From the NCBI RefSeq assembly GCF_014171475.1, contig NZ_CP048817.1, positions 2,852,001-2,916,000 of the forward strand: 64,000 nucleotides of DNA. Reading direction: 5' to 3'. Every line of letters starts with the position of its first letter. Position 1 is the stretch's first letter. Position numbers and translations under genes: made by a program. The notes under the pieces are model-generated. The model saw only the letters and a list, made by a program, of their open reading frames with translations. It was not told the origin of the DNA and did not search any database. This document shows positions 1 through 64,000 of this stretch, piece after piece. This DNA comes from Sphingomonas sp. So64.6b (GTDB lineage Bacteria > Pseudomonadota > Alphaproteobacteria > Sphingomonadales > Sphingomonadaceae).

Positions 1-211
1 GCGGCGGTTCATAGGCGCGCAGATTCTCCACCGAAGGCAGGTTGCGCGCGACCAGCAGCCACAGCACCAGGATCGCCAGCATGCCGAGCAGCGCAAGGAT
101 CGCAAGCGTCTTGACCCACCAGCGCGCCCATGAGCGCTGAAGGAAGCCACGAAACCCGTCGACATCGCGACGCAGGCGGAATTTGACGCGGGGGGATTCG
201 GTTGAGGCCAT
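1..211 (-). CDS. Class A penicillin-binding protein, N-terminus (partial, runs off window)
   Basis: Only the first 70 codons are present; the gene continues beyond base 1. The start is the ATG at 211. A basic cytoplasmic tail (about residues 1-34) is followed by one hydrophobic segment (about 35-55) and then the motif NLPSVENLRAYEPP, which is typical of the region just before the transglycosylase domain of PBP1A-type bifunctional peptidoglycan synthases. The family polymerises glycan strands and cross-links peptides on the periplasmic face of the inner membrane. Neither catalytic domain is visible here, so the call rests on topology and the post-membrane motif alone. Confidence 0.7.
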   Translation of the reverse strand, partial: MASTESPRVKFRLRRDVDGFRGFLQRSWARWWVKTLAILALLGMLAILVLWLLVARNLPSVENLRAYEPP

Positions 212-592
212 ATAAGCTTTCAGCCTCTAGCAAGTTTGACGCGGCTTGCCAGCCGATGATTGGAACGGCCCGCCGCATTACTTGGCGTTTAGACTGCGCC
301 TTCTCAATCCTCCCCCGGCAACCGGGAGAGGGGGACCATTTGCTTCTTCAGCAAATGGTGGAGGGGGCGGCTTCCACAAATGCCGCGCTTGCGGCCCAGC
401 CCCCTCCACCCCTCGCCTTCGGCTCGCGGTCCCCAGTGTTGGGTCGATCGTGCCCCCGGCACGATCTTGGACTGCCGGGGGCAGTCCAACCCAACACTCC
501 CGCTGCGCGAGCGAGGAATAGCTTGACCGCTTGCACCCTGCCCCGCCCCGGTTAAGTAATGCGAGCGACTCTCCCGGGGGGAAAAGCCGATC
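212..592. other. Intergenic region with REP-like palindromes
   Basis: No coding sequence is supported. The stretch holds a hairpin CCATTTGC (336-343) / GCAAATGG (351-358) inside a pyrimidine/purine-rich arm pair, and a nested cruciform at 435-498 listed separately. Long open frames across it are antisense shadows of the flanking gene and of GC-rich repeats. Confidence 0.7.
435..498. repeat. Cruciform REP-like element, copy 1
   Basis: Outer perfect 10-bp inverted repeat AGTGTTGGGT (435-444) / ACCCAACACT (489-498). It encloses two hairpins: GATCGTGCC (446-454) / GGCACGATC (458-466) with loop CCC, and GGACTGCC (469-476) / GGCAGTCC (480-487) with loop GGG. The same architecture recurs at 52013-52081 with different but still paired stems. 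Confidence 0.75.
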
Positions 593-1252
593 ATGACGAC
601 ACGCGCACAGGGCGACCGGCCGAGCGGCCCCGAGCACTCGCTCGAACGCCTGATCTTCTTCTCCGACGCGGTGTTCGCGATCGCCATCACCTTGCTGATC
701 ATTGAGGTGCATGTTCCCCACGTGCCCTACGGATCGCCGAATCATGCCTATCTCGAGGCGCTCCTGCATCTGACACCGAACTTCTTCGGGTTCATCGTCA
801 GCTTCTTCGTGATCGGCGCGTTCTGGGCGGCGCATCACCGCATGTTCGGGCTCGCCGCGCATTATTCGGAGCGGCTGGTCGGCGCCAATCTGATGGTGCT
901 GTGCCTGATCGTGTTCATGCCGTTCGCCACCGCATTCATGAGCGCCAATACCGGCGCGCTGGTGCCGTCCGCGCTTTATGCCGCGACACTGCTGCTGACC
1001 GGGCTGCTCAACCGCCGGCTGATGTTCATCGTGACCTCGGCGCCGGTGGTCGCCGCCGATGTCTCGCCCGAGATGATCGCTTATGTCCGCGCGCGCAGCG
1101 GGACGGTGATCTTCGGCGCACTGTGTGCGCTGCTGATCGCGTTCATCGACCCGCGCTTCAGCCAGTTGGGGTTGCTCACCATCCCGATCTGGCAGCGGCT
1201 GTTCCTGCGCCGGGTCGACCGGCAGGTCGCGCGCAAGGCGGCGGCGGCATGA
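593..1252 (+). CDS. TMEM175/DUF1211 family membrane protein (putative K+ channel)
   Basis: 219 aa. It carries the family hallmark RLIFFSDAVFAIAITLL near residues 19-35, in which the FSD motif opens the first transmembrane helix; bacterial TMEM175 homologues form potassium channels from such repeats. Further hydrophobic helices lie at about 65-85, 100-120, 125-150 and 170-195, so it is an integral inner-membrane protein. The ATG at 593 follows a G-rich stretch. The gene is followed closely by a DUF4126 gene on the same strand, 18 bp away or 30 bp from the preferred ATG, so the two are probably cotranscribed. The ion-channel role is from family knowledge; selectivity cannot be judged here. Confidence 0.85.
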   Translation: MTTRAQGDRPSGPEHSLERLIFFSDAVFAIAITLLIIEVHVPHVPYGSPNHAYLEALLHLTPNFFGFIVSFFVIGAFWAAHHRMFGLAAHYSERLVGANLMVLCLIVFMPFATAFMSANTGALVPSALYAATLLLTGLLNRRLMFIVTSAPVVAADVSPEMIAYVRARSGTVIFGALCALLIAFIDPRFSQLGLLTIPIWQRLFLRRVDRQVARKAAAA

Positions 1253-1282
1253 GCCCGGCATGAGCTCGGCATGGGCCCCGGC

Positions 1283-1870
1283 ATGAGTATCGTCGAGATC
1301 CTCGGCGTCGCGGCGAGCGTCAGCCTGCTTGCCGGGTGGCGGCTGTATCTGTGCGTGTTCGCGGTCGGTGTGGCGATGCGCACTGGCTGGGTCGCGTTGC
1401 CGGGTCATTTGTTGCAACTCGATGTGCTGGCCAATCCCTGGGTGCTGGGTGTCGCCGGCCTGCTCGCGGTGATCGAATTCGCCGCCGACAAGGTGATGTG
1501 GATCGATAGCGCGTGGGACGCGGTGCACACGCTGGTGCGGCCGGTCGGCGGTGCACTGCTGGCGCTGGCGATCGTCGATCCGAGCAAGCCCGAATGGCAA
1601 GTTATCGCGGTACTGCTCGGCGGCGGCGCGTCGCTGCTCACGCACAGCGCCAAGGCGGGAACGCGCGCAGTGGTCAATGCCAGCCCCGAACCGGTGAGCA
1701 ATATCGTGGTATCGACCGGCGAAGATGTCGCGACCGGCGGACTGCTGGTACTCGCACTGGCCAATCCGATCGCGGCGGTGGTGATTGCGGTGGGAATATT
1801 GGGCGGCGCGATAGCGGCGCTGGTGGTACTCAGACGGATGTTGAGGAAGCTGATGCGGCGGGCATCCTGA
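1283..1870 (+). CDS. DUF4126 domain membrane protein
   Basis: About 195 aa from the ATG at 1283 (MSIVEILG); an ATG at 1271 is also open. The protein is hydrophobic almost throughout, with some five membrane helices and a glycine/alanine-rich C-terminal hairpin ending in a basic tail (RRMLRKLMRRAS). The arrangement matches the DUF4126 family, whose function is unknown. The start region is odd: a unit close to GGCATGAGC recurs about four times between 1249 and 1290, giving several candidate start codons. It probably forms an operon with the TMEM175-like gene upstream. Confidence 0.75.
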   Translation: MSIVEILGVAASVSLLAGWRLYLCVFAVGVAMRTGWVALPGHLLQLDVLANPWVLGVAGLLAVIEFAADKVMWIDSAWDAVHTLVRPVGGALLALAIVDPSKPEWQVIAVLLGGGASLLTHSAKAGTRAVVNASPEPVSNIVVSTGEDVATGGLLVLALANPIAAVVIAVGILGGAIAALVVLRRMLRKLMRRAS

Positions 1871-2009
1871 CTCCTCTCCCTGCAAGGGAAGGGTAGGGGG
1901 TGGGTCAGCGGCGGACGGGGCTCGAAGCCCCGTTCGGCGCTTTGCGCCGAACGACACGCTTCGCGATCGCACCCACCCCTACCCCCTCCCTTGCAGGGAG
2001 GGGAGAAGG
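1871..2009. repeat. Long REP-like inverted repeat between convergent genes
   Basis: Two arms of about 30-35 nt, at roughly 1871-1905 and 1972-2007, read as reverse complements of one another (left arm CTCTCCCTGCAAGGGAAGGG, right arm CCCTTGCAGGGAGGGGAGAA). Between them lies a smaller hairpin, GTTCGGCG (1932-1939) / CGCCGAAC (1944-1951). The element fills the gap between two convergent genes and may act as a bidirectional terminator; no clear T-tract follows it. Confidence 0.7.
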
Positions 2010-3212
2010 TCAGGAACAGCTCGTCCCGCTCAGCACATACCGATAGCTCACCTCTTGCTTCCCCACCGTCCCGCGGAACCGCGTCATGTCGGTGCGGGTC
2101 GGATCGCACATGTCCGAGCCCTCCGCATACCACAGGTCCATATCGCGACCGCGCAGATGGCATTGGCTGACGAAGGGATCCGCGCTCGCCGCGCAGAGGC
2201 GCTGGCCCGCTGGTGTCGCTACCACGCTCGACCAGCCTTTACGGGGAACGAAGATCACGCCGGCGGGCACCGCAACCGGCGGCTTCTTCGCCGCTTCGGC
2301 GCGGGCGGCGACACGCTGGCGCAGGCCGGTCAACGCGTCGTCATATTTACGGCCGACCCAGCCGGTCAGCGTGACGCGATCGGCCTGAGCAGCGGCAACC
2401 AGCGCCTCGTCCTCGGGGGTGAGCGCCTCCCCCGCCTCGATCTTGACGCGGACGATGCGGAGCTGTTCGGCACGCGCCTGGTTGCGACGCTGTTCCAGCG
2501 CCAGTTCGATCCGGGCAAGCTCGTCGTCCTGCGGGCGCGCCGCGCGTAGCCAGGCGGGGATGCCGAGACCGGCGAGCGTGCTTTGCGGCACGACCATGTT
2601 GCCGATCGCCAGCGCCAGCGCGGCAAGCGGGACGACCAGGAACACCAGCCGCTCGAGCCTCGGCGCGGTGCGGCCGAACAGCCACATGGCGAGCAACGCG
2701 ATCGGCGCGAGCAGGATCAGCCGCAGCGAGGGACCAAGCGAGATGTCGCCCTTCCCTTGTGCGAACAAGAACAACGGCAGCAGGAACGCAAGAAAGGTAC
2801 GACCGAGCAGCCGGGCATAACCGAGCAGCGCGTCGCGCGCGCCATCGACGCCCTTCACCACGCCGACGCCGCCGCTGACCAGCAACATGCCGACGACATG
2901 AACCGGGCTGAGAAAGGCATAAAGCGCGCCCGCACCGAACAGCGCGATCAACCCATAATTGAGCTGTGGCCAGCCAAGGCTGCGAAAGATCGCGCCAACC
3001 AGGAGGATCGCGAACAGCGCCACGATCACCAATAGCAGCCGGCGATGTACGCTTTGTATCGAAGCGCCGGCGGCATCGAGCCCGTCGGACAGACCGGTAC
3101 GGGTCTTGCCCCATAGCTCGACCGCGCGTTGTTTGATCGGACGCGCTGGAATGCGCCCGGTGGTCTGTGGCACGACTGCGCCGCTTCCGACGCTTGCTGG
3201 AAGATCGCTCAT
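2010..3212 (-). CDS. Hypothetical polytopic membrane protein with C-terminal extracytoplasmic domain
   Basis: 400 aa from the ATG at 3212 (MSDLPASV); an in-frame ATG lies 9 bp upstream. After a polar N-terminus of about 50 residues come about six hydrophobic helices (residues ~58-225). A charged helical segment rich in Glu/Arg/Ala follows (about 235-300), then a C-terminal domain of about 80 residues with four cysteines that could pair as disulfides, ending in GTSCS. I recognise no family. The lone orientation and convergent neighbour suggest a single-gene transcript. Membrane location is well supported; function is unknown. Confidence 0.7.
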   Translation of the reverse strand: MSDLPASVGSGAVVPQTTGRIPARPIKQRAVELWGKTRTGLSDGLDAAGASIQSVHRRLLLVIVALFAILLVGAIFRSLGWPQLNYGLIALFGAGALYAFLSPVHVVGMLLVSGGVGVVKGVDGARDALLGYARLLGRTFLAFLLPLFLFAQGKGDISLGPSLRLILLAPIALLAMWLFGRTAPRLERLVFLVVPLAALALAIGNMVVPQSTLAGLGIPAWLRAARPQDDELARIELALEQRRNQARAEQLRIVRVKIEAGEALTPEDEALVAAAQADRVTLTGWVGRKYDDALTGLRQRVAARAEAAKKPPVAVPAGVIFVPRKGWSSVVATPAGQRLCAASADPFVSQCHLRGRDMDLWYAEGSDMCDPTRTDMTRFRGTVGKQEVSYRYVLSGTSCS

Positions 3213-3294
3213 GTGCCGCACCCCTGCCCTGCCCCATCCCGTAATAGTACGGGACGGGGCAAGGGGTCAAAGCGCGGCTAGCCGAGCCTTAGCC

Positions 3295-3720
3295 TCAGCG
3301 GCAGCGAGCACCATTGCTGCCGCTCTTGTCGATAGCCTGGCCGGCAACCGCGCCGCCGATCGCGCCAAGCACGGTACCAAGCACTTCCGAACCACCGGGA
3401 GCGATGACGTTGCCGAGCACGCCGCCAGCGACGCCGCCGACGATCAGGCCAGTCGTGCCGTCGTTGCGGCGGCAATAATAGCGGCCGTCCTGGCCACGAT
3501 AGACGCGGTCGTTGCGGGTCAGGCGGCGCTCGCGATAGCGGCGATTGTCCTCGCGATAATAACGCCCGGCATCATAGCCGTTATAGGCGGGATCGGGGCG
3601 GTTATAATCATACTGGCTATAGCTGCTGTAACGGGGGTCGGCCCCGCCATCGCCATAGGTTTCGCAGCCGGATACCAATAGGGCGCCCGCGGCGACCAGA
3701 CCAAGCGTAAGTGCGCGCAT
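3295..3720 (-). CDS. Glycine-zipper lipoprotein (17 kDa surface antigen-like)
   Basis: 141 aa from the ATG at 3720 (MRALTLGL). A lipoprotein signal with lipobox LVSGC around residues 15-19 is followed by a Tyr/Arg/Asp-rich spacer with many YR and YD repeats, and then a C-terminal Gly-zipper hairpin (GLIVGGVAGGVLGNVIAPGG and a second Gly-rich helix), as in rickettsial 17 kDa antigen and SlyB-type 2TM proteins. The family sits in the outer membrane and contributes to envelope integrity. The start is chosen because the signal peptide begins here; upstream in-frame residues (Asn/Arg-rich) would spoil it. Confidence 0.85.
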   Translation of the reverse strand: MRALTLGLVAAGALLVSGCETYGDGGADPRYSSYSQYDYNRPDPAYNGYDAGRYYREDNRRYRERRLTRNDRVYRGQDGRYYCRRNDGTTGLIVGGVAGGVLGNVIAPGGSEVLGTVLGAIGGAVAGQAIDKSGSNGARCR

Positions 3721-3828
3721 GTCGTCTCTCCTGTTGTTATTATAGGCGTAATGCACGGTAAACGAATTCGTTGCGGGACGATCACATTAGCTGCGCGGGT
3801 CAAGACGGGCCGGACAAGTATCGGCGGT

Positions 3829-4242
3829 TCAGTTCGCCGCGCCGGTCTGTGAATTCATACCGCCGCGATCCTCGACCAGGCTTGGCGCGGAACCGGTTGC
3901 GGGGCGCAGCGCCTCGCGCTCGGCGGGAGATATGGGCGCATCCATATCGGGACGGAAATCGACCGGTGCCCGCGCATCACCATTCGGGCGCGGCTGGTCA
4001 AGCGCGAGGTCGGGCGCTTCATGCTCGGCCGAGCCGGGCGCTGCCCAAGCGGAGATCTGACGCCGCGCCAGCCAGCCGGCAACCGCCGCGCCGACGGTCA
4101 GCACAGCGGCGCCGATCGACAACATGGTCGATGTATTGAGCGCCGATCCGCGGCCTGCGGGCTTGCGCGCGGCCGGCTTTCGTGGAGCCTTGGCGCTAGC
4201 GCGTGTGGGGGTACGGGGTTTGGTCGTCTTGGTCGCGGCCAT
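3829..4242 (-). CDS. Small membrane-anchored protein with basic Ala/Lys/Pro-rich N-terminus
   Basis: 137 aa. The N-terminal 33 residues are Lys/Arg/Pro/Ala-rich (KTTKPRTPTRASAKAPRKP), resembling histone H1-like tails. One transmembrane helix follows at about 41-62 and then an acidic, proline-rich, probably disordered tail. No catalytic motif and no recognised family. The basic tail could bind nucleic acid or acidic phospholipid on the cytoplasmic side; that is inference from composition only. It is isolated, with no obvious operon partner. Confidence 0.6.
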   Translation of the reverse strand: MAATKTTKPRTPTRASAKAPRKPAARKPAGRGSALNTSTMLSIGAAVLTVGAAVAGWLARRQISAWAAPGSAEHEAPDLALDQPRPNGDARAPVDFRPDMDAPISPAEREALRPATGSAPSLVEDRGGMNSQTGAAN

Positions 4243-4360
4243 GATCGGGCTCCGGATCGTTCGAGGTTATCGCTTCAACGGGCGACAAGCGCGGCTGTTC
4301 CGGAAAAGAAACTCGCGCTGCTGGAACGGCCTGCCCCGATAGTGGATGCGTCCCGTCCGT

Positions 4361-5445
4361 CTAACCGATAGTTTCCACCACCTGCCCCAGAGCATCCTTG
4401 ATCAGCGTCTGGCGGATGTCCCAGCGTACCGTTTCCAGGCCCGGCACGGTATAGGTGCCGGCGCTCGGGCGCAGCGTCGCGGCGAGTGCGTCGAGCGTCG
4501 CGCCGGTCAGGGACAGGTCGAGCTGTTCCTCCTCCGCGGTCACGGCATTGGCCTCACCCGGCGCGATCACGATGCGTTTCTCCGGACGAGCAGGCGCAAT
4601 GGATTGCCGAACGGCAAGCGCAACCGGAGCAGCGCAACGATATTCTCGACATGTCCCGCGCCGATGGTGATGGTGGTGAGGTCCGCACGCAGCAAGCGGC
4701 TTTGCCGCGTCCAGCCAAGCGCGTCGTTGAACAACATGCCGGTCGAGGAACCGTCGCGCGCGGAACCCGCATCAAGCGCGGCACGGATCTCGGGCTGGTC
4801 GAGCAGCGACGCGCGCGACACATCGGTAATCCAGAGCGGCATGTGCGGCAGGAAAATGTCCAGCATCTTGCGCGCATTCCAGCGCTTGCCCGCCGCCTCT
4901 TCATCGACGGTCAGGCCGACCACCTGGATGAAGGCGACACGCCCATGCGGTGTCTCGATCGGCGGCACTTCCGGGTCGAAGACAAAGGCGAGCGAACCGA
5001 TCAGCGTATCGGTCCCCAAGGCGATCGGGCCGTTGAGGTTCATCCAATGGCCGTCCTCGAAGACATTGCCGCTCTGATAGACATAACGCGCTAGGTTCTG
5101 CAGCAGGTTGAGCGCCCAAGCCGGTGGCTCCGTCTCGGCCGGATCGCAGGCGAGGCGGAAAGTCAGTTCGAGGCCATAGCCGCTGAACGCAGGGTCGTCA
5201 GACGCCTTGTCGTAAAGCTCGGACAGGCCGTAGCCGACGAAATGCCAGTGCGGCACCGGGTCGAGCCGCTTCCACGCACTGATCCCGTCGAGCGGGTCCT
5301 GCCCGCCCATCATCCAGCGCACCAGCGTGCCGTAATGCCTGGGTTCCTGGTCGGGGTAGAGCGGCGCGAAGGCGGCGGTGATCGCGTCCCAGCCGGGCGC
5401 GCTATCGTCTTGCAGGGTGTCTTGCGGGTCGTCCGGGGTGGTCAT
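4361..5445 (-). pseudogene. Suppressor-of-fused (SUFU) domain protein, apparently frameshifted near the C-terminus
   Basis: The main frame (4567-5445, 292 aa) carries the SUFU-domain pattern: W-D-I near residue 20, PHWHFVGYGLSEL at about 66-78, YGLELTFRL, and LLDQPEIRAAL. It ends abruptly after PFGNPLRLLVRR. The next frame (4361-4570) resumes with APGEANAVTAEEEQLDLSLT, which reads as the expected C-terminal strand region; reading that frame upstream gives RPEKRIVIAPGEAN, joining smoothly to LRLLV. One base appears to be missing near 4580-4590. Alternatively the short frame begins at the GTG at 4570, which overlaps the stop. Bacterial SUFU proteins are often linked to contact-dependent or toxin-immunity loci, but nothing of the kind is adjacent. 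Confidence 0.65.
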
Positions 5446-5455
5446 TGGCGCGGCC

Positions 5456-5719
5456 TCACTGATTGTCGAGCGGCCAGCGCGAGCGGGTCGCCTTGGCGCC
5501 GAGCGCGATCAGATCGTCATTGGGACTGTTCGCGCGGCTGAGGCTGACGCCGTCTGCGGAACGGATCGGTTCCTGCCAAGGCTCCTGATGGGCCACGGGC
5601 TCGCTGCCCTCATAGCTCTGGTTGCGCACGCGCTTCATGCGCCGCCACATCAACGGCATCGCGACAAAGGGAAACGCCACGCAGGCCACGATAATCAACA
5701 GCTGAAATACGTCGCCCAT
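5456..5719 (-). CDS. Small single-span membrane protein
   Basis: 87 aa. One N-terminal membrane helix (about residues 4-25, LLIIVACVAFPFVAMPLMW), a basic stop-transfer motif RRMKRVR, then a polar cytoplasmic tail. No family recognised. It lies 10 bp upstream of the SUFU-domain gene on the same strand, so the two are probably one transcript, and it may anchor or partner that protein. Confidence 0.6.
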   Translation of the reverse strand: MGDVFQLLIIVACVAFPFVAMPLMWRRMKRVRNQSYEGSEPVAHQEPWQEPIRSADGVSLSRANSPNDDLIALGAKATRSRWPLDNQ

Positions 5720-5868
5720 ATCCGTCCCCGCTCGGTTGCAGCCGGAGGCTAGCGGGGGCTTGGGCGGTACTCAACGAGTGTTTGGTATCGCCGTAGTTGG
5801 CGGCGACACCGTAGTTCCCCTTGGCCTTCCATCGAACTGCATTAACCAATCGGGTGCAGGGATGGAGG

Positions 5869-7749
5869 ATGTACGCAGCAGCCAAGGTCTTCACCATCGC
5901 ATCCGCAGTCCGGCTGAGCAACGCTATGATGAATCGCGTTCTGGTCGGCGCGTTTGTCGTCGCGCTCGCCGGGTGCGCGCTGCTCGTCGGCGCGCTTGTC
6001 GGCCGCATGAACGACAATGCCGCGATCGCGCTTCACGATATGGTCGCCGGCACACTGAAGGCCAAGCTGGCCTCGATGGAGCAGAGCACTTTCTCGACCT
6101 CGCATTGGGATGCGGCGGCGGTCAATCTCTATGGCTCGCTGAACCAGCCCTGGGCGGTTTCAAACATCGCGTTGAACGCTTCGGTGCCGGAACATATCTA
6201 TGTCACCGACGAGCGCGGCAATTCCCTGTTCGCCAGGCGATGGGACAAGGCGCGGGCATCATCGCTGGCGCAGGCCGCGCCCGCCGCGACCAAGGCGCTG
6301 ATGGCGCTGATGCCGCACGACGCCAGGGCGTTGCGGTCGTTCCGGCGTGGCGTCGGGATCATCGCCAGCTATCACGGACGCCCGGCGATCATCGCCGGAT
6401 CGGTCATCATGCCGGAATCAGCGGACATCGCGATGCCCGCAGGCCAGTTTCGATATCTGGTCAGCGTGCAGGAGATCGATGCCGATCTGTTGCAGGAATG
6501 GCAGCGGGCGTTCCGGATCGCGGGACTTTCCTGGCAGCGCGCGCCCTATGGCGCCGCCGGGGAATCGAGTCTTGTCGTCGATCCCGGCGGTTCGCCGGCG
6601 CTGGGGTATCTGACCTGGCGGCCCCCCACACCCGGTCGGGACGCGGTCGTGCAGCTTTGGCCGATGGCGGCCGCGGTGGCGCTGCTGTTCGTGCTCGCCG
6701 CGACGATCTCCACAACGATAATCTCCAGAAACCGCCATGTCCTGGAAGAGCGGAGCCGTGAGGCGCGTGCGAGTGCGCGCCTGGCGGAGGATGCGCGGCA
6801 GCGCGCCGACGCCGCGCTCGCACAGGCACATGTCGAGCGCGGACGGGCCGAGCATCTGGCGAAACGGGAAGTGGAGGAGCAGGTCCGCCACCAGGGCCAG
6901 CTGCGCGACTCCAATGCGCGCACCGCCGACCAGATCGAAGAGATGGTATCCACTCTGGCCGGCGACCTGATGCAAGCCGCGCGCAACCTGAAGGCCAGCG
7001 CCGACACGACGCTCGGCAGCGTTCATTCGCAGCGTGGGCACGCGCAGCGGATCACCATGAGCTCGCGCGCGGCGGCGGACTCGATCGGGGTGGTCATGGC
7101 CAGTGTCAGGGTGATCGGCAATGTGCTGAGCGACATCAGCGCGGAAACGGCGCGGACCCGGGATTCGATCCAGGATTCGGCCGACCGATCGGCGGTGGCG
7201 CGCAATGCCAATCAGGCGATGCGCGATCAGGTCGACATGATCGCCAAGACGGCAACGCAGATCGCCGGGATCACGACTCGCACCAAGCTGCTCGCCCTCA
7301 ACGCCACGATCGAAGCGGCACGCGCCGGCGAGGCCGGGCGCGGCTTTGGCGTTGTTGCGGACGAGGTGAAGGCACTGGCGATGCAGACCGACCGGCTCAA
7401 TGCCACGGTCGAAGCAAGCGTGTCGCAAATGGGCATGGCGGCGCGAGCCAGCTCCGATCTGAGCGACGGCGTTCGCCTGTCGCTCGAGGCACTCGCGCGA
7501 TCGGCGGCGGCGACGTTGCAGATCGTAAACGACCAATGCGCGATGACCGAAAATGTCGGCCGCGATTCCCGCACCGTCGACGAGCAGGCGGACACTGTGA
7601 TCGATGGCGCCGGCGCGTTCACCACGGCGCTCGACGATATCGGCGACCAGGCCGAGCTGACTCGCCGGAACGCCGGCCTGGTCCGTGACGGCGCCGAGCG
7701 ACTGACCGCGACGCTGACGCAGTTCGTCGCTGAGTTGCGCGCGGCATAA
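5869..7749 (+). CDS. Methyl-accepting chemotaxis-type signal transducer with CHASE4-like sensor
   Basis: About 626 aa from the ATG at 5869, which is directly preceded by GGAGG; an alternative ATG pair at 5926/5929 sits just before the first helix. Order: N-terminal membrane helix (~23-45), a periplasmic CHASE4-like domain whose [12 protein letters not shown] motif resembles the W-D core of that domain, a second membrane helix (~263-287), a long coiled coil, and the receptor hairpin tip [20 protein letters not shown] followed by [11 protein letters not shown]. The tip binds CheA/CheW in chemoreceptors. No HAMP domain is evident; a coiled coil replaces it. No che genes are nearby, so it is an orphan receptor. 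Confidence 0.88.
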
Positions 7750-7894
7750 GGCTGCCGCGGGGGCGGTGGGCAGATCGCGGACTTGAGGGCTGCTTGACCG
7801 ACGCCGCCTGTTTGTGGAGGAGCGGTAAGAGAGAATTCGGGCATTGGCCCGGCGCATTGGCCCGGCGCACTACTATAGTCGGCGGAGAGAGCGG

Positions 7895-8989
7895 ATGATC
7901 CTGTCCCTGATGTCATTGCTGGCAGCGGATGCGGCGCAGGCCGATGCACGCCCCGCCGGCGCACCGCCTGTTGCCATACGCAAGGGGCCGTTGCGGTCGA
8001 ACGATATCAGCGTGGTCGGCACGCATAACAGTTACAAGCTGGCGATGCCGGCAAAGACCATGGCCATGGTCCGCGCGATGGATGCCAAGCTCGCGGACGC
8101 GCTCGATTATGCGCATCGGCCGCTGACCGAGCAGCTCGACGCGGGCGCGCGGCAGATCGAGATCGACGTCAATTACGATCCGCAGGGCGGGCATTATGCC
8201 AGGGGCTCGACCGACCCGGCCTTGCAACGTCCCGGATTCAAGGTGCTGCACATCCCGGGGATCGACAATTCGAGCAGTTGCGTGCTGCTGACTGAGTGCC
8301 TGACGATCCTCAGGCGCTGGTCGGATGCGCATCCGCGGCATGTGCCGATCCTGTTGTTGTTCAACGCCAAGGACGAGCAACTCGCCGCGCGCGGCGGGAT
8401 CGACGCGCTGCCGTTCGACGCCGCGGCGTGGGACGCGCTCGATGCCGAGATCCGCTCGGTGCTGCCGGCGGACAAGCTGATCGTGCCCGACCAGGTGCAA
8501 GGCAAATACCCGACGCTGCGCGACGCGGTGCGCGGCGGCAACTGGCCAACACTGGACAAGGCGCGCGGGAAATTCCTGTTCGCGCTGGACGAAACGCCGG
8601 CCAAGGTCGCGGCCTATCGCGGCGCGCGGGCGTCGCTCGAGGGCCGAGTGTTCTTCATCAACACCGATGAGGACTCGCCCGCCGCCGCCTATCTGACGCT
8701 CAACGATCCGGTCGCGGAAGGCCAGCGTATCGCACGCGACGTCGCGGCGGGCTATCTGGTGCGCACCCGCGCCGACGCCGACACGAAGGAGGCGCGGGTC
8801 AACGACACGCGGCGGCGCGAGGCGGCGCTGGCGAGCGGGGCGCAATATGTCTCGACCGATTATATGTGGCCGGATGCGCGGTTTGCCGGTGGGTATGCGG
8901 TGCGGGTGCCGGGCGGGCTTGTCGCGCGGTGCAGTCCGGTGCGGCGAAAAGCTGACTGCACGGACAAGGATCTGGAGCGAAAGCGATAA
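7895..8989 (+). CDS. Secreted Ca2+-dependent phosphatidylinositol-specific phospholipase C-like protein
   Basis: 364 aa from the ATG at 7895 (MILSLMSLLAADAAQA), which gives a short signal peptide; the open frame extends 51 bp further upstream but would lose it. Catalytic features of the PI-PLC C1-like family are visible: VGTHNSYKL (first His), RQIEIDVNYD (metal-binding Glu and Asp), and KVLHIPGID (second His). C-terminal TDYMWPDARFAGGYAV is typical of the family. The enzyme would cleave phosphoinositide-like or related phosphodiester head groups outside the cytoplasm; the true substrate in a bacterium that lacks PI is uncertain. A C-terminal cysteine pair may form a disulfide. Confidence 0.82.
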   Translation: MILSLMSLLAADAAQADARPAGAPPVAIRKGPLRSNDISVVGTHNSYKLAMPAKTMAMVRAMDAKLADALDYAHRPLTEQLDAGARQIEIDVNYDPQGGHYARGSTDPALQRPGFKVLHIPGIDNSSSCVLLTECLTILRRWSDAHPRHVPILLLFNAKDEQLAARGGIDALPFDAAAWDALDAEIRSVLPADKLIVPDQVQGKYPTLRDAVRGGNWPTLDKARGKFLFALDETPAKVAAYRGARASLEGRVFFINTDEDSPAAAYLTLNDPVAEGQRIARDVAAGYLVRTRADADTKEARVNDTRRREAALASGAQYVSTDYMWPDARFAGGYAVRVPGGLVARCSPVRRKADCTDKDLERKR

Positions 8990-9070
8990 CGTCCGTCGAT
9001 CATTACGATGGAGTTGTGATGTTGCCATGGCCAACGCATCGGGAATGGACAGAAGTATAGATAAATTACA

Positions 9071-9553
9071 CTACGGACAATAATCATTCGCATCCGTCAA
9101 GACGATGACGCCAGCAATCGTTAGCCGCTTCATACCTTTTTTCGACATCTTGTAGTTCCTCACGTCTAAACGTGAAAAGCATATTGCCTTGTCAGTAAAG
9201 GTCCAATTGGAGCCGCCGTGTAATGGCTCGTCTTCAACATTATAGTTATCGCCCATCAGATAAACGCTCCGCCCAACATGCGGCTTCAGCGGATGTCCGG
9301 CCATGACCATGATGGCGGTCGTCTTTTTAGGCGTGAATTTTCCCCACAGCACTTCCTCGACCTCAAGCGCCACGAGCGTCTCGATACTGTGGCTGAGCAA
9401 GATGGCATCGTCAGCCCGGTCATCGGCATGATAGCCCAGAATCGCTACTATTTTTGCTTTGAGTAGAACATGATCACTATCCGCCGCCCGCGCCGGTGCC
9501 GAATGCAGCATCAATCCCGTTAGCAATGCCAAGATGCCAATCGATCGCCACAT
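9071..9553 (-). CDS. Hypothetical secreted protein
   Basis: 160 aa from the ATG at 9553 (MWRSIGILALLTGLML), which gives a clean Sec signal peptide ending near ARAADS. The mature protein is about 135 residues, mixed alpha/beta, with a central VEEVLWGKFTPKKT segment and two C-terminal cysteines. No family recognised. Base composition is visibly less GC-rich than the flanks. This gene marks the left side of the mosaic accessory region. Confidence 0.6.
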   Translation of the reverse strand: MWRSIGILALLTGLMLHSAPARAADSDHVLLKAKIVAILGYHADDRADDAILLSHSIETLVALEVEEVLWGKFTPKKTTAIMVMAGHPLKPHVGRSVYLMGDNYNVEDEPLHGGSNWTFTDKAICFSRLDVRNYKMSKKGMKRLTIAGVIVLTDANDYCP

Positions 9554-9718
9554 GGATTGCACAGTCCCAAAATGATCAAACCGCGTTAATTTATTGTTCC
9601 CGTTTTGTCCAGCGCTTATATTGCGCGGCCAGCTTCGGTCGTTATAGCCCGAAGCTGGCCACGACTTGGTCGAATCGCGACGCCATGAAGCGGGAGTCAC
9701 AAATTCCCTGATCAACCC

Positions 9719-11143
9719 CTATTGATTGCCGGGACTGTATTGATCCGATTTGATCTGGAATCGTTCATAGCGGGTCTTGCCGTTCGGCCGCAGGCGACCG
9801 ACTTCCACGGCCTTGAGCCGATCCCGCAAATTCTTGGGGTTGATGGCAATGCTTTCACGGTTGCGGCGCACTTCCCAGACTTTCGTGCCATCCGCGTTGA
9901 TCACGTAACTCACTCTACCGTCGAGCGCGGAAGAGAAATCGGACTGGTTGGGCGCCTGCTCCTTGCTGGCCGGATGAACATGAACGATGACATCGCCGGG
10001 GCTGGTCGCGGGAATCCTGCCACCGTTTCGGCCCATCAGTCCGATCCATTTGACCCTGAAACGGCCGGGCCTGGCCGGGTCCGGGCCAATGACCATGGCT
10101 TTTTCCAGATCGGACGACTTGTCTTGCGTCTTGGCGGTTGCGGTCGCTTTGGCGATGCGCAGGACATAATCGGCGATGGCGGGATTGCGTGGATCATAGT
10201 TTGTAGATCCCGGCTTTTTGAGCTGCCGGGTGAGTTCATCATCAAGATCACGCTGCTCGAAGCGGCTTTTGGGCGGTGGTGGTATCTCCGGCAGGCCTTG
10301 CTTTCTGCGATCCCGGTTTTCCCGTTTCCGTTCATCCTTCTGTTTTTCCTCGGCATCCTTTTCGGCCTTGGTCTTGTCAGGAGGTGGTGCGAGCGGATTC
10401 CATGGACTGCCGTTAGCCAGCGCGAAATCCTCGTCCGACATATTGATATCCAGCGATTGGGGGCTGGTCTTCGGGGCCAGATCCGCAGCATCGGCTGCCT
10501 TCGCCTGTTGTCGCGGATCAGCCGGTGAGGCCGGAATGGCAATGTCAGCCGGCCCGTGTCCCGCAACGGTCGCCTGTGCCGGCGTTTCATCGGCAAAGCC
10601 GTCGAGATTTTCAGACTCGAACGGATGCGCGGATGATGTGCTCAGTGGATCGCTCTCACCGGATGCCCCCGCGACAACGGGCAGACGATGCGCCGGATCG
10701 GCCGGATCATAGGACGCGAAATGCGGCGTGGGTTGCGCTCCGTTCGCAACGCTGCGCCACACGGCATCATGACCTGTCGGCCGCCACACGCCCAAAGCCC
10801 TCACCGCGCGGTTCAGCGCTTCGTCGATCTCCGCATCGGTCGGGAGGCGCTTATCGCCGGTCAGGACCTTCAGGTCGGTGACCATCCGCGAATAGAGCTG
10901 CATGGTGATGCGCCGTTGCACCGCGCCGGCGTCCGACGCGACCGCCGGCGTCGAGAGCGGTGTCACGGACGGCGCGACAGCATCGTACGGCCGGTTCGTG
11001 ATGGGTGGATCGGCTGGCCCGGCGTTAGCCAGATCATTGGCGGGCGGATCCTCGGTCGGCATGGACGTGCGGGTATCCGCCGTCGCCTGATCGGTCGGCT
11101 CGATCGGGTCGGCCGGCCTGTCGTGTTCGAAAGGTACCCGCAT
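9719..11143 (-). CDS. Unknown protein with C-terminal JAMM/DUF4329-like motif
   Basis: 474 aa from the ATG at 11143, which follows AGGAG at good spacing; another ATG lies at 11164. The N-terminal ~300 residues are Pro/Ala/Asp-rich and mostly low complexity, with a highly charged Lys/Glu stretch (DKTKAEKDAEEKQKDERKRE). The C-terminal ~150 residues look folded and contain VIVHVHPASKEQAPNQSDF, an H-x-H-P...P-N-x-S-D pattern close to the zinc-binding HxHP...PSxxD signature of JAB/DUF4329 domains. Such domains occur in polymorphic toxins and phage proteins. The product may therefore be an effector or processing peptidase. Its start is 43 bp... downstream of the frameshifted HTH copy's stop, on the same strand, suggesting a former two-gene unit. 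Confidence 0.55.
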   Translation of the reverse strand: MRVPFEHDRPADPIEPTDQATADTRTSMPTEDPPANDLANAGPADPPITNRPYDAVAPSVTPLSTPAVASDAGAVQRRITMQLYSRMVTDLKVLTGDKRLPTDAEIDEALNRAVRALGVWRPTGHDAVWRSVANGAQPTPHFASYDPADPAHRLPVVAGASGESDPLSTSSAHPFESENLDGFADETPAQATVAGHGPADIAIPASPADPRQQAKAADAADLAPKTSPQSLDINMSDEDFALANGSPWNPLAPPPDKTKAEKDAEEKQKDERKRENRDRRKQGLPEIPPPPKSRFEQRDLDDELTRQLKKPGSTNYDPRNPAIADYVLRIAKATATAKTQDKSSDLEKAMVIGPDPARPGRFRVKWIGLMGRNGGRIPATSPGDVIVHVHPASKEQAPNQSDFSSALDGRVSYVINADGTKVWEVRRNRESIAINPKNLRDRLKAVEVGRLRPNGKTRYERFQIKSDQYSPGNQ

Positions 11144-11185
11144 CAGTGTCTCCTGCAACTCCATGCGCGAAGGCGGCCGATCGGC

Positions 11186-11496
11186 TCATCCGGCGTGGTC
11201 TGGTGCAGCTGTAGCGGCGGGGTGGTGATGTTGAATCGGCACGGAGAACCGGCACGAAGAACCTGGCGTGGGCTTGGACACCATCACCATCATGCGCACG
11301 GTGATGCGATCGCCGGCGGCGGATTTGCCGAGCCGCGTCGCCTCGGCGAAATCAGGATAGGCGGCGCGCCAACGAAAGATCGTGTTGCGCGCGACGCCGA
11401 ATACCTCGGCAAGCTCGCGATCGGCGAAGCCCTGGGCGTAGAGTTCGCGGACCTGGCGGACGTAATCGGGTTTGAAGGTCGAGGGGCGGGTTTCAT
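11186..11496 (-). pseudogene. Helix-turn-helix (terminase small subunit-like) gene, frameshifted copy 1
   Basis: Close copy of the intact gene at 23932-24207. After the start ATG at 11496 and one lysine codon, a single base is missing relative to the intact copy, shifting the frame. Below the lesion the original frame reads FKPDYVRQVRELYAQGFADR then ELAEVFGVARNTIFRW, a clear HTH, and continues KSAAGDRITVRM to a TGA at 11186-11188. The family resembles HTH domains of phage terminase small subunits and Tc-type DNA-binding modules. The C-terminal tail differs from the intact copy. Confidence 0.7.
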
Positions 11497-11558
11497 GACC
11501 GCCGCGATAGCCGCAGTTAAACGGCGTTTGAATCTAGCGGCGCGATGAAGAGCAAGGG

Positions 11559-11587
11559 AGATATGAAACACCTCTTGTGTCGTATCT
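11559..11587. promoter_or_regulatory. Operator-like palindrome upstream of HTH copy 1 (site 1)
   Basis: Half-sites AGATATGAAACAC and TGTGTCGTATCT form an imperfect inverted repeat about 63 bp upstream of the HTH start. A near-identical site lies 50 bp further out (11609) and another precedes the second HTH copy (24270), so the site travels with the gene. Autoregulation by the HTH protein is the obvious inference. Confidence 0.5.
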
Positions 11588-11608
11588 TCGGCGCGCGGCG
11601 GGCCTGAG

Positions 11609-11637
11609 AGATATAGGACACCGCATGTGTCATTTCT
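11609..11637. promoter_or_regulatory. Operator-like palindrome upstream of HTH copy 1 (site 2)
   Basis: Half-sites AGATATAGGACAC and TGTGTCATTTCT, the same design as the site at 11559 and exactly 50 bp from it, start to start. The shared consensus across the three sites in the window is AGATATnnnACACC then TGTGT then ATCT at the far side. Confidence 0.5.
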
Positions 11638-12009
11638 CCAGCGCGAGCGCCGTCACAGAATATTTTTATAATCAATATGTTATGCCGATTTATTGGTCGT
11701 TGAAGCAGAAGCGACAGGCGGCGGTTCACGATGATTGCAGTGATAGCATTGATTACAGTGCAAGACCTCGACTGTATCATCTCAGATCGCCGCTGATCAG
11801 TTGGCGAGGTGTGTTCGCCACCCCCCGGACGAAAGGTCCGCTGATCGTTGCGGAAGCGCTCGCTGCCTGTGCTCGGTCTTCGCGCCTTCCTGGGCGAAAC
11901 CGAGTCCGCGCGTGCGTTGCTGCTGAGCGCGCTGAACACATCGGGGGCAGCCTCCGCACGGTAGGCTAACTGAATGGAGGGGCGGCACGGACGGTTTCGT
12001 AACGGAGCA

Positions 12010-12840
12010 TCAGTATCGCTCGATTGTCGTATAGCCCATAGTTCGAATGAGGTGACGTTCGACCCGATGCTCGGCAACTGGCTTGCCGTCGCGACCGACC
12101 GCAGGTGTAAAACGCATGGCGGAAACATTTTTGCAGATGGACCGATCGGTGTCAGCGCTGCCGCCGCTTGATACGATCTTGCACTGATTCACTTTGCCAT
12201 TAGTTCCGATCAAATAAAGCGAAACAATCTGGTACTCATTTTCAAGTCGGGCGTCGGACGGTACTTTCGGATAGGGGTTCTTTCTCTCGGAAGCTGACGG
12301 CACATAGGGCAAGGCAACCGCATGCGTCTGTATGAGATCCGCTTCCGCGGGATCGATGCCCCAAGTAACCAGCAGATCGTCATTGCATTTTTTCAACGCC
12401 GCCAAGCCCTTGGCGACACCGCCCAACGGCATGACGATCGGCGACGCCTTGCCCAGCGCCACGGCGACTTCGGCCGAAGCCGCCAAGCTCCGCAAGGTTT
12501 GGTTCCCCATTATGATCAGCGTGACACGTCCTCCTTTGCTGGACGGGCTGGTCGTGAAATTCTGCGTCTGGGGTATCTTGTCCGATGAAAATGTAAGCGT
12601 TGCCGATCCCGTCTTCAGCGAGCGACGGTGAACGCGATCGATAATGGCGAAATCAATGCCGTCACTCAGCGGCCAGGAACGGATAGCCAGTCCCAATTGC
12701 CCCTCGGGGCCAACATAGTCGCGGGTAAGTATGCAAGCCTGCGCCGCATAGTCCACGGTCCATTGCCCGGCCGGCCGCAAAGGCGCCGTAGGTTGGGTTG
12801 CGGCTTGCGCCAATAGCATTGCGATCGCTGCTTGAAGCAT
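12010..12840 (-). CDS. Secreted protein with TonB C-terminal-like domain
   Basis: 276 aa. A short Sec signal (MLQAAIAMLLAQAATQ) precedes a beta-rich N-terminal domain of about 160 residues with one Cys pair. The last ~85 residues match the TonB C-terminal fold: YQIVSLYLIGTNGKVNQCKI, then CKNVSAMRFTPAVGRDGKPV. Proteins of this layout in sphingomonads are periplasmic and of unknown role; there is no membrane anchor or proline-rich spacer, so this is not a functional TonB itself. Less GC-rich than core genes. Confidence 0.7.
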   Translation of the reverse strand: MLQAAIAMLLAQAATQPTAPLRPAGQWTVDYAAQACILTRDYVGPEGQLGLAIRSWPLSDGIDFAIIDRVHRRSLKTGSATLTFSSDKIPQTQNFTTSPSSKGGRVTLIIMGNQTLRSLAASAEVAVALGKASPIVMPLGGVAKGLAALKKCNDDLLVTWGIDPAEADLIQTHAVALPYVPSASERKNPYPKVPSDARLENEYQIVSLYLIGTNGKVNQCKIVSSGGSADTDRSICKNVSAMRFTPAVGRDGKPVAEHRVERHLIRTMGYTTIERY

Positions 12841-12949
12841 CCTTGTCCCCCGAGCCCTTTTGTTACAAGAGCTTCAGTCTTCATCGAGGATCGGATGCTG
12901 CCAGTCAATTCCGTACGGCTGAACCACTCACAATGCCGGACAAGGTGAA

Positions 12950-13022
12950 TCGCGTCGCCGCGGCGAAATCAGAACAGGCGGCGTGCCAACGCGCGCCAAC
13001 GAAAGATCGTATTGCGCGCGGT
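12950..13022 (-). repeat. Fragment of the HTH gene (copy 3)
   Basis: About 70 bp closely match the central part of the HTH repeat at 11320-11395 (shared GGCGAAATCAG, GCGCGCCAACGAAAGATCGT, TTGCGCGCG), with a short internal duplication. No coding capacity remains. It shows that this HTH unit has been copied and broken more than once in the region. Confidence 0.65.
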
Positions 13023-13176
13023 CGGAAATTTGAAACAGCGCGAATATGGGATGGGCGCACTCGGATTGATCAGCGCGCTCATTCTTCTGCTGGCGCCGGT
13101 CGAATCTCATGATGCCTGACGCATCGACCGGCAGCATGGGTGGTCACCCATGCCGCCGATCCGGGCTGGTTACGAC

Positions 13177-13635
13177 TTAGTTGGTGCCCTGCAGCGCATG
13201 CTTCAGGTCGCGCATTTCGTCATGGCCCTGACGCACCGAGCCATAGGCGGTCTCGATCGCCGAGCGGGTTTCCGGCGACAGATCGGTATCGGCACGGGCG
13301 TCCTCGAACTTGGCCTTGATATGATCCTCGCCGCGTTCGACTTCGTTGACGATCGCCTTGTCGTCATTGCCGGTGACCGCGGCCTTGAGATTGAGGAACA
13401 TGCGATGCGCACCGGCCAGGATCGTGCCGTCATCCTCCGGGTTGCCGCCGAGGCGCGAGACTTCGCCCTGCAGCGCGGTAACGACCTGGCGGCGCTCGCC
13501 GGCGCGCGCGGTGAACATTTCGGCATAGCGGCTGTTCTCCGCATCCTTCGCCGCCTCGGTATAACCATCGACGCTGTCGAGCGTGGTGGCGATCAGGCTG
13601 TTGAGGGTGCGGATGTCGTGGCTGGTATCGGTCAT
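13177..13635 (-). CDS. DUF2383 (PA2169 family) four-helix bundle protein
   Basis: 152 aa, helical throughout, matching the ferritin-like DUF2383 family: LNSLIATTLDSVDGYTEAAK at the N-terminus, ENSRYAEMFTARAGER in helix 2, and GEDHIKAKFEDA in helix 3. Members are linked to stress or envelope physiology; the metal-binding role is not established. A 74-bp fragment of this gene is found at 24531-24604, and a sequence resembling its leader (13638-13697) occurs at 18066-18125, so parts of this locus were dispersed within the accessory region. Confidence 0.85.
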   Translation of the reverse strand: MTDTSHDIRTLNSLIATTLDSVDGYTEAAKDAENSRYAEMFTARAGERRQVVTALQGEVSRLGGNPEDDGTILAGAHRMFLNLKAAVTGNDDKAIVNEVERGEDHIKAKFEDARADTDLSPETRSAIETAYGSVRQGHDEMRDLKHALQGTN

Positions 13636-13870
13636 GAGGGTACGCTCCTAAATACTGGGAGCAGGGTTAACTGGCGGGCAGCGAAAAAGGTCCGGTTACA
13701 ATGACATGCAGCGACGGAACGTCTCGTTTAGGGGTTACGCGTGCCACGATACAGGCAGGAAGCGCATACAAGCCTGTGATCGAGCGATCGCCGACATTAC
13801 AGGCCTAGTATCAGGTAAATCGTCGCCGTAATTCACTTTCCTCCGGCGCCCTCGTCGTCGCACGGCAAGT

Positions 13871-14386
13871 TCAAAGAAGCTGATAGATCCGCCAGTCGAT
13901 CCGGCCCGGCGACAATTCGTTATAACCGACAAGGGCGAGTTCGTTGACCCACGTGTAACGCTCGTCGGACGTCTCGAGCTTCGGTGTGGTCCGCAGATAG
14001 GTTTCGGCAAAAGGTAATCTCTCGCCGTTCGCCAGGCGCTGGCGGCCGTCGGGCGGAAATTTCGTGACCCCGCGTGATTCGAAATAGATCAGCGCGTCAT
14101 CGTCGGTGCGGATCGCCCCGCGGATATCAAGCCGGCCGATCCCGTCGGTCCCGTGCACCGCCCAGTCGACACTGCCGGGCAAGAACGCGCCGCGCAGCCG
14201 GGGTCCATCGAGGCGCCCGCCTTTCCCGACATAGGGCGCGAGCGTGCCGCGCGGGGTCGGGATGATGAGCGGACGCTCCAGATCAACGCTGAGGTCGCAG
14301 AGATGCTCGACGGGAAGCGCGCCGAGCAATGGCGTGTCGAAGAGCGCTGCGGTGATTGGGGCGGCAGCGTTCGGGGCGGCGCTCAT
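13871..14386 (-). CDS. DUF3237 family protein
   Basis: 171 aa. The DUF3237 beta-barrel pattern is clear: HLCDLSVDLERPLIIPTPRG near the N-terminus, RLRGAFLPGSVDWAVHGTDG in the middle, and YTWVNELALVGYNELSPG near the end. Function of the family is unknown; members often sit beside small-molecule metabolism genes. Its start overlaps the stop of the SnoaL-like gene by 4 bp (ATGA), so the two are translationally coupled. Both are divergent from an HxlR regulator with paired operators between. Confidence 0.85.
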   Translation of the reverse strand: MSAAPNAAAPITAALFDTPLLGALPVEHLCDLSVDLERPLIIPTPRGTLAPYVGKGGRLDGPRLRGAFLPGSVDWAVHGTDGIGRLDIRGAIRTDDDALIYFESRGVTKFPPDGRQRLANGERLPFAETYLRTTPKLETSDERYTWVNELALVGYNELSPGRIDWRIYQLL

Positions 14387-14784
14387 GCTGCGATCTCCAT
14401 CGCGGCCTTCACCTGCGCATAATCGAAAAAGGTATCCTTGCGCGTGACCAGACCGTCATCGTCGATCTCGACGATATCGACGGCGCGGAATCCCCGGCGA
14501 TCCTGGCCGGGAGGCTGAAAGGTCAGGGTCCAGTCGAGCGTCCAGTGCCGATCCCCAAGAAGGAGCCGATGGATCGCCGCGTCGAAGCCCGGATAGCGTT
14601 CGAAGATGCCGGAGAATTCGGCGAGCAGTGCGTCATGGCCGCGCACTTCGCCGCTGCGCCCATGCGCCTCAAAGGCCGACCCTTCGGCGTGCAGTGCGAG
14701 AATGGCGGCGGGGTCGTGCGACGTCCAGGCCGCGGCATAACGCTGTGCGATCGCGGCGACGTCCAGATTGGTGAGTTCAGGCAC
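14383..14784 (-). CDS. SnoaL-like nuclear transport factor 2 family protein
   Basis: 133 aa. The NTF2/SnoaL fold is indicated by IAQRYAAAWTSHDPAAILAL at the N-terminus, EFSGIFERYPGFDAAIH in the middle and WTLTFQPPGQDRRGFRAVDI followed by a short C-terminal helix. The family includes small cyclases, isomerases and inactive binding proteins; no active-site assignment is possible. First gene of a two-gene operon with DUF3237; its promoter lies in the operator-bearing gap shared with the HxlR gene. Confidence 0.8.
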   Translation of the reverse strand: MPELTNLDVAAIAQRYAAAWTSHDPAAILALHAEGSAFEAHGRSGEVRGHDALLAEFSGIFERYPGFDAAIHRLLLGDRHWTLDWTLTFQPPGQDRRGFRAVDIVEIDDDGLVTRKDTFFDYAQVKAAMEIAA

Positions 14785-14819
14785 AATGACCTCCAGTTGC
14801 TATGGAGCCATCATACTGA

Positions 14820-14834
14820 CTATGATTTTCATAG
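14820..14834. promoter_or_regulatory. HxlR operator site 1 (perfect palindrome)
   Basis: CTATGATTTTCATAG, a perfect 6+3+6 inverted repeat 35 bp upstream of the SnoaL-like start. An identical 15-mer lies at 14963-14977. Paired, identical operators in a divergent gap next to an HxlR gene point to regulation of both transcripts by that protein. Confidence 0.7.
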
Positions 14835-14962
14835 AGTCAAGTTGCTATGAAATTAAAAGAGACCCGTACGCCGCGCGATCAGCGCGTATTGCCGACGGTT
14901 GGTGACAGGACGGGGCTATCTGCTGATCGCAGCGCATTGCTTGCCAACACCGTGCCGCATTC

Positions 14963-14977
14963 CTATGATTTTCATAG
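14963..14977. promoter_or_regulatory. HxlR operator site 2 (perfect palindrome)
   Basis: Second copy of CTATGATTTTCATAG, 30 bp upstream of the HxlR ATG, a position expected for autorepression. Start-to-start distance from site 1 is 143 bp. Confidence 0.7.
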
Positions 14978-15007
14978 ATTCCGTGAATATGGAAAAGAAG
15001 CCAGGCG

Positions 15008-15508
15008 ATGAAGCATGATCCGGCCCCATCCGACCGCACCCTGTGCCCGGTGGCGCGCGCACAGATGATCGTCGGGGATCGGTGGACGGTGATCGTGCTG
15101 CGCGAATTGTTCATGGGCAACAGCCGGTTCGAACAGATCCAGGCTCAGGCCGGCACCACACCGCAAATGCTCGCCGCCCGGCTCAAGAAACTTGAAGCCG
15201 AGGGGCTGGTGGAGCGGCGCCCGTATAGCACGCGCCCGCCGCGCCATGAATATTTCCTCACCGAGATGGGCCTTGCATTCCATCCCATACTGCTGGCGCT
15301 GCGCGCCTGGGGAGAGACCTGGATCAAATCCGCAGAGGAAGAGGTCGCGATACGCTATACGCACATCCCGTGCGGCGAAGACCCGGGCCTGGGGCCTGAA
15401 TGCCAGAGTTGCGGGAGAGTGATGCGGCGGGAGGAGCTGAGGGCGTCGCTGAATGACGGTTTTGCCGCAGAGCGCGACGCGAGGTGGGCGGACTTCAAGG
15501 GGAGGTAA
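15008..15508 (+). CDS. HxlR-family winged-helix transcriptional regulator
   Basis: 166 aa. The HxlR hallmark CPVARAQMIVGDRWTVIVLR (with conserved Cys and the GDRWT motif) occupies residues ~13-32, followed by RFEQIQAQ, the recognition helix region TPQMLAARLKKLEAEGLVER and the wing RPPRHEYFLTEMG. The C-terminal extension has three further cysteines (IPCGEDPG, ECQSCGR), more than most family members, and could bind metal or sense redox state. Divergent from the DUF3237/SnoaL operon with two identical palindromes between, so it most likely controls that operon and itself. Confidence 0.88.
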   Translation: MKHDPAPSDRTLCPVARAQMIVGDRWTVIVLRELFMGNSRFEQIQAQAGTTPQMLAARLKKLEAEGLVERRPYSTRPPRHEYFLTEMGLAFHPILLALRAWGETWIKSAEEEVAIRYTHIPCGEDPGLGPECQSCGRVMRREELRASLNDGFAAERDARWADFKGR

Positions 15509-15698
15509 ACTGCGAAGCGCTGCCGTTGCCAATCATCGCGTGTCGTGCGCCGAGCCGCGATATCGTCCGTTCCAGACGCTGAATTCCCCGCAGGGTTTGG
15601 GGTCAAGTAAACCGGCGCCACAATCCCGGCGCCTCATTCGGGGATTAAGCAAAAGTCGCTGCTATTTCGGAATGACCCAATGAAATCGGCAACAGCCA

Positions 15699-16106
15699 TC
15701 AAATCTTGAAGCCAATATAGGCGATAAGGCCTTCGATCGATTCCGGCAGCACGCCCGCTCGCACTGCCTCACCGAGATAAACGCGTCTCCATCGTTTGCC
15801 GGAACGGTGGAGGCGAGCGGCAAAGACCGCCTGCGCATTGTGCCGCAGACAAGCGGTGATCAGTTCCTCGCCCCGATCATGAGGTTCCCGGCGATCGACC
15901 GTCACATAGCCGTGCATGTCGGCGACGATGACAAGCTTCTCACCGGATGCAGAAAATACCGGCAGCTCCAGTTCATCCGCCCAATGCTCGAGATAGGATC
16001 GCGCATCATCGAAGTTACGGAAAATCAGCACGTCCCCGGGTTGATCCATTTCGGGCGCGTCATTCACAATGACGACATCGGCAAGCCAGGTTCGAATGGA
16101 CATCAT
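15699..16106 (-). CDS. Hypothetical cytoplasmic protein
   Basis: About 135 aa from the ATG at 16106 (MMSIRTWLA; a second ATG follows at 16103). Mixed alpha/beta: DVLIFRNFDDARSYLEHWAD reads like a helix-strand unit seen in small immunity-type proteins, and the C-terminus is hydrophobic (ESIEGLIAYIGFKI). No family recognised. Alone on its strand; no operon partner. Confidence 0.5.
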   Translation of the reverse strand: MMSIRTWLADVVIVNDAPEMDQPGDVLIFRNFDDARSYLEHWADELELPVFSASGEKLVIVADMHGYVTVDRREPHDRGEELITACLRHNAQAVFAARLHRSGKRWRRVYLGEAVRAGVLPESIEGLIAYIGFKI

Positions 16107-16371
16107 CCATCGCAACAGATCGGATGGCCTCCGCGAATGCCGTCATGGCCAGAAGCGGGCGGTCACCTGGCCAAATGTGCGGGCCGGTGCGGTCGATGAC
16201 CGTGCCAAGGAGCGCTCGCGGCGCGGGCTGAGTTTAGTGGACTTGCCGTAATATCATGATTTTGGTTCGGCGGTGCCAAATCCATCGCGGTTCTAAATTC
16301 ACTTGCGCCGCCCTCCCCCTCTCGACACGATGCCCGTGTCGCGGTGGGGACCGCGTGATTGGGGGAATATC

Positions 16372-17283
16372 ATGGGCAGGCGATCGATAGCGACCATCGC
16401 GCTGATTGGCGTGGCGTTAAGCGGCTGCGCGACGACGAGCTTCGCGCCGCCGAGCGTCAATCTGGAAAACGAGATGGCGGTGCGCGGCAGCAATTACAGC
16501 TTCGGCCAGCGCTGCATGCCGAACGAGCGGCTGAACGCGGGAAAGCCGATACCGATCGTGCAGACCGTGGCGGGCACTCAGGCGCTGATCAACAATTTCA
16601 TCTATCTTTACCGCTGCCGCGCGCACAGCGCGGCGAATGGGCGGCAGGCATTCGAAGTGCCAGCGCTATTGGTCGGGCTGGGCACGGCCACGGCCATGGC
16701 GTTCGGCGCGCCGGCCGATGTGGCGATCGGCGGCGGCGCGGCCACGGCGGGGCTGAACGCGGGGAAAGACTATTATGCCCCGAAAATGAAGGCCGCGATC
16801 TATGACAGCGCGCTTGACGCATTGCTGTGCATCAAGACCGAGGCGGTCGGGGTGGACCCGCTGACCCTGGGTGCGATCAGCGCGATGGAAACGGGCGGTG
16901 CGAACGGCGTGGCGCTGACGGGCACGGGCGGCGTCGCCGTGACAGCCGAGCAGCGCTATTTCGCGATCGTCTCGGCCAGTCTTTTGTCGGTCGAACGGGT
17001 GCTGGCGCAGCGGCTGAGCAATGTCGGCTCGTTCGACCCCGCCGGTGTGATCGCGGAGATCAAGACGCTGTCAGAGGAAGCGCGCAAAAAGACCGAGGAT
17101 GCCGAGGTCACCGCCGACGGGCAGGCGCAAGCGCTGGTCGCGGACGGATCGAAAGGCACGGCGACGCTCAAAGCGAAAGCGGCGGTGGCGGCAACCGACG
17201 AAACCAAGATCGCGCAGACCATCGTGCAGATTGAGACGCTGCAACCCAAATTGCAGCAATGCGTGGTGCGCGCGAAGATTTAA
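16372..17283 (+). CDS. Hypothetical lipoprotein
   Basis: 303 aa from the ATG at 16372 (MGRRSIATIALIGVALSGCA). The lipobox ALSGC places the modified cysteine at about residue 19. The mature part has a Gly/Ala-rich hydrophobic hairpin (LLVGLGTATAMAFGAPADVA) around residues 100-130, then an Ala/Lys/Glu-rich helical region to the end. No family recognised. Upstream in-frame codons would put the signal peptide internal, so this start is preferred. Probably anchored in the outer or inner membrane facing the periplasm. Confidence 0.65.
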   Translation: MGRRSIATIALIGVALSGCATTSFAPPSVNLENEMAVRGSNYSFGQRCMPNERLNAGKPIPIVQTVAGTQALINNFIYLYRCRAHSAANGRQAFEVPALLVGLGTATAMAFGAPADVAIGGGAATAGLNAGKDYYAPKMKAAIYDSALDALLCIKTEAVGVDPLTLGAISAMETGGANGVALTGTGGVAVTAEQRYFAIVSASLLSVERVLAQRLSNVGSFDPAGVIAEIKTLSEEARKKTEDAEVTADGQAQALVADGSKGTATLKAKAAVAATDETKIAQTIVQIETLQPKLQQCVVRAKI

Positions 17284-17404
17284 GCGCGCGGACGGTGCCG
17301 CTTGCTCGCGGTGCGGCTTTTGCCGGTGTTGCGGGGGTGTTTCGATGCCGGTGCGCGTCATTTGGATGCATATGCGCTCGCGCCCTGGCGGCGACGCCGA
17401 AACC

Positions 17405-17902
17405 CTAGCGCGGCGGCGCCTCACTGGATGGCGTGGACGCCTTGCCGGCATCCTTTTTCACGGACTGCTGCTTCATGACCGCCCGCCAGTCCTGCTCGGA
17501 TTGTTTGCGGCCGAGACGCGGCCATTCATCGCGTGGACCGCAGGCAAAATCGGTCAATGCCTTGCCGGTCGCGCCGTCATCGGCCTTTTCCCATTTGTCG
17601 CCATCGCTCGGCATCGCATCGGGCGTTACCTTGAAGTCTGAATCATAGACCAGGGCTTTGGTCACCCGAACCTGTCGAGCGGCACAGTTGAATTCGACAT
17701 GCAGCTCCGCGAAGCGCCGCTCAGCGAGCATGCCATCCATATAATAGACCGCACTGGTCAAATCGCCCGCCTTGCCGAGTTGATCGCCGTCGAACAGGAT
17801 GGTGAACCCATCCTCGGACTGAACGCTCCAGAGATCGGCGGCAATGGCCTGGGTGGCGGTGAGCGACAGAGTGGCCGCGATGGCGAGCTTCAGGAATGTC
17901 AC
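17405..17902 (-). CDS. Secreted surface-adhesin-like hypothetical protein
   Basis: 165 aa with a clear Sec signal (MTFLKLAIAATLSLTATQAI, cleavage after AIA). The mature domain is beta-rich: GFTILFDGDQL, VYYMDGMLAERRFAELHVEF with a following Cys, and a late Cys in LTDFACGPRDE, a pattern seen in the small periplasmic E-type adhesin-like family of proteobacteria. The role is unknown. The C-terminal 40 residues are charged and likely disordered. Confidence 0.6.
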   Translation of the reverse strand: MTFLKLAIAATLSLTATQAIAADLWSVQSEDGFTILFDGDQLGKAGDLTSAVYYMDGMLAERRFAELHVEFNCAARQVRVTKALVYDSDFKVTPDAMPSDGDKWEKADDGATGKALTDFACGPRDEWPRLGRKQSEQDWRAVMKQQSVKKDAGKASTPSSEAPPR

Positions 17903-18300
17903 GCTGTTACCTTTCCGCGGGTTGCAGGGTGCAGCCGGTTTAGCGATCGGTGGATTAGGTGGAAAACCGGGGCTTTGGAACCCTTCAACGCTGGGTTGCC
18001 GCTAAATTACCTGCGCGTGCGATAATCCCTAGCTATCACACTGTATAATTAAGGGATCATTGCGCGGGTACACTCCTGCTTACCGGGAGCGGAGATAACT
18101 GGTGGGAGGCGGAAAGGGTCTGATTGAAGGGTGACGGTTGCAGCTAGGGAGCCTTGGCCCCTTTTCGTCTGGGCTATTGCGCGGGTCACGGTCATCGGTA
18201 ATCGACGCGCCATCCAAATCACGATCGCCGTTAAGAACGCATCACTGTCAATTTTACAAAAAATCTGGCATCGTCCGCGCGAACAAAATGGTGATTCGAG
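17903..18300. other. Non-coding left border of the HD/ImmA island
   Basis: No gene supported. Bases 18066-18125 resemble the leader of the DUF2383 gene (13638-13697) at roughly three-quarters identity by eye. The composition drops in GC from about 18200 onward, where the island begins. No tRNA or integrase remnant is visible. Confidence 0.55.
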
Positions 18301-20247
18301 ATGGCAAACGGGACGAGAGCGGGCAGCGAAGATGGCCAAGAGCCATCGATGCCGTTGATGGGTCCTCGTGGGACGAAGCCTATTAATACCCAACCGTCGA
18401 CGAAAGCGGAGCGGCAGGAATTTTTCCTGCCTGTAAACGGCTTCGTGTGGTTCTACCCCGAAGAAGTCGCGGTCATCGATCATCCCGCTTTTCAACGACT
18501 TTCTAAAATAAATCAACTCGGGCAGGCACATTACGTCTACCGCGGAGCCACCCACAAGCGCATCGAGCATGTTATGGGCGCTGTCGGCGTAGTTCAGAAA
18601 ATGATCTCCGCAGTAGCGATTAATGCGGAGAAGGCGCGCGTCCGCCAAGAAGCAGATCGTCGCGCACCGCTCAACACATCTGAAGAACGGTTTGTCAGGT
18701 TAGGCGCCCTACTTCATGACATTGGCCATTTAGCATCGGGCCATACGCTGGAGGACGAACTCAACCTCTTCGACAAACATGATGAAGATGAAAGATTGAG
18801 TCTAGTTTTTGGCGAGGTGAATTGGAATACTGGGGATCAAACTGAACGACTCGCGTCAGTAATTGATCGAAATTTCGCCAATTACGTACCGGACGATCTC
18901 AAAACCCAAGGCGTAACGCCAAGCGAGATCGTAAGATTGCTAATTAGAAAGAAACCGAAGAATTCTATTGGTAAATACGACCCTTTGAAAGACTCCTATT
19001 TAAAACAACAGAAGATTCTCGAAGGTTCACGTAGCATTCGTTTAGATGTGTGCACCAACATGATCGGCAACACAATCTGCGCCGACCTGCTAGATTATAT
19101 CTATCGTGATTGGTATCATGTGGGCAAGATGCTTGTCTCCGAAGATCGGATCTTCCAGTATATGGAGATACGTAACTTGGAACCAGTCAACCTTCACGAT
19201 GAAGTACCAGAAGAAAGTCGCCGCGACCACAAGGATGTATTTGTTCTTGCGTTGGGTACTAATGTGGGGCCATCGGCTAAGATTAGGACTGACGGCATTT
19301 CAGCTATCTTAGGGCTCCTGGAACGACGTTATGAGTTGGCTGAGATGGTTCTCTATCACAGAACCAAGTTAGCAGCAGGAGCCATGCTCGGTCGGGCGCT
19401 CTATGAGCTTTGGGCAGACGAAAACATGAGCGACCTGCCAAAAACATTGCTATGCTTAAGCGACGAAGAGTTGCTGGATTTTGCGCTGAAAAAGGCGTCT
19501 CTAACAGCTAAGGAGCCTCAGGCTAGCACCCGACTGGATGCACCATTGCGCTTGCTACATTCGCTACGAGGACGCTCCCTCTATCGCGCGCTGTATACCG
19601 CTCGTCATTGGGCACTCGCCACTGATCAGCGGCTTCGGTTAAATAACCTCTTTGCGCCCGCAAACGATGCCGAAGGTCGCGGCGCGCGCAACCGAGCTGA
19701 AGCCGCTCGGATGCTGGAAGCGGACTTTGAGCTATCGCCCGGCTCGATAGTAATCAGTTGCGCGGATATCAAACCAAAAATAGCAGAAGTGCAGATTCGT
19801 GTTAATGGGTTGGTTAAAACATTTAGCGCTTACGAAAAACAAGCGGAGGAAGATGGAAAGCGAGGGCTGTCAGGCGGGCACCTTAACGCTCAAATAAAGC
19901 GATTTGCAGATCTATGGCGCTGTGATTTCTTTATATCTAAAGATACTTTTGATGCCCTGGAATCCGAAGCGCCTGAAAAATTGATGTTATTGAAAGACAC
20001 TATTGAACAGGTATTTATTAACCCTCCGCTGGAGGGCAGCAGCGCCGACCGCACCACCGAGCGACTGGCTCGCTCGTATGTCGGGATCGAAACCGCACGA
20101 GGTCGCAATTCGCTTCAAATGCTTGAGGTTGAACCTCATCGAATAGCAGCCCGCGGCGATCCGTCGGTAGGAACAAGCGAACCCACCCGCTATCCCGGTG
20201 GATCGAGAACCCTCTCATCCTACAGGAAACGTCGACAGGCGAAGTGA
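18301..20247 (+). CDS. HD-domain phosphohydrolase (SAMHD1/dGTPase-like), accessory
   Basis: 648 aa. The N-terminal ~350 residues show the HD metal-site signature of dNTP triphosphohydrolases: YRGATHKRIEHVMGAVG (first His), LGALLHDIGHLASGHTLED (HD pair plus GH..SGH), and a later Asp in ADLLDYIYRDWYHVG. The C-terminal ~250 residues are unassigned. Enzymes of this class hydrolyse dNTPs, and bacterial members deplete nucleotides during phage infection. Clearly lower in GC than its neighbours and separated by 1 bp from the following metalloprotease gene, so the pair is cotranscribed and coupled. Start uncertain: ATG at 18301 or at 18349/18358. Confidence 0.72.
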   Translation: MANGTRAGSEDGQEPSMPLMGPRGTKPINTQPSTKAERQEFFLPVNGFVWFYPEEVAVIDHPAFQRLSKINQLGQAHYVYRGATHKRIEHVMGAVGVVQKMISAVAINAEKARVRQEADRRAPLNTSEERFVRLGALLHDIGHLASGHTLEDELNLFDKHDEDERLSLVFGEVNWNTGDQTERLASVIDRNFANYVPDDLKTQGVTPSEIVRLLIRKKPKNSIGKYDPLKDSYLKQQKILEGSRSIRLDVCTNMIGNTICADLLDYIYRDWYHVGKMLVSEDRIFQYMEIRNLEPVNLHDEVPEESRRDHKDVFVLALGTNVGPSAKIRTDGISAILGLLERRYELAEMVLYHRTKLAAGAMLGRALYELWADENMSDLPKTLLCLSDEELLDFALKKASLTAKEPQASTRLDAPLRLLHSLRGRSLYRALYTARHWALATDQRLRLNNLFAPANDAEGRGARNRAEAARMLEADFELSPGSIVISCADIKPKIAEVQIRVNGLVKTFSAYEKQAEEDGKRGLSGGHLNAQIKRFADLWRCDFFISKDTFDALESEAPEKLMLLKDTIEQVFINPPLEGSSADRTTERLARSYVGIETARGRNSLQMLEVEPHRIAARGDPSVGTSEPTRYPGGSRTLSSYRKRRQAK

Positions 20248-20248
20248 A

Positions 20249-21037
20249 ATGCCACAACCGGCGACCTTGCCCAACGATATAGAGACTTATCTAGAAAATG
20301 TTGCGCACGCACTTAACGCAGCACACAGCGGCACCCCGATTCTTTTGAAAGATATCTGCGCGTCTTTAAATATAACCGTTTTGCGCCGACAATCGGTGCC
20401 GAAGGGGAAAGCATACCTATCTTGGGATCGCACATCTTTAGAACGCCCGCAAATTCACTTACCCCTTACCCGTCACAAGACTTGGGATCGGTTCTGTGCG
20501 GCCCATGAAATCGGACATTTTTTTCTTATAGATAAGTTTGACTACATTCCCACAAGTCGAGAATCTTATTGGAAAACAGAAGAGCTCTGCGATTATTTTG
20601 CCAGATCGCTTCTAATACCAAAAGAATTGATAAAAAACGACCTGGATTTAAATACGCACGAGCAAATAATTTCCACCTGCGATCACATTTCAGAGACTGC
20701 TTATGTCCCTTGGCTACAAACGGCTAAACGTATAAGTGAAAATGTCCCAAGAGTCGCGTTATTCACTTTTAGATGGGAAGACTCTGTACTGAAAACCACG
20801 GGATCAAGCCTCAAAGGACATAAGGGAAGATTTAGAGAGCTCTCTCAAGAGACTGAAGCTTATAGGCGCATTAAATGGGTATTTGAAAGCACCGCTCCTG
20901 CAAATATCTTTTCTATCGACCTGAACGAATTTAATGGAAGCAAATTTGGTGACTTCTTAAAGAAAATCGGCGCGGGCTCCATTTCGTTTCGCGTGTCCGC
21001 AAGAAATGGCACGGCCAGAGCAGTGGCTAATATTTGA
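20249..21037 (+). CDS. ImmA/IrrE-family metallopeptidase, accessory
   Basis: 262 aa from the ATG at 20249, one base after the HD gene's stop. The zinc motif HEIGH lies in FCAAHEIGHFFLIDKFD (about residues 85-100), with a downstream EELCDYFARSLLIPKELI that matches the helix carrying the third ligand and the family's LxP motif. Members cleave repressors, e.g. ImmA of ICEBs1 and IrrE/PprI of Deinococcus, and are usually paired with an XRE repressor; none is present here. The partner is instead an HD phosphohydrolase. Low GC. Its stop is 24 bp from a truncated uvrA tail. Confidence 0.8.
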   Translation: MPQPATLPNDIETYLENVAHALNAAHSGTPILLKDICASLNITVLRRQSVPKGKAYLSWDRTSLERPQIHLPLTRHKTWDRFCAAHEIGHFFLIDKFDYIPTSRESYWKTEELCDYFARSLLIPKELIKNDLDLNTHEQIISTCDHISETAYVPWLQTAKRISENVPRVALFTFRWEDSVLKTTGSSLKGHKGRFRELSQETEAYRRIKWVFESTAPANIFSIDLNEFNGSKFGDFLKKIGAGSISFRVSARNGTARAVANI

Positions 21038-21060
21038 GGGTTAATTAGCGACGAAGGTCG

Positions 21061-21480
21061 TTAATTCACTCCTCCTCCGCCACCGTCTCCACACGCACCG
21101 ACCCTTCGCCCGCGACGGCGCAAGATAGTGCCCGGTAAACGACCCTTTCGCCTTGCCACCTGCTCAGGCGTGCCTTCGGCGACGATCTCGCCGCCCTTCA
21201 CCCCGTCCTCGGGCCCAAGGTCGAGCACCCAGTCGGCGGTCTTGATGACGTCGAGGTTATTCTCGATCACCACGACCATATTCCCCTGTTCGACCAGCTG
21301 GTGCAGCAGTTCAAGCAGCTTGCGCACATCCTCGAAATGCAGGCCCGTCATCGGTTCGTCCAGGATGTAGAGCGTCTGGCCGGTCGCGCGGCGTGACAAT
21401 TCCCTGGGCGAGCTTGACGTAACCCGGGTCGGCCTCCGGCGGCGTCGCCGGGAAGCATGGCCTTGCCGGGCATAATTATT
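21061..21480 (-). pseudogene. Truncated uvrA 3' end, copy A
   Basis: Minus-strand remnant of the UvrA C-terminus: [20 protein letters not shown], then [20 protein letters not shown] and [20 protein letters not shown] are obvious matches to the resident uvrA (31474-34539). The tail is shifted by small indels; in another frame it ends [10 protein letters not shown], a normal UvrA terminus but not that of the resident gene. An internal deletion joins two CTTGAC sites near 21410. It diverges from the resident sequence, so it is more likely an acquired tail than a recent duplication. Confidence 0.85.
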
Positions 21481-21645
21481 ACTATTGCGATGATTGTTAA
21501 TATCAATATCATGGCCGAATCGCAGGCTGGATCGGGCTGATCCGCGAGGCGCGTCAATTAGGAGAGCATGTATCGAAGGCAAGGGGTCAGCCCGCTGCCT
21601 GGCTCGTTTTTGGGCTCGTTTTTGGGCTCGTTTTTGGGGGATTCG

Positions 21646-22767
21646 ATGACGCAACGCCCGGTTTCCAACCCAGCCCCGGCCAATAACCCCGCCCCGGCTT
21701 ATAACCCCGCATTATCCGGCAATCCCCAGTCCGCGACGGGACGCGCCTATCCCAACGGCAATCCCGATCTGGGCTACAACCCGCCCGGCGTCCGCAACAC
21801 CGACAGTGCGGTGCCGCTCCGTCGCGACAAGCCGGTCATCCATAATTATGCCTGCAAGGACGCGGCGCCGGGCAATCTTGCCTTTCGCTGGACCTATGGG
21901 TCCAATGTCGCCGCCAAAAATCGCGATCCGCGCGTTCAGGTGGTGCAGTATAACGAGGACAGCTTCGTCCTGCGCCAGAATGTCTGTGTGCATTGGGAAG
22001 CGCCGTTCACTTATCTGCTGTTCGGGAACAAGGGCGCGTTGCTGATCGACAGCGGCGCCACCGCCGACGCGCAGCACTATCCGTTGCGCGCGACGGTTGA
22101 CGCGATCATCACGCGCTGGGCGCAGGCGCGGGGGCGGCGCGCGGTGCCCCTGACCATCGCGCTGACGTCCGGTGAGGATGTCGCGCAGAACCAGGGGCTG
22201 GTGCAGTTTGCGGGACGGCCGGAGACGACCATCGTTCCGAAGCCGCTGCACGTCATGAAGCGGTTCTACGGTCTCGCCAACTGGCCATCCGGCACCGGCG
22301 CGATCGACCTGGGCGACCGCGTGATCGAGGTGATCCCGACGCCGGGCACGCACCAGGACGGTGTGAGCTTCTACGACCCCTATTGCGATTTCCTGTTCAC
22401 CGGCGACCTGCTGTTCCCGGGCAAGATCAATATCGGCAATGACCGCGATTTCGTCGCGTCGCTCGAGCGCCTCAAGGCCTTTGCGGCGGACCGGCCGGTG
22501 AAGTGGTTGCTCGGCGGCCATATCGAAATGATGTTCGTGCCCGGAAAATACTATCCGCGCTTCGCGACCTACAAACCCTATGAGCGCGTGCTGGAGATGC
22601 TCCCCGCCGTGATCGACGAGGCGATCCAATATGCCCGCGACGTGCAGGGCAAGGACATGATGCTGATCCGGCCCGATTTCGCGCTCTTCAATGGGGTCAG
22701 TCCCGATCAGCGAACGCAGGTCTGGCCCGTGGGCGTGCCCAATATCAATGCCCCCCGTCCCTTCTGA
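21646..22767 (+). CDS. MBL-fold protein with degenerate metal site
   Basis: 373 aa from the ATG at 21646 (MTQRPVSN), preceded by GGGGG; the open frame runs upstream through three GSFLG repeats that are unlikely to be translated. The N-terminus is Asn/Pro/Ala-rich ([15 protein letters not shown]). The fold is recognisable: [17 protein letters not shown], then [20 protein letters not shown] and GDLLFPGKI, and late GGHIEMMF. At the expected HxHxDH site the sequence is [10 protein letters not shown], so the main metal ligands are missing. It sits just upstream of a paralogue with an intact site, suggesting a regulatory or divergent role. Confidence 0.75.
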
Positions 22768-22824
22768 CGACAACCAGCCCTTTCTGACGATAACGCGTCC
22801 TTGCTGACGATAAGGAGAGCATCC

Positions 22825-23832
22825 GTGGATCGCCGCACCTTTCTGACCTACAACGCCGCTGCCGCCGCCATCCCGCTGTCCGGTATCGGGCTTATGGGCG
22901 TTGCCGACGCGGCGTCGGCGGCCGTTCGACCGGTCGATTTCAAGAGCAATCTTCCCGCCACCGGCAGCTTCCCCGCGAAATGGGACTGCGGCTCGTCGTC
23001 CTGCATGGACAACAGTGATCCGCCGGTGCAGGTCCATTGGTATAACCCGCACACCGCGATCCTGCGGCAGAACAAGGCCTATAGCTACGAGGCGCCGTTC
23101 GCGCCGCTCTATTTCGGCAATGACCGGGTGCTGCTGCTCGACGAAGGTTTCGTGCAGTTGCGCAATGACTGGGACCTGCGCGGCGTGGTCGACCAGTGTA
23201 TCGACGACTGGTGCCGCCGCAACGGCCGTGATCCCGCCAGCCTCGAATTGCTGGTCGCGTTCAGTCACCTCCACGCCGACCATTATGCCGCGACCAACCA
23301 ATTCGCGGACCGTCCCAACACGCGCTATATGGGCCTGACCCATGAGGAGATGGTGGGCTTCTGGGGCATGACCAATTTCCCGGAAGAACGCGTGACGCTC
23401 GATCTGGGCGGCCGCGATATCCTGATCTGGGGTTCGCCCGGTCACGTCGTCTCGGAATTCGCCTATTACGACAGCTATACCCAGATCCTCTACACCGGTG
23501 ACATGTTCTATCGCGGCCGCTGCTATATCAGCTTCTGGCAACCCTGGTTCGACAGCATGAAGCGCCTGATCGACTTTTGCGACACGCATCCGGTGACGCA
23601 CGTCATGGGCTGTCATGTGGAGATCAGCAGGGGCGGTCAGGATTATGCCTATGGCATGACCTATCAGCCCGATGAGGCGCCGGTGGAGATGACCGTGCAA
23701 CAATTGCGCGAGGCATTCGCCCATGCGCAGACGATCACCGAGCCGGGCATTTACTTCACGGGAACGGTATTTCTCTGCAACCAGACACGCGGAACGACGA
23801 CGATCGACAAGAACCCGTATCGGTATGGTTGA
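22825..23832 (+). CDS. MBL-fold hydrolase, exported (Tat-like signal)
   Basis: 335 aa from the GTG at 22825, which follows AAGGAG at ideal spacing. The N-terminus DRRTFLTYNAAAAAIPLSG resembles a Tat signal. The MBL metal site is intact: AFSHLHADHYAATN, then SPGHVVSEFAYYDSY, YTGDMFYRG and a late GCHVEI. The protein shares N-terminal motif VQVHWYNPHTAILRQN and EAPFAPLYFGN with the upstream gene, so they are paralogues. Substrate is unknown. A TGACGATAA-type repeat fills the 57-bp gap. Confidence 0.78.
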   Translation: MDRRTFLTYNAAAAAIPLSGIGLMGVADAASAAVRPVDFKSNLPATGSFPAKWDCGSSSCMDNSDPPVQVHWYNPHTAILRQNKAYSYEAPFAPLYFGNDRVLLLDEGFVQLRNDWDLRGVVDQCIDDWCRRNGRDPASLELLVAFSHLHADHYAATNQFADRPNTRYMGLTHEEMVGFWGMTNFPEERVTLDLGGRDILIWGSPGHVVSEFAYYDSYTQILYTGDMFYRGRCYISFWQPWFDSMKRLIDFCDTHPVTHVMGCHVEISRGGQDYAYGMTYQPDEAPVEMTVQQLREAFAHAQTITEPGIYFTGTVFLCNQTRGTTTIDKNPYRYG

Positions 23833-23931
23833 CGCATTACTTCGCGCATGGGCTGACGCTTGCAGAATTATCATATGATTACACGTAGTTCCCGTGACAC
23901 ATGTAATCACTCCCGATTACCGATCGGGCCA

Positions 23932-24207
23932 TCAAGGGCGTGCGGCGGGGACCAGATGCACGGTCACCCCGGTTCCCGGCATCATCGTGCGCGGCAGCGT
24001 AATCCTTATCGTCACCCGGTCGCCGGCGGCGGATTTGCCGGCTCGCCTCGCCTCGGCGAACTCGGGATAGGCCGCGCACCAGCGAAAGATCGTCACGCGT
24101 GCGACGCCAAGCGCCTCAGCAAGCTCGCGATCGGTGAAGCCCCGGGCGTAGCGTTCGCGAGCCTGGCGGACATAATCGGGTTTGAAGGTCGAGGGGCGTG
24201 TTTTCAT
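23932..24207 (-). CDS. HTH protein, terminase small subunit-like (intact copy 2)
   Basis: 91 aa from the ATG at 24207. PDYVRQARERYARGFTDREL leads to EALGVARVTIFRWCAAYPEF, a helix-turn-helix as in phage terminase small subunits and resolvase-type HTH modules. Then KSAAGDRVTIRITLPRT and a short hydrophobic tail. It is an orphan here: no large terminase or capsid gene is nearby. One operator-like palindrome lies 63 bp upstream. A frameshifted copy is at 11186-11496 and a fragment at 12950-13022. Confidence 0.7.
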   Translation of the reverse strand: MKTRPSTFKPDYVRQARERYARGFTDRELAEALGVARVTIFRWCAAYPEFAEARRAGKSAAGDRVTIRITLPRTMMPGTGVTVHLVPAARP

Positions 24208-24269
24208 GTCTGCCGCGATAGCCGCGATGAAGCGGTGTTTGAATCGAGCGGCGCAATGAAGCGCGGGGG

Positions 24270-24298
24270 AGATATGGGACACCGGTTGTGTTGTATCT
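24270..24298. promoter_or_regulatory. Operator-like palindrome upstream of HTH copy 2
   Basis: Half-sites AGATATGGGACACC and GTGTTGTATCT; same layout as 11559 and 11609. Only one site is present here against two at copy 1. Confidence 0.5.
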
Positions 24299-24530
24299 TC
24301 GGCGCGCCGGGCGCCGGGGAGGCATCAGTATTTACCGTTTAATATCAACTACTTCGTCCACATATTGTGCAAAGTCCCGCGAGCGCCGCGCATTCTGCGC
24401 GTGACGATGACAGGTTGGGTTTGAGGGTTGGGTAAGCTGTCACCGTAACCCCCAATCCTGACCGACCGGACTGTGCTGATCAATCGAGAAACCTCTAGTT
24501 TAGGGGTTGTTGCACGTGTCACCGTAATAT

Positions 24531-24604
24531 TGTCGTCATTGCCGGTGACCAAGGCCTTGAGATTGAGGAACATGTGATGCGCACCGGCCAGGATCGTGCC
24601 GTCA
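24531..24604 (-). repeat. Fragment of the DUF2383 gene
   Basis: 74 bp match 13359-13432 with only a few differences; in minus frame it still reads DGTILAGAHHMFLNLKA. It is cut off on both sides and is non-functional. Confidence 0.8.
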
Positions 24605-24679
24605 ACGGGAGTTCCGCATATGCTGCGTTCTATCGGATTACCGTGACAGCGTCCGTCACGGCGAATACGATATCGTTTT

Positions 24680-25627
24680 ATGCCAAATTGGAGGCTCATC
24701 TTGTCCGACCGCCAAAGCCTCCCCACTCTTCTGTGCGGGCTGGCTGTGCTCTGCATGTTCGGTTCGGCCGCCGCGGCCAAAACCGATCTAATCGAGCCTT
24801 TTCGCGAGTTGCAGATCGATCCGGCGACGCTGACGCTCGAGAGCAAGCTTTATCACCAAGGGGATGTGGTAGTGCGCGCGTCGCTGCGGCGACCGGCAAC
24901 GACGCGGATTGAGGAAGATCGAAGGATAGACCTGAACGGCTTCACGTTAACGATCCCCAAGGACACATTGCTGACTGAGCGATCTTTCGTCCGCGCACCC
25001 AAGTCACGCTTGTTGAGCGACGCCGGTCGCTTCGGCATGCCATCGACCGGCATTCTGTTTTGCAACGCGGACCGGTTAGCGCTCGGGCCATTTTCTTCGG
25101 GCGATAATCTCAAACCGTTCAAGGGACTGGCCTGCCTTATCGATGACAATCGCGACGGCAAATTTGAAGCCGTTACGTTCATCGGGTTTTTCTCGGCACG
25201 AGAGGTTGGACCGGTTTCGTTATCGCCACTGGCTTATGAAGCGATGCCAGGCGCCATGGTACCCGATCATATCGACATGATATTCCAGCGATTCAGCGGC
25301 AATTATCTTTATCTGAAGCCAGTGCTTTATGGTAAGGATGGCAAGCAGGGCTCAATCCGCATGTACACCGACGAGCGGGTCAGCGCGCTCACAGACTATG
25401 CCGATGGTTGCCTGATTAACGCGCCAAGCGATGCGACCACACCATCAACCATTTTAGGCACCATCCTGACGGTCAAGGATGCCGATGCCGTCGCACAATC
25501 TTTTCGGGCCACGATTGCTGCACAGGCCTTTGCCAAACCTCTTACCGCGCAGGTCAGCGGCCATCAGCTGATCAGTGACTGGATACCTGAAACCCTGTCT
25601 CGGTGCGGAGACAAACAAAGACGGTGA
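24680..25627 (+). CDS. Hypothetical secreted protein
   Basis: 315 aa. A hydrophobic N-terminal segment (LPTLLCGLAVLCMFGSAAAA) around residues 14-33 looks like a Sec signal with a long polar n-region. The mature protein has three or four Cys (FCNADR, LACLIDDN, DGCLIN, LSRCGDK) and many beta-prone segments; IDDNRDGKFE resembles a calcium-binding Asp/Asn loop. No family recognised. Moderate GC, within the mosaic region. Confidence 0.6.
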   Translation: MPNWRLILSDRQSLPTLLCGLAVLCMFGSAAAAKTDLIEPFRELQIDPATLTLESKLYHQGDVVVRASLRRPATTRIEEDRRIDLNGFTLTIPKDTLLTERSFVRAPKSRLLSDAGRFGMPSTGILFCNADRLALGPFSSGDNLKPFKGLACLIDDNRDGKFEAVTFIGFFSAREVGPVSLSPLAYEAMPGAMVPDHIDMIFQRFSGNYLYLKPVLYGKDGKQGSIRMYTDERVSALTDYADGCLINAPSDATTPSTILGTILTVKDADAVAQSFRATIAAQAFAKPLTAQVSGHQLISDWIPETLSRCGDKQRR

Positions 25628-25793
25628 CCGGGGCGACCCATCGCTCGAGATAGTGGTATTGTGGCACCGCAACGAAACAGGGGCTGTTTTCACCGTAACT
25701 CGCAACTCCGCATAATTGCTAATAATCCGAAATGGTCCACACGCTGAAATCTCTCACGCCATGGGCACGAAAGGACCAAGCAGATAATCTGTC

Positions 25794-26125
25794 GCACCTG
25801 GCATGGTTGGACGACGCGGGAAAACGCCGCCGCCTATGAGGACGTCGTCCGCAACATCGTCATCCCGGGGATCGAGCGGATGAAGATCAAGGGATTCCAG
25901 CACATCGATCTCATGAAGCGCGATTGCGGGAATGAGTTCGAGTTCCAGACCATCATGTGGTTCGACAGTTTGAAGTCGATCGTCGATTTTGTCGGGGAGG
26001 ATCCCGAGCGGAGCCACGTTCCCGATCAGGCTCGCGCGGTGCTCTCGCGCTTCGATGCACGCGCAACGCATTACGACGTGATCGATCGGCGCCCACAGGG
26101 TTTGGACAACGAGAGTATCGGGTAA
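25794..26125 (+). pseudogene. Antibiotic-biosynthesis-monooxygenase-like protein lacking a proper start
   Basis: In frame, RTWHGWTTRENAAAYEDVV and then FQHIDLMKRDCGNEFEFQTI and MWFDSLKSIVDFVGEDPE match the small ferredoxin-like ABM family (about 100 aa). No ATG, GTG or TTG lies between the in-frame TGA near 25754 and the conserved RTWHG motif; an ATA stands where a start would be expected (about 25791). The first ATG (25880) is internal and would delete the first strand. Probably inactivated, unless a non-standard start is used. Confidence 0.6.
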
Positions 26126-26201
26126 GACGGCTCGTTGAACCGCGTTATCTCCCGGGTGCGGCTGGAGTGGCGCTGACCGTGCGCCATGGGGCAATCGCCG
26201 C

Positions 26202-26798
26202 TCAGCCGAGCCGATCGTACCAGGCGAAGAAGAAAGCGAGTTGCGCGAGGATCGCGAGATAGGCCAGGCCGATCTGAAAACGGCGCGCGGCGATCGCGGC
26301 GCCGAACGCGCAGGCGACGATCGAAAGCAGGGCGCGGGCGATATAGACCGGCCCGAGCGCGTGCGCATAGGCGGTCCCTTTGAGCAATGTATCGCCGATA
26401 TCGAGCGCGAAGCTCAGCGCGACCAGCCCGAAGAACCATTTGCGCCGGGAGAGGAAATAGCCGGCATATCCGTCATAATCGTCGAGATTGCCGGGGAACA
26501 GCATCGCACAGATGAGGAAATAGCAGGACGCATAGGCGAAGATGAACAGATAGCGGCCGAAGGTCCAGTCGGTGATGTGGTTGAGGCTGAATTCCCACCA
26601 CCAGTAACCGATGACCGAGAGCAAAGCCCAGATCACCCAGCCGAGATGGATCGCGCTGACCCTGGGTTTGCCGGGATGCTCGATAAAACCGGCCAGACCC
26701 TGAAGCAGGCGGCCGATGCTCAGGCCGAGGATCACGCTGATGATGACGCGGACATGCAGGAAAAGGTCGTTTGCCTGAGCGAGCGCCTGTGCCGTCAC
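26202..26798 (-). CDS. Hypothetical polytopic membrane protein
   Basis: 198 aa with about six hydrophobic helices, short loops and several aromatic residues (WALLSVIGYWWWEFSLNH). Conserved-looking polar motif GNLDDYDGYAGYFLSRRKW between helices 3 and 4. No family recognised. It would reside in the inner membrane. High GC, like core genes, and so probably original to the chromosome rather than island cargo. Confidence 0.65.
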   Translation of the reverse strand: MTAQALAQANDLFLHVRVIISVILGLSIGRLLQGLAGFIEHPGKPRVSAIHLGWVIWALLSVIGYWWWEFSLNHITDWTFGRYLFIFAYASCYFLICAMLFPGNLDDYDGYAGYFLSRRKWFFGLVALSFALDIGDTLLKGTAYAHALGPVYIARALLSIVACAFGAAIAARRFQIGLAYLAILAQLAFFFAWYDRLG

Positions 26799-27266
26799 GA
26801 TCGGATCCCCGAGCTGTTCGATGGGCCGTGAGTTGGTGATGGAGGGTGGCAGATGTGGTGGGGTCGGGCAATGGTGGGTGGCGAGGTAGTTTGGGTTGTT
26901 GCGAGCGGCGCTTTCGGAGGTGCCAGCGCGACCTGTCCGATCGCGGATGGGCGAGATGGTCGCAACCCGAGTTTAGGGGTTGTTGCACGTGGCACCGTAA
27001 CTCCAAAACCCTGGCCGTGAGATGGTCGATCGGTGGATAGACGCGGGGCGTTGTGGCGGTGCTTCCGGGTTTAGTATTGTGTCCCCGGAACTCTGGTGTC
27101 CCCGGAACCCTTTGCATCGTCGATCCGGCCCAGGTCGATTGGCATGAGCTGAATTCAACCGCCGATCGCGATTTTTGTCAATCACCGTCGGGGGCTAAGT
27201 GCACTGTCACCGTAACTCACTGTCACCGTAACTAAAGCGACTATTGCGCCTTCACCGAAATCAACA
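26799..27266. other. Non-coding border rich in short direct repeats
   Basis: Holds a 29-bp sequence (26972-27000) nearly identical to 24499-24527, a doubled GTGTCCCCGGAAC (27079-27091 and 27096-27108) and a perfect tandem 16-mer CACTGTCACCGTAACT (27202-27217 and 27218-27233). No gene is supported. It marks the left border of the HEPN island. Confidence 0.7.
27202..27233. repeat. Perfect tandem duplication of a 16-mer
   Basis: CACTGTCACCGTAACT occurs twice back to back. Related CACCGTAA cores occur at 24441, 24520, 25691 and 26993. The repeat lies just beyond the 3' end of the HEPN operon and may be an insertion footprint. Confidence 0.75.
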
Positions 27267-27923
27267 CTACTCGTCAGGCTTTCGACTAAAGTCTGCCTTT
27301 CCTTTAATTTGATAGTCCGCCAATATTTTGACTCTCCTATATATGCTGAGCAGTATCTTCAATGAAATTAGTGGATTTCTTGTACGAATATGAATATCCT
27401 CAGCGCTACTAAGGCTGAGAATCTCCGCCATCTGCTCCGCGTATTCTCTTATAAGCTGAACCTCATCTCGGGCAAGCCCAACCTCGGCCCGCTCCAGTTC
27501 AACCTTCAAAAGTTTTCTCCGCATGAGATCTGTAATAATAGCATTATAGGCTCTATTGCAGCGTTCTATTGATCCAGATACTCTATTCACTACAAAACAT
27601 AGCGCTAAAGCGTTCGATAAATAGAGAGTAAGCTCAATCCATCCCGGAGACGCATATTGGATTGAAGCAATGCGAGGCTGCTCATTCCTTGGGGTCGCAT
27701 ACTTTAGCTGGTTATAAAAATTTACCGCGCTGTAGCCGCCTTGCCATGGAAAAGCTCGAAATGCGCGTGAAACACGATCTTCCGCCTCTTCATCGAAAGA
27801 GGGAAGTATTGCATCGAGAGCAAAGTACACCTGCTCAAAAGCTCGAGGAAGTTTGTATAGATCTTTCAAAGACCATTGACCGTCTATCGGAATTCCAAAG
27901 CGTCCATAGTTTTTCGCGACCAT
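27267..27923 (-). CDS. HEPN-operon gene 3, unknown (possible membrane-associated)
   Basis: 218 aa. One moderately hydrophobic stretch (SPGWIELTLYLSNALALCFV) around residues 92-111, preceded by the motif PRIASIQYASPG, followed by two long helical, charged segments. This layout is common among uncharacterised island proteins, but I cannot name a family. It is the last gene of a three-gene minus-strand operon, 10 bp after the HEPN gene. Low GC. A role as membrane partner of the HEPN protein is inference from order and topology. Confidence 0.6.
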   Translation of the reverse strand: MVAKNYGRFGIPIDGQWSLKDLYKLPRAFEQVYFALDAILPSFDEEAEDRVSRAFRAFPWQGGYSAVNFYNQLKYATPRNEQPRIASIQYASPGWIELTLYLSNALALCFVVNRVSGSIERCNRAYNAIITDLMRRKLLKVELERAEVGLARDEVQLIREYAEQMAEILSLSSAEDIHIRTRNPLISLKILLSIYRRVKILADYQIKGKADFSRKPDE

Positions 27924-27933
27924 CTATAGAGCC

Positions 27934-28527
27934 TTATTCCATGAGTTTATACCAATCACGTACCGCAAGTTTTAATCTAATCGCTTCTTCTTCTGGCAAA
28001 AAATTACAGTGCGCGATCGGCCCTCGAACTAAGTTTAGACGGTTAACCACCCGTAATACTCTATTTCTTGTTGCATTAGAGAACATTCCGGAAAATACGT
28101 CCCAGTTCTCTTTAATTATTTCTCCAAGTTCACCGAATGTTGTATAATCTAGCAGGCGATCTGAGCGAGGAGGCAGGCCTTCAGACGCCTCTCTATCAAA
28201 ATTCTTGCGGGCGTTTTCTTTAACAAATGGCGGGACTGCGCTTTCCCACCATCCTCGACCGACTATATCAGACATTGCGCCTTCAATTAAATTGCGTATG
28301 TCATTCTCAAGAACGTAAAATAACTTATAGAATTCGCTCATTCTATCTGCGTCGGCAACGATCTGAAATTCGATTTGCTTTATATAACCCGACACTAAAG
28401 AGTCGGCTTGCGCTTCAAGTGCTCCACGCGATCCGTATATCTTCTCTGCGGCCATCACCTCGCGCAGGGAGCGCGTGATAACAGCACATTTTAGTACAAA
28501 TAATTCCAGGCTAACGCCGGTATTCAA
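27934..28527 (-). CDS. Swt1-type HEPN domain protein
   Basis: 197 aa. The C-terminal ~130 residues match the Swt1-like HEPN fold: FYKLFYVLENDIRNLIEGAM, then LLDYTTFGELGEIIKENWDV and a final VVNRLNLVRGPIAHCNFL, in which R-G-P-I-A-H gives the R-x4-H catalytic motif of HEPN ribonucleases. HEPN proteins commonly act as RNA-cleaving toxins in abortive-infection and toxin-antitoxin systems. The N-terminal ~60 residues are helical and unassigned. Overlaps the DUF5343 gene by 4 bp (translational coupling). Low GC, accessory. Confidence 0.78.
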   Translation of the reverse strand: MNTGVSLELFVLKCAVITRSLREVMAAEKIYGSRGALEAQADSLVSGYIKQIEFQIVADADRMSEFYKLFYVLENDIRNLIEGAMSDIVGRGWWESAVPPFVKENARKNFDREASEGLPPRSDRLLDYTTFGELGEIIKENWDVFSGMFSNATRNRVLRVVNRLNLVRGPIAHCNFLPEEEAIRLKLAVRDWYKLME

Positions 28528-29217
28528 CGCAACAAATTCTCTCTTAGGCTTCGGAATATCGCATTAAAAACGGAAATATTTTCCGTTTCCGGAAGGACTA
28601 TGCTTATTTGATACGAAAGTCCGAGAGATTTCAACCGGCCGACACTCTGATCTCGCTTCTTGTTATTATCGCCGTCATCCCCGTCTGCGTTATCATCATC
28701 CTCCGAAGATTCACTCGATACATCGGCAGTTATGAATCCTTTAACTGCGTCAAATGTCTGATACATTAATCGAACAATGGGGTCCGCCTTCTTGAGGCCC
28801 GTAATTTCAACAATAACATCCCTGATGGCGCTGTCGTCAGCTTTATGAATGTACTCATTGCGCTTAAAAAGTTCTCCAAACGCGTTCCGAAGTCCTTCAA
28901 AAGCAGCTTGAGATCGGCCGCTGTCCGTTTTAAACTTCGAATATAGCAAGGTGGGGGCGCCATCGGGACCAATAAACTGCATCTTTTTCAAAAATGGAGG
29001 CACCGTTCTTGCACTGCCCCCCCGACATTTTGAGAATCGTCGACATAAAATCGCTGGAGAATTTATCCGGGCGCTCAGCGGCAATAATTAGATCGAGTGC
29101 CTTTTTTACAGTCGCTGGCGCTATAGAGTAAGGAATCCCTCCTTTTATCTCCCGTCGCTCCGACTTGCCCTTATCAACAGGCGGCTGTGATGCCGCAGCT
29201 TCCCCTGAAGTTGCCAT
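28524..29217 (-). pseudogene. DUF5343 protein, frameshifted at a G7 run
   Basis: About 230 aa if restored. The first frame (start ATG 29217) reads GGIPYSIAPATVKKALDLII and DKFSSDFMSTILKMSGG. After the run of seven C on the plus strand (29017-29023) the adjacent frame continues GGSARTVPPFLKKMQFIGPD, then NEYIHKADDSAIRDVIVEIT and DPIVRLMYQTFDAVKGFI, the known DUF5343 pattern. With six G the reading is continuous (MSGGSARTV). First gene of the HEPN operon. The shift could be a sequencing error, phase variation, or decay. A Ser/Asp/Glu-rich acidic loop precedes the final strand. Confidence 0.8.
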
Positions 29218-29526
29218 TCGATCATCCCCCGAGTTCCACTCGCAATTCCACTAAATGGATGGGCGCAATGAATGAGATACTCGCCGAGGAGTCAAGCACA
29301 TTACCTGATACTCGTTAGGTTAATTATGGAGATCAATACAAGCTTCTGCGTGCCCCGTAGTGCCAGCGCAGTGTTTTCCGTCTCGCTCGAGGGAAGGTCA
29401 ACTAGCCTTCTATCCGATACTGTGCCACTGAAATCAGGATTTAGTGCACTGCCATTGCCTTCTTGAGTCATCAAAATCCTGTTATGTTCCCTCTTAATTC
29501 ATAGTATGTTTTTTCCGGAGGTAACT
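29218..29526. other. Divergent promoter region of the HEPN island
   Basis: AT-rich gap between the minus-strand DUF5343 operon and the plus-strand gene at 29527. No convincing gene. A strong ribosome-binding site (CCGGAGG) lies at its right end. No clear operator palindrome was found by eye. Confidence 0.55.
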
Positions 29527-30186
29527 ATGGCCCTTGATCGAGTGCATTTGCGCAAATTGCTCAAGCTATTCTTAATGAAAGACAATCTTCGATCCACTGC
29601 GATTCGCTCTGATGCGCGTGAGGTCATGAAAAAGCGAGATGAGGGCGCCGGGCCAGGCGGCGACTTCCACGTCCCTTTTTGGCATGACGCTAAGGCACAT
29701 GCTGCAGGTCGATCTGACTTGCGCGAAGCAACTGATATTCAGATCGAGAAAAATTGGCGGAGGAAAAATCTCTATCCGCGCTTGCGAGACGGGTTTTTGC
29801 ATTGGTGGAATGAGAAGCGGCGCTGGATTAACGAAGCAATCAGTGAACTTCCTAAGACTATAAAATCGACTTTCGGTTTTATAGAAATCGATGGAGTCGT
29901 AAAAGTCGAAAACCTCCTATCGCTGCGGTTAGGGGGCGATAAGTTTCGATATATCTACCCGTATTTTGCGGATAAACCAGCCCTTACCCCGGAAGGGGCT
30001 CGGCTGGGCCTTTGGCTAATGAGCAAAGCGTTACCGCAGTTTGATATCAAAGACATGAGAATACTTGATGTTATTCGAGGGGAATCTTTCTCCGTTGATA
30101 GATACCCGCTTAATGGCAAGGAGGAGGATCTTTTCCATCTTCGATATCGAAGCATTTTGAGAGAGTGGCGCGAACATTTCCGATAA
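29527..30186 (+). CDS. HEPN-island gene, unknown, 219 aa
   Basis: Start ATG at 29527 follows GGAGG at six bases. The N-terminal half is basic and helical (LRKLLKLFLMKDNLRSTAIR); the middle has WRRKNLYPRLRDGFLHWWNE; the C-terminal half includes FGFIEIDGVVKVENLLSLRL and the partly conserved-looking DKPALTPEGARLGLWLMSKA. No family recognised. It lies divergent from the HEPN operon and its stop codon is three bases from the stop of uvrA tail B. Low GC. It may be a regulator, antitoxin, or separate cargo of the same island. Confidence 0.6.
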   Translation: MALDRVHLRKLLKLFLMKDNLRSTAIRSDAREVMKKRDEGAGPGGDFHVPFWHDAKAHAAGRSDLREATDIQIEKNWRRKNLYPRLRDGFLHWWNEKRRWINEAISELPKTIKSTFGFIEIDGVVKVENLLSLRLGGDKFRYIYPYFADKPALTPEGARLGLWLMSKALPQFDIKDMRILDVIRGESFSVDRYPLNGKEEDLFHLRYRSILREWREHFR

Positions 30187-30189
30187 ACA

Positions 30190-30660
30190 CTACTCCGCCG
30201 CCACCCTCTCCACACCTCTGCCCTTCGCTAACAACGGCGCCAGATAATTCCCCGTAGAGCTCCCCTTCGCCTTAGCCACCTGCTCCGGCGTCCCTTCGGC
30301 AACGATCTCGCCGCCCTTCACCCCGCCCTCGGGGCCAAGGTCGAGCACCCAGTCGGCGGTCTTGATCACGTCGAGGTTATGTTCGATCACCACGACCGTA
30401 TTCTCCAGCTCGACCAGCTGGTGCAGCACCTCGAGCAGCTTGCGCACGTCCTCGAAATGCAGGCCGGTGGTCGGCTCATCCAGGATATACAAAGTCTGAC
30501 CCGTCGCGCGGCGTGACAGTTCGTTGGCGAGCTTGACGCGCTGCGCCTCGCCGCCGGACAGGGTGGTCGCCTGCTGGCCGACCTTGACGTAGCCGAGGCC
30601 GACTTCCGCCAGCATCGCCATCTTGTCGCGGATCGGCGGAACCGCCTTGAAGAATCCTAC
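30190..30660 (-). pseudogene. Truncated uvrA 3' end, copy B
   Basis: The minus strand encodes the last ~155 residues of Uvr[41 protein letters not shown] (signature motif), [20 protein letters not shown] (Walker B) and a terminus ending [10 protein letters not shown]. It is open from 30190 to about 30660 but has no Walker A or N-terminal half, and homology stops at 30655 (corresponding to about 31944 in the resident gene). The C-terminus differs from the resident one (AKESVAAE), arguing for acquisition from a related genome. Confidence 0.9.
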
Positions 30661-30680
30661 ACGGACTTCTCCAATATAAC

Positions 30681-30881
30681 CTACCAGCGGCCGCCGGACT
30701 TCTCGATCGCCGCGAGCAATGCCTTTTTGCTCGCCGTCCGGTTCTTGCCGGCATTGCGTGGCAAATCAGTCACCCCAGCCGCGCCGCGCCGCGCCGTCAG
30801 CCGTTCGACCGCATCGGCATGCGCGATGCGCGGGCCCGTCCAGTCGGGAGCGAGGTCAGTCTGTGAACGCTTCGAGGCCAT
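30681..30881 (-). CDS. Small basic protein downstream of nucleotidyltransferase-like gene
   Basis: 66 aa from the ATG at 30881 ([10 protein letters not shown]). Rich in Arg, Lys and Ala ([28 protein letters not shown]). Its start overlaps the end of the upstream gene by 26 bp, suggesting coupling. No family recognised. The overlapping order and small size would fit a toxin-antitoxin pair, but no known antitoxin motif is visible. Confidence 0.5.
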
Positions 30882-31410
30882 GATCGCCAAATGTTTCCTG
30901 CCGGATACGGCGTTCCAGATAGTCCAGATCGACATCGGGGTGAAGTCGGAACAGGGCGCGCGCCTGATCGAGCCGATCGCGCGCGGTGCCCGATGCATAT
31001 TGCCCCATGCGATCGGCGATCAGATCCTCGACCGCAATGATGGCGAAGGACTGGCCGTCGGCGACATCCTCGATCAGCAGGATATGATCGCGGTCGACAT
31101 TGCCGTCGAGCGGTACGCTGCCGACGATTTCGAAACCGAGGCGCAGTTCCGGGTGGATCCAACCGCGCGTGGACAAGCCCGGGCCGGATGGCCCCACAAA
31201 GCCATGCCGCTGCATTTCGGCCTCAAGTTCTGGCTGCACTGTCGAGCAGAGGTCGAAATCGCCGGTGGCAATCGCGCTGCCAGAATAATATTCGACCGCA
31301 CCGCCGCCGACCAGGATCGGGCGGGACAGGCCCTGACGCGCCATCGCCTCGCTGATCCGGGCGAGGAGCAGCAAGGCGGCTTCGAATTCCGGGCGGTATG
31401 GTGATTTCAT
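30856..31410 (-). CDS. Nucleotidyltransferase-like protein
   Basis: 184 aa. ILVGGGAVEYYSGSAIATGD followed by FDL resembles the Gly-rich plus D-x-D active-site motif of minimal nucleotidyltransferases (GG.A..........DFD), with a possible third acidic residue in GFEIVG or IAVEDLIADR. The C-terminal part (DRLDQARALFRLHPDVDLDY) is helical and resembles the substrate-binding half of AbiEii-like or related NTases. Members act as toxins, tRNA or antibiotic modifiers; activity here is unknown. It lies between uvrA tail B and the 3' end of the resident uvrA. Confidence 0.6.
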   Translation of the reverse strand: MKSPYRPEFEAALLLLARISEAMARQGLSRPILVGGGAVEYYSGSAIATGDFDLCSTVQPELEAEMQRHGFVGPSGPGLSTRGWIHPELRLGFEIVGSVPLDGNVDRDHILLIEDVADGQSFAIIAVEDLIADRMGQYASGTARDRLDQARALFRLHPDVDLDYLERRIRQETFGDHGLEAFTD

Positions 31411-31473
31411 TTAGTCCCCCTCACCCTTCCGCCGCTTCGCGGCTCCTTCCCTCTCCCACAGGGGAGAGGGATT
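31411..31473. repeat. REP-like element next to the uvrA 3' end
   Basis: Short GC-rich pyrimidine/purine palindromic stretch (CCTTCCCTCTCCCA / GGGGAGAGGGAT and a CCGCTTCGCGG hairpin) between the NTase gene and uvrA's stop. Same sequence style as the elements at 1871 and inside uvrA. Confidence 0.5.
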
Positions 31474-34400
31474 TTATTCCGCGGCGACGCTCTCTTTCGC
31501 GCGGCTTTTCAGCAGCGGCGCGAGATAGTGGCCGGTGAAGCTGCCCTTCGCCTTCGCCACCTGCTCCGGCGTGCCCTCGGCAACGATCTCGCCGCCCTTG
31601 ACCCCGCCCTCGGGCCCAAGGTCGAGCACCCAGTCGGCGGTCTTGATCACGTCGAGGTTGTGTTCGATCACCACCACCGTATTCCCCTGCTCGACCAGCT
31701 GGTGCAGCACCTCGAGCAGTTTGCGCACGTCCTCGAAATGCAGGCCGGTCGTGGGTTCATCCAGGATATACAAAGTCTGACCCGTGGCGCGGCGTGACAA
31801 TTCCTTGGCGAGCTTGACGCGCTGCGCCTCGCCGCCGGACAGGGTCGTCGCCTGCTGGCCGACCTTGACGTAACCGAGGCCGACCTCCGCCAGCATCGCC
31901 ATCTTGTCGCGGATCGGCGGGACCGCCTTGAAGAATTCCACCGCGTCCTCGACATTCATGTCGAGCACGTCGGCGATCGATTTGCCCTTGAACTTCACCT
32001 CCAGCGTTTCGCGATTGTAGCGTGCGCCGTGGCACACGTCGCACGTCACATAGACGTCGGGCAGGAAGTGCATCTCGATCTTGAGCAGGCCGTCGCCCTG
32101 GCATGCCTCACACCGGCCGCCCTTGACGTTGAAGCTGAAGCGGCCGGGTTTGTAGCCGCGCGCCGCGCTTTCGGGCAGGCCGGCGAACCAGTCGCGGATC
32201 TGCGTGAAGGCGCCGGTATAGGTTGCCGGGTTGGAGCGCGGGGTGCGGCCGATCGGCGACTGATCGATATCGATCACCTTGTCGAGATATTGCAGCCCGG
32301 TGACCTTGTCATGCTTGCCGGCGAGCATGCGCGCGCCGTTGAGGCTGCGCGCGGCGGCGGCGTAGAGCGTGTCGATGGTGAAGCTCGACTTGCCCGATCC
32401 CGACACGCCGGTGATGCAGGTGAAAGTGCCGAGCGGCAGGCTGGCCGTGACGCCGCGCAGATTGTTGGCGGTGGCGTTGTGCACGGTCAGTTTCTTGCCG
32501 TTGCCCTTGCGGCGCTTGTCCGGCACCGGGACTTCGCGCGTGCCGTTGAGATAGTCGGCGGTGATGCTGCCCCTGGTCGCGAGCACCTCCGCGAGCGAGC
32601 CTTGCGCGACGACTTCGCCGCCATGCACGCCGGCGCCCGGGCCCATGTCGATGACGTAATCGGCGGTGCGGATCGCGTCCTCGTCATGTTCGACGACGAG
32701 CACGGTATTGCCGAGATCGCGCAGGCGGCGCAGCGTCTTGAGCAGCATGTCGTTATCGCGCTGGTGCAAGCCGATGCTGGGTTCGTCGAGCACGTAGAGC
32801 ACGCCGGAGAGCCCTGAGCCGATCTGCGACGCGAGGCGGATGCGCTGGCTTTCGCCGCCCGACAGGGTGCCGCTGGTGCGGTTGAGGTTGAGATAGTCGA
32901 GCCCGACATTGTTGAGGAAGCCGAGCCGTTCGAGGATTTCCTTCAGGATGCGTTCGGCGATCGCGTTCTGCTGACCGGTCAGGTCGGCGGGGACATTCTG
33001 GAACCAGGTCAGCGCATCGACCACCGAAAGGCGCGTGACGCTGGAGATGTCGCGCATGCCGATCTTGACCGCCAGCGCCTCCGGCTTGAGGCGCGCGCCG
33101 TGGCACACTTCGCACGCGGCGCTGCTTTGGTATTTGCTCAGTTCCTCGCGCATCCACGCGCTTTCGGTCTGCAGCAGGCGGCGGTTGAGGTTGCCGATCA
33201 CGCCCTCGAACGGCTTCTTGACGTCGTAGGATTTGCGGCCGTCGACAAAGGTCAGCGTAACCGGACGCCCGCCGGTGCCGTGGAGGATGATCAGTTGCAC
33301 CTCGCCGGGCAATTCCTCCCATGGCGTATCGAGGCTGAAGCCGAATTCGCGCGCGAGACTGCCCAGCACCTGCATGTAATAAGGCGATGGCGGGTTGGAC
33401 TTGGCCCAGGGCACGACCGCGCCCTTCTTGATGCTGAGCGCGTGGTTGGGGACGACGAGATCCTCGTCGAACAGCATCTTTTCACCCAGGCCGTCGCACG
33501 CCGGGCATGCGCCTTGCGGGGCGTTGAAGGAGAACAGCCGCGGTTCGATCTCGGCGATGGTGAAGCCGCTGACCGGGCAAGCGAATTTCTCGCTGAACAC
33601 GATACGGTTGGCGGGGACGCCGGCGCCTTTCATCGCGCCGCCGTCGGTGGTGGCGGTTTCAGCGATGAACTTCTGCGGCGCTTCCTTGACGCGGTTCTTC
33701 TTACCCCCCTCCCCTTCAGGGGAGGGGTTGGGGGTGGGGGAGTCACTGGCGCCGGCGTTTGAGGCACTGCCCCACCCCAACCCCTCCCCTGAAGGGGAGG
33801 GGCTTAAGGAGGCGACCGTACCGTCCACCAAATCCACATAAGCCAGCCCATCGGCGAGCTTGAGCGCGGATTCGAAACTCTCCGCCAGCCGCGTCGCGAT
33901 GCCCGAACCGATCACCAGGCGGTCGACCACCACCTCGATGTCATGCTTGTATTTCTTGTCGAGCGCGGGCGCTTCGTCGATCTCGTAAATCTCGCCGTCG
34001 ATGCGCACGCGGGTGAAGCCGGCTTTCTGCCACTCGGCCAGTTCCTTGCGGTACTCACCCTTGCGGCCGCGCACCACGGGCGCGAGCAGGTAAAGCCGCG
34101 TGCCCTCCGGCAGAGTCATCACGCGGTCGACCATCTGGCTGACGGTCTGCGCGGCGATCGGCAGGCCGGTGGCGGGCGAATAGGGAATACCGACGCGCGC
34201 CCAGAGCAAGCGCATATAATCGTAGATCTCGGTCACGGTCGCAACGGTCGAGCGCGGGTTGCGGCTGGTGGTCTTTTGTTCGATCGAAATCGCGGGGCTC
34301 AGGCCCTCGATATGGTCGACGTCCGGTTTCTGCATCAGTTCGAGGAACTGGCGCGCATAGGCGCTGAGCGATTCGACGTAGCGGCGCTGACCCTCGGCAT

Positions 34401-34539
34401 AGATGGTGTCGAAGGCGAGGCTCGATTTGCCCGATCCGGACAGGCCGGTGATCACGGTGAGCGTGTCGCGCGGGATGTCGACCGACACGTTCTTGAGGTT
34501 GTGTTCGCGCGCGCCGCGGACGGAAATGTGAGTCAGCAT
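31474..34539 (-). CDS. uvrA: UvrABC system protein A (excision nuclease ATPase)
   Basis: 1021 aa from the ATG at 34539 ([20 protein letters not shown]); the open frame runs on but upstream residues are not UvrA-like. Both ABC modules are present: Walker [21 protein letters not shown], signatures [11 protein letters not shown] and [18 protein letters not shown], and Walker [12 protein letters not shown] and [11 protein letters not shown]. Zinc-finger pairs are visible ([18 protein letters not shown] and CDVCHGARY; the first finger reads CPVSG, with Ser for one Cys, as often in this class). UvrA recognises DNA damage for nucleotide excision repair. It is longer than usual because of a REP-like palindrome translated in frame (residues ~250-285). 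The left flank bears tails of other uvrA alleles. Confidence 0.97.
33706..33803. repeat. REP-like palindrome translated within uvrA
   Basis: Arms CCCCTCCCCTTCAGGGGAGG (from about 33708) and CCCCTCCCCTGAAGGGGAGG (from about 33780), about 30 nt each, separated by about 30 nt. It is in frame in uvrA and encodes [20 protein letters not shown] with following [14 protein letters not shown]. The insertion lies between the ATP-binding half's [13 protein letters not shown] and the [14 protein letters not shown] segment, a variable loop. Confidence 0.85.
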
Positions 34540-34736
34540 GCGGTGACGTGTTCCATATTTGTTCGGATTGGGCAAGACCGTACGCGGCAGCACATGGCAT
34601 GTGGGATGCCGATGCGTGACTCGCAACGGCCGGATATCGCCGACTTTATCGGGCGGCCCGATTTTACCGAAAGGCGCTTGCCCGGAACGGCGCCGGGCGC
34701 GAGAGTTAGGGCCCACCGATCGATGGAGCGCGCATG

Positions 34737-35567
34737 AGCAGCTTGTTGACCATCCTCCTGCCAATGCTGGCCGTTGCCGCGCCGGCCCCCGCCGAGCCGT
34801 TGCAGGCAGACCGGGCGGGTAACCGGATCGAGGCGTTCGCGGCAATCAAGCCACAGCCAGGCGGAAAGGCGGTGGACGAAGCCAGTACGTCGGCGCTGCA
34901 CTGTACCGCCGACCGCAAGCGCTGCGCGCAGCTGAGCCGCGACGTGGATGCGAATGTGTGGACGCTTCATGTGTTCGACCGCATGCCCCCGCCGCAAGGC
35001 GCAACACCGATCACCAGCTTCGCGCTACCGGGCGAGAGTGGCGACGCGCAAGTCGCGATCTGGCCGAAGCTTGTCGTGCTGGCGCAATCGGGCAGCGTGA
35101 TGATCGGTGTCGAAACCACGCTATCGACCAGCTTTTCGGGCGGTGGGGCCAGTTCCACGACATTGCGGCTGATCGCGCTCGACAGCAAGCTGGGCAACGC
35201 GCTGTCAGTGCTGAACGTGCCGTCCGGCGGATCGGCGATGATCCGCGCCTGTTTCGGTGAGAAGGACATGAAGCAGCGTGCGGGCGCGTGCCATGATGAA
35301 TATGCATTCGACGGGACGCTGGCGATCGATCCGACGGTGAGCAGTGGACCGGCGCGCTTCATCTTCACGACCAGGGCGAAGAGCTATCCCGGCCGCGTCA
35401 CGCGCCAGGCGGATTCGCTGGCGGCGGCGGCGCTGCGCAAGAAAGACCTGAAATGGGCGGTCGATCCGGTGTGCAGCTATCGCCGCGTCTTCGCGCTTAA
35501 TGACGAAAGCGGCGACTATGTGCCGGACAAGCCAATACCGCCATGCGACGATTACCGAGTGGAGTGA
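34737..35567 (+). CDS. Hypothetical secreted protein
   Basis: 276 aa. A Sec signal ([20 protein letters not shown]) precedes a mature domain with six Cys ([42 protein letters not shown]) that could form three disulfides, and many beta strands. No family recognised. It is divergent from uvrA with a gap of about 200 bp that has no strong operator visible (no SOS-box-like CTGTN8ACAG or GTTC-N7-GTTC was seen by eye). Confidence 0.65.
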
Positions 35568-35627
35568 GTTGTAGCATCAGTACATATCGTGTATTATGCA
35601 AACAACACACTCAATCAAGGACGGGTC

Positions 35628-35975
35628 ATGGCCAAGAAGGACAAGGCGGCAAAGGCCGGCGGCGGCGCCAAGGCGGCGAAGCTGCCCAAGCGGATCGGCG
35701 GGATCAAGCTGCCCAAGGAATTGCGCAAATCGGGCGCGGCGCTGCTCGAAAAGGCCAACAGCCCGATCGGGCGCGAAGTGATCGCCGCCGGCATCACCGC
35801 AGTCGTTGCCGCCGCGGCACGCAGTCAGGCGGGGCGCAAGGCGGCAAGCAAAGCGGCCGAAACGGCTACCAGAACGGCTGAGGTCGGTGCGCAGGATGCC
35901 AAGCAGATCGCCGATGCGATCGGCGCGGCGGCGGGTGCGGTGATGCAGCGCCTGTTTGAGAAAAAGGCCAGCTAA
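35628..35975 (+). CDS. Small Ala/Lys-rich protein
   Basis: 115 aa from the ATG at 35628 (MAKKDKAAKAGGG). Very rich in Ala, Lys and Gly, with an amphipathic pattern GREVIAAGITAVVAAAARSQ. Reminiscent of small histone-like or phasin-like coiled helices, but no family is recognised. The upstream stretch contains an AT-rich promoter-like segment around 35578-35615. Confidence 0.55.
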   Translation: MAKKDKAAKAGGGAKAAKLPKRIGGIKLPKELRKSGAALLEKANSPIGREVIAAGITAVVAAAARSQAGRKAASKAAETATRTAEVGAQDAKQIADAIGAAAGAVMQRLFEKKAS

Positions 35976-35989
35976 GGCGCGCCTGAATG

Positions 35990-36178
35990 AGGCGACGCTA
36001 CCCCAAAACCGTTCGGGCCCAAACCGTTCGGGCCCAAACTGTTCGGGCTGAGCTTGTCGAAGCCCCGGTGCAGCAAGTGAGGTCCCATATTTGGGCTCGT
36101 GCCCCCTTCGACTGCCTGCCAGGGCAGGCGCTCAGGACGGCTTCGACAGGCTCAGGGCGAACGGAGGTAGGGGTGCCA
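35990..36178. repeat. REP-type repeat cluster
   Basis: Three tandem CCGTTCGGGCCCAAA-like units (36008-36048) run into TTCGGGCTGAGCTTGTCGAA, matched on the far side by GGCTTCGACAGGCTCAGGGC at about 36140-36160 in inverted order. This signature is common between genes in sphingomonads. It fills the gap between convergent genes and may terminate transcription. Confidence 0.65.
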
Positions 36179-36186
36179 AAGCGGCC

Positions 36187-36744
36187 CTAACCCCGGACGC
36201 GCACCCCGGGCAGCATCCGCGCCAGCACGCCGTCGCGCAGCACGAGATGGTGGCGCAGTGCGGCGGCGAGGTGGAGCATGATCAGTGCGAGCATGAGCAG
36301 GCCGAGCGGCTCGTGTAACGACCGCGCCGCGCCAGCCACTGCCTTCGATACCGGCAAGAACGGGATGTCGAACAACCCGAACCAGTTGAGCGGACGCAGC
36401 ACCTTGGCGCCGGACACCAGCAGCCAGCCGGTCAGCGGCAAGGCGATCATCAGCAGGTAGAAGGTGAAATGGACCGTATTGGCAGTCGCCCGTTCCCAAC
36501 CGGGCATCGTCACGGGATGCGGCGGCGGGCGATGCCCGAGCCGCCAGGCGATCCGGGCCAGCGTCAGCGCCAGAATCGTGAAGCCGAGCGACTTGTGCAG
36601 GGGGATTACCCCCTTGATCCCGTCGAACAGCGATTCATGGAGCAGGCCAAGCGCCAGATTGACGATCAGCAGGATCGCGATGATCCAGTGCAGCGCGATC
36701 GCGCCCCTGCCGTAACGGTCGGTTCTGGCAAGGGCGCTACGCAT
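36187..36744 (-). CDS. Cytochrome b561-type membrane protein
   Basis: 185 aa. The family pattern is present: RGAIALHWIIAILLIVNLAL (first heme His in helix 1), PLHKSLGFTILALTLARIAW (His in helix 2), then helices ending SLHEPLGLLMLALIMLHLAA, with His residues for the second heme. About four membrane spans. These proteins bind two b-hemes and shuttle electrons from quinol to periplasmic acceptors, or from superoxide as in CybB. Downstream on the same strand as SapC but separated by only 7 bp, so possibly one transcript. Confidence 0.87.
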   Translation of the reverse strand: MRSALARTDRYGRGAIALHWIIAILLIVNLALGLLHESLFDGIKGVIPLHKSLGFTILALTLARIAWRLGHRPPPHPVTMPGWERATANTVHFTFYLLMIALPLTGWLLVSGAKVLRPLNWFGLFDIPFLPVSKAVAGAARSLHEPLGLLMLALIMLHLAAALRHHLVLRDGVLARMLPGVRVRG

Positions 36745-36751
36745 CGGTCCT

Positions 36752-37531
36752 TCAGACCGCCAGCTGAGGAGCCGGCATCTTGCCGAGCTGTACCTGGCGC
36801 GCGAAGATATCGCGCATCAGCGAGAGCGAGAAGAGGTGCGCATAGAGCAGCGGCAGCATGCCGTTCTTCTGGATCTTGCGCAGCTGATCGCCGCGCATCT
36901 CGTTGAGCTTTTCCTCATTGACCATCTGGAAACCGCGATAGAGGAACGGCTGATCCGCGCCGTCCGGCTGGATCGAGACTTCGCCGTCCATCAACAGGTC
37001 CAGTTCCTTCAGCTCGCGCATGAAGTTGTTGGTGCGAGCGCCGGCCTGTTCGAACGATTCGTTGAACGACAGGATGTCCTTGACGAAAGCGGTCGGCTGG
37101 CCGTCCTCGAACATCGCCAGGCCGTCTTCGAAATTGCCGATCGCTTCCGAGGTCGGATCGAAGCAAAGCGACAATTCCTGCGCATCGGGGCGCAGTCGCG
37201 CGAGCATCCATGGGTAACGGCGGACATAGGCCGGTACGTAGAAATTATTCTCGATCAGCTTGCCTTCGTCGTCGATGAAGACATTAACGCCTTCGTTCAG
37301 GCCCATCAGCGCGATCGGAATCGAATCGTCACCGGCGGTGAAGACGATCGGCATGAAGCGCTGCGCCAGCGGGAATTCGTCGACCGTGACGGGAATCGCG
37401 TGCTGATTGATCAGGAACGGCGCGCGATCCATCTGCTTCGAATGGAACGCGGCATGGGCCTCCGAGGACAAGGGCTCGAGCGCGTTGTAGAAAAGCGGCA
37501 GTTGCGATTGCTGTTGTGGCGCGCTGGCCAT
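36752..37531 (-). CDS. SapC family protein
   Basis: 259 aa from the ATG at 37531, which follows GGAGAG; an upstream ATG (37543) lacks spacing. Typical SapC features: LPLFYNALEPLSSEAHAAFH at the N-terminus, FVPAYVRRYPW-type motif (YVPAYVRRYPWMLARL), and LCFDPTSEAIGN. SapC was named from the S-layer-like surface proteins of Campylobacter and is widespread in sphingomonads, where it often sits beside TonB receptors; none lies here. Function is unclear. Soluble, no signal peptide. Confidence 0.85.
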   Translation of the reverse strand: MASAPQQQSQLPLFYNALEPLSSEAHAAFHSKQMDRAPFLINQHAIPVTVDEFPLAQRFMPIVFTAGDDSIPIALMGLNEGVNVFIDDEGKLIENNFYVPAYVRRYPWMLARLRPDAQELSLCFDPTSEAIGNFEDGLAMFEDGQPTAFVKDILSFNESFEQAGARTNNFMRELKELDLLMDGEVSIQPDGADQPFLYRGFQMVNEEKLNEMRGDQLRKIQKNGMLPLLYAHLFSLSLMRDIFARQVQLGKMPAPQLAV

Positions 37532-37641
37532 CGGACTCTCCATCGAAAATTATAGTGCTGAACTGGCACGCCCCAGACCCCCCAGAGGCGATTCCTTTCC
37601 CAAGACGACTCTGGGGCGCATGAAACGAATGGCTCGTGGCT

Positions 37642-39090
37642 CTATGGTGTGGCGGGCGTGGGCGCAAGCGTCACGAGCTTTCCGGGGTTGAACAACCCGT
37701 GCGGATCGAGCGCGCGTTTGATCGCGCGCAGCGTCGCCATCCGCGCGGGTGAAGACAGGCGTTCGAGCTCCCCCAGCTTCATCTGGCCGATGCCATGTTC
37801 GGCCGAGATCGACCCGCCACTGGCGACGACCAGATCGTTGACGAAGCGCGTCACGCGCGGTGCGTCCTCCGCATACCAGCGCGCCGGGTCGATGCCGATC
37901 GGCGCGCGGACATGGAAATGGACATTGCCGTCGCCGAGATGACCAAAGGCGCTGGCATGCGTGCCGGGGAATGCCGCCTCGCTCGCCGCCGCCGCCTCGA
38001 TCATAAAGCGCGGCATGGTCGCGACCGGCACCGAGATGTCGTGCTGCACGGCGGGGCCGGCGCCGCGTTCGGCTTCGGAGATCGAATCGCGCAGCCGCCA
38101 GAACGCCTCGGCCTGCGCCTCGCTCGCGGCGATCACCGCATCGGCGGCAAGGCCGTCGGCAAGTGCCGGCGCGAGCAGGCGTTCAAGCAACGCGGCGGGC
38201 GGCTCGGCGGCCTGGTCGGTCGCGACCGCCTCGATCAGGACGTGCCAGGGATGGTTTCCATCGAGCGGTGCGCGAGTGCCGGGAATATGGTGCAGCACCA
38301 GGTTGAGCGAATCCGCGGGAATGATCTCGAAGCTCTCCACCGCCTGCGTCGCGGCCTCGAGCCGGCGCAACAGGTTGAGCGCCACTTCCGGGCTGGCCAC
38401 GCCGACCCAGGCGACCGCGCGGGCGGCGATTGCCGGCACGAGGCGCAGCGTGGCGGCGGTGATCACGCCAAGCGTCCCCTCCGCCCCGATCAGCAGCTGA
38501 TCGAGATCATAGCCGCGATTGTCCTTTTTGAGCGCGGCGAGCCCGTCATGGATCGATCCGTCGGGCAGCACCGCCTCGACCCCGGCGACCAGCGCGCGCA
38601 TCGTGCCGAAACGCAGCACCTGAGTCCCGCCGGCATTGGTCGAGACCAGCCCGCCGATCGTCGCACTGCCACGGGCACCGAGCGTCAGCGGGAAACGCCG
38701 CCCCTGTGCCAGCGCCGCGGCATGGAGATCGGCGAGGATCACCCCCGCCTCGGCGATCACCAGATTATCGGCCGGCGACAGGCTTCGGATATGGTTGAGG
38801 CGGCGCAGCGACAGGATCAGCGCGCTGCCGTCCGCCGGCGGCGTCGCCCCGCCGACCATCCCGGTATTGCCGCCCTGCGGCACGATTGCGACGCCATGGT
38901 CACTGGCGAGCGCGACGATCGCCGCCACGCCGTCACGGCTGTCGGGCGCGAGGATCGCGGGCGTGGTACCGTGATAGCGGCCGCGCCAGTCGTGCAGCCA
39001 GGGTTCGATATCGGCCGGATCGGTCAATACCGCCTTGGGGCCAAGCGCGGTGCGGACGGCGTCGATCAGCCGGGATTGTGCGGGCGTCAT
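37642..39090 (-). CDS. FAD-linked oxidase (D-2-hydroxyglutarate dehydrogenase / GlcD-like)
   Basis: 482 aa from the ATG at 39090; an ATG-like start 18 bp upstream is also open. The FAD-binding PCMH domain is marked by VPQGGNTGMVGGATPPADGS and LGARGSATIGGLVSTNAGGT followed by RFGTMRALVAGVEAVLPDG. The C-terminal cap domain has AFGHLGDGNVHFHVRAPIG (metal-binding His) and SGGSISAEHGIGQMKLGELE, all conserved in the family. It oxidises a 2-hydroxy acid such as D-2-hydroxyglutarate, D-lactate or glycolate. Cytoplasmic, single polypeptide. Confidence 0.92.
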   Translation of the reverse strand: MTPAQSRLIDAVRTALGPKAVLTDPADIEPWLHDWRGRYHGTTPAILAPDSRDGVAAIVALASDHGVAIVPQGGNTGMVGGATPPADGSALILSLRRLNHIRSLSPADNLVIAEAGVILADLHAAALAQGRRFPLTLGARGSATIGGLVSTNAGGTQVLRFGTMRALVAGVEAVLPDGSIHDGLAALKKDNRGYDLDQLLIGAEGTLGVITAATLRLVPAIAARAVAWVGVASPEVALNLLRRLEAATQAVESFEIIPADSLNLVLHHIPGTRAPLDGNHPWHVLIEAVATDQAAEPPAALLERLLAPALADGLAADAVIAASEAQAEAFWRLRDSISEAERGAGPAVQHDISVPVATMPRFMIEAAAASEAAFPGTHASAFGHLGDGNVHFHVRAPIGIDPARWYAEDAPRVTRFVNDLVVASGGSISAEHGIGQMKLGELERLSSPARMATLRAIKRALDPHGLFNPGKLVTLAPTPATP

Positions 39091-39723
39091 GGCAAAGCGC
39101 GCTATCACGTGCGGGGATATGAGCCAAACCCGGTGTTTGGGCGGGTGTGGAGCGGCGCGTCTACGGGTGGCGTTGCGGATCCATGCAGCGCCGCGCCAAG
39201 GCGGCCTCGCCCGGCGGTTCGCCCTGTTCCCGCAATACGGGATCGTGACTGTTTCTCGTCATGTCAAAGAGCGGATCGGCCGGCGATGAAATGCCGTTGG
39301 GAGTGGTGCTAACCGCCAAACCGATGGCGTTGAATCGGTGGGTCAGTTCAGCCGGCGCCGTGGCGTGGCCGGGGCATGGCGTGAACGTCCCAAAATCCCG
39401 TAGCTATGGGAACCGATACGGGAAGATGCATTTTCGGGCGTTCCACGGGAATTTACGGGAAATCTTACGGGAATTCCGAGGCAGCGGCATGGGAATTTCG
39501 CGGTGCGCTTACGGGAATATCGGGAAATCTCGTGGGCAATGTTCACGGTCGGCTCGTTTTCGGATGAGGCGATTTAAAGAGGTTTGTCTCTCGGGCTTTA
39601 TTCGGGACGCCTGAATAAGACACGATGGACGCGTGATTTGAATCTTGCCGGATGGCTGCGCAGGGCAGTCCCGAAAGCTGCCGGGCCTCATGCATTCGCG
39701 AAGGGTGGCGTAATCTTATGTTT
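39091..39723. other. Non-coding stretch with degenerate GGGAA repeats
   Basis: About 630 bp without a supported gene. Bases 39400-39540 contain about ten CGGGAA or TGGGAA words at irregular short spacing. The remainder (39550-39720) shows no clear repeat or structure; it may be a decayed gene. Confidence 0.55.
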
Positions 39724-40464
39724 TCATCCCGCCCGACGCGCGACCAAGTTTGCGAGATCCACATCAAGACGCGGAAGGTCGGACGATCTGAGGTCGTCAA
39801 GCGCTTGCGACACTGTCCGCAGCCAAGGGGGATCGAACGCCGTATCCGGCGGCGTGTCGACGAACCTGAGTTCAAGCCCCGTCACGCTGAACCCGGGTCC
39901 GAGCATTTCCTCGCAATTTGCCAGCTCAATGCGTCGTATCGGTTTTGCGTTGGCCGGGTCGAGGACGACGATCGTGGGATAACGCGAACCCGCAGACGGC
40001 GTCTCCCGGCGACGCATGGTTGCCGCATCGACATTGATATGAGGGCGCTTCGCCTTCAGCCGTGACCAGATCTGGTTGGTGGACTTGCGGCGTTTCCAAT
40101 CCGAGATGAAGGGTATGACGTTCGTATCCTGAGCGGCAAGTTCAGGCAGCGAGACGTTGCCGGAACCGCCAAGCAAGGCGAAAACGAGCCGCCCGTCCGG
40201 CAGCTCGACCATGGGTGCATTACCCGTGACCGTGTGATGGATACCGTTGTCGCCCCAGAATGGAACCGATCGTTCGATCGTCGCCTGAATGATCGAAGAT
40301 CCGCGTCGGACCCCTTCCGGCGTTTGGATCGCGATGGTCAGTTCGTATCGGATGTGCCGATTGCGAAGGAGACGGTTGCCCACGAGAAAATAGGTAACCA
40401 CAAACAGAGTGACGCCGAGACCGGCGAGTTTCCGCAGCCAAAGCCTAGGTGTGGAAAACGTCAT
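39724..40464 (-). CDS. Hypothetical single-span membrane protein
   Basis: 246 aa from the ATG at 40464 (MTFSTPRLW). One membrane helix (about residues 14-30, LAGLGVTLFVVTYFLVG) followed by a beta-rich extracytoplasmic domain: HIRYELTIAIQTPEGVRRGS, then LPDGRLVFALLGGSGNVSLP and an Arg-rich C-terminus. No family recognised. Upstream on the same strand lies another membrane protein gene (40553-40939), 88 bp away; they may be one transcript. Confidence 0.62.
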   Translation of the reverse strand: MTFSTPRLWLRKLAGLGVTLFVVTYFLVGNRLLRNRHIRYELTIAIQTPEGVRRGSSIIQATIERSVPFWGDNGIHHTVTGNAPMVELPDGRLVFALLGGSGNVSLPELAAQDTNVIPFISDWKRRKSTNQIWSRLKAKRPHINVDAATMRRRETPSAGSRYPTIVVLDPANAKPIRRIELANCEEMLGPGFSVTGLELRFVDTPPDTAFDPPWLRTVSQALDDLRSSDLPRLDVDLANLVARRAG

Positions 40465-40552
40465 GCATCGCTCCAGCCATGTGCTTTCGAAAAGGACGAA
40501 TGTCGATCGCGCCGCGCCGCGCAACAGATGGTTGGTTGCCCTTCGAAAAGCC

Positions 40553-40939
40553 TCAAATGGAGGCGGATGAAGGCCACACCAAAAGGCTCAGAAGACTCCA
40601 GCTCACTCCCATGATGAAGGCGAACAGGCTCATTGCCTGTTGCACTCCCTTCCATCCGCTTGGGAGGGATGCACCGGTCAGCCAGGCCGCACCGGAAATC
40701 AGGACTGGGTAGAGAATCGCTCCCGCAAATGGTGACATGCTGCGGGTAATCAGCAGCGAGAGCGGCAGGGCGATCACCAACGCAAACAGCAGCATGGGCA
40801 GACCCATCACAAGCGCGATCCCAAAAAAGCCGTCCCATGATGGCTGCGAGGCGCTGCGCCCGCGTGGTAGGCCACCAATGACCGTCATGCCGCCGATCGC
40901 GAGCAGCCAGGCGACGCATATCTTTACAAGCCAGATCAT
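40553..40939 (-). CDS. Hypothetical polytopic membrane protein
   Basis: 128 aa. The ATG at 40939 follows AGGAGG at eight bases; an upstream ATG at 40945 is too close. About four hydrophobic helices with small loops; motif RSMSPFAGAILYPVLISGAA in the middle. No family recognised. Probably inner-membrane. Confidence 0.6.
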   Translation of the reverse strand: MIWLVKICVAWLLAIGGMTVIGGLPRGRSASQPSWDGFFGIALVMGLPMLLFALVIALPLSLLITRSMSPFAGAILYPVLISGAAWLTGASLPSGWKGVQQAMSLFAFIMGVSWSLLSLLVWPSSASI

Positions 40940-41204
40940 CACCATGACCTCCTGCGCCCCGCCTACCCGCATTTTATTTCACAAACCGCTAATGTTCCGA
41001 TGTTGTTGAACCAGCACCCGGCGATCAGCACGGGCTCGGGAGCGTTTGCCCGCCGCCCGAAAGCCGCCGAAGAAGGAGGGCTCTCTCGCCCATGAGAGGA
41101 CTCAATAATCGCCTTTCACGAACGGTCCGTCGCAAGAGAAGTCGACCACAAGAGCCAGGCCGTTGGAATCCCGTCCGCAGTTCGAAACGGCAGGAAGGAC
41201 GCTC

Positions 41205-41498
41205 ATGACTCCGTGGAAGTGTGTCGCGCTTGTCGGTGCATTGGGAATGTCCGCCACTGCACAGCCTCAGGACGGCGTGGATTGGGGCGGCCTCATGCAG
41301 ACCGAAGCCATGGGCAGCGCCATGGAGGAAGCCGCGCGTGAGGGATTGCCTGAGGCTGGGCGGTCGCGTTCCCGGACCAGTTCCGCAAACCCGAAAACCC
41401 AGGCGAACTGCGCAAAGGCGCGGCGTTGGCTGGCGGACGGCGTTAAGGACGCTCGACTTCCACGTGTCGCCAAGCTCTGCGCGCAGCTCGGATACTGA
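41205..41498 (+). CDS. Small secreted protein
   Basis: 97 aa from the ATG at 41205. A Sec signal (MTPWKCVALVGALGMSATAQ) is followed by an acidic/Ala mature segment and a C-terminal helix with two Cys (NCAKARRWL, KLCAQLGY) that probably pair. No family recognised. It is convergent with the DUF4274 gene. Confidence 0.55.
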   Translation: MTPWKCVALVGALGMSATAQPQDGVDWGGLMQTEAMGSAMEEAAREGLPEAGRSRSRTSSANPKTQANCAKARRWLADGVKDARLPRVAKLCAQLGY

Positions 41499-41547
41499 CT
41501 CCGCATCAAACAAGCCGCGTGTGTCCGTCCACGTTTCGGGCTGCCGG

Positions 41548-42615
41548 CTAGTCAATTACAAATGAGGGCGACCGCAATCCTCCAAATCTGTTTTCCCGAT
41601 CTATCCTCCTGCCTTCATAAACCGGCTTTATATTTTTGGGCAGGACGGCATCCAATTGCCGTTGGGTTGGCTTATATTTCGCGATGATTCTCATATCATT
41701 TTGCGTATCGAAATAAATTTCCGATCGCTCGTAGAAGCCATTTTCCATGCGATCCTTGGCCTCCATCATCAAGTCAAAAGCCTCGATCGAATGACTTACC
41801 CGGCTCCGATCGCCTTCAAATTCAAGGTGATAGGCAGGGTCACACCCGAAGAATACATAAAGCGCGGTCGCGATATCGCAGTCATCCTGTCGAACGATCC
41901 AGATCAGGGGAGCCAAACCGTAATCCCAATTGCATAGAAATGCAGCCATATGGCGCTCGTCGGGACCGGCAGACTTCAGCCAATTGGCGAATTTTACGAA
42001 TTCGCTTTCAGAATAGTCGTCCCACGGCTTGCTATGGCTTGCCCAATCCATAAGCATAGCATCGTCATCATCCGTAATCAGCTTCCAGGCGTTGGCCCTG
42101 TCCGTCCTGCTTTGTATCTCATCGGTAAGGCGTTGATGCAGGGCGGTTCGCCTTTCCAGGAAACCTTCAGGGTAGACGCGCGATAACGTTATGTGCGCAA
42201 TTCGCGTTTCATCAACGGATGCGTTCTCATCGCCTGCGACAAAATGAAGGGCTATATTGAAACTATCCGGCGTCATTCCAGAATAGCAGCTTTGTTTTGC
42301 ATTGGTTGAATCGCATCGCAGACCCAATGACGAGATTTGCTTTGCCGCTGCTGCGAATGCCATTCCGATATGAAAGCCGTAGAATTTGTGCCGGCTCGGG
42401 AACGGATGCTCGACGCTGATCCTTTCGATTACGTCCTTGGTGCAGATGCCGTCAGGATGCCGATCGACCGGATCGCCAAAATAGAGGCTGAAGCCTCTCT
42501 CAAATATGCATGGAGCATTGTTCGGCCGGGCGAGTGCTTTTTCCGCAGCCTGCCGATTGTCGAGCGGCCGCAACTTTGCCAATCGAGACTCCGCGCTGGT
42601 GAAAGGCAAGAGCAT
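41548..42615 (-). CDS. DUF4274 domain protein
   Basis: 355 aa. The C-terminal half carries the DUF4274 pattern: DERHMAAFLCNWDYGLAPLI and DDCDIATALYVFFGCDPAYH. The N-terminal ~190 residues are unassigned, with several Cys (CSTN... style CDSTNAKQSCYSG). DUF4274 often occurs with SMI1/KNR4-type immunity domains in toxin-immunity loci, though no toxin is adjacent. Lower GC than neighbours, consistent with acquisition. Start uncertain: the first ATG gives MLLPFTSAES. Confidence 0.7.
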   Translation of the reverse strand: MLLPFTSAESRLAKLRPLDNRQAAEKALARPNNAPCIFERGFSLYFGDPVDRHPDGICTKDVIERISVEHPFPSRHKFYGFHIGMAFAAAAKQISSLGLRCDSTNAKQSCYSGMTPDSFNIALHFVAGDENASVDETRIAHITLSRVYPEGFLERRTALHQRLTDEIQSRTDRANAWKLITDDDDAMLMDWASHSKPWDDYSESEFVKFANWLKSAGPDERHMAAFLCNWDYGLAPLIWIVRQDDCDIATALYVFFGCDPAYHLEFEGDRSRVSHSIEAFDLMMEAKDRMENGFYERSEIYFDTQNDMRIIAKYKPTQRQLDAVLPKNIKPVYEGRRIDRENRFGGLRSPSFVID

Positions 42616-42843
42616 AAATCCTGCAGTCCCGAAATCATGGACGATTCCGCCATCTTAGCGATGGAGTGCTAACGAAATGGCACATTGAGAATTCCAGATC
42701 CGCCGCCTTGCGTCGTTCAGCTCAGTTGCCGACTCGACCTGAAGCGGTCATTCGTCCAATCGGCTGCGGAGCGTCCATCATCGCGGTGCGTTCGTGGCCA
42801 ATGGCCGCTGGCCGGTAGACTCGCCGTGGAGATCAGGTGTCGA

Positions 42844-43476
42844 ATGCGTGAACTCGTCCATCCCCGGTTTCGGTCGACCGTCCGCTCGATAGTCATTCCG
42901 TTCGCTTTGTTCGCCGGATTGTTCGCCAGCGCCACTGCGTCCGCCCAGATATATGCCATGCAGAATGTCAGCGGCTGGACGGTGGCGGCAAGCAAGGACA
43001 AAAAAGGCTGCTTCCTGACCAAGACATACGACGGAGCCGGGGAAACGACCCTGCTTCTCGGTGTTGATATCGATGGCAGCAACCATCTCTCGGTTCTGAA
43101 CGACAATTGGTCGATCAAGGCAAAGGACCGGCTCAACCTGAGCTTTCGGTTGTCGAATGGCGGTTATTCCGACCACCCGGTCGTCGGCATGGTATCGGAA
43201 GAGAAAAAGGGCTTCGTCACGACCTTCGAGACGAAATTTCTCTCCTATTTCGCCACATCCAAGGCGCTCCATATCTATCGCGGCGATGTGCCGGTCGAGC
43301 AGCTGAACCTGGAAGGAAGTGGTGCGGCGGTTGCCGAGCTGCGGCGCTGTGTCGAGATCTACAAGGCAAGGCCTGTGACGGGTCCACGAGAGAAAGAGCG
43401 TTCGGGCCTGATCCCCAGGGATCCGTTCGCGCCTGACGCGGGGCGGAAATCCCAGAATCCGGCGGGCGAGCGGTAG
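42844..43476 (+). CDS. Hypothetical secreted protein
   Basis: 210 aa from the ATG at 42844 (MRELVHPRF), giving a signal peptide (SIVIPFALFAGLFASATASA) with a basic n-region. Mature domain about 170 residues, beta-rich: GWTVAASKDKKGCFLTKTYD and LNLEGSGAAVAELRRCVEIY, with one Cys pair, and an Arg/Pro-rich tail. Layout similar to small invasion-associated-locus-B-like or stress-response secreted proteins of alphaproteobacteria, but not diagnostic. Confidence 0.6.
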   Translation: MRELVHPRFRSTVRSIVIPFALFAGLFASATASAQIYAMQNVSGWTVAASKDKKGCFLTKTYDGAGETTLLLGVDIDGSNHLSVLNDNWSIKAKDRLNLSFRLSNGGYSDHPVVGMVSEEKKGFVTTFETKFLSYFATSKALHIYRGDVPVEQLNLEGSGAAVAELRRCVEIYKARPVTGPREKERSGLIPRDPFAPDAGRKSQNPAGER

Positions 43477-43519
43477 CGGTCTGCCATGTTCGTCGGACGT
43501 GCGCTATCCCGGCAGACGC

Positions 43520-44371
43520 TCAGCCCAGGCTATTGCCCATCATTTCGCCGAGGCGTACCGGCCGTTCGGGTGCCCAATCCCGGTTGAAGGCGATAGTGTT
43601 CGGCCTGAACAGCATCACGATCGTCGAGCCGAGCAGGAAGCGGCCCATTTCCTCGCCCTTTTTCAGCACGATATCCTGATCGGCATAGCTCCATTCGGAA
43701 ATCTTGCCGGTGCGTTTCGGATTGACCACGCCGTGCCAGACGGTCGCCATGCTGCCGACGATGGTCGCGCCGACCAGCACCATCACGAACGGACCATATT
43801 CGGGCGATTCGAATAGGCACACCACGCGCTCGTTGCGCGCGAACAGGTTCGGCACGCCGCGCGCCGTGGTCGGATTCACCGAGAACAGCGCGCCCGGCAC
43901 GTAGATCATGCGGCTGAGCTTGCCGTCGCAGGGCATGTGCAGGCGGTGATAATCCCGGGGCGACAAATACAGATTGGCAAAGCTGCCGTGGCGAAACAGG
44001 CCCGAGAGCGCGGTGTCGCCGCCGATCAGGTCGGTGGTGGTAAAGCGATGGCCCTTGGCCTGCACCATGCGATCGTCGTCAATCGCACCGAACTGGCTGA
44101 TCGCGCCATCCACCGGGCAGATGAAATCGGCCGTGGCCGGAGGCCGGGCGCCGACCCTGAGCGGGCGGGTGAAGAAATCATTGAAGCTGTTGTAGCTGGC
44201 GATGTCGGGATTGGCGGCTTCGTTCATATCGACGCGGTATTTGCGAACGAACCAGCGGATCAGTGGGAGGGTTATCGCGCTTCCCTGCGCCCCCGCGACC
44301 CGGCCAGCGAGGCTGGTCAGGTGCTGCTTGGGCAACAGATGTTGAAGCAGAATCTTGAGGCGATCGGACAT
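43520..44371 (-). CDS. psd: Phosphatidylserine decarboxylase (pro-enzyme)
   Basis: 283 aa from the ATG at 44371 (MSDRLKIL). Conserved blocks: YNSFNDFFTRPLRVGARP, VCPVDG-type CPVDGAISQFG, YLSPRDYHRLHMPCDGKL (catalytic His), VVNPKRTGKISEW and the LGST self-cleavage site in GRFLLGSTIVMLF, where the Ser becomes the pyruvoyl group. It converts phosphatidylserine to phosphatidylethanolamine at the inner membrane. Length fits the E. coli-type enzyme. pssA, often adjacent in alphaproteobacteria, is not within reach on either side. Confidence 0.94.
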   Translation of the reverse strand: MSDRLKILLQHLLPKQHLTSLAGRVAGAQGSAITLPLIRWFVRKYRVDMNEAANPDIASYNSFNDFFTRPLRVGARPPATADFICPVDGAISQFGAIDDDRMVQAKGHRFTTTDLIGGDTALSGLFRHGSFANLYLSPRDYHRLHMPCDGKLSRMIYVPGALFSVNPTTARGVPNLFARNERVVCLFESPEYGPFVMVLVGATIVGSMATVWHGVVNPKRTGKISEWSYADQDIVLKKGEEMGRFLLGSTIVMLFRPNTIAFNRDWAPERPVRLGEMMGNSLG

Positions 44372-44728
44372 GGTCAGGCTCGAATAATGGACATTACGGC
44401 ACAAATGTCATGGAGCGCGCGGTGCGCTTTGCGGGAAGGGTCGTGCGGTTCCTTAGACATGGTTGATGCGGTTGGACAATTGTCCTGCGGGCTGACTTTG
44501 CGGGCCGTTGCCGCCCGCAGACCTTTAGCGCCGAATGGCTCAAGCCGGGGTGCGAGTTGCAGTGTCGCTTCGCGCCCCGTTTCGGCCGTCTGATTCAACC
44601 CGGCAGGCCCTAATAGGCGCCATTCGAAGTCATATTTTGATGCCCAGGCTCGCGGCGGTCAGGCAGTTTGAGTCTGACCGGCCTCCGGGCGGTATTCTGT
44701 CACCGCTCGGGGGGGGCGATATCGGGAT
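44372..44728. other. Non-coding gap between divergent/tandem genes
   Basis: No gene supported. Contains a perfect 12-bp palindrome GGACAATTGTCC at 44474-44485, and a run of eight G near 44710. Regulatory meaning unknown. Confidence 0.5.
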
Positions 44729-45610
44729 TCACGCCGGCCGGCTCATCAGCGAGATGATCTGCGCCAGACGCGGCGTCAGCGGAGAGCTGAGCATCATCTC
44801 CCCGCCCTGCTCGGCCGCCTTCGGGCCAAAGTCGCGGAGCAGGTGATCCCGGACGATGGCCGGCACGCAATCGTCATCGACGAACTCCGGTTGGGCCATC
44901 AGGGTCGCGACATGAGCGTCGTCGGCTTCGCGGTTGCCGGAGAGGTCGCCGATCCGTTCGAAAATGATCGAATAGGCGGACGGGATCCGGAGCGAGCTGC
45001 TCGCGGCGATCAACAGGCCGTCGAGCAGCGCGATCCTGGGCATCGCAACGACGTTCAGGATCAGAAAGGATGGTACGTGGCGTACGCTGTCGCTGGCGAT
45101 AGCGAACACCTGGCCTTCGACCGGAAACATCGAGCCACCATAGCGGATATCGTCGGCGCCCAGCTCGAAGCGCAATCCGCCACTGCCCTCCTGGCGAATG
45201 ATACCGTGCTGCTGGCAGAAGCGGCCGGGTTCGAACACCGAGGCATGCGTCGTACGCCAGAATCCTTCATAGGCTTCGGCCCGGGAATCGATCGAGTTGC
45301 GCACAAGATCGAGCAATTGGCCCGACAGCGTGGTGCTGGGCACCTCTGCGCCCGGCTCGGTGATTTCCTCGCCGAACAGCGCCGCGAAATCGACCATGTC
45401 GCGTTCCCAGTCGAGCAGCGTCAGTCCGGGACGTTTTTTCGCCAGGAAATGAGTCAGTCGCTCCAAATTATAAGCCGAGGGGCGAACGCTGCCCGACGCC
45501 CAGCGGCCGACCAGCGACTTGTCGACCCCGAGTTCCGATGCGAGGCGCCCGCGGCTCATCGACAGAGCCTTCAGCCCGAAGTTGAGGCGATCGGCAAAAT
45601 GGTCAGCCAT
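44729..45610 (-). CDS. XRE-family helix-turn-helix regulator
   Basis: 293 aa from the ATG at 45610. The N-terminal 50 residues form an XRE HTH: LKALSMSRGRLASELGVDKS then LVGRWASGSVRPSAYNLERL. The rest (about 230 residues) is a ligand- or partner-binding domain of unknown type, with hydrophobic strands FEPGRFCQQHGII and SFLILNVVAMPRIALLDGLL. Upstream is an AraC-type regulator on the same strand with a 164-bp gap. Targets unknown. Confidence 0.78.
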   Translation of the reverse strand: MADHFADRLNFGLKALSMSRGRLASELGVDKSLVGRWASGSVRPSAYNLERLTHFLAKKRPGLTLLDWERDMVDFAALFGEEITEPGAEVPSTTLSGQLLDLVRNSIDSRAEAYEGFWRTTHASVFEPGRFCQQHGIIRQEGSGGLRFELGADDIRYGGSMFPVEGQVFAIASDSVRHVPSFLILNVVAMPRIALLDGLLIAASSSLRIPSAYSIIFERIGDLSGNREADDAHVATLMAQPEFVDDDCVPAIVRDHLLRDFGPKAAEQGGEMMLSSPLTPRLAQIISLMSRPA

Positions 45611-45774
45611 GTTGCTTGGTCTCCATTGCCCAGTGTCGACCGCGTACGGAGATGCGGACCGTCGTCCGTCATGGCTGTCGGTCGGGCCGAGACAAGCAAT
45701 AGTGGCGCATGGCGTGCGAGATGTATCCCCAGGCGCACCATCTGTATCGTTGCGGCCAGCGCTGGGCTCACCGG

Positions 45775-46815
45775 TTAGCGAAGCATTTGAATCCATTCCC
45801 ACATGTTCTGGCCGGATACATCGCCCTGAAAGGCCGGCAGGCGTCGGGCGGCAAGCGCGCGAGTTTCCTGTGGAGTCATGCCGTAGCGGCGCCGAAAGGT
45901 GCGCGCGAAATTGGTGCGCCAGGCGAAGCCGCAGCTCTGGGCTACATCGGCGATCGCTGTGCCACGCTGTGCGGGATTGCGCAGCATGGTATAAGCAAGA
46001 TGCAGGCGATGCTCGCGCAAGCAGGAAGCGAAGCCGCCATGCGGCTCCATGAGATAACTCAGCTTGCGCTGCGATATGCCGAAGTGCGCCGCGACCTGCT
46101 CGGCGGTTAGGACCGCGCTGGCCGCCTCTTCGCTGAGGAAACGGCGAATCTGTGCGGTCAGGATCGGATCGAGACCAGCCGCATGTTCCAACGGGGTTTC
46201 CGAATTGAGCACCGCCGCCGCGAGCGCGAGAGTCGGGCGCACGACCGCCTCTGCCTCCCGCCCGCTCATCAACGGGGCCGATTGAAACAAGCCGATCAGA
46301 TGGTTGCGGAGCAGCGCCGGCAGCGGGCCGGTGCCTGACACGCGGCGCAGATTCTGTTCGTCGGGCGCGTCGAGCAACGGCGCCAGCAAGCGCCGTGGTA
46401 CGGTGAGATTGAGGCTGTCGAAGTCGCTCGTTTCGGTCGCTTGAGGCTGGGCGAGATCGGCGACGAGCAGATCGCCGGGCCCGGCGTCGCGGCCACCCCA
46501 TCCATCGCGTCGGCCGTGCCGTCCCGACAAGCAGAATTGCAGAGTGATGTGATCGATCCCGTCGCGCCCGATGCGCGCGCGGGACCGGTCGAAGGTCTGC
46601 GCGGAGCTGCGATAGGCGGTCAGCACGATCTCGCCGAAATGATAGGCCTCGGCGCGAAAATGAAAGCGCGCAGCTTCACCCGCGCAGGCGCGCACATCGT
46701 AGAGTGCGCCGATGCTCTCTCGCCAGAGCGTTAGCGCCGCGGCCGGGCTGAGCCGCGCGGTTTCCAGCAAGCTATGCGGGATCCTAATCCTGGCTTGCTG
46801 GGCATTCCGATGCAT
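45775..46815 (-). CDS. AraC-family transcriptional regulator
   Basis: 346 aa from the ATG at 46815 (MHRNAQQARI); another ATG at 46887 is open but yields an unlikely leader. The C-terminal ~100 residues hold two HTHs: LTAEQVAAHFGISQRKLSYL and GTAIADVAQSCGFAWRTNFA, then FRRRYGMTPQETRALAAR, the classic AraC signature. The N-terminal domain (about 1-210) is of the AraC_binding/arabinose-like type with unknown ligand. The carboxylesterase gene lies upstream on the same strand after 230 bp and may be a target. Confidence 0.86.
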   Translation of the reverse strand: MHRNAQQARIRIPHSLLETARLSPAAALTLWRESIGALYDVRACAGEAARFHFRAEAYHFGEIVLTAYRSSAQTFDRSRARIGRDGIDHITLQFCLSGRHGRRDGWGGRDAGPGDLLVADLAQPQATETSDFDSLNLTVPRRLLAPLLDAPDEQNLRRVSGTGPLPALLRNHLIGLFQSAPLMSGREAEAVVRPTLALAAAVLNSETPLEHAAGLDPILTAQIRRFLSEEAASAVLTAEQVAAHFGISQRKLSYLMEPHGGFASCLREHRLHLAYTMLRNPAQRGTAIADVAQSCGFAWRTNFARTFRRRYGMTPQETRALAARRLPAFQGDVSGQNMWEWIQMLR

Positions 46816-46908
46816 TTCGTACCTCCGCACATGACAAGCGACGGGCTGGAAAGTCAGCGCTGAGGGTAAAGTCGTCAAGCATTTCATGTCCGGGGTCAGT
46901 ATGGCGAG

Positions 46909-46993
46909 GTGCTGGCGTAGCTGACGATCCGGCAGCGCATCATCATCCGCATTCCGCGCCCGCCGGTCGCCCGACGCCCGAACCGCCCGTGCC
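46909..46993. repeat. Fragment matching the gene at 49672-50136
   Basis: About 85 bp (GCTGGCGTAGCTGACGATCC ... ACCGCCCGTGCC) match 49756-49840 with roughly five differences, including a stop in the equivalent frame. It is truncated on both sides. Confidence 0.75.
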
Positions 46994-47047
46994 GGGAAAG
47001 CGACGCCGGGACGACATTATGTTCGCTTTTGCAGATCGACAGTCAGA

Positions 47048-48631
47048 TCAACGCATATAGAGAAGGGGATCGGCACCGACGTAGCGGCGCTGCTCCGCAA
47101 ACGGTACGCTGCGAGTATCGACATCAATGATCTGTCGACGAATGCCGGCCGCATTGAGGGACGCTTTCGGCCAAACCGGCAAAGCCCCACCATTGGGGTC
47201 ACCCGTCTTGATGAAGTTGGCGAAGTAGCCGTTCATGGTGGCCGACACCTTCCGGTCGTCATCCGTCCACGCGTAGAGTGGGTTGGTGTCGAGATTGCCG
47301 AGTGCGTATTCGATCTCGGCGCTGTGCACAGCGCCCCAGGGAGACGGGTTGCCGGATTTGTCCGTCACGAAACGAGGGCGGACGCGGGCATAATAATAAT
47401 AATAGGTCGGAGCGCCGGCCTGCCGCTGCAGATCGAACCATTTCCACGTCGGCAAGGCGAGAAAGTCATCGCTCGCGACCGCCGTGGCGGCTGGCAGCAC
47501 GTCGGCGTCGGTTTTTGCTGGATACAGCTCGAAAATGGCCTCTGCCTTGTCGCTCAGCGTGCGCGTCAACCCGAGGCGATAGCTTGCCACGGTAGGAGCA
47601 CCATCGCCGAACACCGCTGATCCCGGCGCCTCCTGCGAATTCGAACCGACCAGCAGCGGCACGCGCGCGGCTTTCCCGCTCGAGAAGGTCAGCGATGGCG
47701 GTTCTGTCAGGAAATAGCCGTCGATCACCGCGTCGAAAGGCATATTAGCCTTGCCCTGCGCGTCGAGGAGCTTGTCCGCCGGCATGGCGCGAAGCGCGGC
47801 GGTCGTCGGGGCGCCGAGACCTTGCGCGAAGGCGAGAGCCTTTTGCTCAAGATCGGCACGCGCCGGCGGTGTCCATTTCTGCATCATCGCGCCGCTTTCA
47901 CCGATCGCTCCGGCGATTGCGTCGCGCGACAAAGGCGAGGCCATCAATGCGCTGACCGCCATGGATCCCGCGGACTCCCCGCCAATCGTGATGCGGTCGG
48001 CGTCGCCACCAAATGCGACAATGTTGCGCTTGACCCAATTCAACGCCGCAACCTGATCGAGAAGGCCGTAATTGCCCGACGCATGATACGGCGAGGCTGC
48101 GCTAAGCTCGGGATGGGAGAAGAAGCCGAAGATACCGAGCCGATAGTTCATGGTGACGACGACGATGCCCTGCCTTGCCAGCGCGGCGCCGTCATAGCGC
48201 TTCTCCGAACTATCGCCCGCCATGAACCCGCCGCCGTAGATATAGACCAGCACGGGCAGCTTCCGTTTCGGCTGACGCTCCAGTTTCGCGGGTGTCCACA
48301 CGTTGAGGTACAGACAATCCTCGCTGATCCCGGGCGACCTGAACATCATGTCGGAGTAAAGCGGCTGCTGCATGCAGCGCGCGCCGAATTCGGTTGCCTG
48401 TCGGACGCCCGACCATGATCGCGCGGGCTGCGGCTCCCGCCAGCGCAGGTCGCCCAAAGGCGGAGCCGCGAAGGGAATGCCGCGGAAAATTCGAACAGGC
48501 GATACGCCCGGTTCGATCGCGCCCTCGAGCTTTCCGCTCTCGATCACAACGGTCGGCCCTATGCCGCCTTGCGCTGGTGCGGCCAATATCGTCAGTGCAC
48601 AAGCCAGTGCGAACCTTGTTGCCGATCGCAT
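47048..48631 (-). CDS. Type B carboxylesterase, secreted
   Basis: 527 aa from the ATG at 48631 (MRSATRFALACALTILAA), giving a signal peptide cleaved near AQGG. Family motifs: RIFRGIPFAAPPLGDLRWRE, SEDCLYLNVWTP, VYIYGGGFMAGDS (oxyanion loop), and the nucleophile elbow GGESAGSMAVS. The acid and His residues lie later; the HSAEIEYALGN stretch is the likely His region. These enzymes hydrolyse esters such as p-nitrobenzyl or acyl groups; sphingomonads use relatives on xenobiotics. Adjacent AraC and XRE genes may regulate it. Cys in CMQQPLYSD and EDCLYLN likely form a disulfide. Confidence 0.93.
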   Translation of the reverse strand: MRSATRFALACALTILAAPAQGGIGPTVVIESGKLEGAIEPGVSPVRIFRGIPFAAPPLGDLRWREPQPARSWSGVRQATEFGARCMQQPLYSDMMFRSPGISEDCLYLNVWTPAKLERQPKRKLPVLVYIYGGGFMAGDSSEKRYDGAALARQGIVVVTMNYRLGIFGFFSHPELSAASPYHASGNYGLLDQVAALNWVKRNIVAFGGDADRITIGGESAGSMAVSALMASPLSRDAIAGAIGESGAMMQKWTPPARADLEQKALAFAQGLGAPTTAALRAMPADKLLDAQGKANMPFDAVIDGYFLTEPPSLTFSSGKAARVPLLVGSNSQEAPGSAVFGDGAPTVASYRLGLTRTLSDKAEAIFELYPAKTDADVLPAATAVASDDFLALPTWKWFDLQRQAGAPTYYYYYARVRPRFVTDKSGNPSPWGAVHSAEIEYALGNLDTNPLYAWTDDDRKVSATMNGYFANFIKTGDPNGGALPVWPKASLNAAGIRRQIIDVDTRSVPFAEQRRYVGADPLLYMR

Positions 48632-48847
48632 CGTCTCATTCTCTCCGACAAGCCCTATCGAACCAAGGCGTAGGCGATCACAGGGGGCGATCACAGGGGG
48701 TGATCAACGGGATCGTGTTTCGAACGCTTGGGAGCCATATGTCGATCGAGCTGGCTTGATTTCGTTCAGCCTATCGCGATGCAAACGGCGGCATCACATT
48801 GGTAAGTCGGTAACGCCGGCCCTTTGCTGCGAATCGACTGGGAAAAT

Positions 48848-49210
48848 ATGATGAGCAATCCGTCAAAACCGTGGGATGGAGAACTGGTCCGCAAATGGCT
48901 TGAGCGTCGTTTAGAAGCCTCGCGGCTGGATCAGGCGGCGGCGGACCGGCGCGGCTATGAAGCGCGGGACGACTATGACAAGGCTGCTGCCGAGGAATGG
49001 GCTTGCCGGGCGCTGAAGGGCGCCGCTTGCACAAACGACCAGACTGCGTTCGCGACGCGCCTCAAGGAGCTTATCAGCCAGGACGAATATCAGGCGACGG
49101 GTATCTATGACGATACACGATTCGAACGGTATGTTCGCACGCATCTCAGGAAACTGACCAAGATGACGAAGGCGAACGAGGGATTCGAGAAGACCCTGCG
49201 CCACCAGTGA
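48848..49210 (+). CDS. Hypothetical protein
   Basis: About 120 aa from the ATG at 48848 or 48851 (MMSNPSKPWD). Mostly helical and charged (RKWLERRLEASRLDQAAADR, then FERYVRTHLRKLTKMTKANE) with two Cys. No family recognised. Followed by another small plus-strand gene after 24 bp, so possibly cotranscribed. Confidence 0.5.
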   Translation: MMSNPSKPWDGELVRKWLERRLEASRLDQAAADRRGYEARDDYDKAAAEEWACRALKGAACTNDQTAFATRLKELISQDEYQATGIYDDTRFERYVRTHLRKLTKMTKANEGFEKTLRHQ

Positions 49211-49234
49211 GATGGGTGAAGTGTCGCCGTTGGC

Positions 49235-49570
49235 ATGCTAAGTCATGACATGCTTCATTCGCGCGGCCCTGGCGGCACTGTCGAAATCGACGGTTTCAAA
49301 TATGACTGGGAACTCCAGAGCGAGCCCCAACAATCCTCTGCCGATGGCTGGAAGGGCATGACGGTCTCGTTGCGTCAGAAAGATATGCCGCGCGAGGCCG
49401 TGCTGGAATTTCCGACGCCGAAGCGGCTTCTGAAAGGATTGCCGAAAGGGCGCTCTCACATCAACGACGCAATTGCCTCAAAAGGGGTGCGGGCAGCGTT
49501 ATCGGCAGGATGGGATCCAGCGTCGCGAGGCAAGACCATGGTCTTCATGGTCGATGCCAACGGCGACTAG
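49235..49570 (+). CDS. Hypothetical protein
   Basis: 111 aa, or shorter if the second ATG (49250) is used. Beta-rich core: GTVEIDGFKYDWELQSEP, MTVSLRQKDMPREAVLEFP, then a helix and KTMVFMVDANGD. No family recognised; soluble. Lies in a run of small plus-strand genes leading to the DEAD-box helicase. Confidence 0.5.
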   Translation: MLSHDMLHSRGPGGTVEIDGFKYDWELQSEPQQSSADGWKGMTVSLRQKDMPREAVLEFPTPKRLLKGLPKGRSHINDAIASKGVRAALSAGWDPASRGKTMVFMVDANGD

Positions 49571-49671
49571 GGGTCGTTCGCAGCCGGGGCAACACCAACA
49601 CCTCCCCAACACCCCCTGCGCCCCAACCTAGTTCATCGACTGTTCAAGCATTTGCGCTACGGCTGGTGGCA

Positions 49672-50136
49672 ATGCCGAATCCGATCGTTCCCACCCTGAT
49701 TCTGTTGCTTGCCGCGCCCGCCCCGACCGAAGGGCCAGGGCGCGTCGATGGCGTGGTGCTGGCGCAGCTGACGATCCGGCAGCGCATCATCATCCGCATC
49801 CCGCGCCCGCCGGTCGGCCCGACGCCGGAACCGCGCGTGCCGATCGAGCAGGATGTGCGGCGTATCGCCGAAAAGAAGGGGCCGAAATGCGTGCCGATGC
49901 AACGGCTCGCCGGCTCCGCCGTGGCGCGCAAGGACAGTGTCGACCTGATGATGGCCGATGGCGGCATGATCCGCGCGAAGCTCGACAAGGATTGTCCCGC
50001 GCTCAACTTCTACAACGGCTTTTACATCAAGCCGACGCCCGACGGGATGCTGTGCGCCGACCGCGACGTCATTCGCTCGCGCTCCGGCCGGGTCTGTCCG
50101 ATCTCATCGTTCAAGCGGCTCGAAACGAAGCGCTGA
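49672..50136 (+). CDS. Hypothetical secreted protein
   Basis: 154 aa from the ATG at 49672 (MPNPIVPTLILLLAAPAPTE), a signal-peptide-like start. The mature part contains the phrase TIRQRIIIRIPRPPVGPTPE, a Pro/Arg-rich linker, and a domain with four Cys (KCVPMQRL, DCPALNFY, LCADRDV, VCPISSF). No family recognised. An 85-bp fragment of this gene lies 2.8 kb away at 46909-46993. Confidence 0.62.
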   Translation: MPNPIVPTLILLLAAPAPTEGPGRVDGVVLAQLTIRQRIIIRIPRPPVGPTPEPRVPIEQDVRRIAEKKGPKCVPMQRLAGSAVARKDSVDLMMADGGMIRAKLDKDCPALNFYNGFYIKPTPDGMLCADRDVIRSRSGRVCPISSFKRLETKR

Positions 50137-50259
50137 GTTCGATTAGCCCCCGCATCGGGTATGTGCCGACGCGTTTACCTTGACTTTTGCGCTCTTATCC
50201 GCAAGCGCAACATGGCTGGCCGGTGGCTTTTCCCGAGCCTTATTTTTTCCGGATACCGC

Positions 50260-51708
50260 ATGACTTTTGCCGATCTCGGCCTCTCCGACGAACTTCTCAA
50301 GGCCGTGAACGAGTCCGGCTATACTGAGCCGACTCCGATTCAGGCGAGCGCGATCCCGAGCATCCTGATGATGCGCGATATCGTCGCGATCGCGCAGACC
50401 GGCACGGGCAAGACCGCCGCCTTTGTCCTGCCGATGATCGACATCCTGGGCGAGGGGCGCAGCCGCGCGCGCATGCCGCGCTCGCTGATCCTCGAGCCGA
50501 CGCGCGAACTGGCCGCGCAGGTCGCGGAGAATTTCGAGAAATACGGCAAGTATCACAAGCTTTCGATGGCGTTGCTGATCGGTGGCGTGTCGATGACCGA
50601 CCAGCAAAAGGCGCTGGAAAAGGGCGTCGACGTGCTGATCGCCACGCCGGGCCGACTGATGGACCTGTTCGGGCGCGGCAAGATCCTGCTCAATGGCTGT
50701 TCGCTGCTGGTGATCGACGAAGCCGACCGCATGCTCGACATGGGGTTCATTCCCGATATCGAGGAAATCTGCACCAAGCTGCCCAAGCAGCGCCAGACAT
50801 TGCTGTTTTCCGCGACGATGCCGCCGCCGATCAAGAAGCTGGCCGACAAGTTCCTCGATAATCCCAAGACGATCGAGGTCGCGCGGCCCGCCACGGCGAA
50901 CATCAACATCAAGCAATGGATCGTGCCGGTCACGTCGTCCAAGAAGCGCGAGAAGCTGACCGAGCTGCTGCGTGCCGAGGATGTGCGCACCGCGATCATC
51001 TTTTCCAACCGCAAGACCACGGTGCGTGAGCTCAACAAGGCGCTGCAGCGCCAGGGTTTCCGATCGTCGGAGATCCATGGCGACATGGAACAGTCACAGC
51101 GCATCGCCGAACTCGACCGGTTCAAGGCGGGCGACGTCAACATCCTGGTCGCGTCCGACGTCGCCGCGCGCGGGCTCGACATCAAGGGCGTGAGCCACGT
51201 CTTCAATTTCGACGCGCCGTGGCACCCGGATGATTATGTCCACCGCATCGGCCGCACCGGCCGGGCGGGCGCGACCGGCATCGCCTTCACGCTGGTGACG
51301 TCGGAAGACGCCGAGAATATCCAGAATATAGAAAAGCTGACCGGGCTGAAGATCGACCGTTACGAAGGCGCGACCGATATCGCCGCGGCCGATGACGACG
51401 GCGAAGGCAAGCCACGCGGCCGATCGCGCGCCAAGCCGGCTGCGAAGGGCCGTGCGCCCAAGGTCGCGCCGGTCGAGGCCGATGCGCCGGCGGATGAGGC
51501 CCCCGCCCGCACGCCACGTGCGCCGCGCGAGGCACGCCCCCCGCGCGAAGAACGGGCGCCGCGTGAAGAGCGTCCGGCGCGTGAAGCCCGGCCTGCTCGT
51601 GAAGAACGGCCGGCGCGCGACAACCGCCGCGAGCCCGATGATGGGCCCGATGACGGCTGGAACGGCCCGATGCCGAGCTTCCTGAGCGCCAAGCTCATCA
51701 TCGACTAA
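50260..51708 (+). CDS. DEAD-box ATP-dependent RNA helicase (RhlE-type)
   Basis: 482 aa from the ATG at 50260 (MTFADLGL). Q motif [14 protein letters not shown] ... EPTPIQ, Walker [10 protein letters not shown], motif Ia PTRELAAQV, motif [11 protein letters not shown], motif III SATMP, motif [12 protein letters not shown] and motif [12 protein letters not shown]. The C-terminal ~110 residues are low-complexity Arg/Ala/Pro/Glu repeats ([20 protein letters not shown]), typical of RhlE-like helicases of this group. They remodel structured RNA, ribosome assembly intermediates or degradosome substrates. Start chosen at the family's conserved N-terminus; an upstream ATG is open but not family-like. 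Confidence 0.95.
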
Positions 51709-51713
51709 GCGAT

Positions 51714-51920
51714 ATGGGCGGCATTTTCGAAACAATGCCCGTGGTTCGGATCGAAAGTCCGTGCATCAATATCTGCGAGATCGATGATGTGACCGGCCTG
51801 TGCGCGGGATGCGCACGGACGATCGACGAGATCGCCGGCTGGACCAGCGGGTCGGCCGAATGGCGCGATGCGGTGATGGCGGCGTTGCCGGGGCGGGTTC
51901 GGGACGAGCGCGAACCGTAG
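51714..51920 (+). CDS. DUF1289 zinc-ribbon-like small protein
   Basis: 68 aa. The hallmark [20 protein letters not shown] shows four Cys in a C-x3-C...C-x2-C arrangement, typical of DUF1289, likely metal binding. Short plus-strand gene five bases after the helicase stop, so probably cotranscribed. Function unknown. Confidence 0.87.
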
Positions 51921-51937
51921 CCACGAGCATTGCGTCA

Positions 51938-52105
51938 TGCTGAACTTGTTTCAGCATCCAGGCGCGGCCAGTGGCCAAAGAGACGACACCCGAGGGGCAG
52001 ATGACCGCGCCTGCGTTCGAGCGAGACTATGTCCCCCGGACATGGTCTTGGCTTGCCGGGGGCAAGCCAGAGCTCGAACGCTGAAACAAGTTCAGCATGA
52101 CCCCG
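51938..52105. repeat. Structured REP-like element, copy 2, with outer flanking palindrome
   Basis: Outermost arms TGCTGAACTTGTTTCAGC (from about 51939) and GCTGAAACAAGTTCAGCA (from about 52080). Inside: a 10-bp pair GCGTTCGAGC (52013-52022) / GCTCGAACGC (52072-52081) enclosing hairpins ATGTCC (52029-52034) / GGACAT (52038-52043) with loop CCC, and GGCTTGCC (50-57 of the block, 52050-52057) / GGCAAGCC (52061-52068) with loop GGG. Convergent gap; probably a bidirectional terminator. Confidence 0.75.
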
Positions 52106-52119
52106 GTAATAGTCCAACC

Positions 52120-52644
52120 CTACCCCACCGCGCCCTTGCTGCGGGCAGACAGGAAGTCGGTCAGCGCGGACAATACCGCGGTGATGACGAAGGCGAAGTG
52201 GATGATCGTCATCCACATCAGCGATTCGCCATCGACCGGCTTGCTGGTGATGCCCATAAAGGTCTTGAGCAGCTGAATGCCCGAGATCGCGACGATCGAG
52301 GCGTAGAGTTTCAGCTTGAGGCCAGCGAAGCTCGTCGTGCCCATCCAGCCCGGACGATCCTCATGACCGGCGGTGTCGATCTTCGACACGAAATTCTCGT
52401 AACCCGCGAGGATCACGATCACCACCAGGTTCGCCGCGAGTACCAGGTCGAGCAGCGACAGCACTTTGAGGATCGCCGCCTCGACCGACAGGCCCATCAT
52501 ATGAGGCACGGAATAGACCAGCTCGCGCGCGAACACGCCAAGCAGGATCAGCACCGCGACGACCAGTCCGACATAAAAAGGCGCGAGCAGCCAGCGCGAC
52601 GCAAACAGGCCGTTTTCGAACCAGCGTTCCAGATTAGCGAGCAT
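52120..52644 (-). CDS. YqhA/UPF0114 family membrane protein
   Basis: 174 aa from the ATG at 52644. The family pattern is visible: LERWFENGLFASRWLLAPFY at the N-terminus, then four membrane spans and LKLKLYASIVAISGIQLLKT near the end. Function of UPF0114 is unknown. Convergent with DUF1289. Confidence 0.86.
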   Translation of the reverse strand: MLANLERWFENGLFASRWLLAPFYVGLVVAVLILLGVFARELVYSVPHMMGLSVEAAILKVLSLLDLVLAANLVVIVILAGYENFVSKIDTAGHEDRPGWMGTTSFAGLKLKLYASIVAISGIQLLKTFMGITSKPVDGESLMWMTIIHFAFVITAVLSALTDFLSARSKGAVG

Positions 52645-52748
52645 CCAGGTGTTCCCGTACCATGATGTCCGGTTCCTGCCGCCCGCCCCTCGGCTTGGCA
52701 AGCTATCTCGACTGGCCGCGCAGGATGGCCCAGGTCATCAAGCGGGGA

Positions 52749-53366
52749 TCATGCAGCGGGCGCCGGCATCAATGCATCGTCCTTGGCACCGGCGCGCTGA
52801 TAGGCTTCGCGCGAGACGAGCCGCGCGACATAGGCGTCGAACGCGTCGCGCTTGGGCAGCGTACCGAACTGCGACCCCCAGGCGACCTGCGATCCGACAT
52901 AGACGTCGGCGGCGGTGAAGCTGTCGCCGGCAATATAGGGATGCGCGGACACGGCCTTTTCAAGCACATCGACCATCAGGTCGTAAGTGCCGTAACCCGC
53001 CGTCATCTGCTGGCGTTCATCGGTGGTGACGCCAAGCGACCGGTTGGTGATGGCTTGTTCGGTCGGCCCGGCGGCAAAGAACAGCCAGCGATAATAATCG
53101 GCGCGATCGGTGGTCGGCGGGGCGAGACCCGCATCCGGAAACACGTCGGCGAGATAAGCGCAGATTGCCGCCCCTTCGGTCACGACATGGCCGTCATGGA
53201 CGATCGCTGGCACCTTGCCCATCGGGTTGATCGCGAGATAATCGTCGCTCTTCATGGTCGAGGCGAAATCGAGCACGACGGTTTCATAATCGGCGCCGGT
53301 TTCCTCGAGCATCCAGCGCGCGATCCGGCCGCGCGACATCGGGTTGGTATAAAAGACCAGGCTCAT
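52749..53366 (-). CDS. Glutathione S-transferase family protein
   Basis: 205 aa from the ATG at 53366 after GGAGAG. GST N-terminal thioredoxin-like domain: SLVFYTNPMSRGRIARWMLE, GKVPAIVHDGHVVTEGAAIC (cis-Pro and glutathione-binding ES-like region). C-terminal helical domain: HPYIAGDSFTAADVYVGSQV, the N-capping motif region. No close operon partner. Substrate cannot be inferred. Confidence 0.88.
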   Translation of the reverse strand: MSLVFYTNPMSRGRIARWMLEETGADYETVVLDFASTMKSDDYLAINPMGKVPAIVHDGHVVTEGAAICAYLADVFPDAGLAPPTTDRADYYRWLFFAAGPTEQAITNRSLGVTTDERQQMTAGYGTYDLMVDVLEKAVSAHPYIAGDSFTAADVYVGSQVAWGSQFGTLPKRDAFDAYVARLVSREAYQRAGAKDDALMPAPAA

Positions 53367-53413
53367 CGGACTCTCCTCCGCTTCATTGGGAACATATATG
53401 GAACATTCGCGCG

Positions 53414-54289
53414 TCAGCCGTCAAGATGGCTGTGGAAGAATGCCACTGTGCGATCCCAGGCGAGCTTGGCGGCCGCCTCGTTATAGCGTTCCTTCGACGT
53501 GTCATTGTTGAAGGCGTGATCGACGCCCTCATAGGTATAGGCGGTGACTTGCTTGCCCGCGGCCTTGAGCGCTTCGGTCCAGGGTACGCCGGTGGCGGCG
53601 ACGCGTGTGTCCTTGCCGGCATAATGGAGCAGCAGCGGCGCCTGAACCTTGACCGCTTCCTCCGGCGCGGGGGCCAGGCCGTAATAGGACACGCCCGCCG
53701 ACAATGCGTCGCCAGCGGTGATCGCGACGCGGTCGACCAGTGCGCCGCCCCAGCAAAAGCCGATGATCCCGGCCTTGCCATTGCCATGCTCGCGCGTCTT
53801 CAACCGCGCGATCGTACCGATCGCATTGGCGATGACCGCGTCATAATTGGCCTTGCCGATCAGGTCGCGCGCGGCATTCTCGTCAGCCGGCGTGCCGCCC
53901 TGATCGGACAGGAAATCGGGCGCGACGGCGAAGTAACCGGCGAGCGCGACGCGTCGCGCGACATCCTCGATATGCGGGGTCAGGCCGCGATTTTCGTGCA
54001 CCACGACGACCGAGCCCGCGCCCTTGGCATCGCGCGGCGCGGCGAAATAACCGGTCATGTTCCGGCCTGGGCCGATATTATAGACGTCCTTTCGCGTGAC
54101 CAAGCGCGGGTCGGTGGGGTCGATCATCGCCGCGGCGGCGGGCGAGGCGGCGATCCCCGCGATCAGCGTTTCGGCGGCGGCAACCGATCCGGCGAGCACC
54201 GCCATCTGACGCAACAAAGTGCGCCGATTGCGGTGTTCATGGGTGAAGGCGTCATAGATCTGGACGGCGCGGTCGCGGATGTCGGACAT
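53414..54289 (-). CDS. Dienelactone hydrolase family protein
   Basis: 291 aa from the ATG at 54289. After an N-terminal segment with a twin-Arg/hydrophobic stretch (RRTLLRQMAVLAGSVAAAET) that may be a Tat signal, the alpha/beta-hydrolase fold follows: VVVHENRGLTPHIEDVARRV, the Cys nucleophile elbow GFCWGG, HYAGKDTRVAATG (acid region) and YEGVDHAFNNDTS (catalytic His). Dienelactone hydrolase-like members act on lactones in aromatic degradation; no such pathway is seen nearby. Sits between GST and MBL genes on the same strand. Confidence 0.9.
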   Translation of the reverse strand: MSDIRDRAVQIYDAFTHEHRNRRTLLRQMAVLAGSVAAAETLIAGIAASPAAAAMIDPTDPRLVTRKDVYNIGPGRNMTGYFAAPRDAKGAGSVVVVHENRGLTPHIEDVARRVALAGYFAVAPDFLSDQGGTPADENAARDLIGKANYDAVIANAIGTIARLKTREHGNGKAGIIGFCWGGALVDRVAITAGDALSAGVSYYGLAPAPEEAVKVQAPLLLHYAGKDTRVAATGVPWTEALKAAGKQVTAYTYEGVDHAFNNDTSKERYNEAAAKLAWDRTVAFFHSHLDG

Positions 54290-54341
54290 AGGTGGCTCCG
54301 GATACGAGTCGCCCCCCGGCGTATGAGCGAATCCTAGCGCG

Positions 54342-55457
54342 TCAGATGGCGCGATACCACCATACGCCATCGACCACATGCTTGACTGCCCGGCCCTCGA
54401 CCTCGAGCCGGCGGAGGTGCGCCTGCGCCTCGCCGGTCGCCATGCCGAGCATGTCGGGGCCGATCGCGCGGCGAAACAGGCGACCGAACACATCGACCGC
54501 GCGGCGCGGCTCGGCGAGGAAGACTTCGAGTTCGTCGAGCCGCTCGCGATGCTCGCGGTCCATCGCATCGAGCCGCGCATGAAGACCGGTGAACGGGTCG
54601 CCATGTCCGGGCAGCACGAGCAGATGATCGGGCAGCAGTTTGAGCTTGGCGATCGAATCGAACCATTCGCCGAGCGGGTCGGCATTGGGTTCGGTCACGC
54701 CAAGCGAGACATTCGGGCTGATCCGCGGCAACACCTGGTCGCCCGCGATCAGGATCCCGGCGGCTTCGTCGTACAAACAGGCATGTTCGGGGCTATGGCC
54801 GGAGCCGACCACGATCCGCCAGTCGCGCCCGCCGATGGTCAACGTGTCGCCATCCTTGATCCGCGTGAAGCTGAGCGGCATCGGCGTGACGATACGGCGG
54901 AAGCCGGCCCAGCCGCGCTCCGCCGCATGTGCGATCTGCTCCTCACTCCAGCCGGCCGCGACACGCATCGCGGTAACCTCTGTCGGAATCGCGTCGCGCG
55001 CATCGGCGACGAGCATTTGCGCGGTGAGCCATTCGCCGCGCGTCATCACCAAAGGTGCGCCATGATGATCGCACATCCAGCCCGCCAGGCCGATATGATC
55101 GGGATGGAAATGCGTGCCGATCATTTTCGTGATGCGCACGCCGGCGAGCGGCCCTTTGAACACTGCCTTCCACGCGGAGCGCGCTTCGGTCGTGTTCATG
55201 CCGGTGTCGATCAGCGCGACGCCGTCCCCGCCTTCGGGAGTGGCGTCATCAAGCAGCCAGCAATTGACGTGCTTGAGCGGCCCCGGAACCTTGAGCCGGA
55301 CCCAGCGCACACCCCCGGCCACGGTCATCACATCGCCATCGGCCGGCTCCGCGCCGCCGAACGGGTAAGTCAGCCCTTTATGGCTGGTGGGCACGAAGCT
55401 CTCGTCGGGGACGAAGGCGGCATCGGACTGGGGTGGGGACTGGGGTGCGGTCGACAT
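54342..55457 (-). CDS. MBL-fold metallo-hydrolase
   Basis: 371 aa from the ATG at 55457. Metal site GTHFHPDHIGLAGW (HxHxDH), later SGHSPEHACLYDEAAGILIA and GDQVLPRI (third ligand and Asp), and a late LPGHGDPF. A C-terminal helical/wHTH-like domain follows (DVFGRLFRRAIGPDMLGMAT), as in LACTB2-like or polyketide-synthase-like MBL relatives. Cytoplasmic. Function unknown; possibly thioester or lactone hydrolase. Confidence 0.88.
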   Translation of the reverse strand: MSTAPQSPPQSDAAFVPDESFVPTSHKGLTYPFGGAEPADGDVMTVAGGVRWVRLKVPGPLKHVNCWLLDDATPEGGDGVALIDTGMNTTEARSAWKAVFKGPLAGVRITKMIGTHFHPDHIGLAGWMCDHHGAPLVMTRGEWLTAQMLVADARDAIPTEVTAMRVAAGWSEEQIAHAAERGWAGFRRIVTPMPLSFTRIKDGDTLTIGGRDWRIVVGSGHSPEHACLYDEAAGILIAGDQVLPRISPNVSLGVTEPNADPLGEWFDSIAKLKLLPDHLLVLPGHGDPFTGLHARLDAMDREHRERLDELEVFLAEPRRAVDVFGRLFRRAIGPDMLGMATGEAQAHLRRLEVEGRAVKHVVDGVWWYRAI

Positions 55458-55539
55458 AGGTTGCGGGTAGCAACGGAATGCGCCCAGTGCCAACCTTCTT
55501 GTTGTTCTTCCCCGGCCTGCGCCGGGGGAGAACGTCAAC

Positions 55540-56220
55540 TTAGCGCTTGAACAGGTTCTCGGCGGTCGGTTCGGCGGAGACCGGCGCGTCGCCCGCCTCG
55601 ACCGCTTCGGCATCGAGCACCGCCTGGGCACGCTGCGCGCGCAATTCGGTGATCAGTGCCTCGCGATCGCCCTCGAGCCGCGTATCGACTGGGGCTTCGA
55701 GGCCGGCCGCCTTGGCTGCCTTGCCGACTGCCGCGTCAAGCTCGCGCTGCGTCGTCAGGCCGAGGGTCACCGGGTCCTTCGGCGTGATATTGGCAATGTT
55801 CCAGTGGCTGCGGTCGCGGATCGCGGCGATCGTGGTGCGGGTCGTGCCGATCAGATTGCCGATCGCGCCATCGGTGATCTCCGGATGGTTACGGATGATC
55901 CACGCGATGCCATCGGGCTTGTCCGAACGCTTCGACACCGGCGTGTAGCGCGGCCCCTTGGTACGGCGGACCTGCTCGGGCCCTTTGAGGATCTGCAGCG
56001 AATAATCGGGGTCGGCCTGACCCTTGTCGATCTCGTCCTGCGTCAGTTCGTGCGCACGCACGGGGTCGCGGCCAGTGAGCTTGGTCGCGGCGGTATCGTC
56101 GGCGATCGCCTGGATTTCGAGGATGTGCAGGCCGCAGAATTCGGCGATCTGCTCGAACGAGAGCGAGGTATTGTCGACGAGCCACGACGCGGTCGCATGC
56201 GGCATGAGCGGCTGAGCCAT
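55540..56220 (-). CDS. trcR: TrcR-type cell-cycle regulator (DUF1013)
   Basis: 226 aa from the ATG at 56220, preceded by AAGGAG. DUF1013 hallmarks: MPHATASWLVDNTSLSFEQI then FCGLHILEIQAIADD, GRDPVRAHELTQDEIDKGQA and GIAWIIRNHPEITDGAIGNL with GTTRTTIAAIRDRSHWN, an HTH-like segment. The family is restricted to alphaproteobacteria and is annotated as the cell-cycle transcriptional regulator TrcR. C-terminus is low complexity. A hairpin lies in the leader. Confidence 0.9.
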   Translation of the reverse strand: MAQPLMPHATASWLVDNTSLSFEQIAEFCGLHILEIQAIADDTAATKLTGRDPVRAHELTQDEIDKGQADPDYSLQILKGPEQVRRTKGPRYTPVSKRSDKPDGIAWIIRNHPEITDGAIGNLIGTTRTTIAAIRDRSHWNIANITPKDPVTLGLTTQRELDAAVGKAAKAAGLEAPVDTRLEGDREALITELRAQRAQAVLDAEAVEAGDAPVSAEPTAENLFKR

Positions 56221-56233
56221 GGGGAAACTCCTT

Positions 56234-56267
56234 AAAAACAGAAAGGGCCGCCCCTTTCGGAGCGGCC
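56234..56267 (-). promoter_or_regulatory. Hairpin plus T-tract in the trcR leader
   Basis: On the minus strand GGCCGC (56267-56262) pairs with GCGGCC (56251-56246), followed by TTTCTGTTTTT, then AAGGAG and the trcR start. This is the shape of an intrinsic terminator placed within the leader, about 45 bp before the ATG. It may act as an attenuator or as the terminator of a short upstream transcript. Confidence 0.5.
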
Positions 56268-56386
56268 ATGTGCTAACGCCCGACTTACTGCGGATGGCGC
56301 GGGGTGGCAAGGTGCGAGCGCCTGTTGGCGAACCAGGACGAAAATGGCCGAGGCTGATATCGTAAGGTCATCGACCCTAAACTCGA

Positions 56387-57259
56387 ATGGACCCGCTGCG
56401 AATGTTGTCCTTCATGCGACGTTTCTTTTCCCGCCAGGCCCAGATCACCGAGCGGCAACCATCGACAGTTGCAGCCACGTTGCTCGCCGAGATGGAGCGC
56501 GAGGCCCTTCCCGCAGTGGTGATCGAGCATGACGATGGCAAAGGCGCGTCCAGACTGGGCGGTTTGCCGGATTTACCCGAACGCCATGCCTGGCCGATTT
56601 GGCGAGACGCGCCACTCGCCTTTCTGGCTCAACTCGATTGCAGCGAGATCAGGGCGGCGAACGGGCCAGCCTGGTTACCCGATCAAGGTGTGCTCTTCTT
56701 TTTCTATAATGCCGAGCAGGAGACTTGGGGTTTCGATCCGGAGGATCAGGGGAGCTGGGCAGTCATTTACGACAGTGCAGCCACGCGGGACAACGCGATC
56801 AAGCCGCCGACCGATCTCAAACTGGTATTTGAGGCAGTTCCTCTGCGTTTCAGGTCGATAGCATCGATGCCAAGCGTCGATAGGATCATTAGTCCGCACG
56901 ATACGCTCGAAGACGCTGATTGGGATCACCTGTACGATGCACGCGCGGCGCTTTTTGGCGGAAACCCACATCATCAGGTCGGTGGTTTCGCCGATCCGGT
57001 GCAGGGTGACGACATGGAACTCGACTGCCAGCTGACATCGAACGGCATCTATCTTGGCAGTGGTGATGGATACAGATCACCCGAGGCAAGATCACTTAAG
57101 GCAGGCAAGGGTGATTGGCGCCTGTTGCTCCAACTCGATACCGACGACAAAGCCGACATGATGTGGGGCGATGCGGGCATGCTCTATTTCTGGGTACGCG
57201 AACGCGATGCTCTCGCGAAGGAATTCGGCTCGACCTGGATGATACTGCAATGCAGCTGA
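56387..57259 (+). CDS. DUF1963 (YwqG-like) protein
   Basis: About 290 aa from the ATG at 56387 (or shorter from 56402/56414). The YwqG pattern is clear: SRLGGLPDLPERHAWPIWRD, LAFLAQLDCSEIRAA, QGVLFFFYNAEQETWGFDPE and the C-terminal HHQVGGFADPVQGDDMELDC then WRLLLQLDTDDKADMMWGDA with GMLYFWV. Function is unknown; members often occur with SMI1/immunity-type proteins. Divergent from trcR. Confidence 0.88.
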   Translation: MDPLRMLSFMRRFFSRQAQITERQPSTVAATLLAEMEREALPAVVIEHDDGKGASRLGGLPDLPERHAWPIWRDAPLAFLAQLDCSEIRAANGPAWLPDQGVLFFFYNAEQETWGFDPEDQGSWAVIYDSAATRDNAIKPPTDLKLVFEAVPLRFRSIASMPSVDRIISPHDTLEDADWDHLYDARAALFGGNPHHQVGGFADPVQGDDMELDCQLTSNGIYLGSGDGYRSPEARSLKAGKGDWRLLLQLDTDDKADMMWGDAGMLYFWVRERDALAKEFGSTWMILQCS

Positions 57260-57498
57260 TCAGCTGACCGATCTGCGCGCAGAGCCGGATTGCGTCAGCC
57301 TGCTTGACGAGTTATTCCCGTCCTGTCGAAAAAGGCAGGGTCGGATCACGGTAAGCCCGACCCCTTCCAACTCGGAAGCTCTGCTCCACGCATCCGCGTG
57401 AGAACCCACGACGCGAGCCCGGCCTGTGCCGGGGGCTCGCGTTGGGTGTGCCGGTCGTCTTCTGGTTCCAGCGCGAGCTCTTTGTTGGAGCCTGTACC

Positions 57499-57876
57499 AT
57501 GCGACTGAACCATCTCGACCTTCATGTGCCCGATATTGCCGCGACACGCGATTTCCTAATCGACCATTTCGGCTTCAGCGAAGTTGAAACACGCGGCAAT
57601 GACGGATTGGCGATCCTGACCGACGATGCCGGCCTTGAGCTGGTGATCAGCCGGCCGATCGCGAAATTCGGAGGCTCGGATCAGGTCTCGATCGGCTGTG
57701 CGACCTATCATATCGGCTTCATCCTGCCGCAGCGCGAGGCGGTGGACGCGCTCCACGCCAGGCTGGCTGCGGCGGATGCCGAGATCTGGAATGCGCCCAG
57801 CGCGATCCGCGGCGGCTGGGTATTTTATTGCTTTGCCCCGGGCCATATCCTGATCGAAGTCGGGTGGCGCCCCTGA
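57499..57876 (+). CDS. VOC-family protein (glyoxalase/dioxygenase superfamily)
   Basis: 125 aa from the ATG at 57499 (MRLNHLDLHVPDIAATRDFL). One VOC module pair: metal-ligand position HLDLHV in strand 1 and YHIGFILP in the second half. Short single-domain members include resistance (fosfomycin, bleomycin) and isomerase types; specific role unknown. Confidence 0.85.
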   Translation: MRLNHLDLHVPDIAATRDFLIDHFGFSEVETRGNDGLAILTDDAGLELVISRPIAKFGGSDQVSIGCATYHIGFILPQREAVDALHARLAAADAEIWNAPSAIRGGWVFYCFAPGHILIEVGWRP

Positions 57877-57889
57877 AACCCTTTTCGTG

Positions 57890-58915
57890 TCAGGCCGCGA
57901 TCGACGCGGCGTCGAATGCGGGCACGAGCGCGCTCAGGAACTGATGCGCGCTCGCTTCCCAAGTGAAGGTCCGGCCATAGGCGGCACAGGCTGCGCGGTC
58001 GCGGGTCAGCGCGATCGCGATGGCGCTGTCGAGGTCATCGTCCATCGCGCCGGTCTCGGGCGTCAATATGTCGATCGGGCCAGTCACCGGATAGCCCGCG
58101 ACCGGCACGCCGCAGGCCAGTGCCTCGATCATCACCAGTCCGAACGTGTCGGTCTTGCTGGGAAAGACAAACACATCGGCGGCGGCATAACAGGCGGCGA
58201 GATCGGCGCCGAAACGCGGGCCGAGAAATTTCGCCTCGGGGTATTTCGCCTCCAGCGCCGCCCGCGCCGGGCCGTCGCCGACCACCACTTTGGTGCCGGG
58301 CTGGTTGGTCTGCAGGAACGCCTCGATATTCTTTTCGACCGCGACCCGGCCGACATAGAGCTGGATCGGGCCGGGCAACGCCTTGATCTCCGGATCGGAC
58401 ACGACATGGGTGCCGAACATCGCGAGGTCGACCCCCCTGCCCCAATGCTTGATCCGCGTCAGGTCATGCGATTTGAGCGTCTCGACGATCGACGGGGTCG
58501 AGGCGAGGATCGATTGCGCGGGCGAATGGAACCAGCGGATATAGCGCCAGATCCATTCCGGATTCACGCCGGTGCGCGCCGCGACATAATCCGGAAACTG
58601 CGTGTGATAGGCGGTGGTAAAAGGAAATTCACGGGCGAGGCACCAGCGTCGCGCAGCGACGCACACCGGCCCTTCGGTCGCGAGATGGATCGCGTGCGGC
58701 GCGAAATCCTCGAGCATCTTGCCCACCGCATGCGTGCTGGCAAAGGCCAGGCGAATCTCGGGATAGGTCGGGCACGGCACCGAATAGAACAGATCGGGCG
58801 AGACGATCAGTACCTCATGCCCCTGACGTTCAAGCTCGGCACGGACCATTTGCAGGGTCCGCACGACCCCGTTCACCTGGGGCGTCCACGCATCTGTGGC
58901 GATCGCGATCCGCAC
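57890..58915 (-). CDS. Glycosyltransferase family 4-type protein
   Basis: 341 aa. GT-B fold with the family's N-terminal ATDAWTPQVNGVVRTLQMVR and C-terminal donor site: GPIQLYVGRVAVEKNIEAFL, VVVGDGPARAAL, and the EX7E region VFVFPSKTDTFGLVMIEALA with PVAGYPVTGPIDI. Such enzymes transfer a hexose or glucuronic acid from a nucleotide sugar to lipids or polysaccharides. It is only 5 bp downstream of an LpxH-like phosphoesterase on the same strand, so the two likely act in a common membrane-glycolipid pathway. Confidence 0.88.
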   Translation of the reverse strand: MRIAIATDAWTPQVNGVVRTLQMVRAELERQGHEVLIVSPDLFYSVPCPTYPEIRLAFASTHAVGKMLEDFAPHAIHLATEGPVCVAARRWCLAREFPFTTAYHTQFPDYVAARTGVNPEWIWRYIRWFHSPAQSILASTPSIVETLKSHDLTRIKHWGRGVDLAMFGTHVVSDPEIKALPGPIQLYVGRVAVEKNIEAFLQTNQPGTKVVVGDGPARAALEAKYPEAKFLGPRFGADLAACYAAADVFVFPSKTDTFGLVMIEALACGVPVAGYPVTGPIDILTPETGAMDDDLDSAIAIALTRDRAACAAYGRTFTWEASAHQFLSALVPAFDAASIAA

Positions 58916-58920
58916 CTTGG

Positions 58921-59823
58921 TCAGGCCGCCAACATCTCGATCTCCGCGGTCGCTCGCCCCGGCGCGTCATCGGGCAGTTCGCGCTTGGCGATCTCGTCGG
59001 CCCAATGGAGCAACTCCATGCGGCCATCGAAATGCTCGACCAAAGCGGTGCAGCCCTCGACCCAGTCGCCGTCGTTATAATATTCCACGCCGCCGATGTC
59101 GCGGAACTCGGCGGTGTGGATATGGCCGCACACCACGCCATCGACGCCGCGGCTGCCCGCCGCCTGCGCCACCACTTCCTCGTAATTGGAAATGAATTCG
59201 ACCGCGTTCTTCACCTTGGCTTTCGCGTGTTTCGACAACGACCAGTAAGGCAGGTCGAAAAAGCGTCGATACGCGTTTACCCAGCGGTTCAGGGCCATCA
59301 TGAATTCATACGCCACATCGCCGACATGCGCCAGCCAGCGGTGAGTCAGCGTGATCGCGTCGAATTCGTCCCCATGCAGCACGAGCAGGCGGCGACCATC
59401 GGCGGTCTCATGGATCGCCTTGCGGCGGATCGACACGCCGCCGAAATCGAGCCCGGAGAATTGCCGGAAGACCTCGTCATGATTACCCGGAATATAAATC
59501 ATTCGCGTGCCGCGCTTGGCGCGCTTGAACAGCCGCCAGACAATGTCGTTATGCGCCGACGGCCAGTAGAATTTCTTCTTCAACCGCCATCCGTCGATGA
59601 TGTCGCCGACCAGATACATCGTCTCGCTGTCGACATGGTCGAGAAAATCGATCAGCATCGCGGCGTTGCAGCCGCGCGTGCCGAGATGCACGTCGGAGAT
59701 CCAGATCGTCCGGTATTGGCGCCGCTGCGGCACGATCTTTTCCGGAATCACCGGATTGGAATTCACGAAATCGCCGAAACCGGCCAGTGAACCATCCATC
59801 GCGATCTTGGTGACGACGTTCAT
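58921..59823 (-). CDS. UDP-2,3-diacylglucosamine pyrophosphatase-like metallophosphoesterase
   Basis: 300 aa. Calcineurin-like metal motifs in order: ISDVHLGTRGCNA (D-x-H), YLVGDIIDGW (GD..D), IPGNHDEVF (GNHD), VLHGDEFDA (H) and GVVCGHIHTAEF (GHxH). It matches the LpxH/LpxI-like phosphoesterases found beside a GT4 gene in many alphaproteobacteria. A role in lipid A or glycolipid processing is likely from the context, though the classical LpxH start region differs. Confidence 0.86.
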   Translation of the reverse strand: MNVVTKIAMDGSLAGFGDFVNSNPVIPEKIVPQRRQYRTIWISDVHLGTRGCNAAMLIDFLDHVDSETMYLVGDIIDGWRLKKKFYWPSAHNDIVWRLFKRAKRGTRMIYIPGNHDEVFRQFSGLDFGGVSIRRKAIHETADGRRLLVLHGDEFDAITLTHRWLAHVGDVAYEFMMALNRWVNAYRRFFDLPYWSLSKHAKAKVKNAVEFISNYEEVVAQAAGSRGVDGVVCGHIHTAEFRDIGGVEYYNDGDWVEGCTALVEHFDGRMELLHWADEIAKRELPDDAPGRATAEIEMLAA

Positions 59824-59914
59824 GACGTATCCCCGAATAGCTGCCCCAATACATGCCGCTATGACGAGGTCGTGTTACATTTAGAATCGCGACGCGTGAC
59901 AGTTTCGTGGCATT

Positions 59915-60532
59915 TCAGGCATCTAGTGTGACGTGCCCGGGCAACGCCGCGACACGGTCGAGCCATTTGCCGAGCGCCGGATAGCGCGCGAGGTCAAAGC
60001 GCCCCTCATGCGCGACATGGGTATAGGCATAGAGTGCGATATCGGCGAGCGTCAGGCGATCGCCCACGAAATAGTCACGGGTCGCCAGATGGTCGTCCAT
60101 CAAGGCGAGCGCGGCTTCGCCCGCCGCGCGCTTGGCCGGAAGCTGCGCTTGCCGCACTTCGTCGATCGCGTCCTCGCCAATAAAGACATACCAGAAGCGC
60201 AGGGTCGCGATATTGGGTTCGTGATTATATTGTTCCCAGAACATCCAGCGCATCATGTCGGCGCGATCGAACCTGTCGTCGGGGATCAGCGCCGATCCTT
60301 CCGCAAGATACAGGCAGGCCGCGCCGCTCTCCGGCAGGAAGCGGTCGCCGACCTGCAGCACCGGGATGCGGCCATTGGCATTAACCCCGCCGAGGAACGC
60401 CGGCGTGCGCGTCTCGCCCGCCATGATGTCATATTCGCGCCGCTCGATCGGAATGCCGAGATGAGCGGCGGTCAGGCGGATCTTGTAGCAATTTCCCGAA
60501 TTGGCGAATTCGTGAAGGATCAGGCTGGACAT
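59915..60532 (-). CDS. Glutathione S-transferase family protein
   Basis: 205 aa. N-terminal: NSGNCYKIRLTAAHLGIPIE and NGRIPVLQVGDRFLPESGAA (cis-Pro, ES motif). C-terminal: RDYFVGDRLTLADIALYAYT. Second GST of the window and not close in sequence to 52749-53366. Soluble. Confidence 0.88.
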   Translation of the reverse strand: MSSLILHEFANSGNCYKIRLTAAHLGIPIERREYDIMAGETRTPAFLGGVNANGRIPVLQVGDRFLPESGAACLYLAEGSALIPDDRFDRADMMRWMFWEQYNHEPNIATLRFWYVFIGEDAIDEVRQAQLPAKRAAGEAALALMDDHLATRDYFVGDRLTLADIALYAYTHVAHEGRFDLARYPALGKWLDRVAALPGHVTLDA

Positions 60533-60611
60533 ATCGGCTCCCCCGGGCTGGCGCGCCCTTCATGACGCGATGACGTGGCGCGTCAAATCAAACGAGCGCG
60601 CCGATCGACAA

Positions 60612-60690
60612 GCAGGCCTTGTCGACCGCAGGCCCAGTCGACTGCAGGCCCAGTCGACCGCAAGCCTTATCGACCGCAAGCCCTGCCGAC
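60612..60690. repeat. Short tandem repeat
   Basis: Units close to GTCGACCGCAGGCCCA recur about five times. Some copies have TTATCGACCGCAAGCC. Non-coding gap between the GST and the following gene. Confidence 0.7.
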
Positions 60691-60705
60691 CATTGCGCCG
60701 CATCC

Positions 60706-61275
60706 TCAGGCGATACGGGTCCAGTCCATGAACCAGTTCTCCTTCCAATTCTTGCCGCCATCGCGCGACATGCGCTGATACCAGCGGCACGAGGTCGGCG
60801 TGATCCGGTCCCAGATGCCGTGCACCGTCACCTTGGTATCGCCATCCATCTCCTCCGACACAAAAGTGCCGACGCCATCGACGAACACGCCGATCTGGCC
60901 GGGCACGGTGACCACGCCCGACCGGCCATCGACCCAATGATCCGACCAGATCTTTTTCTCGACGTCGAGCAGGCGCAGTCCCATGCCGGAGAAATTGCGT
61001 GCCGGAATGCGCAGTTCCTCGACGCTGCACACGCCGGCCAGGATCGGCCGGACCGTCGCTTCGCCGGGAAATTCGATCCACTCGCTATCGGTGCCGGGTT
61101 TGATCATGCGGTTATGGATCCGCCATTCGCCGGTGAGGAAATCGAAATCGCCCGGCTTGCCCGGCGGTTGCGGCGCCGGCGATGCCGCGCTCACCGCTGC
61201 GCCGCCCAGCGCGATTTGCGCAACGATCAACCCTGCCGCGCCCTGAAGAACCGTCCTGCGCCCAATAGTCGTCAT
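60706..61275 (-). CDS. Hypothetical exported protein with Tat-like signal
   Basis: 189 aa. N-terminal RRTVLQGAAGLIVAQIALGG resembles a Tat signal. Mature domain about 155 residues, lipocalin-like beta pattern: FDFLTGEWRIHNRMIKPG, SVEELRIPARNFSGMGLRLL and TSCRWYQRMSRDGGKNWKEN. Similar layouts occur in DUF1579-type secreted proteins. Divergent from the WYL regulator with a 92-bp gap, so it may be a target. Confidence 0.7.
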   Translation of the reverse strand: MTTIGRRTVLQGAAGLIVAQIALGGAAVSAASPAPQPPGKPGDFDFLTGEWRIHNRMIKPGTDSEWIEFPGEATVRPILAGVCSVEELRIPARNFSGMGLRLLDVEKKIWSDHWVDGRSGVVTVPGQIGVFVDGVGTFVSEEMDGDTKVTVHGIWDRITPTSCRWYQRMSRDGGKNWKENWFMDWTRIA

Positions 61276-61367
61276 TGCCCTGTCCCTTTTGCCATTCGAT
61301 GCGAACCGCTATGGACCGTGCTACCTGACACTTTCCGTCAGTTATTATCGGGCATAGTGCAAAAATC

Positions 61368-62336
61368 ATGCGCGCCAGCCGGCTCCTCTCGATCCTGATC
61401 CTGTTGCAGCTCCGCACGCGGCTGACCGCGAAAGCGCTGGCCGAGGAATTCGAGGTGTCGGAGCGGACGATCTATCGCGATGTCGATTCGCTCAGCGCGG
61501 CGGGGGTGCCGGTCTATGGCGACCGCGGTCCGGGCGGCGGGTTCCAGTTGCTCGACGGGTATCGCACGCGGCTGACCGGGCTCGCCAGCGATGAGGCGGA
61601 GGCAATGCTGATGATTGGCCTGCCTGGCCCCGCGGCTGCGCTCGGCCTGGGGCCGGCGGCATCGCGCGCCAGGGGCAAGCTGCTCGCGTCGCTGACCCCC
61701 GGCTCGATCGACGGCGCGGCGCGGATCGGCGCGCGTTTCCATCTCGATCCGGTCGACTGGTACCGCGACGACCAGCCGGCCGAGCATCTGCCGCGCCTGA
61801 CGCGCGCGGTGCTCGACCAGCGCGTGATCGACATGCGCTACGAAAGCTGGACCGCGACGCATGACTGGCGGATCGAGCCGCTCGGTTTGGTGATGAAAGC
61901 GGGCGCCTGGTATTGCGTCGCCGCCGCTCGCGGCAAGACGCGCATCTTCAAGGTGGCCAATATCCTGTCGGCGGCGACGCTCGACACGGTGTTCGAACGG
62001 CCCGTGGGGTTCGAGCTCGCCGCTTTCTGGTCGGACTCGACCGAGCGGTTCGAAAGCGGGTTGCGGCAGGAACATGCAATGCTGCGCGCTTCGCCGGTCG
62101 GCCTGAAGCGGCTTGCCCGGCTGGGCGGTTATGCGGTTCGCGCTGTGCAAACCGCCGGGCCGGTGGAGGAGGATGGGTGGGTCCGGCTCAGCCTGCCGGT
62201 CGAACGGCCTGAACAGGCGGCGCTCGACCTGCTCGCCATTGGGCCGGAGATCGAGGTGATCGATCCGCCGGCATTGCGTGCGGCGTTGCATGAACTGGCC
62301 GGGCAGATGATCGACCGCACCGCGCCGCAGGTTTGA
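61368..62336 (+). CDS. YafY/WYL-domain transcriptional regulator
   Basis: 322 aa. DeoR-type HTH: RLLSILILLQLRTRLTAKAL then FEVSERTIYRDVDSLSAAGV with wing VPVYGDRGPGGGFQLL. Central WYL domain: RIEPLGLVMKAGAWYCVAAA. C-terminal WCX region: PVGLKRLARLGGYAVRAV ... QPLLR-type strand. Such regulators sense nucleic-acid-like or small ligands. Divergent from the exported DUF1579-like gene. Confidence 0.88.
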   Translation: MRASRLLSILILLQLRTRLTAKALAEEFEVSERTIYRDVDSLSAAGVPVYGDRGPGGGFQLLDGYRTRLTGLASDEAEAMLMIGLPGPAAALGLGPAASRARGKLLASLTPGSIDGAARIGARFHLDPVDWYRDDQPAEHLPRLTRAVLDQRVIDMRYESWTATHDWRIEPLGLVMKAGAWYCVAAARGKTRIFKVANILSAATLDTVFERPVGFELAAFWSDSTERFESGLRQEHAMLRASPVGLKRLARLGGYAVRAVQTAGPVEEDGWVRLSLPVERPEQAALDLLAIGPEIEVIDPPALRAALHELAGQMIDRTAPQV

Positions 62337-62340
62337 CCGG

Positions 62341-62922
62341 TTACATGATCCCCGTCACGGCACGCCGCCGCCCCGCCGCACCGAGTTCGAACAGCCCATA
62401 ACCACCGACCGCAAGCACGAACAGCCAGCCCCACATCTGCGTCCAGAGCGGGAAATCACCATCGTCGAGCGGTTTTGCCCGCTTGATCCCGACTTGCCGC
62501 AGATAGTCGTCGGTGATCGGCGCCACGACGAACTCACCGCCATTCTCGTAATAGATGACATGGCCATGCTGTTTGCGGACAATGAACGGCATCGCCGCGA
62601 GGTCCTTCTCATAGAAGGAATAGCCATATCTGAGCGGTGGCCTCTCGTCGGTCAGGTCGGTGATCGGGACATTCATCGGGATCGTCCGCTGACGGCCGAG
62701 TTTGCGGATGTGGATGCCATAGCCATCGATCGCCCGTGCATAATCCGGCGGCAGATCGCGATCGGCGATGCGCGCGCCGGGCAGCACGCCCGACTGAGTA
62801 CCGATCAATCCCGGCCGCCGCGACAGGACGATCGTCGTCGCGACCGCCAATATCAATATACCGAGGAGCACAGCGCGAATGGTCGCGTCCCGCTTGATCA
62901 CCGGATCGTCTTTTATCGCCAT
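62341..62922 (-). CDS. Hypothetical membrane protein
   Basis: 193 aa from the ATG at 62922 (MAIKDDPVI). Two hydrophobic helices (IRAVLLGILILAVATTIVLS near the N-terminus, WGWLFVLAVGGYGLFELGAA near the C-terminus) with a polar domain between. No family recognised. Last codons (AVTGIM) end at a TGA four bases before the WYL gene's stop on the other strand, i.e. convergent. Confidence 0.6.
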   Translation of the reverse strand: MAIKDDPVIKRDATIRAVLLGILILAVATTIVLSRRPGLIGTQSGVLPGARIADRDLPPDYARAIDGYGIHIRKLGRQRTIPMNVPITDLTDERPPLRYGYSFYEKDLAAMPFIVRKQHGHVIYYENGGEFVVAPITDDYLRQVGIKRAKPLDDGDFPLWTQMWGWLFVLAVGGYGLFELGAAGRRRAVTGIM

Positions 62923-62980
62923 CGTCCTGCTTCCCCCCGGAATTTCCGACTTCAAGTTGATCTGCGGATCGGAGGCGTCG

Positions 62981-64000
62981 TCACTCCTCCTCTGACGCGG
63001 CGGCGGCGGCGGGCGCGATCACCGACGCGATGATCGGTGCCGCCGACGTAGCCGCGACCGACCGGGTCATCGCCTCGAGCGACGATCCGTCGATGCCCAG
63101 TTCCTTCATCAGCCCATCGATCAGCGGCGCCTGGGCACGGTAGCGCAGCGCCGCCGAGACCGCCGAATTGGCGAGGTTGCCATTCCCGCCATCGCCGTCG
63201 ATCGCCACGCCGGCGCCACCATTGCCTTGCAGCCCTTCGACCTGAACGATCTTGATGCTGTCGATCGACTCCATCGGCCGTGCCGCTTCGCGGATCAGTT
63301 CCGGCAGCACCTTGAGCAAGGCGAGCTTGGTCGCCATCGACACTTGGTCGGACGAGAGCAGGTTCGCCGCCTCGTTGACCGCGCGCTGGCCCGCCGCCTC
63401 GACCTCGAAGCGGACCCGGTCGCCTTCGGCCTTGAGCTTGGCGGCTTCCGCTTCGCTCTCGGCGGTCAGGCGCACCGCTTCACCGCGGTTGGCGGCGGCG
63501 TGCTTCTCGGCCTCGGCCTGGACCTTGATGCCGATCGCGGCGCGTTCGGCTTCGCGCGACGCGTCGATCAGCTCGATGCGCTTCTGGCGCTCGGCGATCT
63601 CGGTCTCGCGCGCGGTGCCGACCTGTTCCTCGGCGGCAACGGCTTCGGCGCGGGCCTTGTCGGCCTCGGCGCGCGACTGGCTTTCTTCGCGGCTCTTGTT
63701 CTGCACCGCGATCTGCTGCTCCTGCCGAGCGAGCGCGAGCGCCTGTTCCTGTGCGATCTGCGCTTCCTTGACCGCGCGGTCGGCTTCGATCTGCGAGCTG
63801 TCGACCTTCTGCTTGGCCTCGATCTTCGCCTGATCCGCCTCGCGCGTGCGCAAAGCCTGTTCGCGCGCAACTTCGGACGCCTGGCCGGCGCGTTTCAATT
63901 CGATCTCGCGCTCCTGTTCGAGCCGGGCGAACTCGGTATCGCGGCCGATCAGGAACGACTGGCGCTCAGCCTCGAGATTCTTGGTCTCGATCTGGATCCG
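62981..64000 (-). CDS. Flotillin-family protein, C-terminal part (partial, runs off window)
   Basis: About 339 codons visible; the N-terminus lies beyond base 64000 and no start codon is needed within the window. A long EA-rich coiled coil dominates: RIQIETKNLEAERQSFLIGR through IEAKQKVDSSQIEADRAVKE and RQEQQIAVQNKSREESQSRA. It ends in the flotillin-type segment LALLKVLPELIREAARPMES then IDSIKIVQVEGLQG. Flotillins scaffold lipid-ordered membrane domains. Gene lies convergent to nothing; 58 bp upstream of the neighbouring membrane protein's start on the same strand. Confidence 0.9.
   Translation of the reverse strand, partial: RIQIETKNLEAERQSFLIGRDTEFARLEQEREIELKRAGQASEVAREQALRTREADQAKIEAKQKVDSSQIEADRAVKEAQIAQEQALALARQEQQIAVQNKSREESQSRAEADKARAEAVAAEEQVGTARETEIAERQKRIELIDASREAERAAIGIKVQAEAEKHAAANRGEAVRLTAESEAEAAKLKAEGDRVRFEVEAAGQRAVNEAANLLSSDQVSMATKLALLKVLPELIREAARPMESIDSIKIVQVEGLQGNGGAGVAIDGDGGNGNLANSAVSAALRYRAQAPLIDGLMKELGIDGSSLEAMTRSVAATSAAPIIASVIAPAAAAASEEE

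Follow-up and report, generated by a model that had tools for sequence, protein, structure and literature searches.

Copies of the uvrA 3′ end and an insertion hotspot behind uvrA in sphingomonads

The 64,000-nucleotide stretch of Sphingomonas sp. So64.6b DNA analysed here (contig NZ_CP048817.1, positions 2,852,001 to 2,916,000; hereafter the window) carries a full-length uvrA gene and, behind it, two partial copies of its 3′ end. How did these copies arise, and how did the genes lying among them enter? Genes for defence and toxin-antitoxin systems are clustered in hotspots, and their entry without an integrase is poorly understood. A gene end scarred in many species lets the insertion step be read from the junctions, the length of the duplication and the order of events.

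Two copies of the uvrA 3′ end in the window

Resident uvrA occupies positions 31474..34539 of the minus strand (NCBIfam UvrA equivalog, 1560 bits); its longest ORF extends up to 34845, the true start being probably 34539. The two partial 3′ ends behind it, described in an earlier note on this DNA, are indeed present and have the same orientation as the resident gene. Tail B (30190..30660, minus strand; E 3e-135) is a duplicated uvrA 3′ end that begins ~465 nt before the gene end, reads to the stop codon in an open frame and is 93% identical to resident uvrA over 424 nt. Its stop and that of the low-GC plus-strand gene 29506..30186 are 3 bp apart, as had been reported. Tail A (minus strand; E 7e-84), ~10 kb from the resident uvrA stop, is frameshifted and 87% identical to uvrA over ~305 nt. 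It had been placed at 21061-21480; the position holds, but homology begins at 21419, not at 21480, and ends near 21067 with TGA (21067..21419). This end is ~24-30 bp from the stop of an ImmA gene at 21037, in agreement with the 24 bp given for the distance to its low-GC neighbour. When the last 451 nt of uvrA were searched against the complete 5.06-Mb genome, the resident gene, tails A and B and two weak places (65-76%) near 27 kb were returned, and no further uvrA 3′ copies.

The C-termini of tail A, tail B and resident uvrA all differ, an observation of the note that stands. Its view that the tails are the deviating alleles does not, as A and B share their ending (..LLAKGRGRVETVAAE) with the sister species G046 and G234 and the resident end is the odd one; in a C-terminal comparison its last ~39 nt are unlike both sister species. 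Each of these has a single uvrA end and no insert. Such a changed terminus is clear in the window only: G093 is without a close sister, and the sisters of S. pokkalii (G191), a genome that was dropped as a clean case of foreign terminus, vary there among themselves. A practical warning is that terminal UvrA codons in sphingomonads change with the adjacent DNA.

The proposal that each arrival had brought its own foreign uvrA tail is not supported by the ancestry of the tails. Tail B and resident uvrA form one clade (support 96/98), a kinship that the note itself had set against its proposal, and tail A lies inside the same three-species cluster, without a firm position there; a single clade of A, B and resident uvrA is not rejected (AU p 0.36). 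When 13 tails were compared with other genomes (seven further short tails were left out), the nearest relative was the own gene or its sister species for nine, while four (G142, G072, G102, G031) were too decayed or had their best match outside their own clade. Neither this comparison nor the tree bears out different donors for A and B. The tails appear to be duplicated or displaced local uvrA ends rather than keepsakes of separate donors.

The NT module and the neighbouring genes

Two minus-strand ORFs between uvrA and tail B, absent from the earlier note's list, probably constitute the latest insert at the uvrA of the window: a gene of predicted nucleotidyltransferase fold directly behind uvrA (NT, 30856..31410) and a 66-aa second ORF (30681..30881). 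An alignment of 19 loci shows the latter to be conserved behind NT. NT has no Pfam or NCBIfam match and the 66-aa ORF no Pfam match. NT relatives number 1,469 proteins, with no Pfam domain among the 120 listed; within the genus, 24 of 28 strong matches place NT immediately behind uvrA. An unnamed family of putative nucleotidyltransferases is in this way tied to a DNA-repair gene. NT contains GG..TGDFD, which we take to be a nucleotidyltransferase signature. The best PDB fold matches of its model (mean pLDDT 75) are MenT1 and TglT (8an5, 6j7p; E 5e-5, TM 0.57), so the predicted fold is like that of MenT/TglT nucleotidyltransferase toxins; identity to these is nevertheless ~15%, and ANT(2'')-Ia enzymes are a nearly equal match (E 3e-4). 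The MenA partner gene precedes MenT, whereas the small partner ORF follows NT. NT resembles the toxin of MenT-type toxin-antitoxin systems in predicted fold and is a putative toxin, the conserved 66-aa ORF at most a candidate antitoxin.

The histories of NT differ from those of uvrA: their identities are weakly correlated (r 0.24, 210 pairs), and G024 and G092 share 96% identity in uvrA and only 71% in NT. Duplication is not obligatory, because 14 of the 19 aligned NT loci are without a tail (one more has a doubtful trace); NT without a tail could be compared with an empty site in G135 and G128 versus G086. Clear uvrA tails occur in six of 80 NT loci, four of which belong to genomes that had been counted before, and behind NT in these 80 no clear tail of any other host gene was found (L246, L261 and L291 contain repeats of a different or doubtful kind). 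Simple stacking, by which a displaced NT would be directly preceded by a uvrA relic, was rejected, with none among 12 family genomes having NT further out; in two of these (G474, G631) a tail is nearer to uvrA. It is conceivable, if unlikely, that the NT pair is a recombinase-less minimal selfish cassette that docks on stop codons of housekeeping genes (uvrA above all, apparently also grpE and others), relies for its expression on read-through from the host gene, and is looped out and re-entered into other uvrA copies by host recombination via the duplicated uvrA ends. Gene-end sequence would then serve as its address.

The unnamed gene convergent with tail B (29506..30186, plus strand) has relatives right behind uvrA-NT in G092 (72% aa identity, +726..1382) and G024 (60%, +719..1363). 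It is followed by a candidate defence module (27267..29217, minus strand) composed of DUF5343 (two overlapping ORFs), HEPN_Swt1 and a PD-T4-10_B-like C-terminal part. Beyond tail A, an HD-domain gene (18301..20247, plus strand; PF01966 E 6e-4, under the curated cut-off) overlaps the ImmA/IrrE-like, CapP-like peptidase gene (20198..21037, plus strand; PF06114 E 1e-6; capP E 2e-12). That the HD-ImmA and HEPN cassettes ride with uvrA elsewhere, as the note expected, was not borne out beyond one weak case. The HD gene has no close relative in the genus and, among 240 other genomes, four weak ones, of which none was shown to lie close to uvrA. HEPN relatives are present in eight of the 240: one beside uvrA (G074; 30% identity, ~300 bp away, convergent), six elsewhere, and one (G218) for which the position of uvrA is not listed. 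No restriction or methylase family was detected in the scanned ORFs of the window.

The uvrA 3′ end as an insertion hotspot

A search of 139 genomes of the same genus identified 20 uvrA 3′ tails in 19 genomes (E<1e-3), all in uvrA orientation and all no more than 1.6 kb from the uvrA stop, with the exception of tail A (10 kb). No opposite-strand match below 1e-3 was found within 1.6 kb of the stop in these genomes. The tail-bearing rows are scattered over the tree of uvrA bodies (18 changes for 18 rows). Turnover of the adjacent DNA is exceptional: in near pairs of genomes (uvrA bodies sharing 96% identity or more) the 200 bases that follow uvrA are conserved in 7 of 72 pairs versus 403 of 461 for other gene ends, which identifies the uvrA 3′ end as an insertion hotspot. 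Across 76 near pairs, which are not independent, median identity stands at 95% ahead of the YLxPLL motif, falls to 62% over the last codons and to 32% over the 200 nt that follow. The idea that accessory DNA has repeatedly joined at this gene end is supported by these data. No report of such a hotspot in sphingomonads was found in the titles and abstract openings of the open-licence literature; passages of PMC5377504 treat UvrA binding and the primers used for cloning.

Recurrent use of one gene end, with terminal codons that vary with the neighbour, is what would be left by a lost site-specific integrase that once targeted the uvrA 3′ end, a mode of insertion familiar from the ends of tRNA and other genes; the tails would be displaced native ends. 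Yet the tails begin anywhere from about -465 to -85 in uvrA, without a constant core position, which largely disfavours an integrase with a fixed core. The note's statement that no integrase is present agrees with a Pfam scan of 18 ORFs between 15 and 31.4 kb of the window, which detected no recombinase domain. We consider this explanation highly improbable.

The stretch present twice measures 424 nt in the window, 279 nt (97.5% identical) in G093 and up to ~135 nt in G191. In five NT cases (window, G142, G093, G050, G191) the tail starts 1-25 bp past the stop of the second ORF, the distance for tail B being ~21-25 bp. The count of scars may exceed that of events because G050 and G191 have one junction position in common (-137/-138) and the NTs of G142, G093, G050 and G191 are closely related to one another. 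The post-tail DNA matches DNA directly behind uvrA in collinear empty sites, those of G002 and G130 in the case of G072 and that of G171 in the case of G102 (64% identity, 2 kb).

The local ancestry of most compared tails, together with eight tails that lie just 8-72 bp behind the uvrA stop, would also suit a plain tandem duplication of the uvrA end followed by a later gain of unrelated genes between the copies. This is improbable, as the tail abuts the module end in the five NT cases and such copies are rare at other gene ends of the same regions. The latter was established in 119 loci by searching the 2 kb that follow each ORF of 200 aa or more for a second copy of the final 500 nt of that ORF: 20 of 1,211 ORFs had one, 12 of them uvrA genes (at most 117 testable) and 8 from about 1,090 others.

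A possible, though rather doubtful, alternative is that donor-strain DNA carrying its own uvrA 3′ end and cargo replaced the resident end by homologous recombination (e.g., in transformation), its far end joining illegitimately in the recipient uvrA; the tail would be the native allele, and the foreign sequence would be the resident 3′ part. Several observations agree with it: the alignment of resident uvrA with G227 passes the stop to +39 (81%) whereas those with the sisters end at -36, NT is incongruent with uvrA, and tail B appears to keep a residue of purifying selection. The private changes of B by codon position (2/6/12) look partly constrained, albeit in small numbers, and are suggestive only of a working allele elsewhere before B became a tail. 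Nevertheless, the resident 3′ part is as near to G046 (92.9%) as the gene body is (93.5%), and is the sister of B; the foreign part would have to be very short because the resident 3′ part is local by identity and tree. The junctions 1-25 bp past the second ORF are also not expected from random donor ends.

Proposed insertion and comparison with known systems

The best fit, to which we give somewhat better than even credence, is insertion with a long target duplication at the uvrA end. The uvrA 3′ end would form the left border of a fast-turnover hotspot, with accessory modules entering inside or just past the last ~40 nt of the gene; the cargo would be the NT pair here and other small genes, short repeats or other DNA elsewhere. 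In a minority of events the join would duplicate the ~80-420 nt of uvrA that precede it. The upstream copy would remain on uvrA, sometimes with altered last codons, while the second copy, with its stop codon, would persist as a scar beyond the insert. Tail B is probably the scar of the NT-module insertion and tail A, now 10 kb away, that of an older event, giving the order A then B.

Related processes are known. Homology-facilitated illegitimate recombination, with one homologous and one illegitimate junction (PMC3240628), and merodiploid formation, in which transformation creates duplications (PMC3784515), were shown experimentally in other species and are possible parallels for the sphingomonad loci. 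Fungal mitochondrial mobile ORFs duplicate the carboxy-terminal part of atp6, atp9, cox2 and nad3 (PMC3630166). Common to both situations is a carboxy-terminal duplication behind an inserted ORF, the insert-borne copy replacing the host end and the old end being left. The mitochondrial ORFs are, however, homing endonucleases whereas NT has a predicted nucleotidyltransferase fold, and most of the duplicated uvrA stretch is local, not foreign. A further parallel is provided by restriction-modification genes of Helicobacter pylori (Nobusato et al. 2000), whose insertion leaves a long direct repeat of the target on both sides; the passages of PMC1643837 and PMC4978471 that describe it mention no transposase. 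The sphingomonad case differs in that a single gene end, that of uvrA, is struck repeatedly across the genus, the duplicated copy is a gene 3′ end and the cargo is not restriction-modification. It shares with the H. pylori case an insert flanked by a long direct repeat of target sequence and the presence of a single target copy in relatives without the insert (G046 and G234, with collinear empty sites for G072 and G102).

Arrangement of the uvrA duplications

The window belongs to a complete chromosome of 5.06 Mb. Its full-length (resident) uvrA (31474–34539) is on the minus strand and the first feature beyond its stop codon is a gene of nucleotidyltransferase fold (NT; 30856–31410). Going away from uvrA, NT is followed by its module partner, a 66-aa ORF ending at 30681, by tail B (30660–30190, uvrA orientation) and by an unknown gene convergent with it (29506–30186). 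Then come a DUF5343/HEPN/PD-T4-10-like module (27267–29217), several other genes, two of them with a metallo-beta-lactamase fold, tail A (21419–21067, uvrA orientation) and overlapping ImmA and HD genes. The two partial uvrA 3′ ends in uvrA orientation reported in the earlier note are real; tail A is frameshifted and the frame of tail B is open. No further uvrA 3′ copies were found in the whole genome apart from weak 65–76% matches near 27 kb.

Other repeats are present in the window. A palindromic repeat inside uvrA (33697–33811; 42-nt arms, 88% complementary) is in frame and translated, and looks like a repeat element inserted in the UvrA coding sequence. Direct repeats of 31 nt (97%) at 24497–24527 and 26970–27000, spaced by 2.47 kb, flank genes at 24680–26798 and are possibly the ends of another insert. 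Two direct-repeat pairs, ~11307–11610/24017–24321 (84% over 305 nt) and 13358–13432/24530–24604 (96% over 75 nt), connect the ~24 kb region to 11–13 kb. The small minus-strand ORF 23935–24282, with weak Pfam matches (HTH and terminase-small-subunit-like, E 5e-5 to 3e-4), lies between the two tails and may be left over from a phage.

A hotspot at the uvrA 3′ end

The uvrA 3′ end is a hotspot, beyond the tails alone. In 76 genome pairs whose uvrA bodies reach 96% identity or more (these pairs overlap and are hence non-independent), median identity is 95% over the 150 nt that lead to the YLxPLL motif, 62% in the codons after it and 32% in the next 200 nt. Homologous cover of the 200 nt downstream is retained at 7 of 72 uvrA ends; for the other gene ends of these pairs the figure is 403 of 461.

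The survey gave a match in 146 of the 151 genomes of the genus. DNA behind uvrA was collected from the window and 118 other genomes, leaving out two pieces of genome G028 at contig ends, and later from 20 more picked for closeness. A profile built on 118 resident uvrA 3′ ends and run against 2.0 Mb (E < 1e-3) identified 19 tails in 18 of the 119 genomes (weakest E 9e-4), and one more in the 20 added. All are in uvrA orientation, and all but tail A (10 kb) lie no more than 1.6 kb from the stop; on the opposite strand, the single match below 1e-3 is 15 kb off. When the last 500 nt of every ORF of at least 200 aa were sought in its following 2 kb (1,211 ORFs, 119 loci), a copy was found for 12 uvrA genes (of at most 117 that could be tested) and for 8 other ORFs. 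Tail carriers are scattered in the uvrA-body tree (18 changes for 18 tail rows among 138 rows), built without the too short tail locus L078. Tails also occur behind uvrA in other genera of the family (G672, G559, G631 and G474, from 26 NT-holding genomes looked up; G527, whose contig starts there, was left out of the count).

Loci L110, L129 and L078 (genomes G134, G011 and G061) carry, 0–120 bp behind uvrA, a short motif at the uvrA end that encodes the final UvrA residues, with a short uvrA tail 8 bp further on. We take this motif to resemble a Sphingomonas REP element.

Origin of the tails

To the earlier note the tails looked like those of other uvrA alleles, a view that the comparisons do not support. 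Tail B forms one clade with the resident gene (96/98). Tail A is nearest to G046, one of the two sister species, and a single clade of both tails and the resident gene is not rejected (AU p 0.36). UvrA of both sister species (G046, G234) ends in ..LLAKGRGRVETVAAE, the two tails nearly share this ending, and the 13-residue resident C-terminus departs from it. The resident alignment with G227 passes the stop to +39; those with the sister species end at −36. Because of these sister-like ends, clades and alignment extents, the tails are local and the resident terminus is the odd part. A comparison with all other genomes covered 13 tails from 12 genomes and left 7 short tails aside. For 9 of the 13 the nearest sequence is that of the tail's own gene or of the sister species: both window tails and those of G093, G191, G050, G125, G039, G073 and G059 (the latter at just 80%). 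The remaining four (G142, G072, G102, G031) have decayed too far or find their best match outside their own clade.

Tail B of the window and the tails of G142, G093, G050 and G191 begin 1–25 bp past the stop of the second ORF of the NT module, at differing uvrA start points (about −465, −360, −309, −138 and −137). These scars may go back to fewer events, since G050 and G191 have a common junction point and the NTs of G142, G093, G050 and G191 are mutual near relatives. The uvrA end itself is duplicated: 424 nt are present twice in the window, 279 nt (97.5%) in G093 and up to about 135 nt in G191. In G135 and G128 the NT module, placed at the uvrA stop, has no tail, as compared with an empty site in G086; over 19 aligned NT loci, a tail is found in 4, a doubtful trace in 1 and none in 14. 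Relatives provide empty sites for two more tails: DNA beyond the G072 tail matches that immediately behind uvrA in G002 and G130, and the G102 tail with its downstream DNA aligns to G171, from the uvrA end onwards, as a single 2-kb block (64%).

Insertion with a long target duplication at the uvrA end is the explanation we lean towards, by a modest preference, slightly lessened by the fact that a foreign terminus is clear in the window only. Replacement of the resident uvrA end by donor DNA seems rather unlikely; in its favour, tail B has fewer changes at first and second codon positions than expected of a copy drifting freely (2/6/12 by codon position). Integration at a fixed core is disfavoured, as the tail start points in uvrA vary. 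The stacking prediction, a uvrA relic directly before displaced NT genes, failed: none was detectable in 12 family genomes.

The NT module and other cargo

NT has 1,469 relatives, including Sphingopyxis, Sphingobium and Sphingomonas; no Pfam domain was found among the 120 listed. It lies immediately behind uvrA in 24 of 28 strong matches in the genus (exceptions G061, G149, G052, G031). In the family it is present in 28 of 298 genomes, and in 21 of the 26 looked up it is on the same strand within 6 kb behind uvrA or a uvrA piece. Of 80 NT loci in the genome collection, uvrA precedes NT by no more than 500 bp in 40 and by up to 4.5 kb in 11; the other 29 have no uvrA within reach, partly owing to contig ends. 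NT relatives, several of them among these 29, also follow other conserved-looking gene ends at nine loci, recognised by eye as grpE-like (L250, L276, L277, L286), thrS-like or M20-peptidase-like among the hosts (the others being L217, L218, L231, L260, L270), none with a clear tail duplication. NT has moved independently of the uvrA body, because their identities correlate weakly (r 0.24, 210 pairs); between G024 and G092 they are 96% for uvrA and 71% for NT.

The cassettes proposed in the earlier note to arrive with uvrA tails did not prove to be uvrA cargo elsewhere. The HD gene (18301–20247) is nearly private: the 240 other genomes of the genus hold no close relative, and none of its four weak relatives there was shown to lie near uvrA. 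HEPN has relatives in 8 of the 240 (the uvrA position of G218 not being listed); one of them, in G074 at 30% identity, is some 300 bp downstream of uvrA and oppositely oriented. Both seem to be travellers that ended up at this site rather than cargo bound to uvrA.

Small gene families recur in the stretches behind uvrA; judged by eye, they resemble BrnT/BrnA, ParE/RelE and the NT pair. A sequence-profile search gave no PDB match to NT. Its predicted fold, at moderate model confidence, is that of the MenT/TglT toxins, with ANT(2″)-Ia enzymes a close second.
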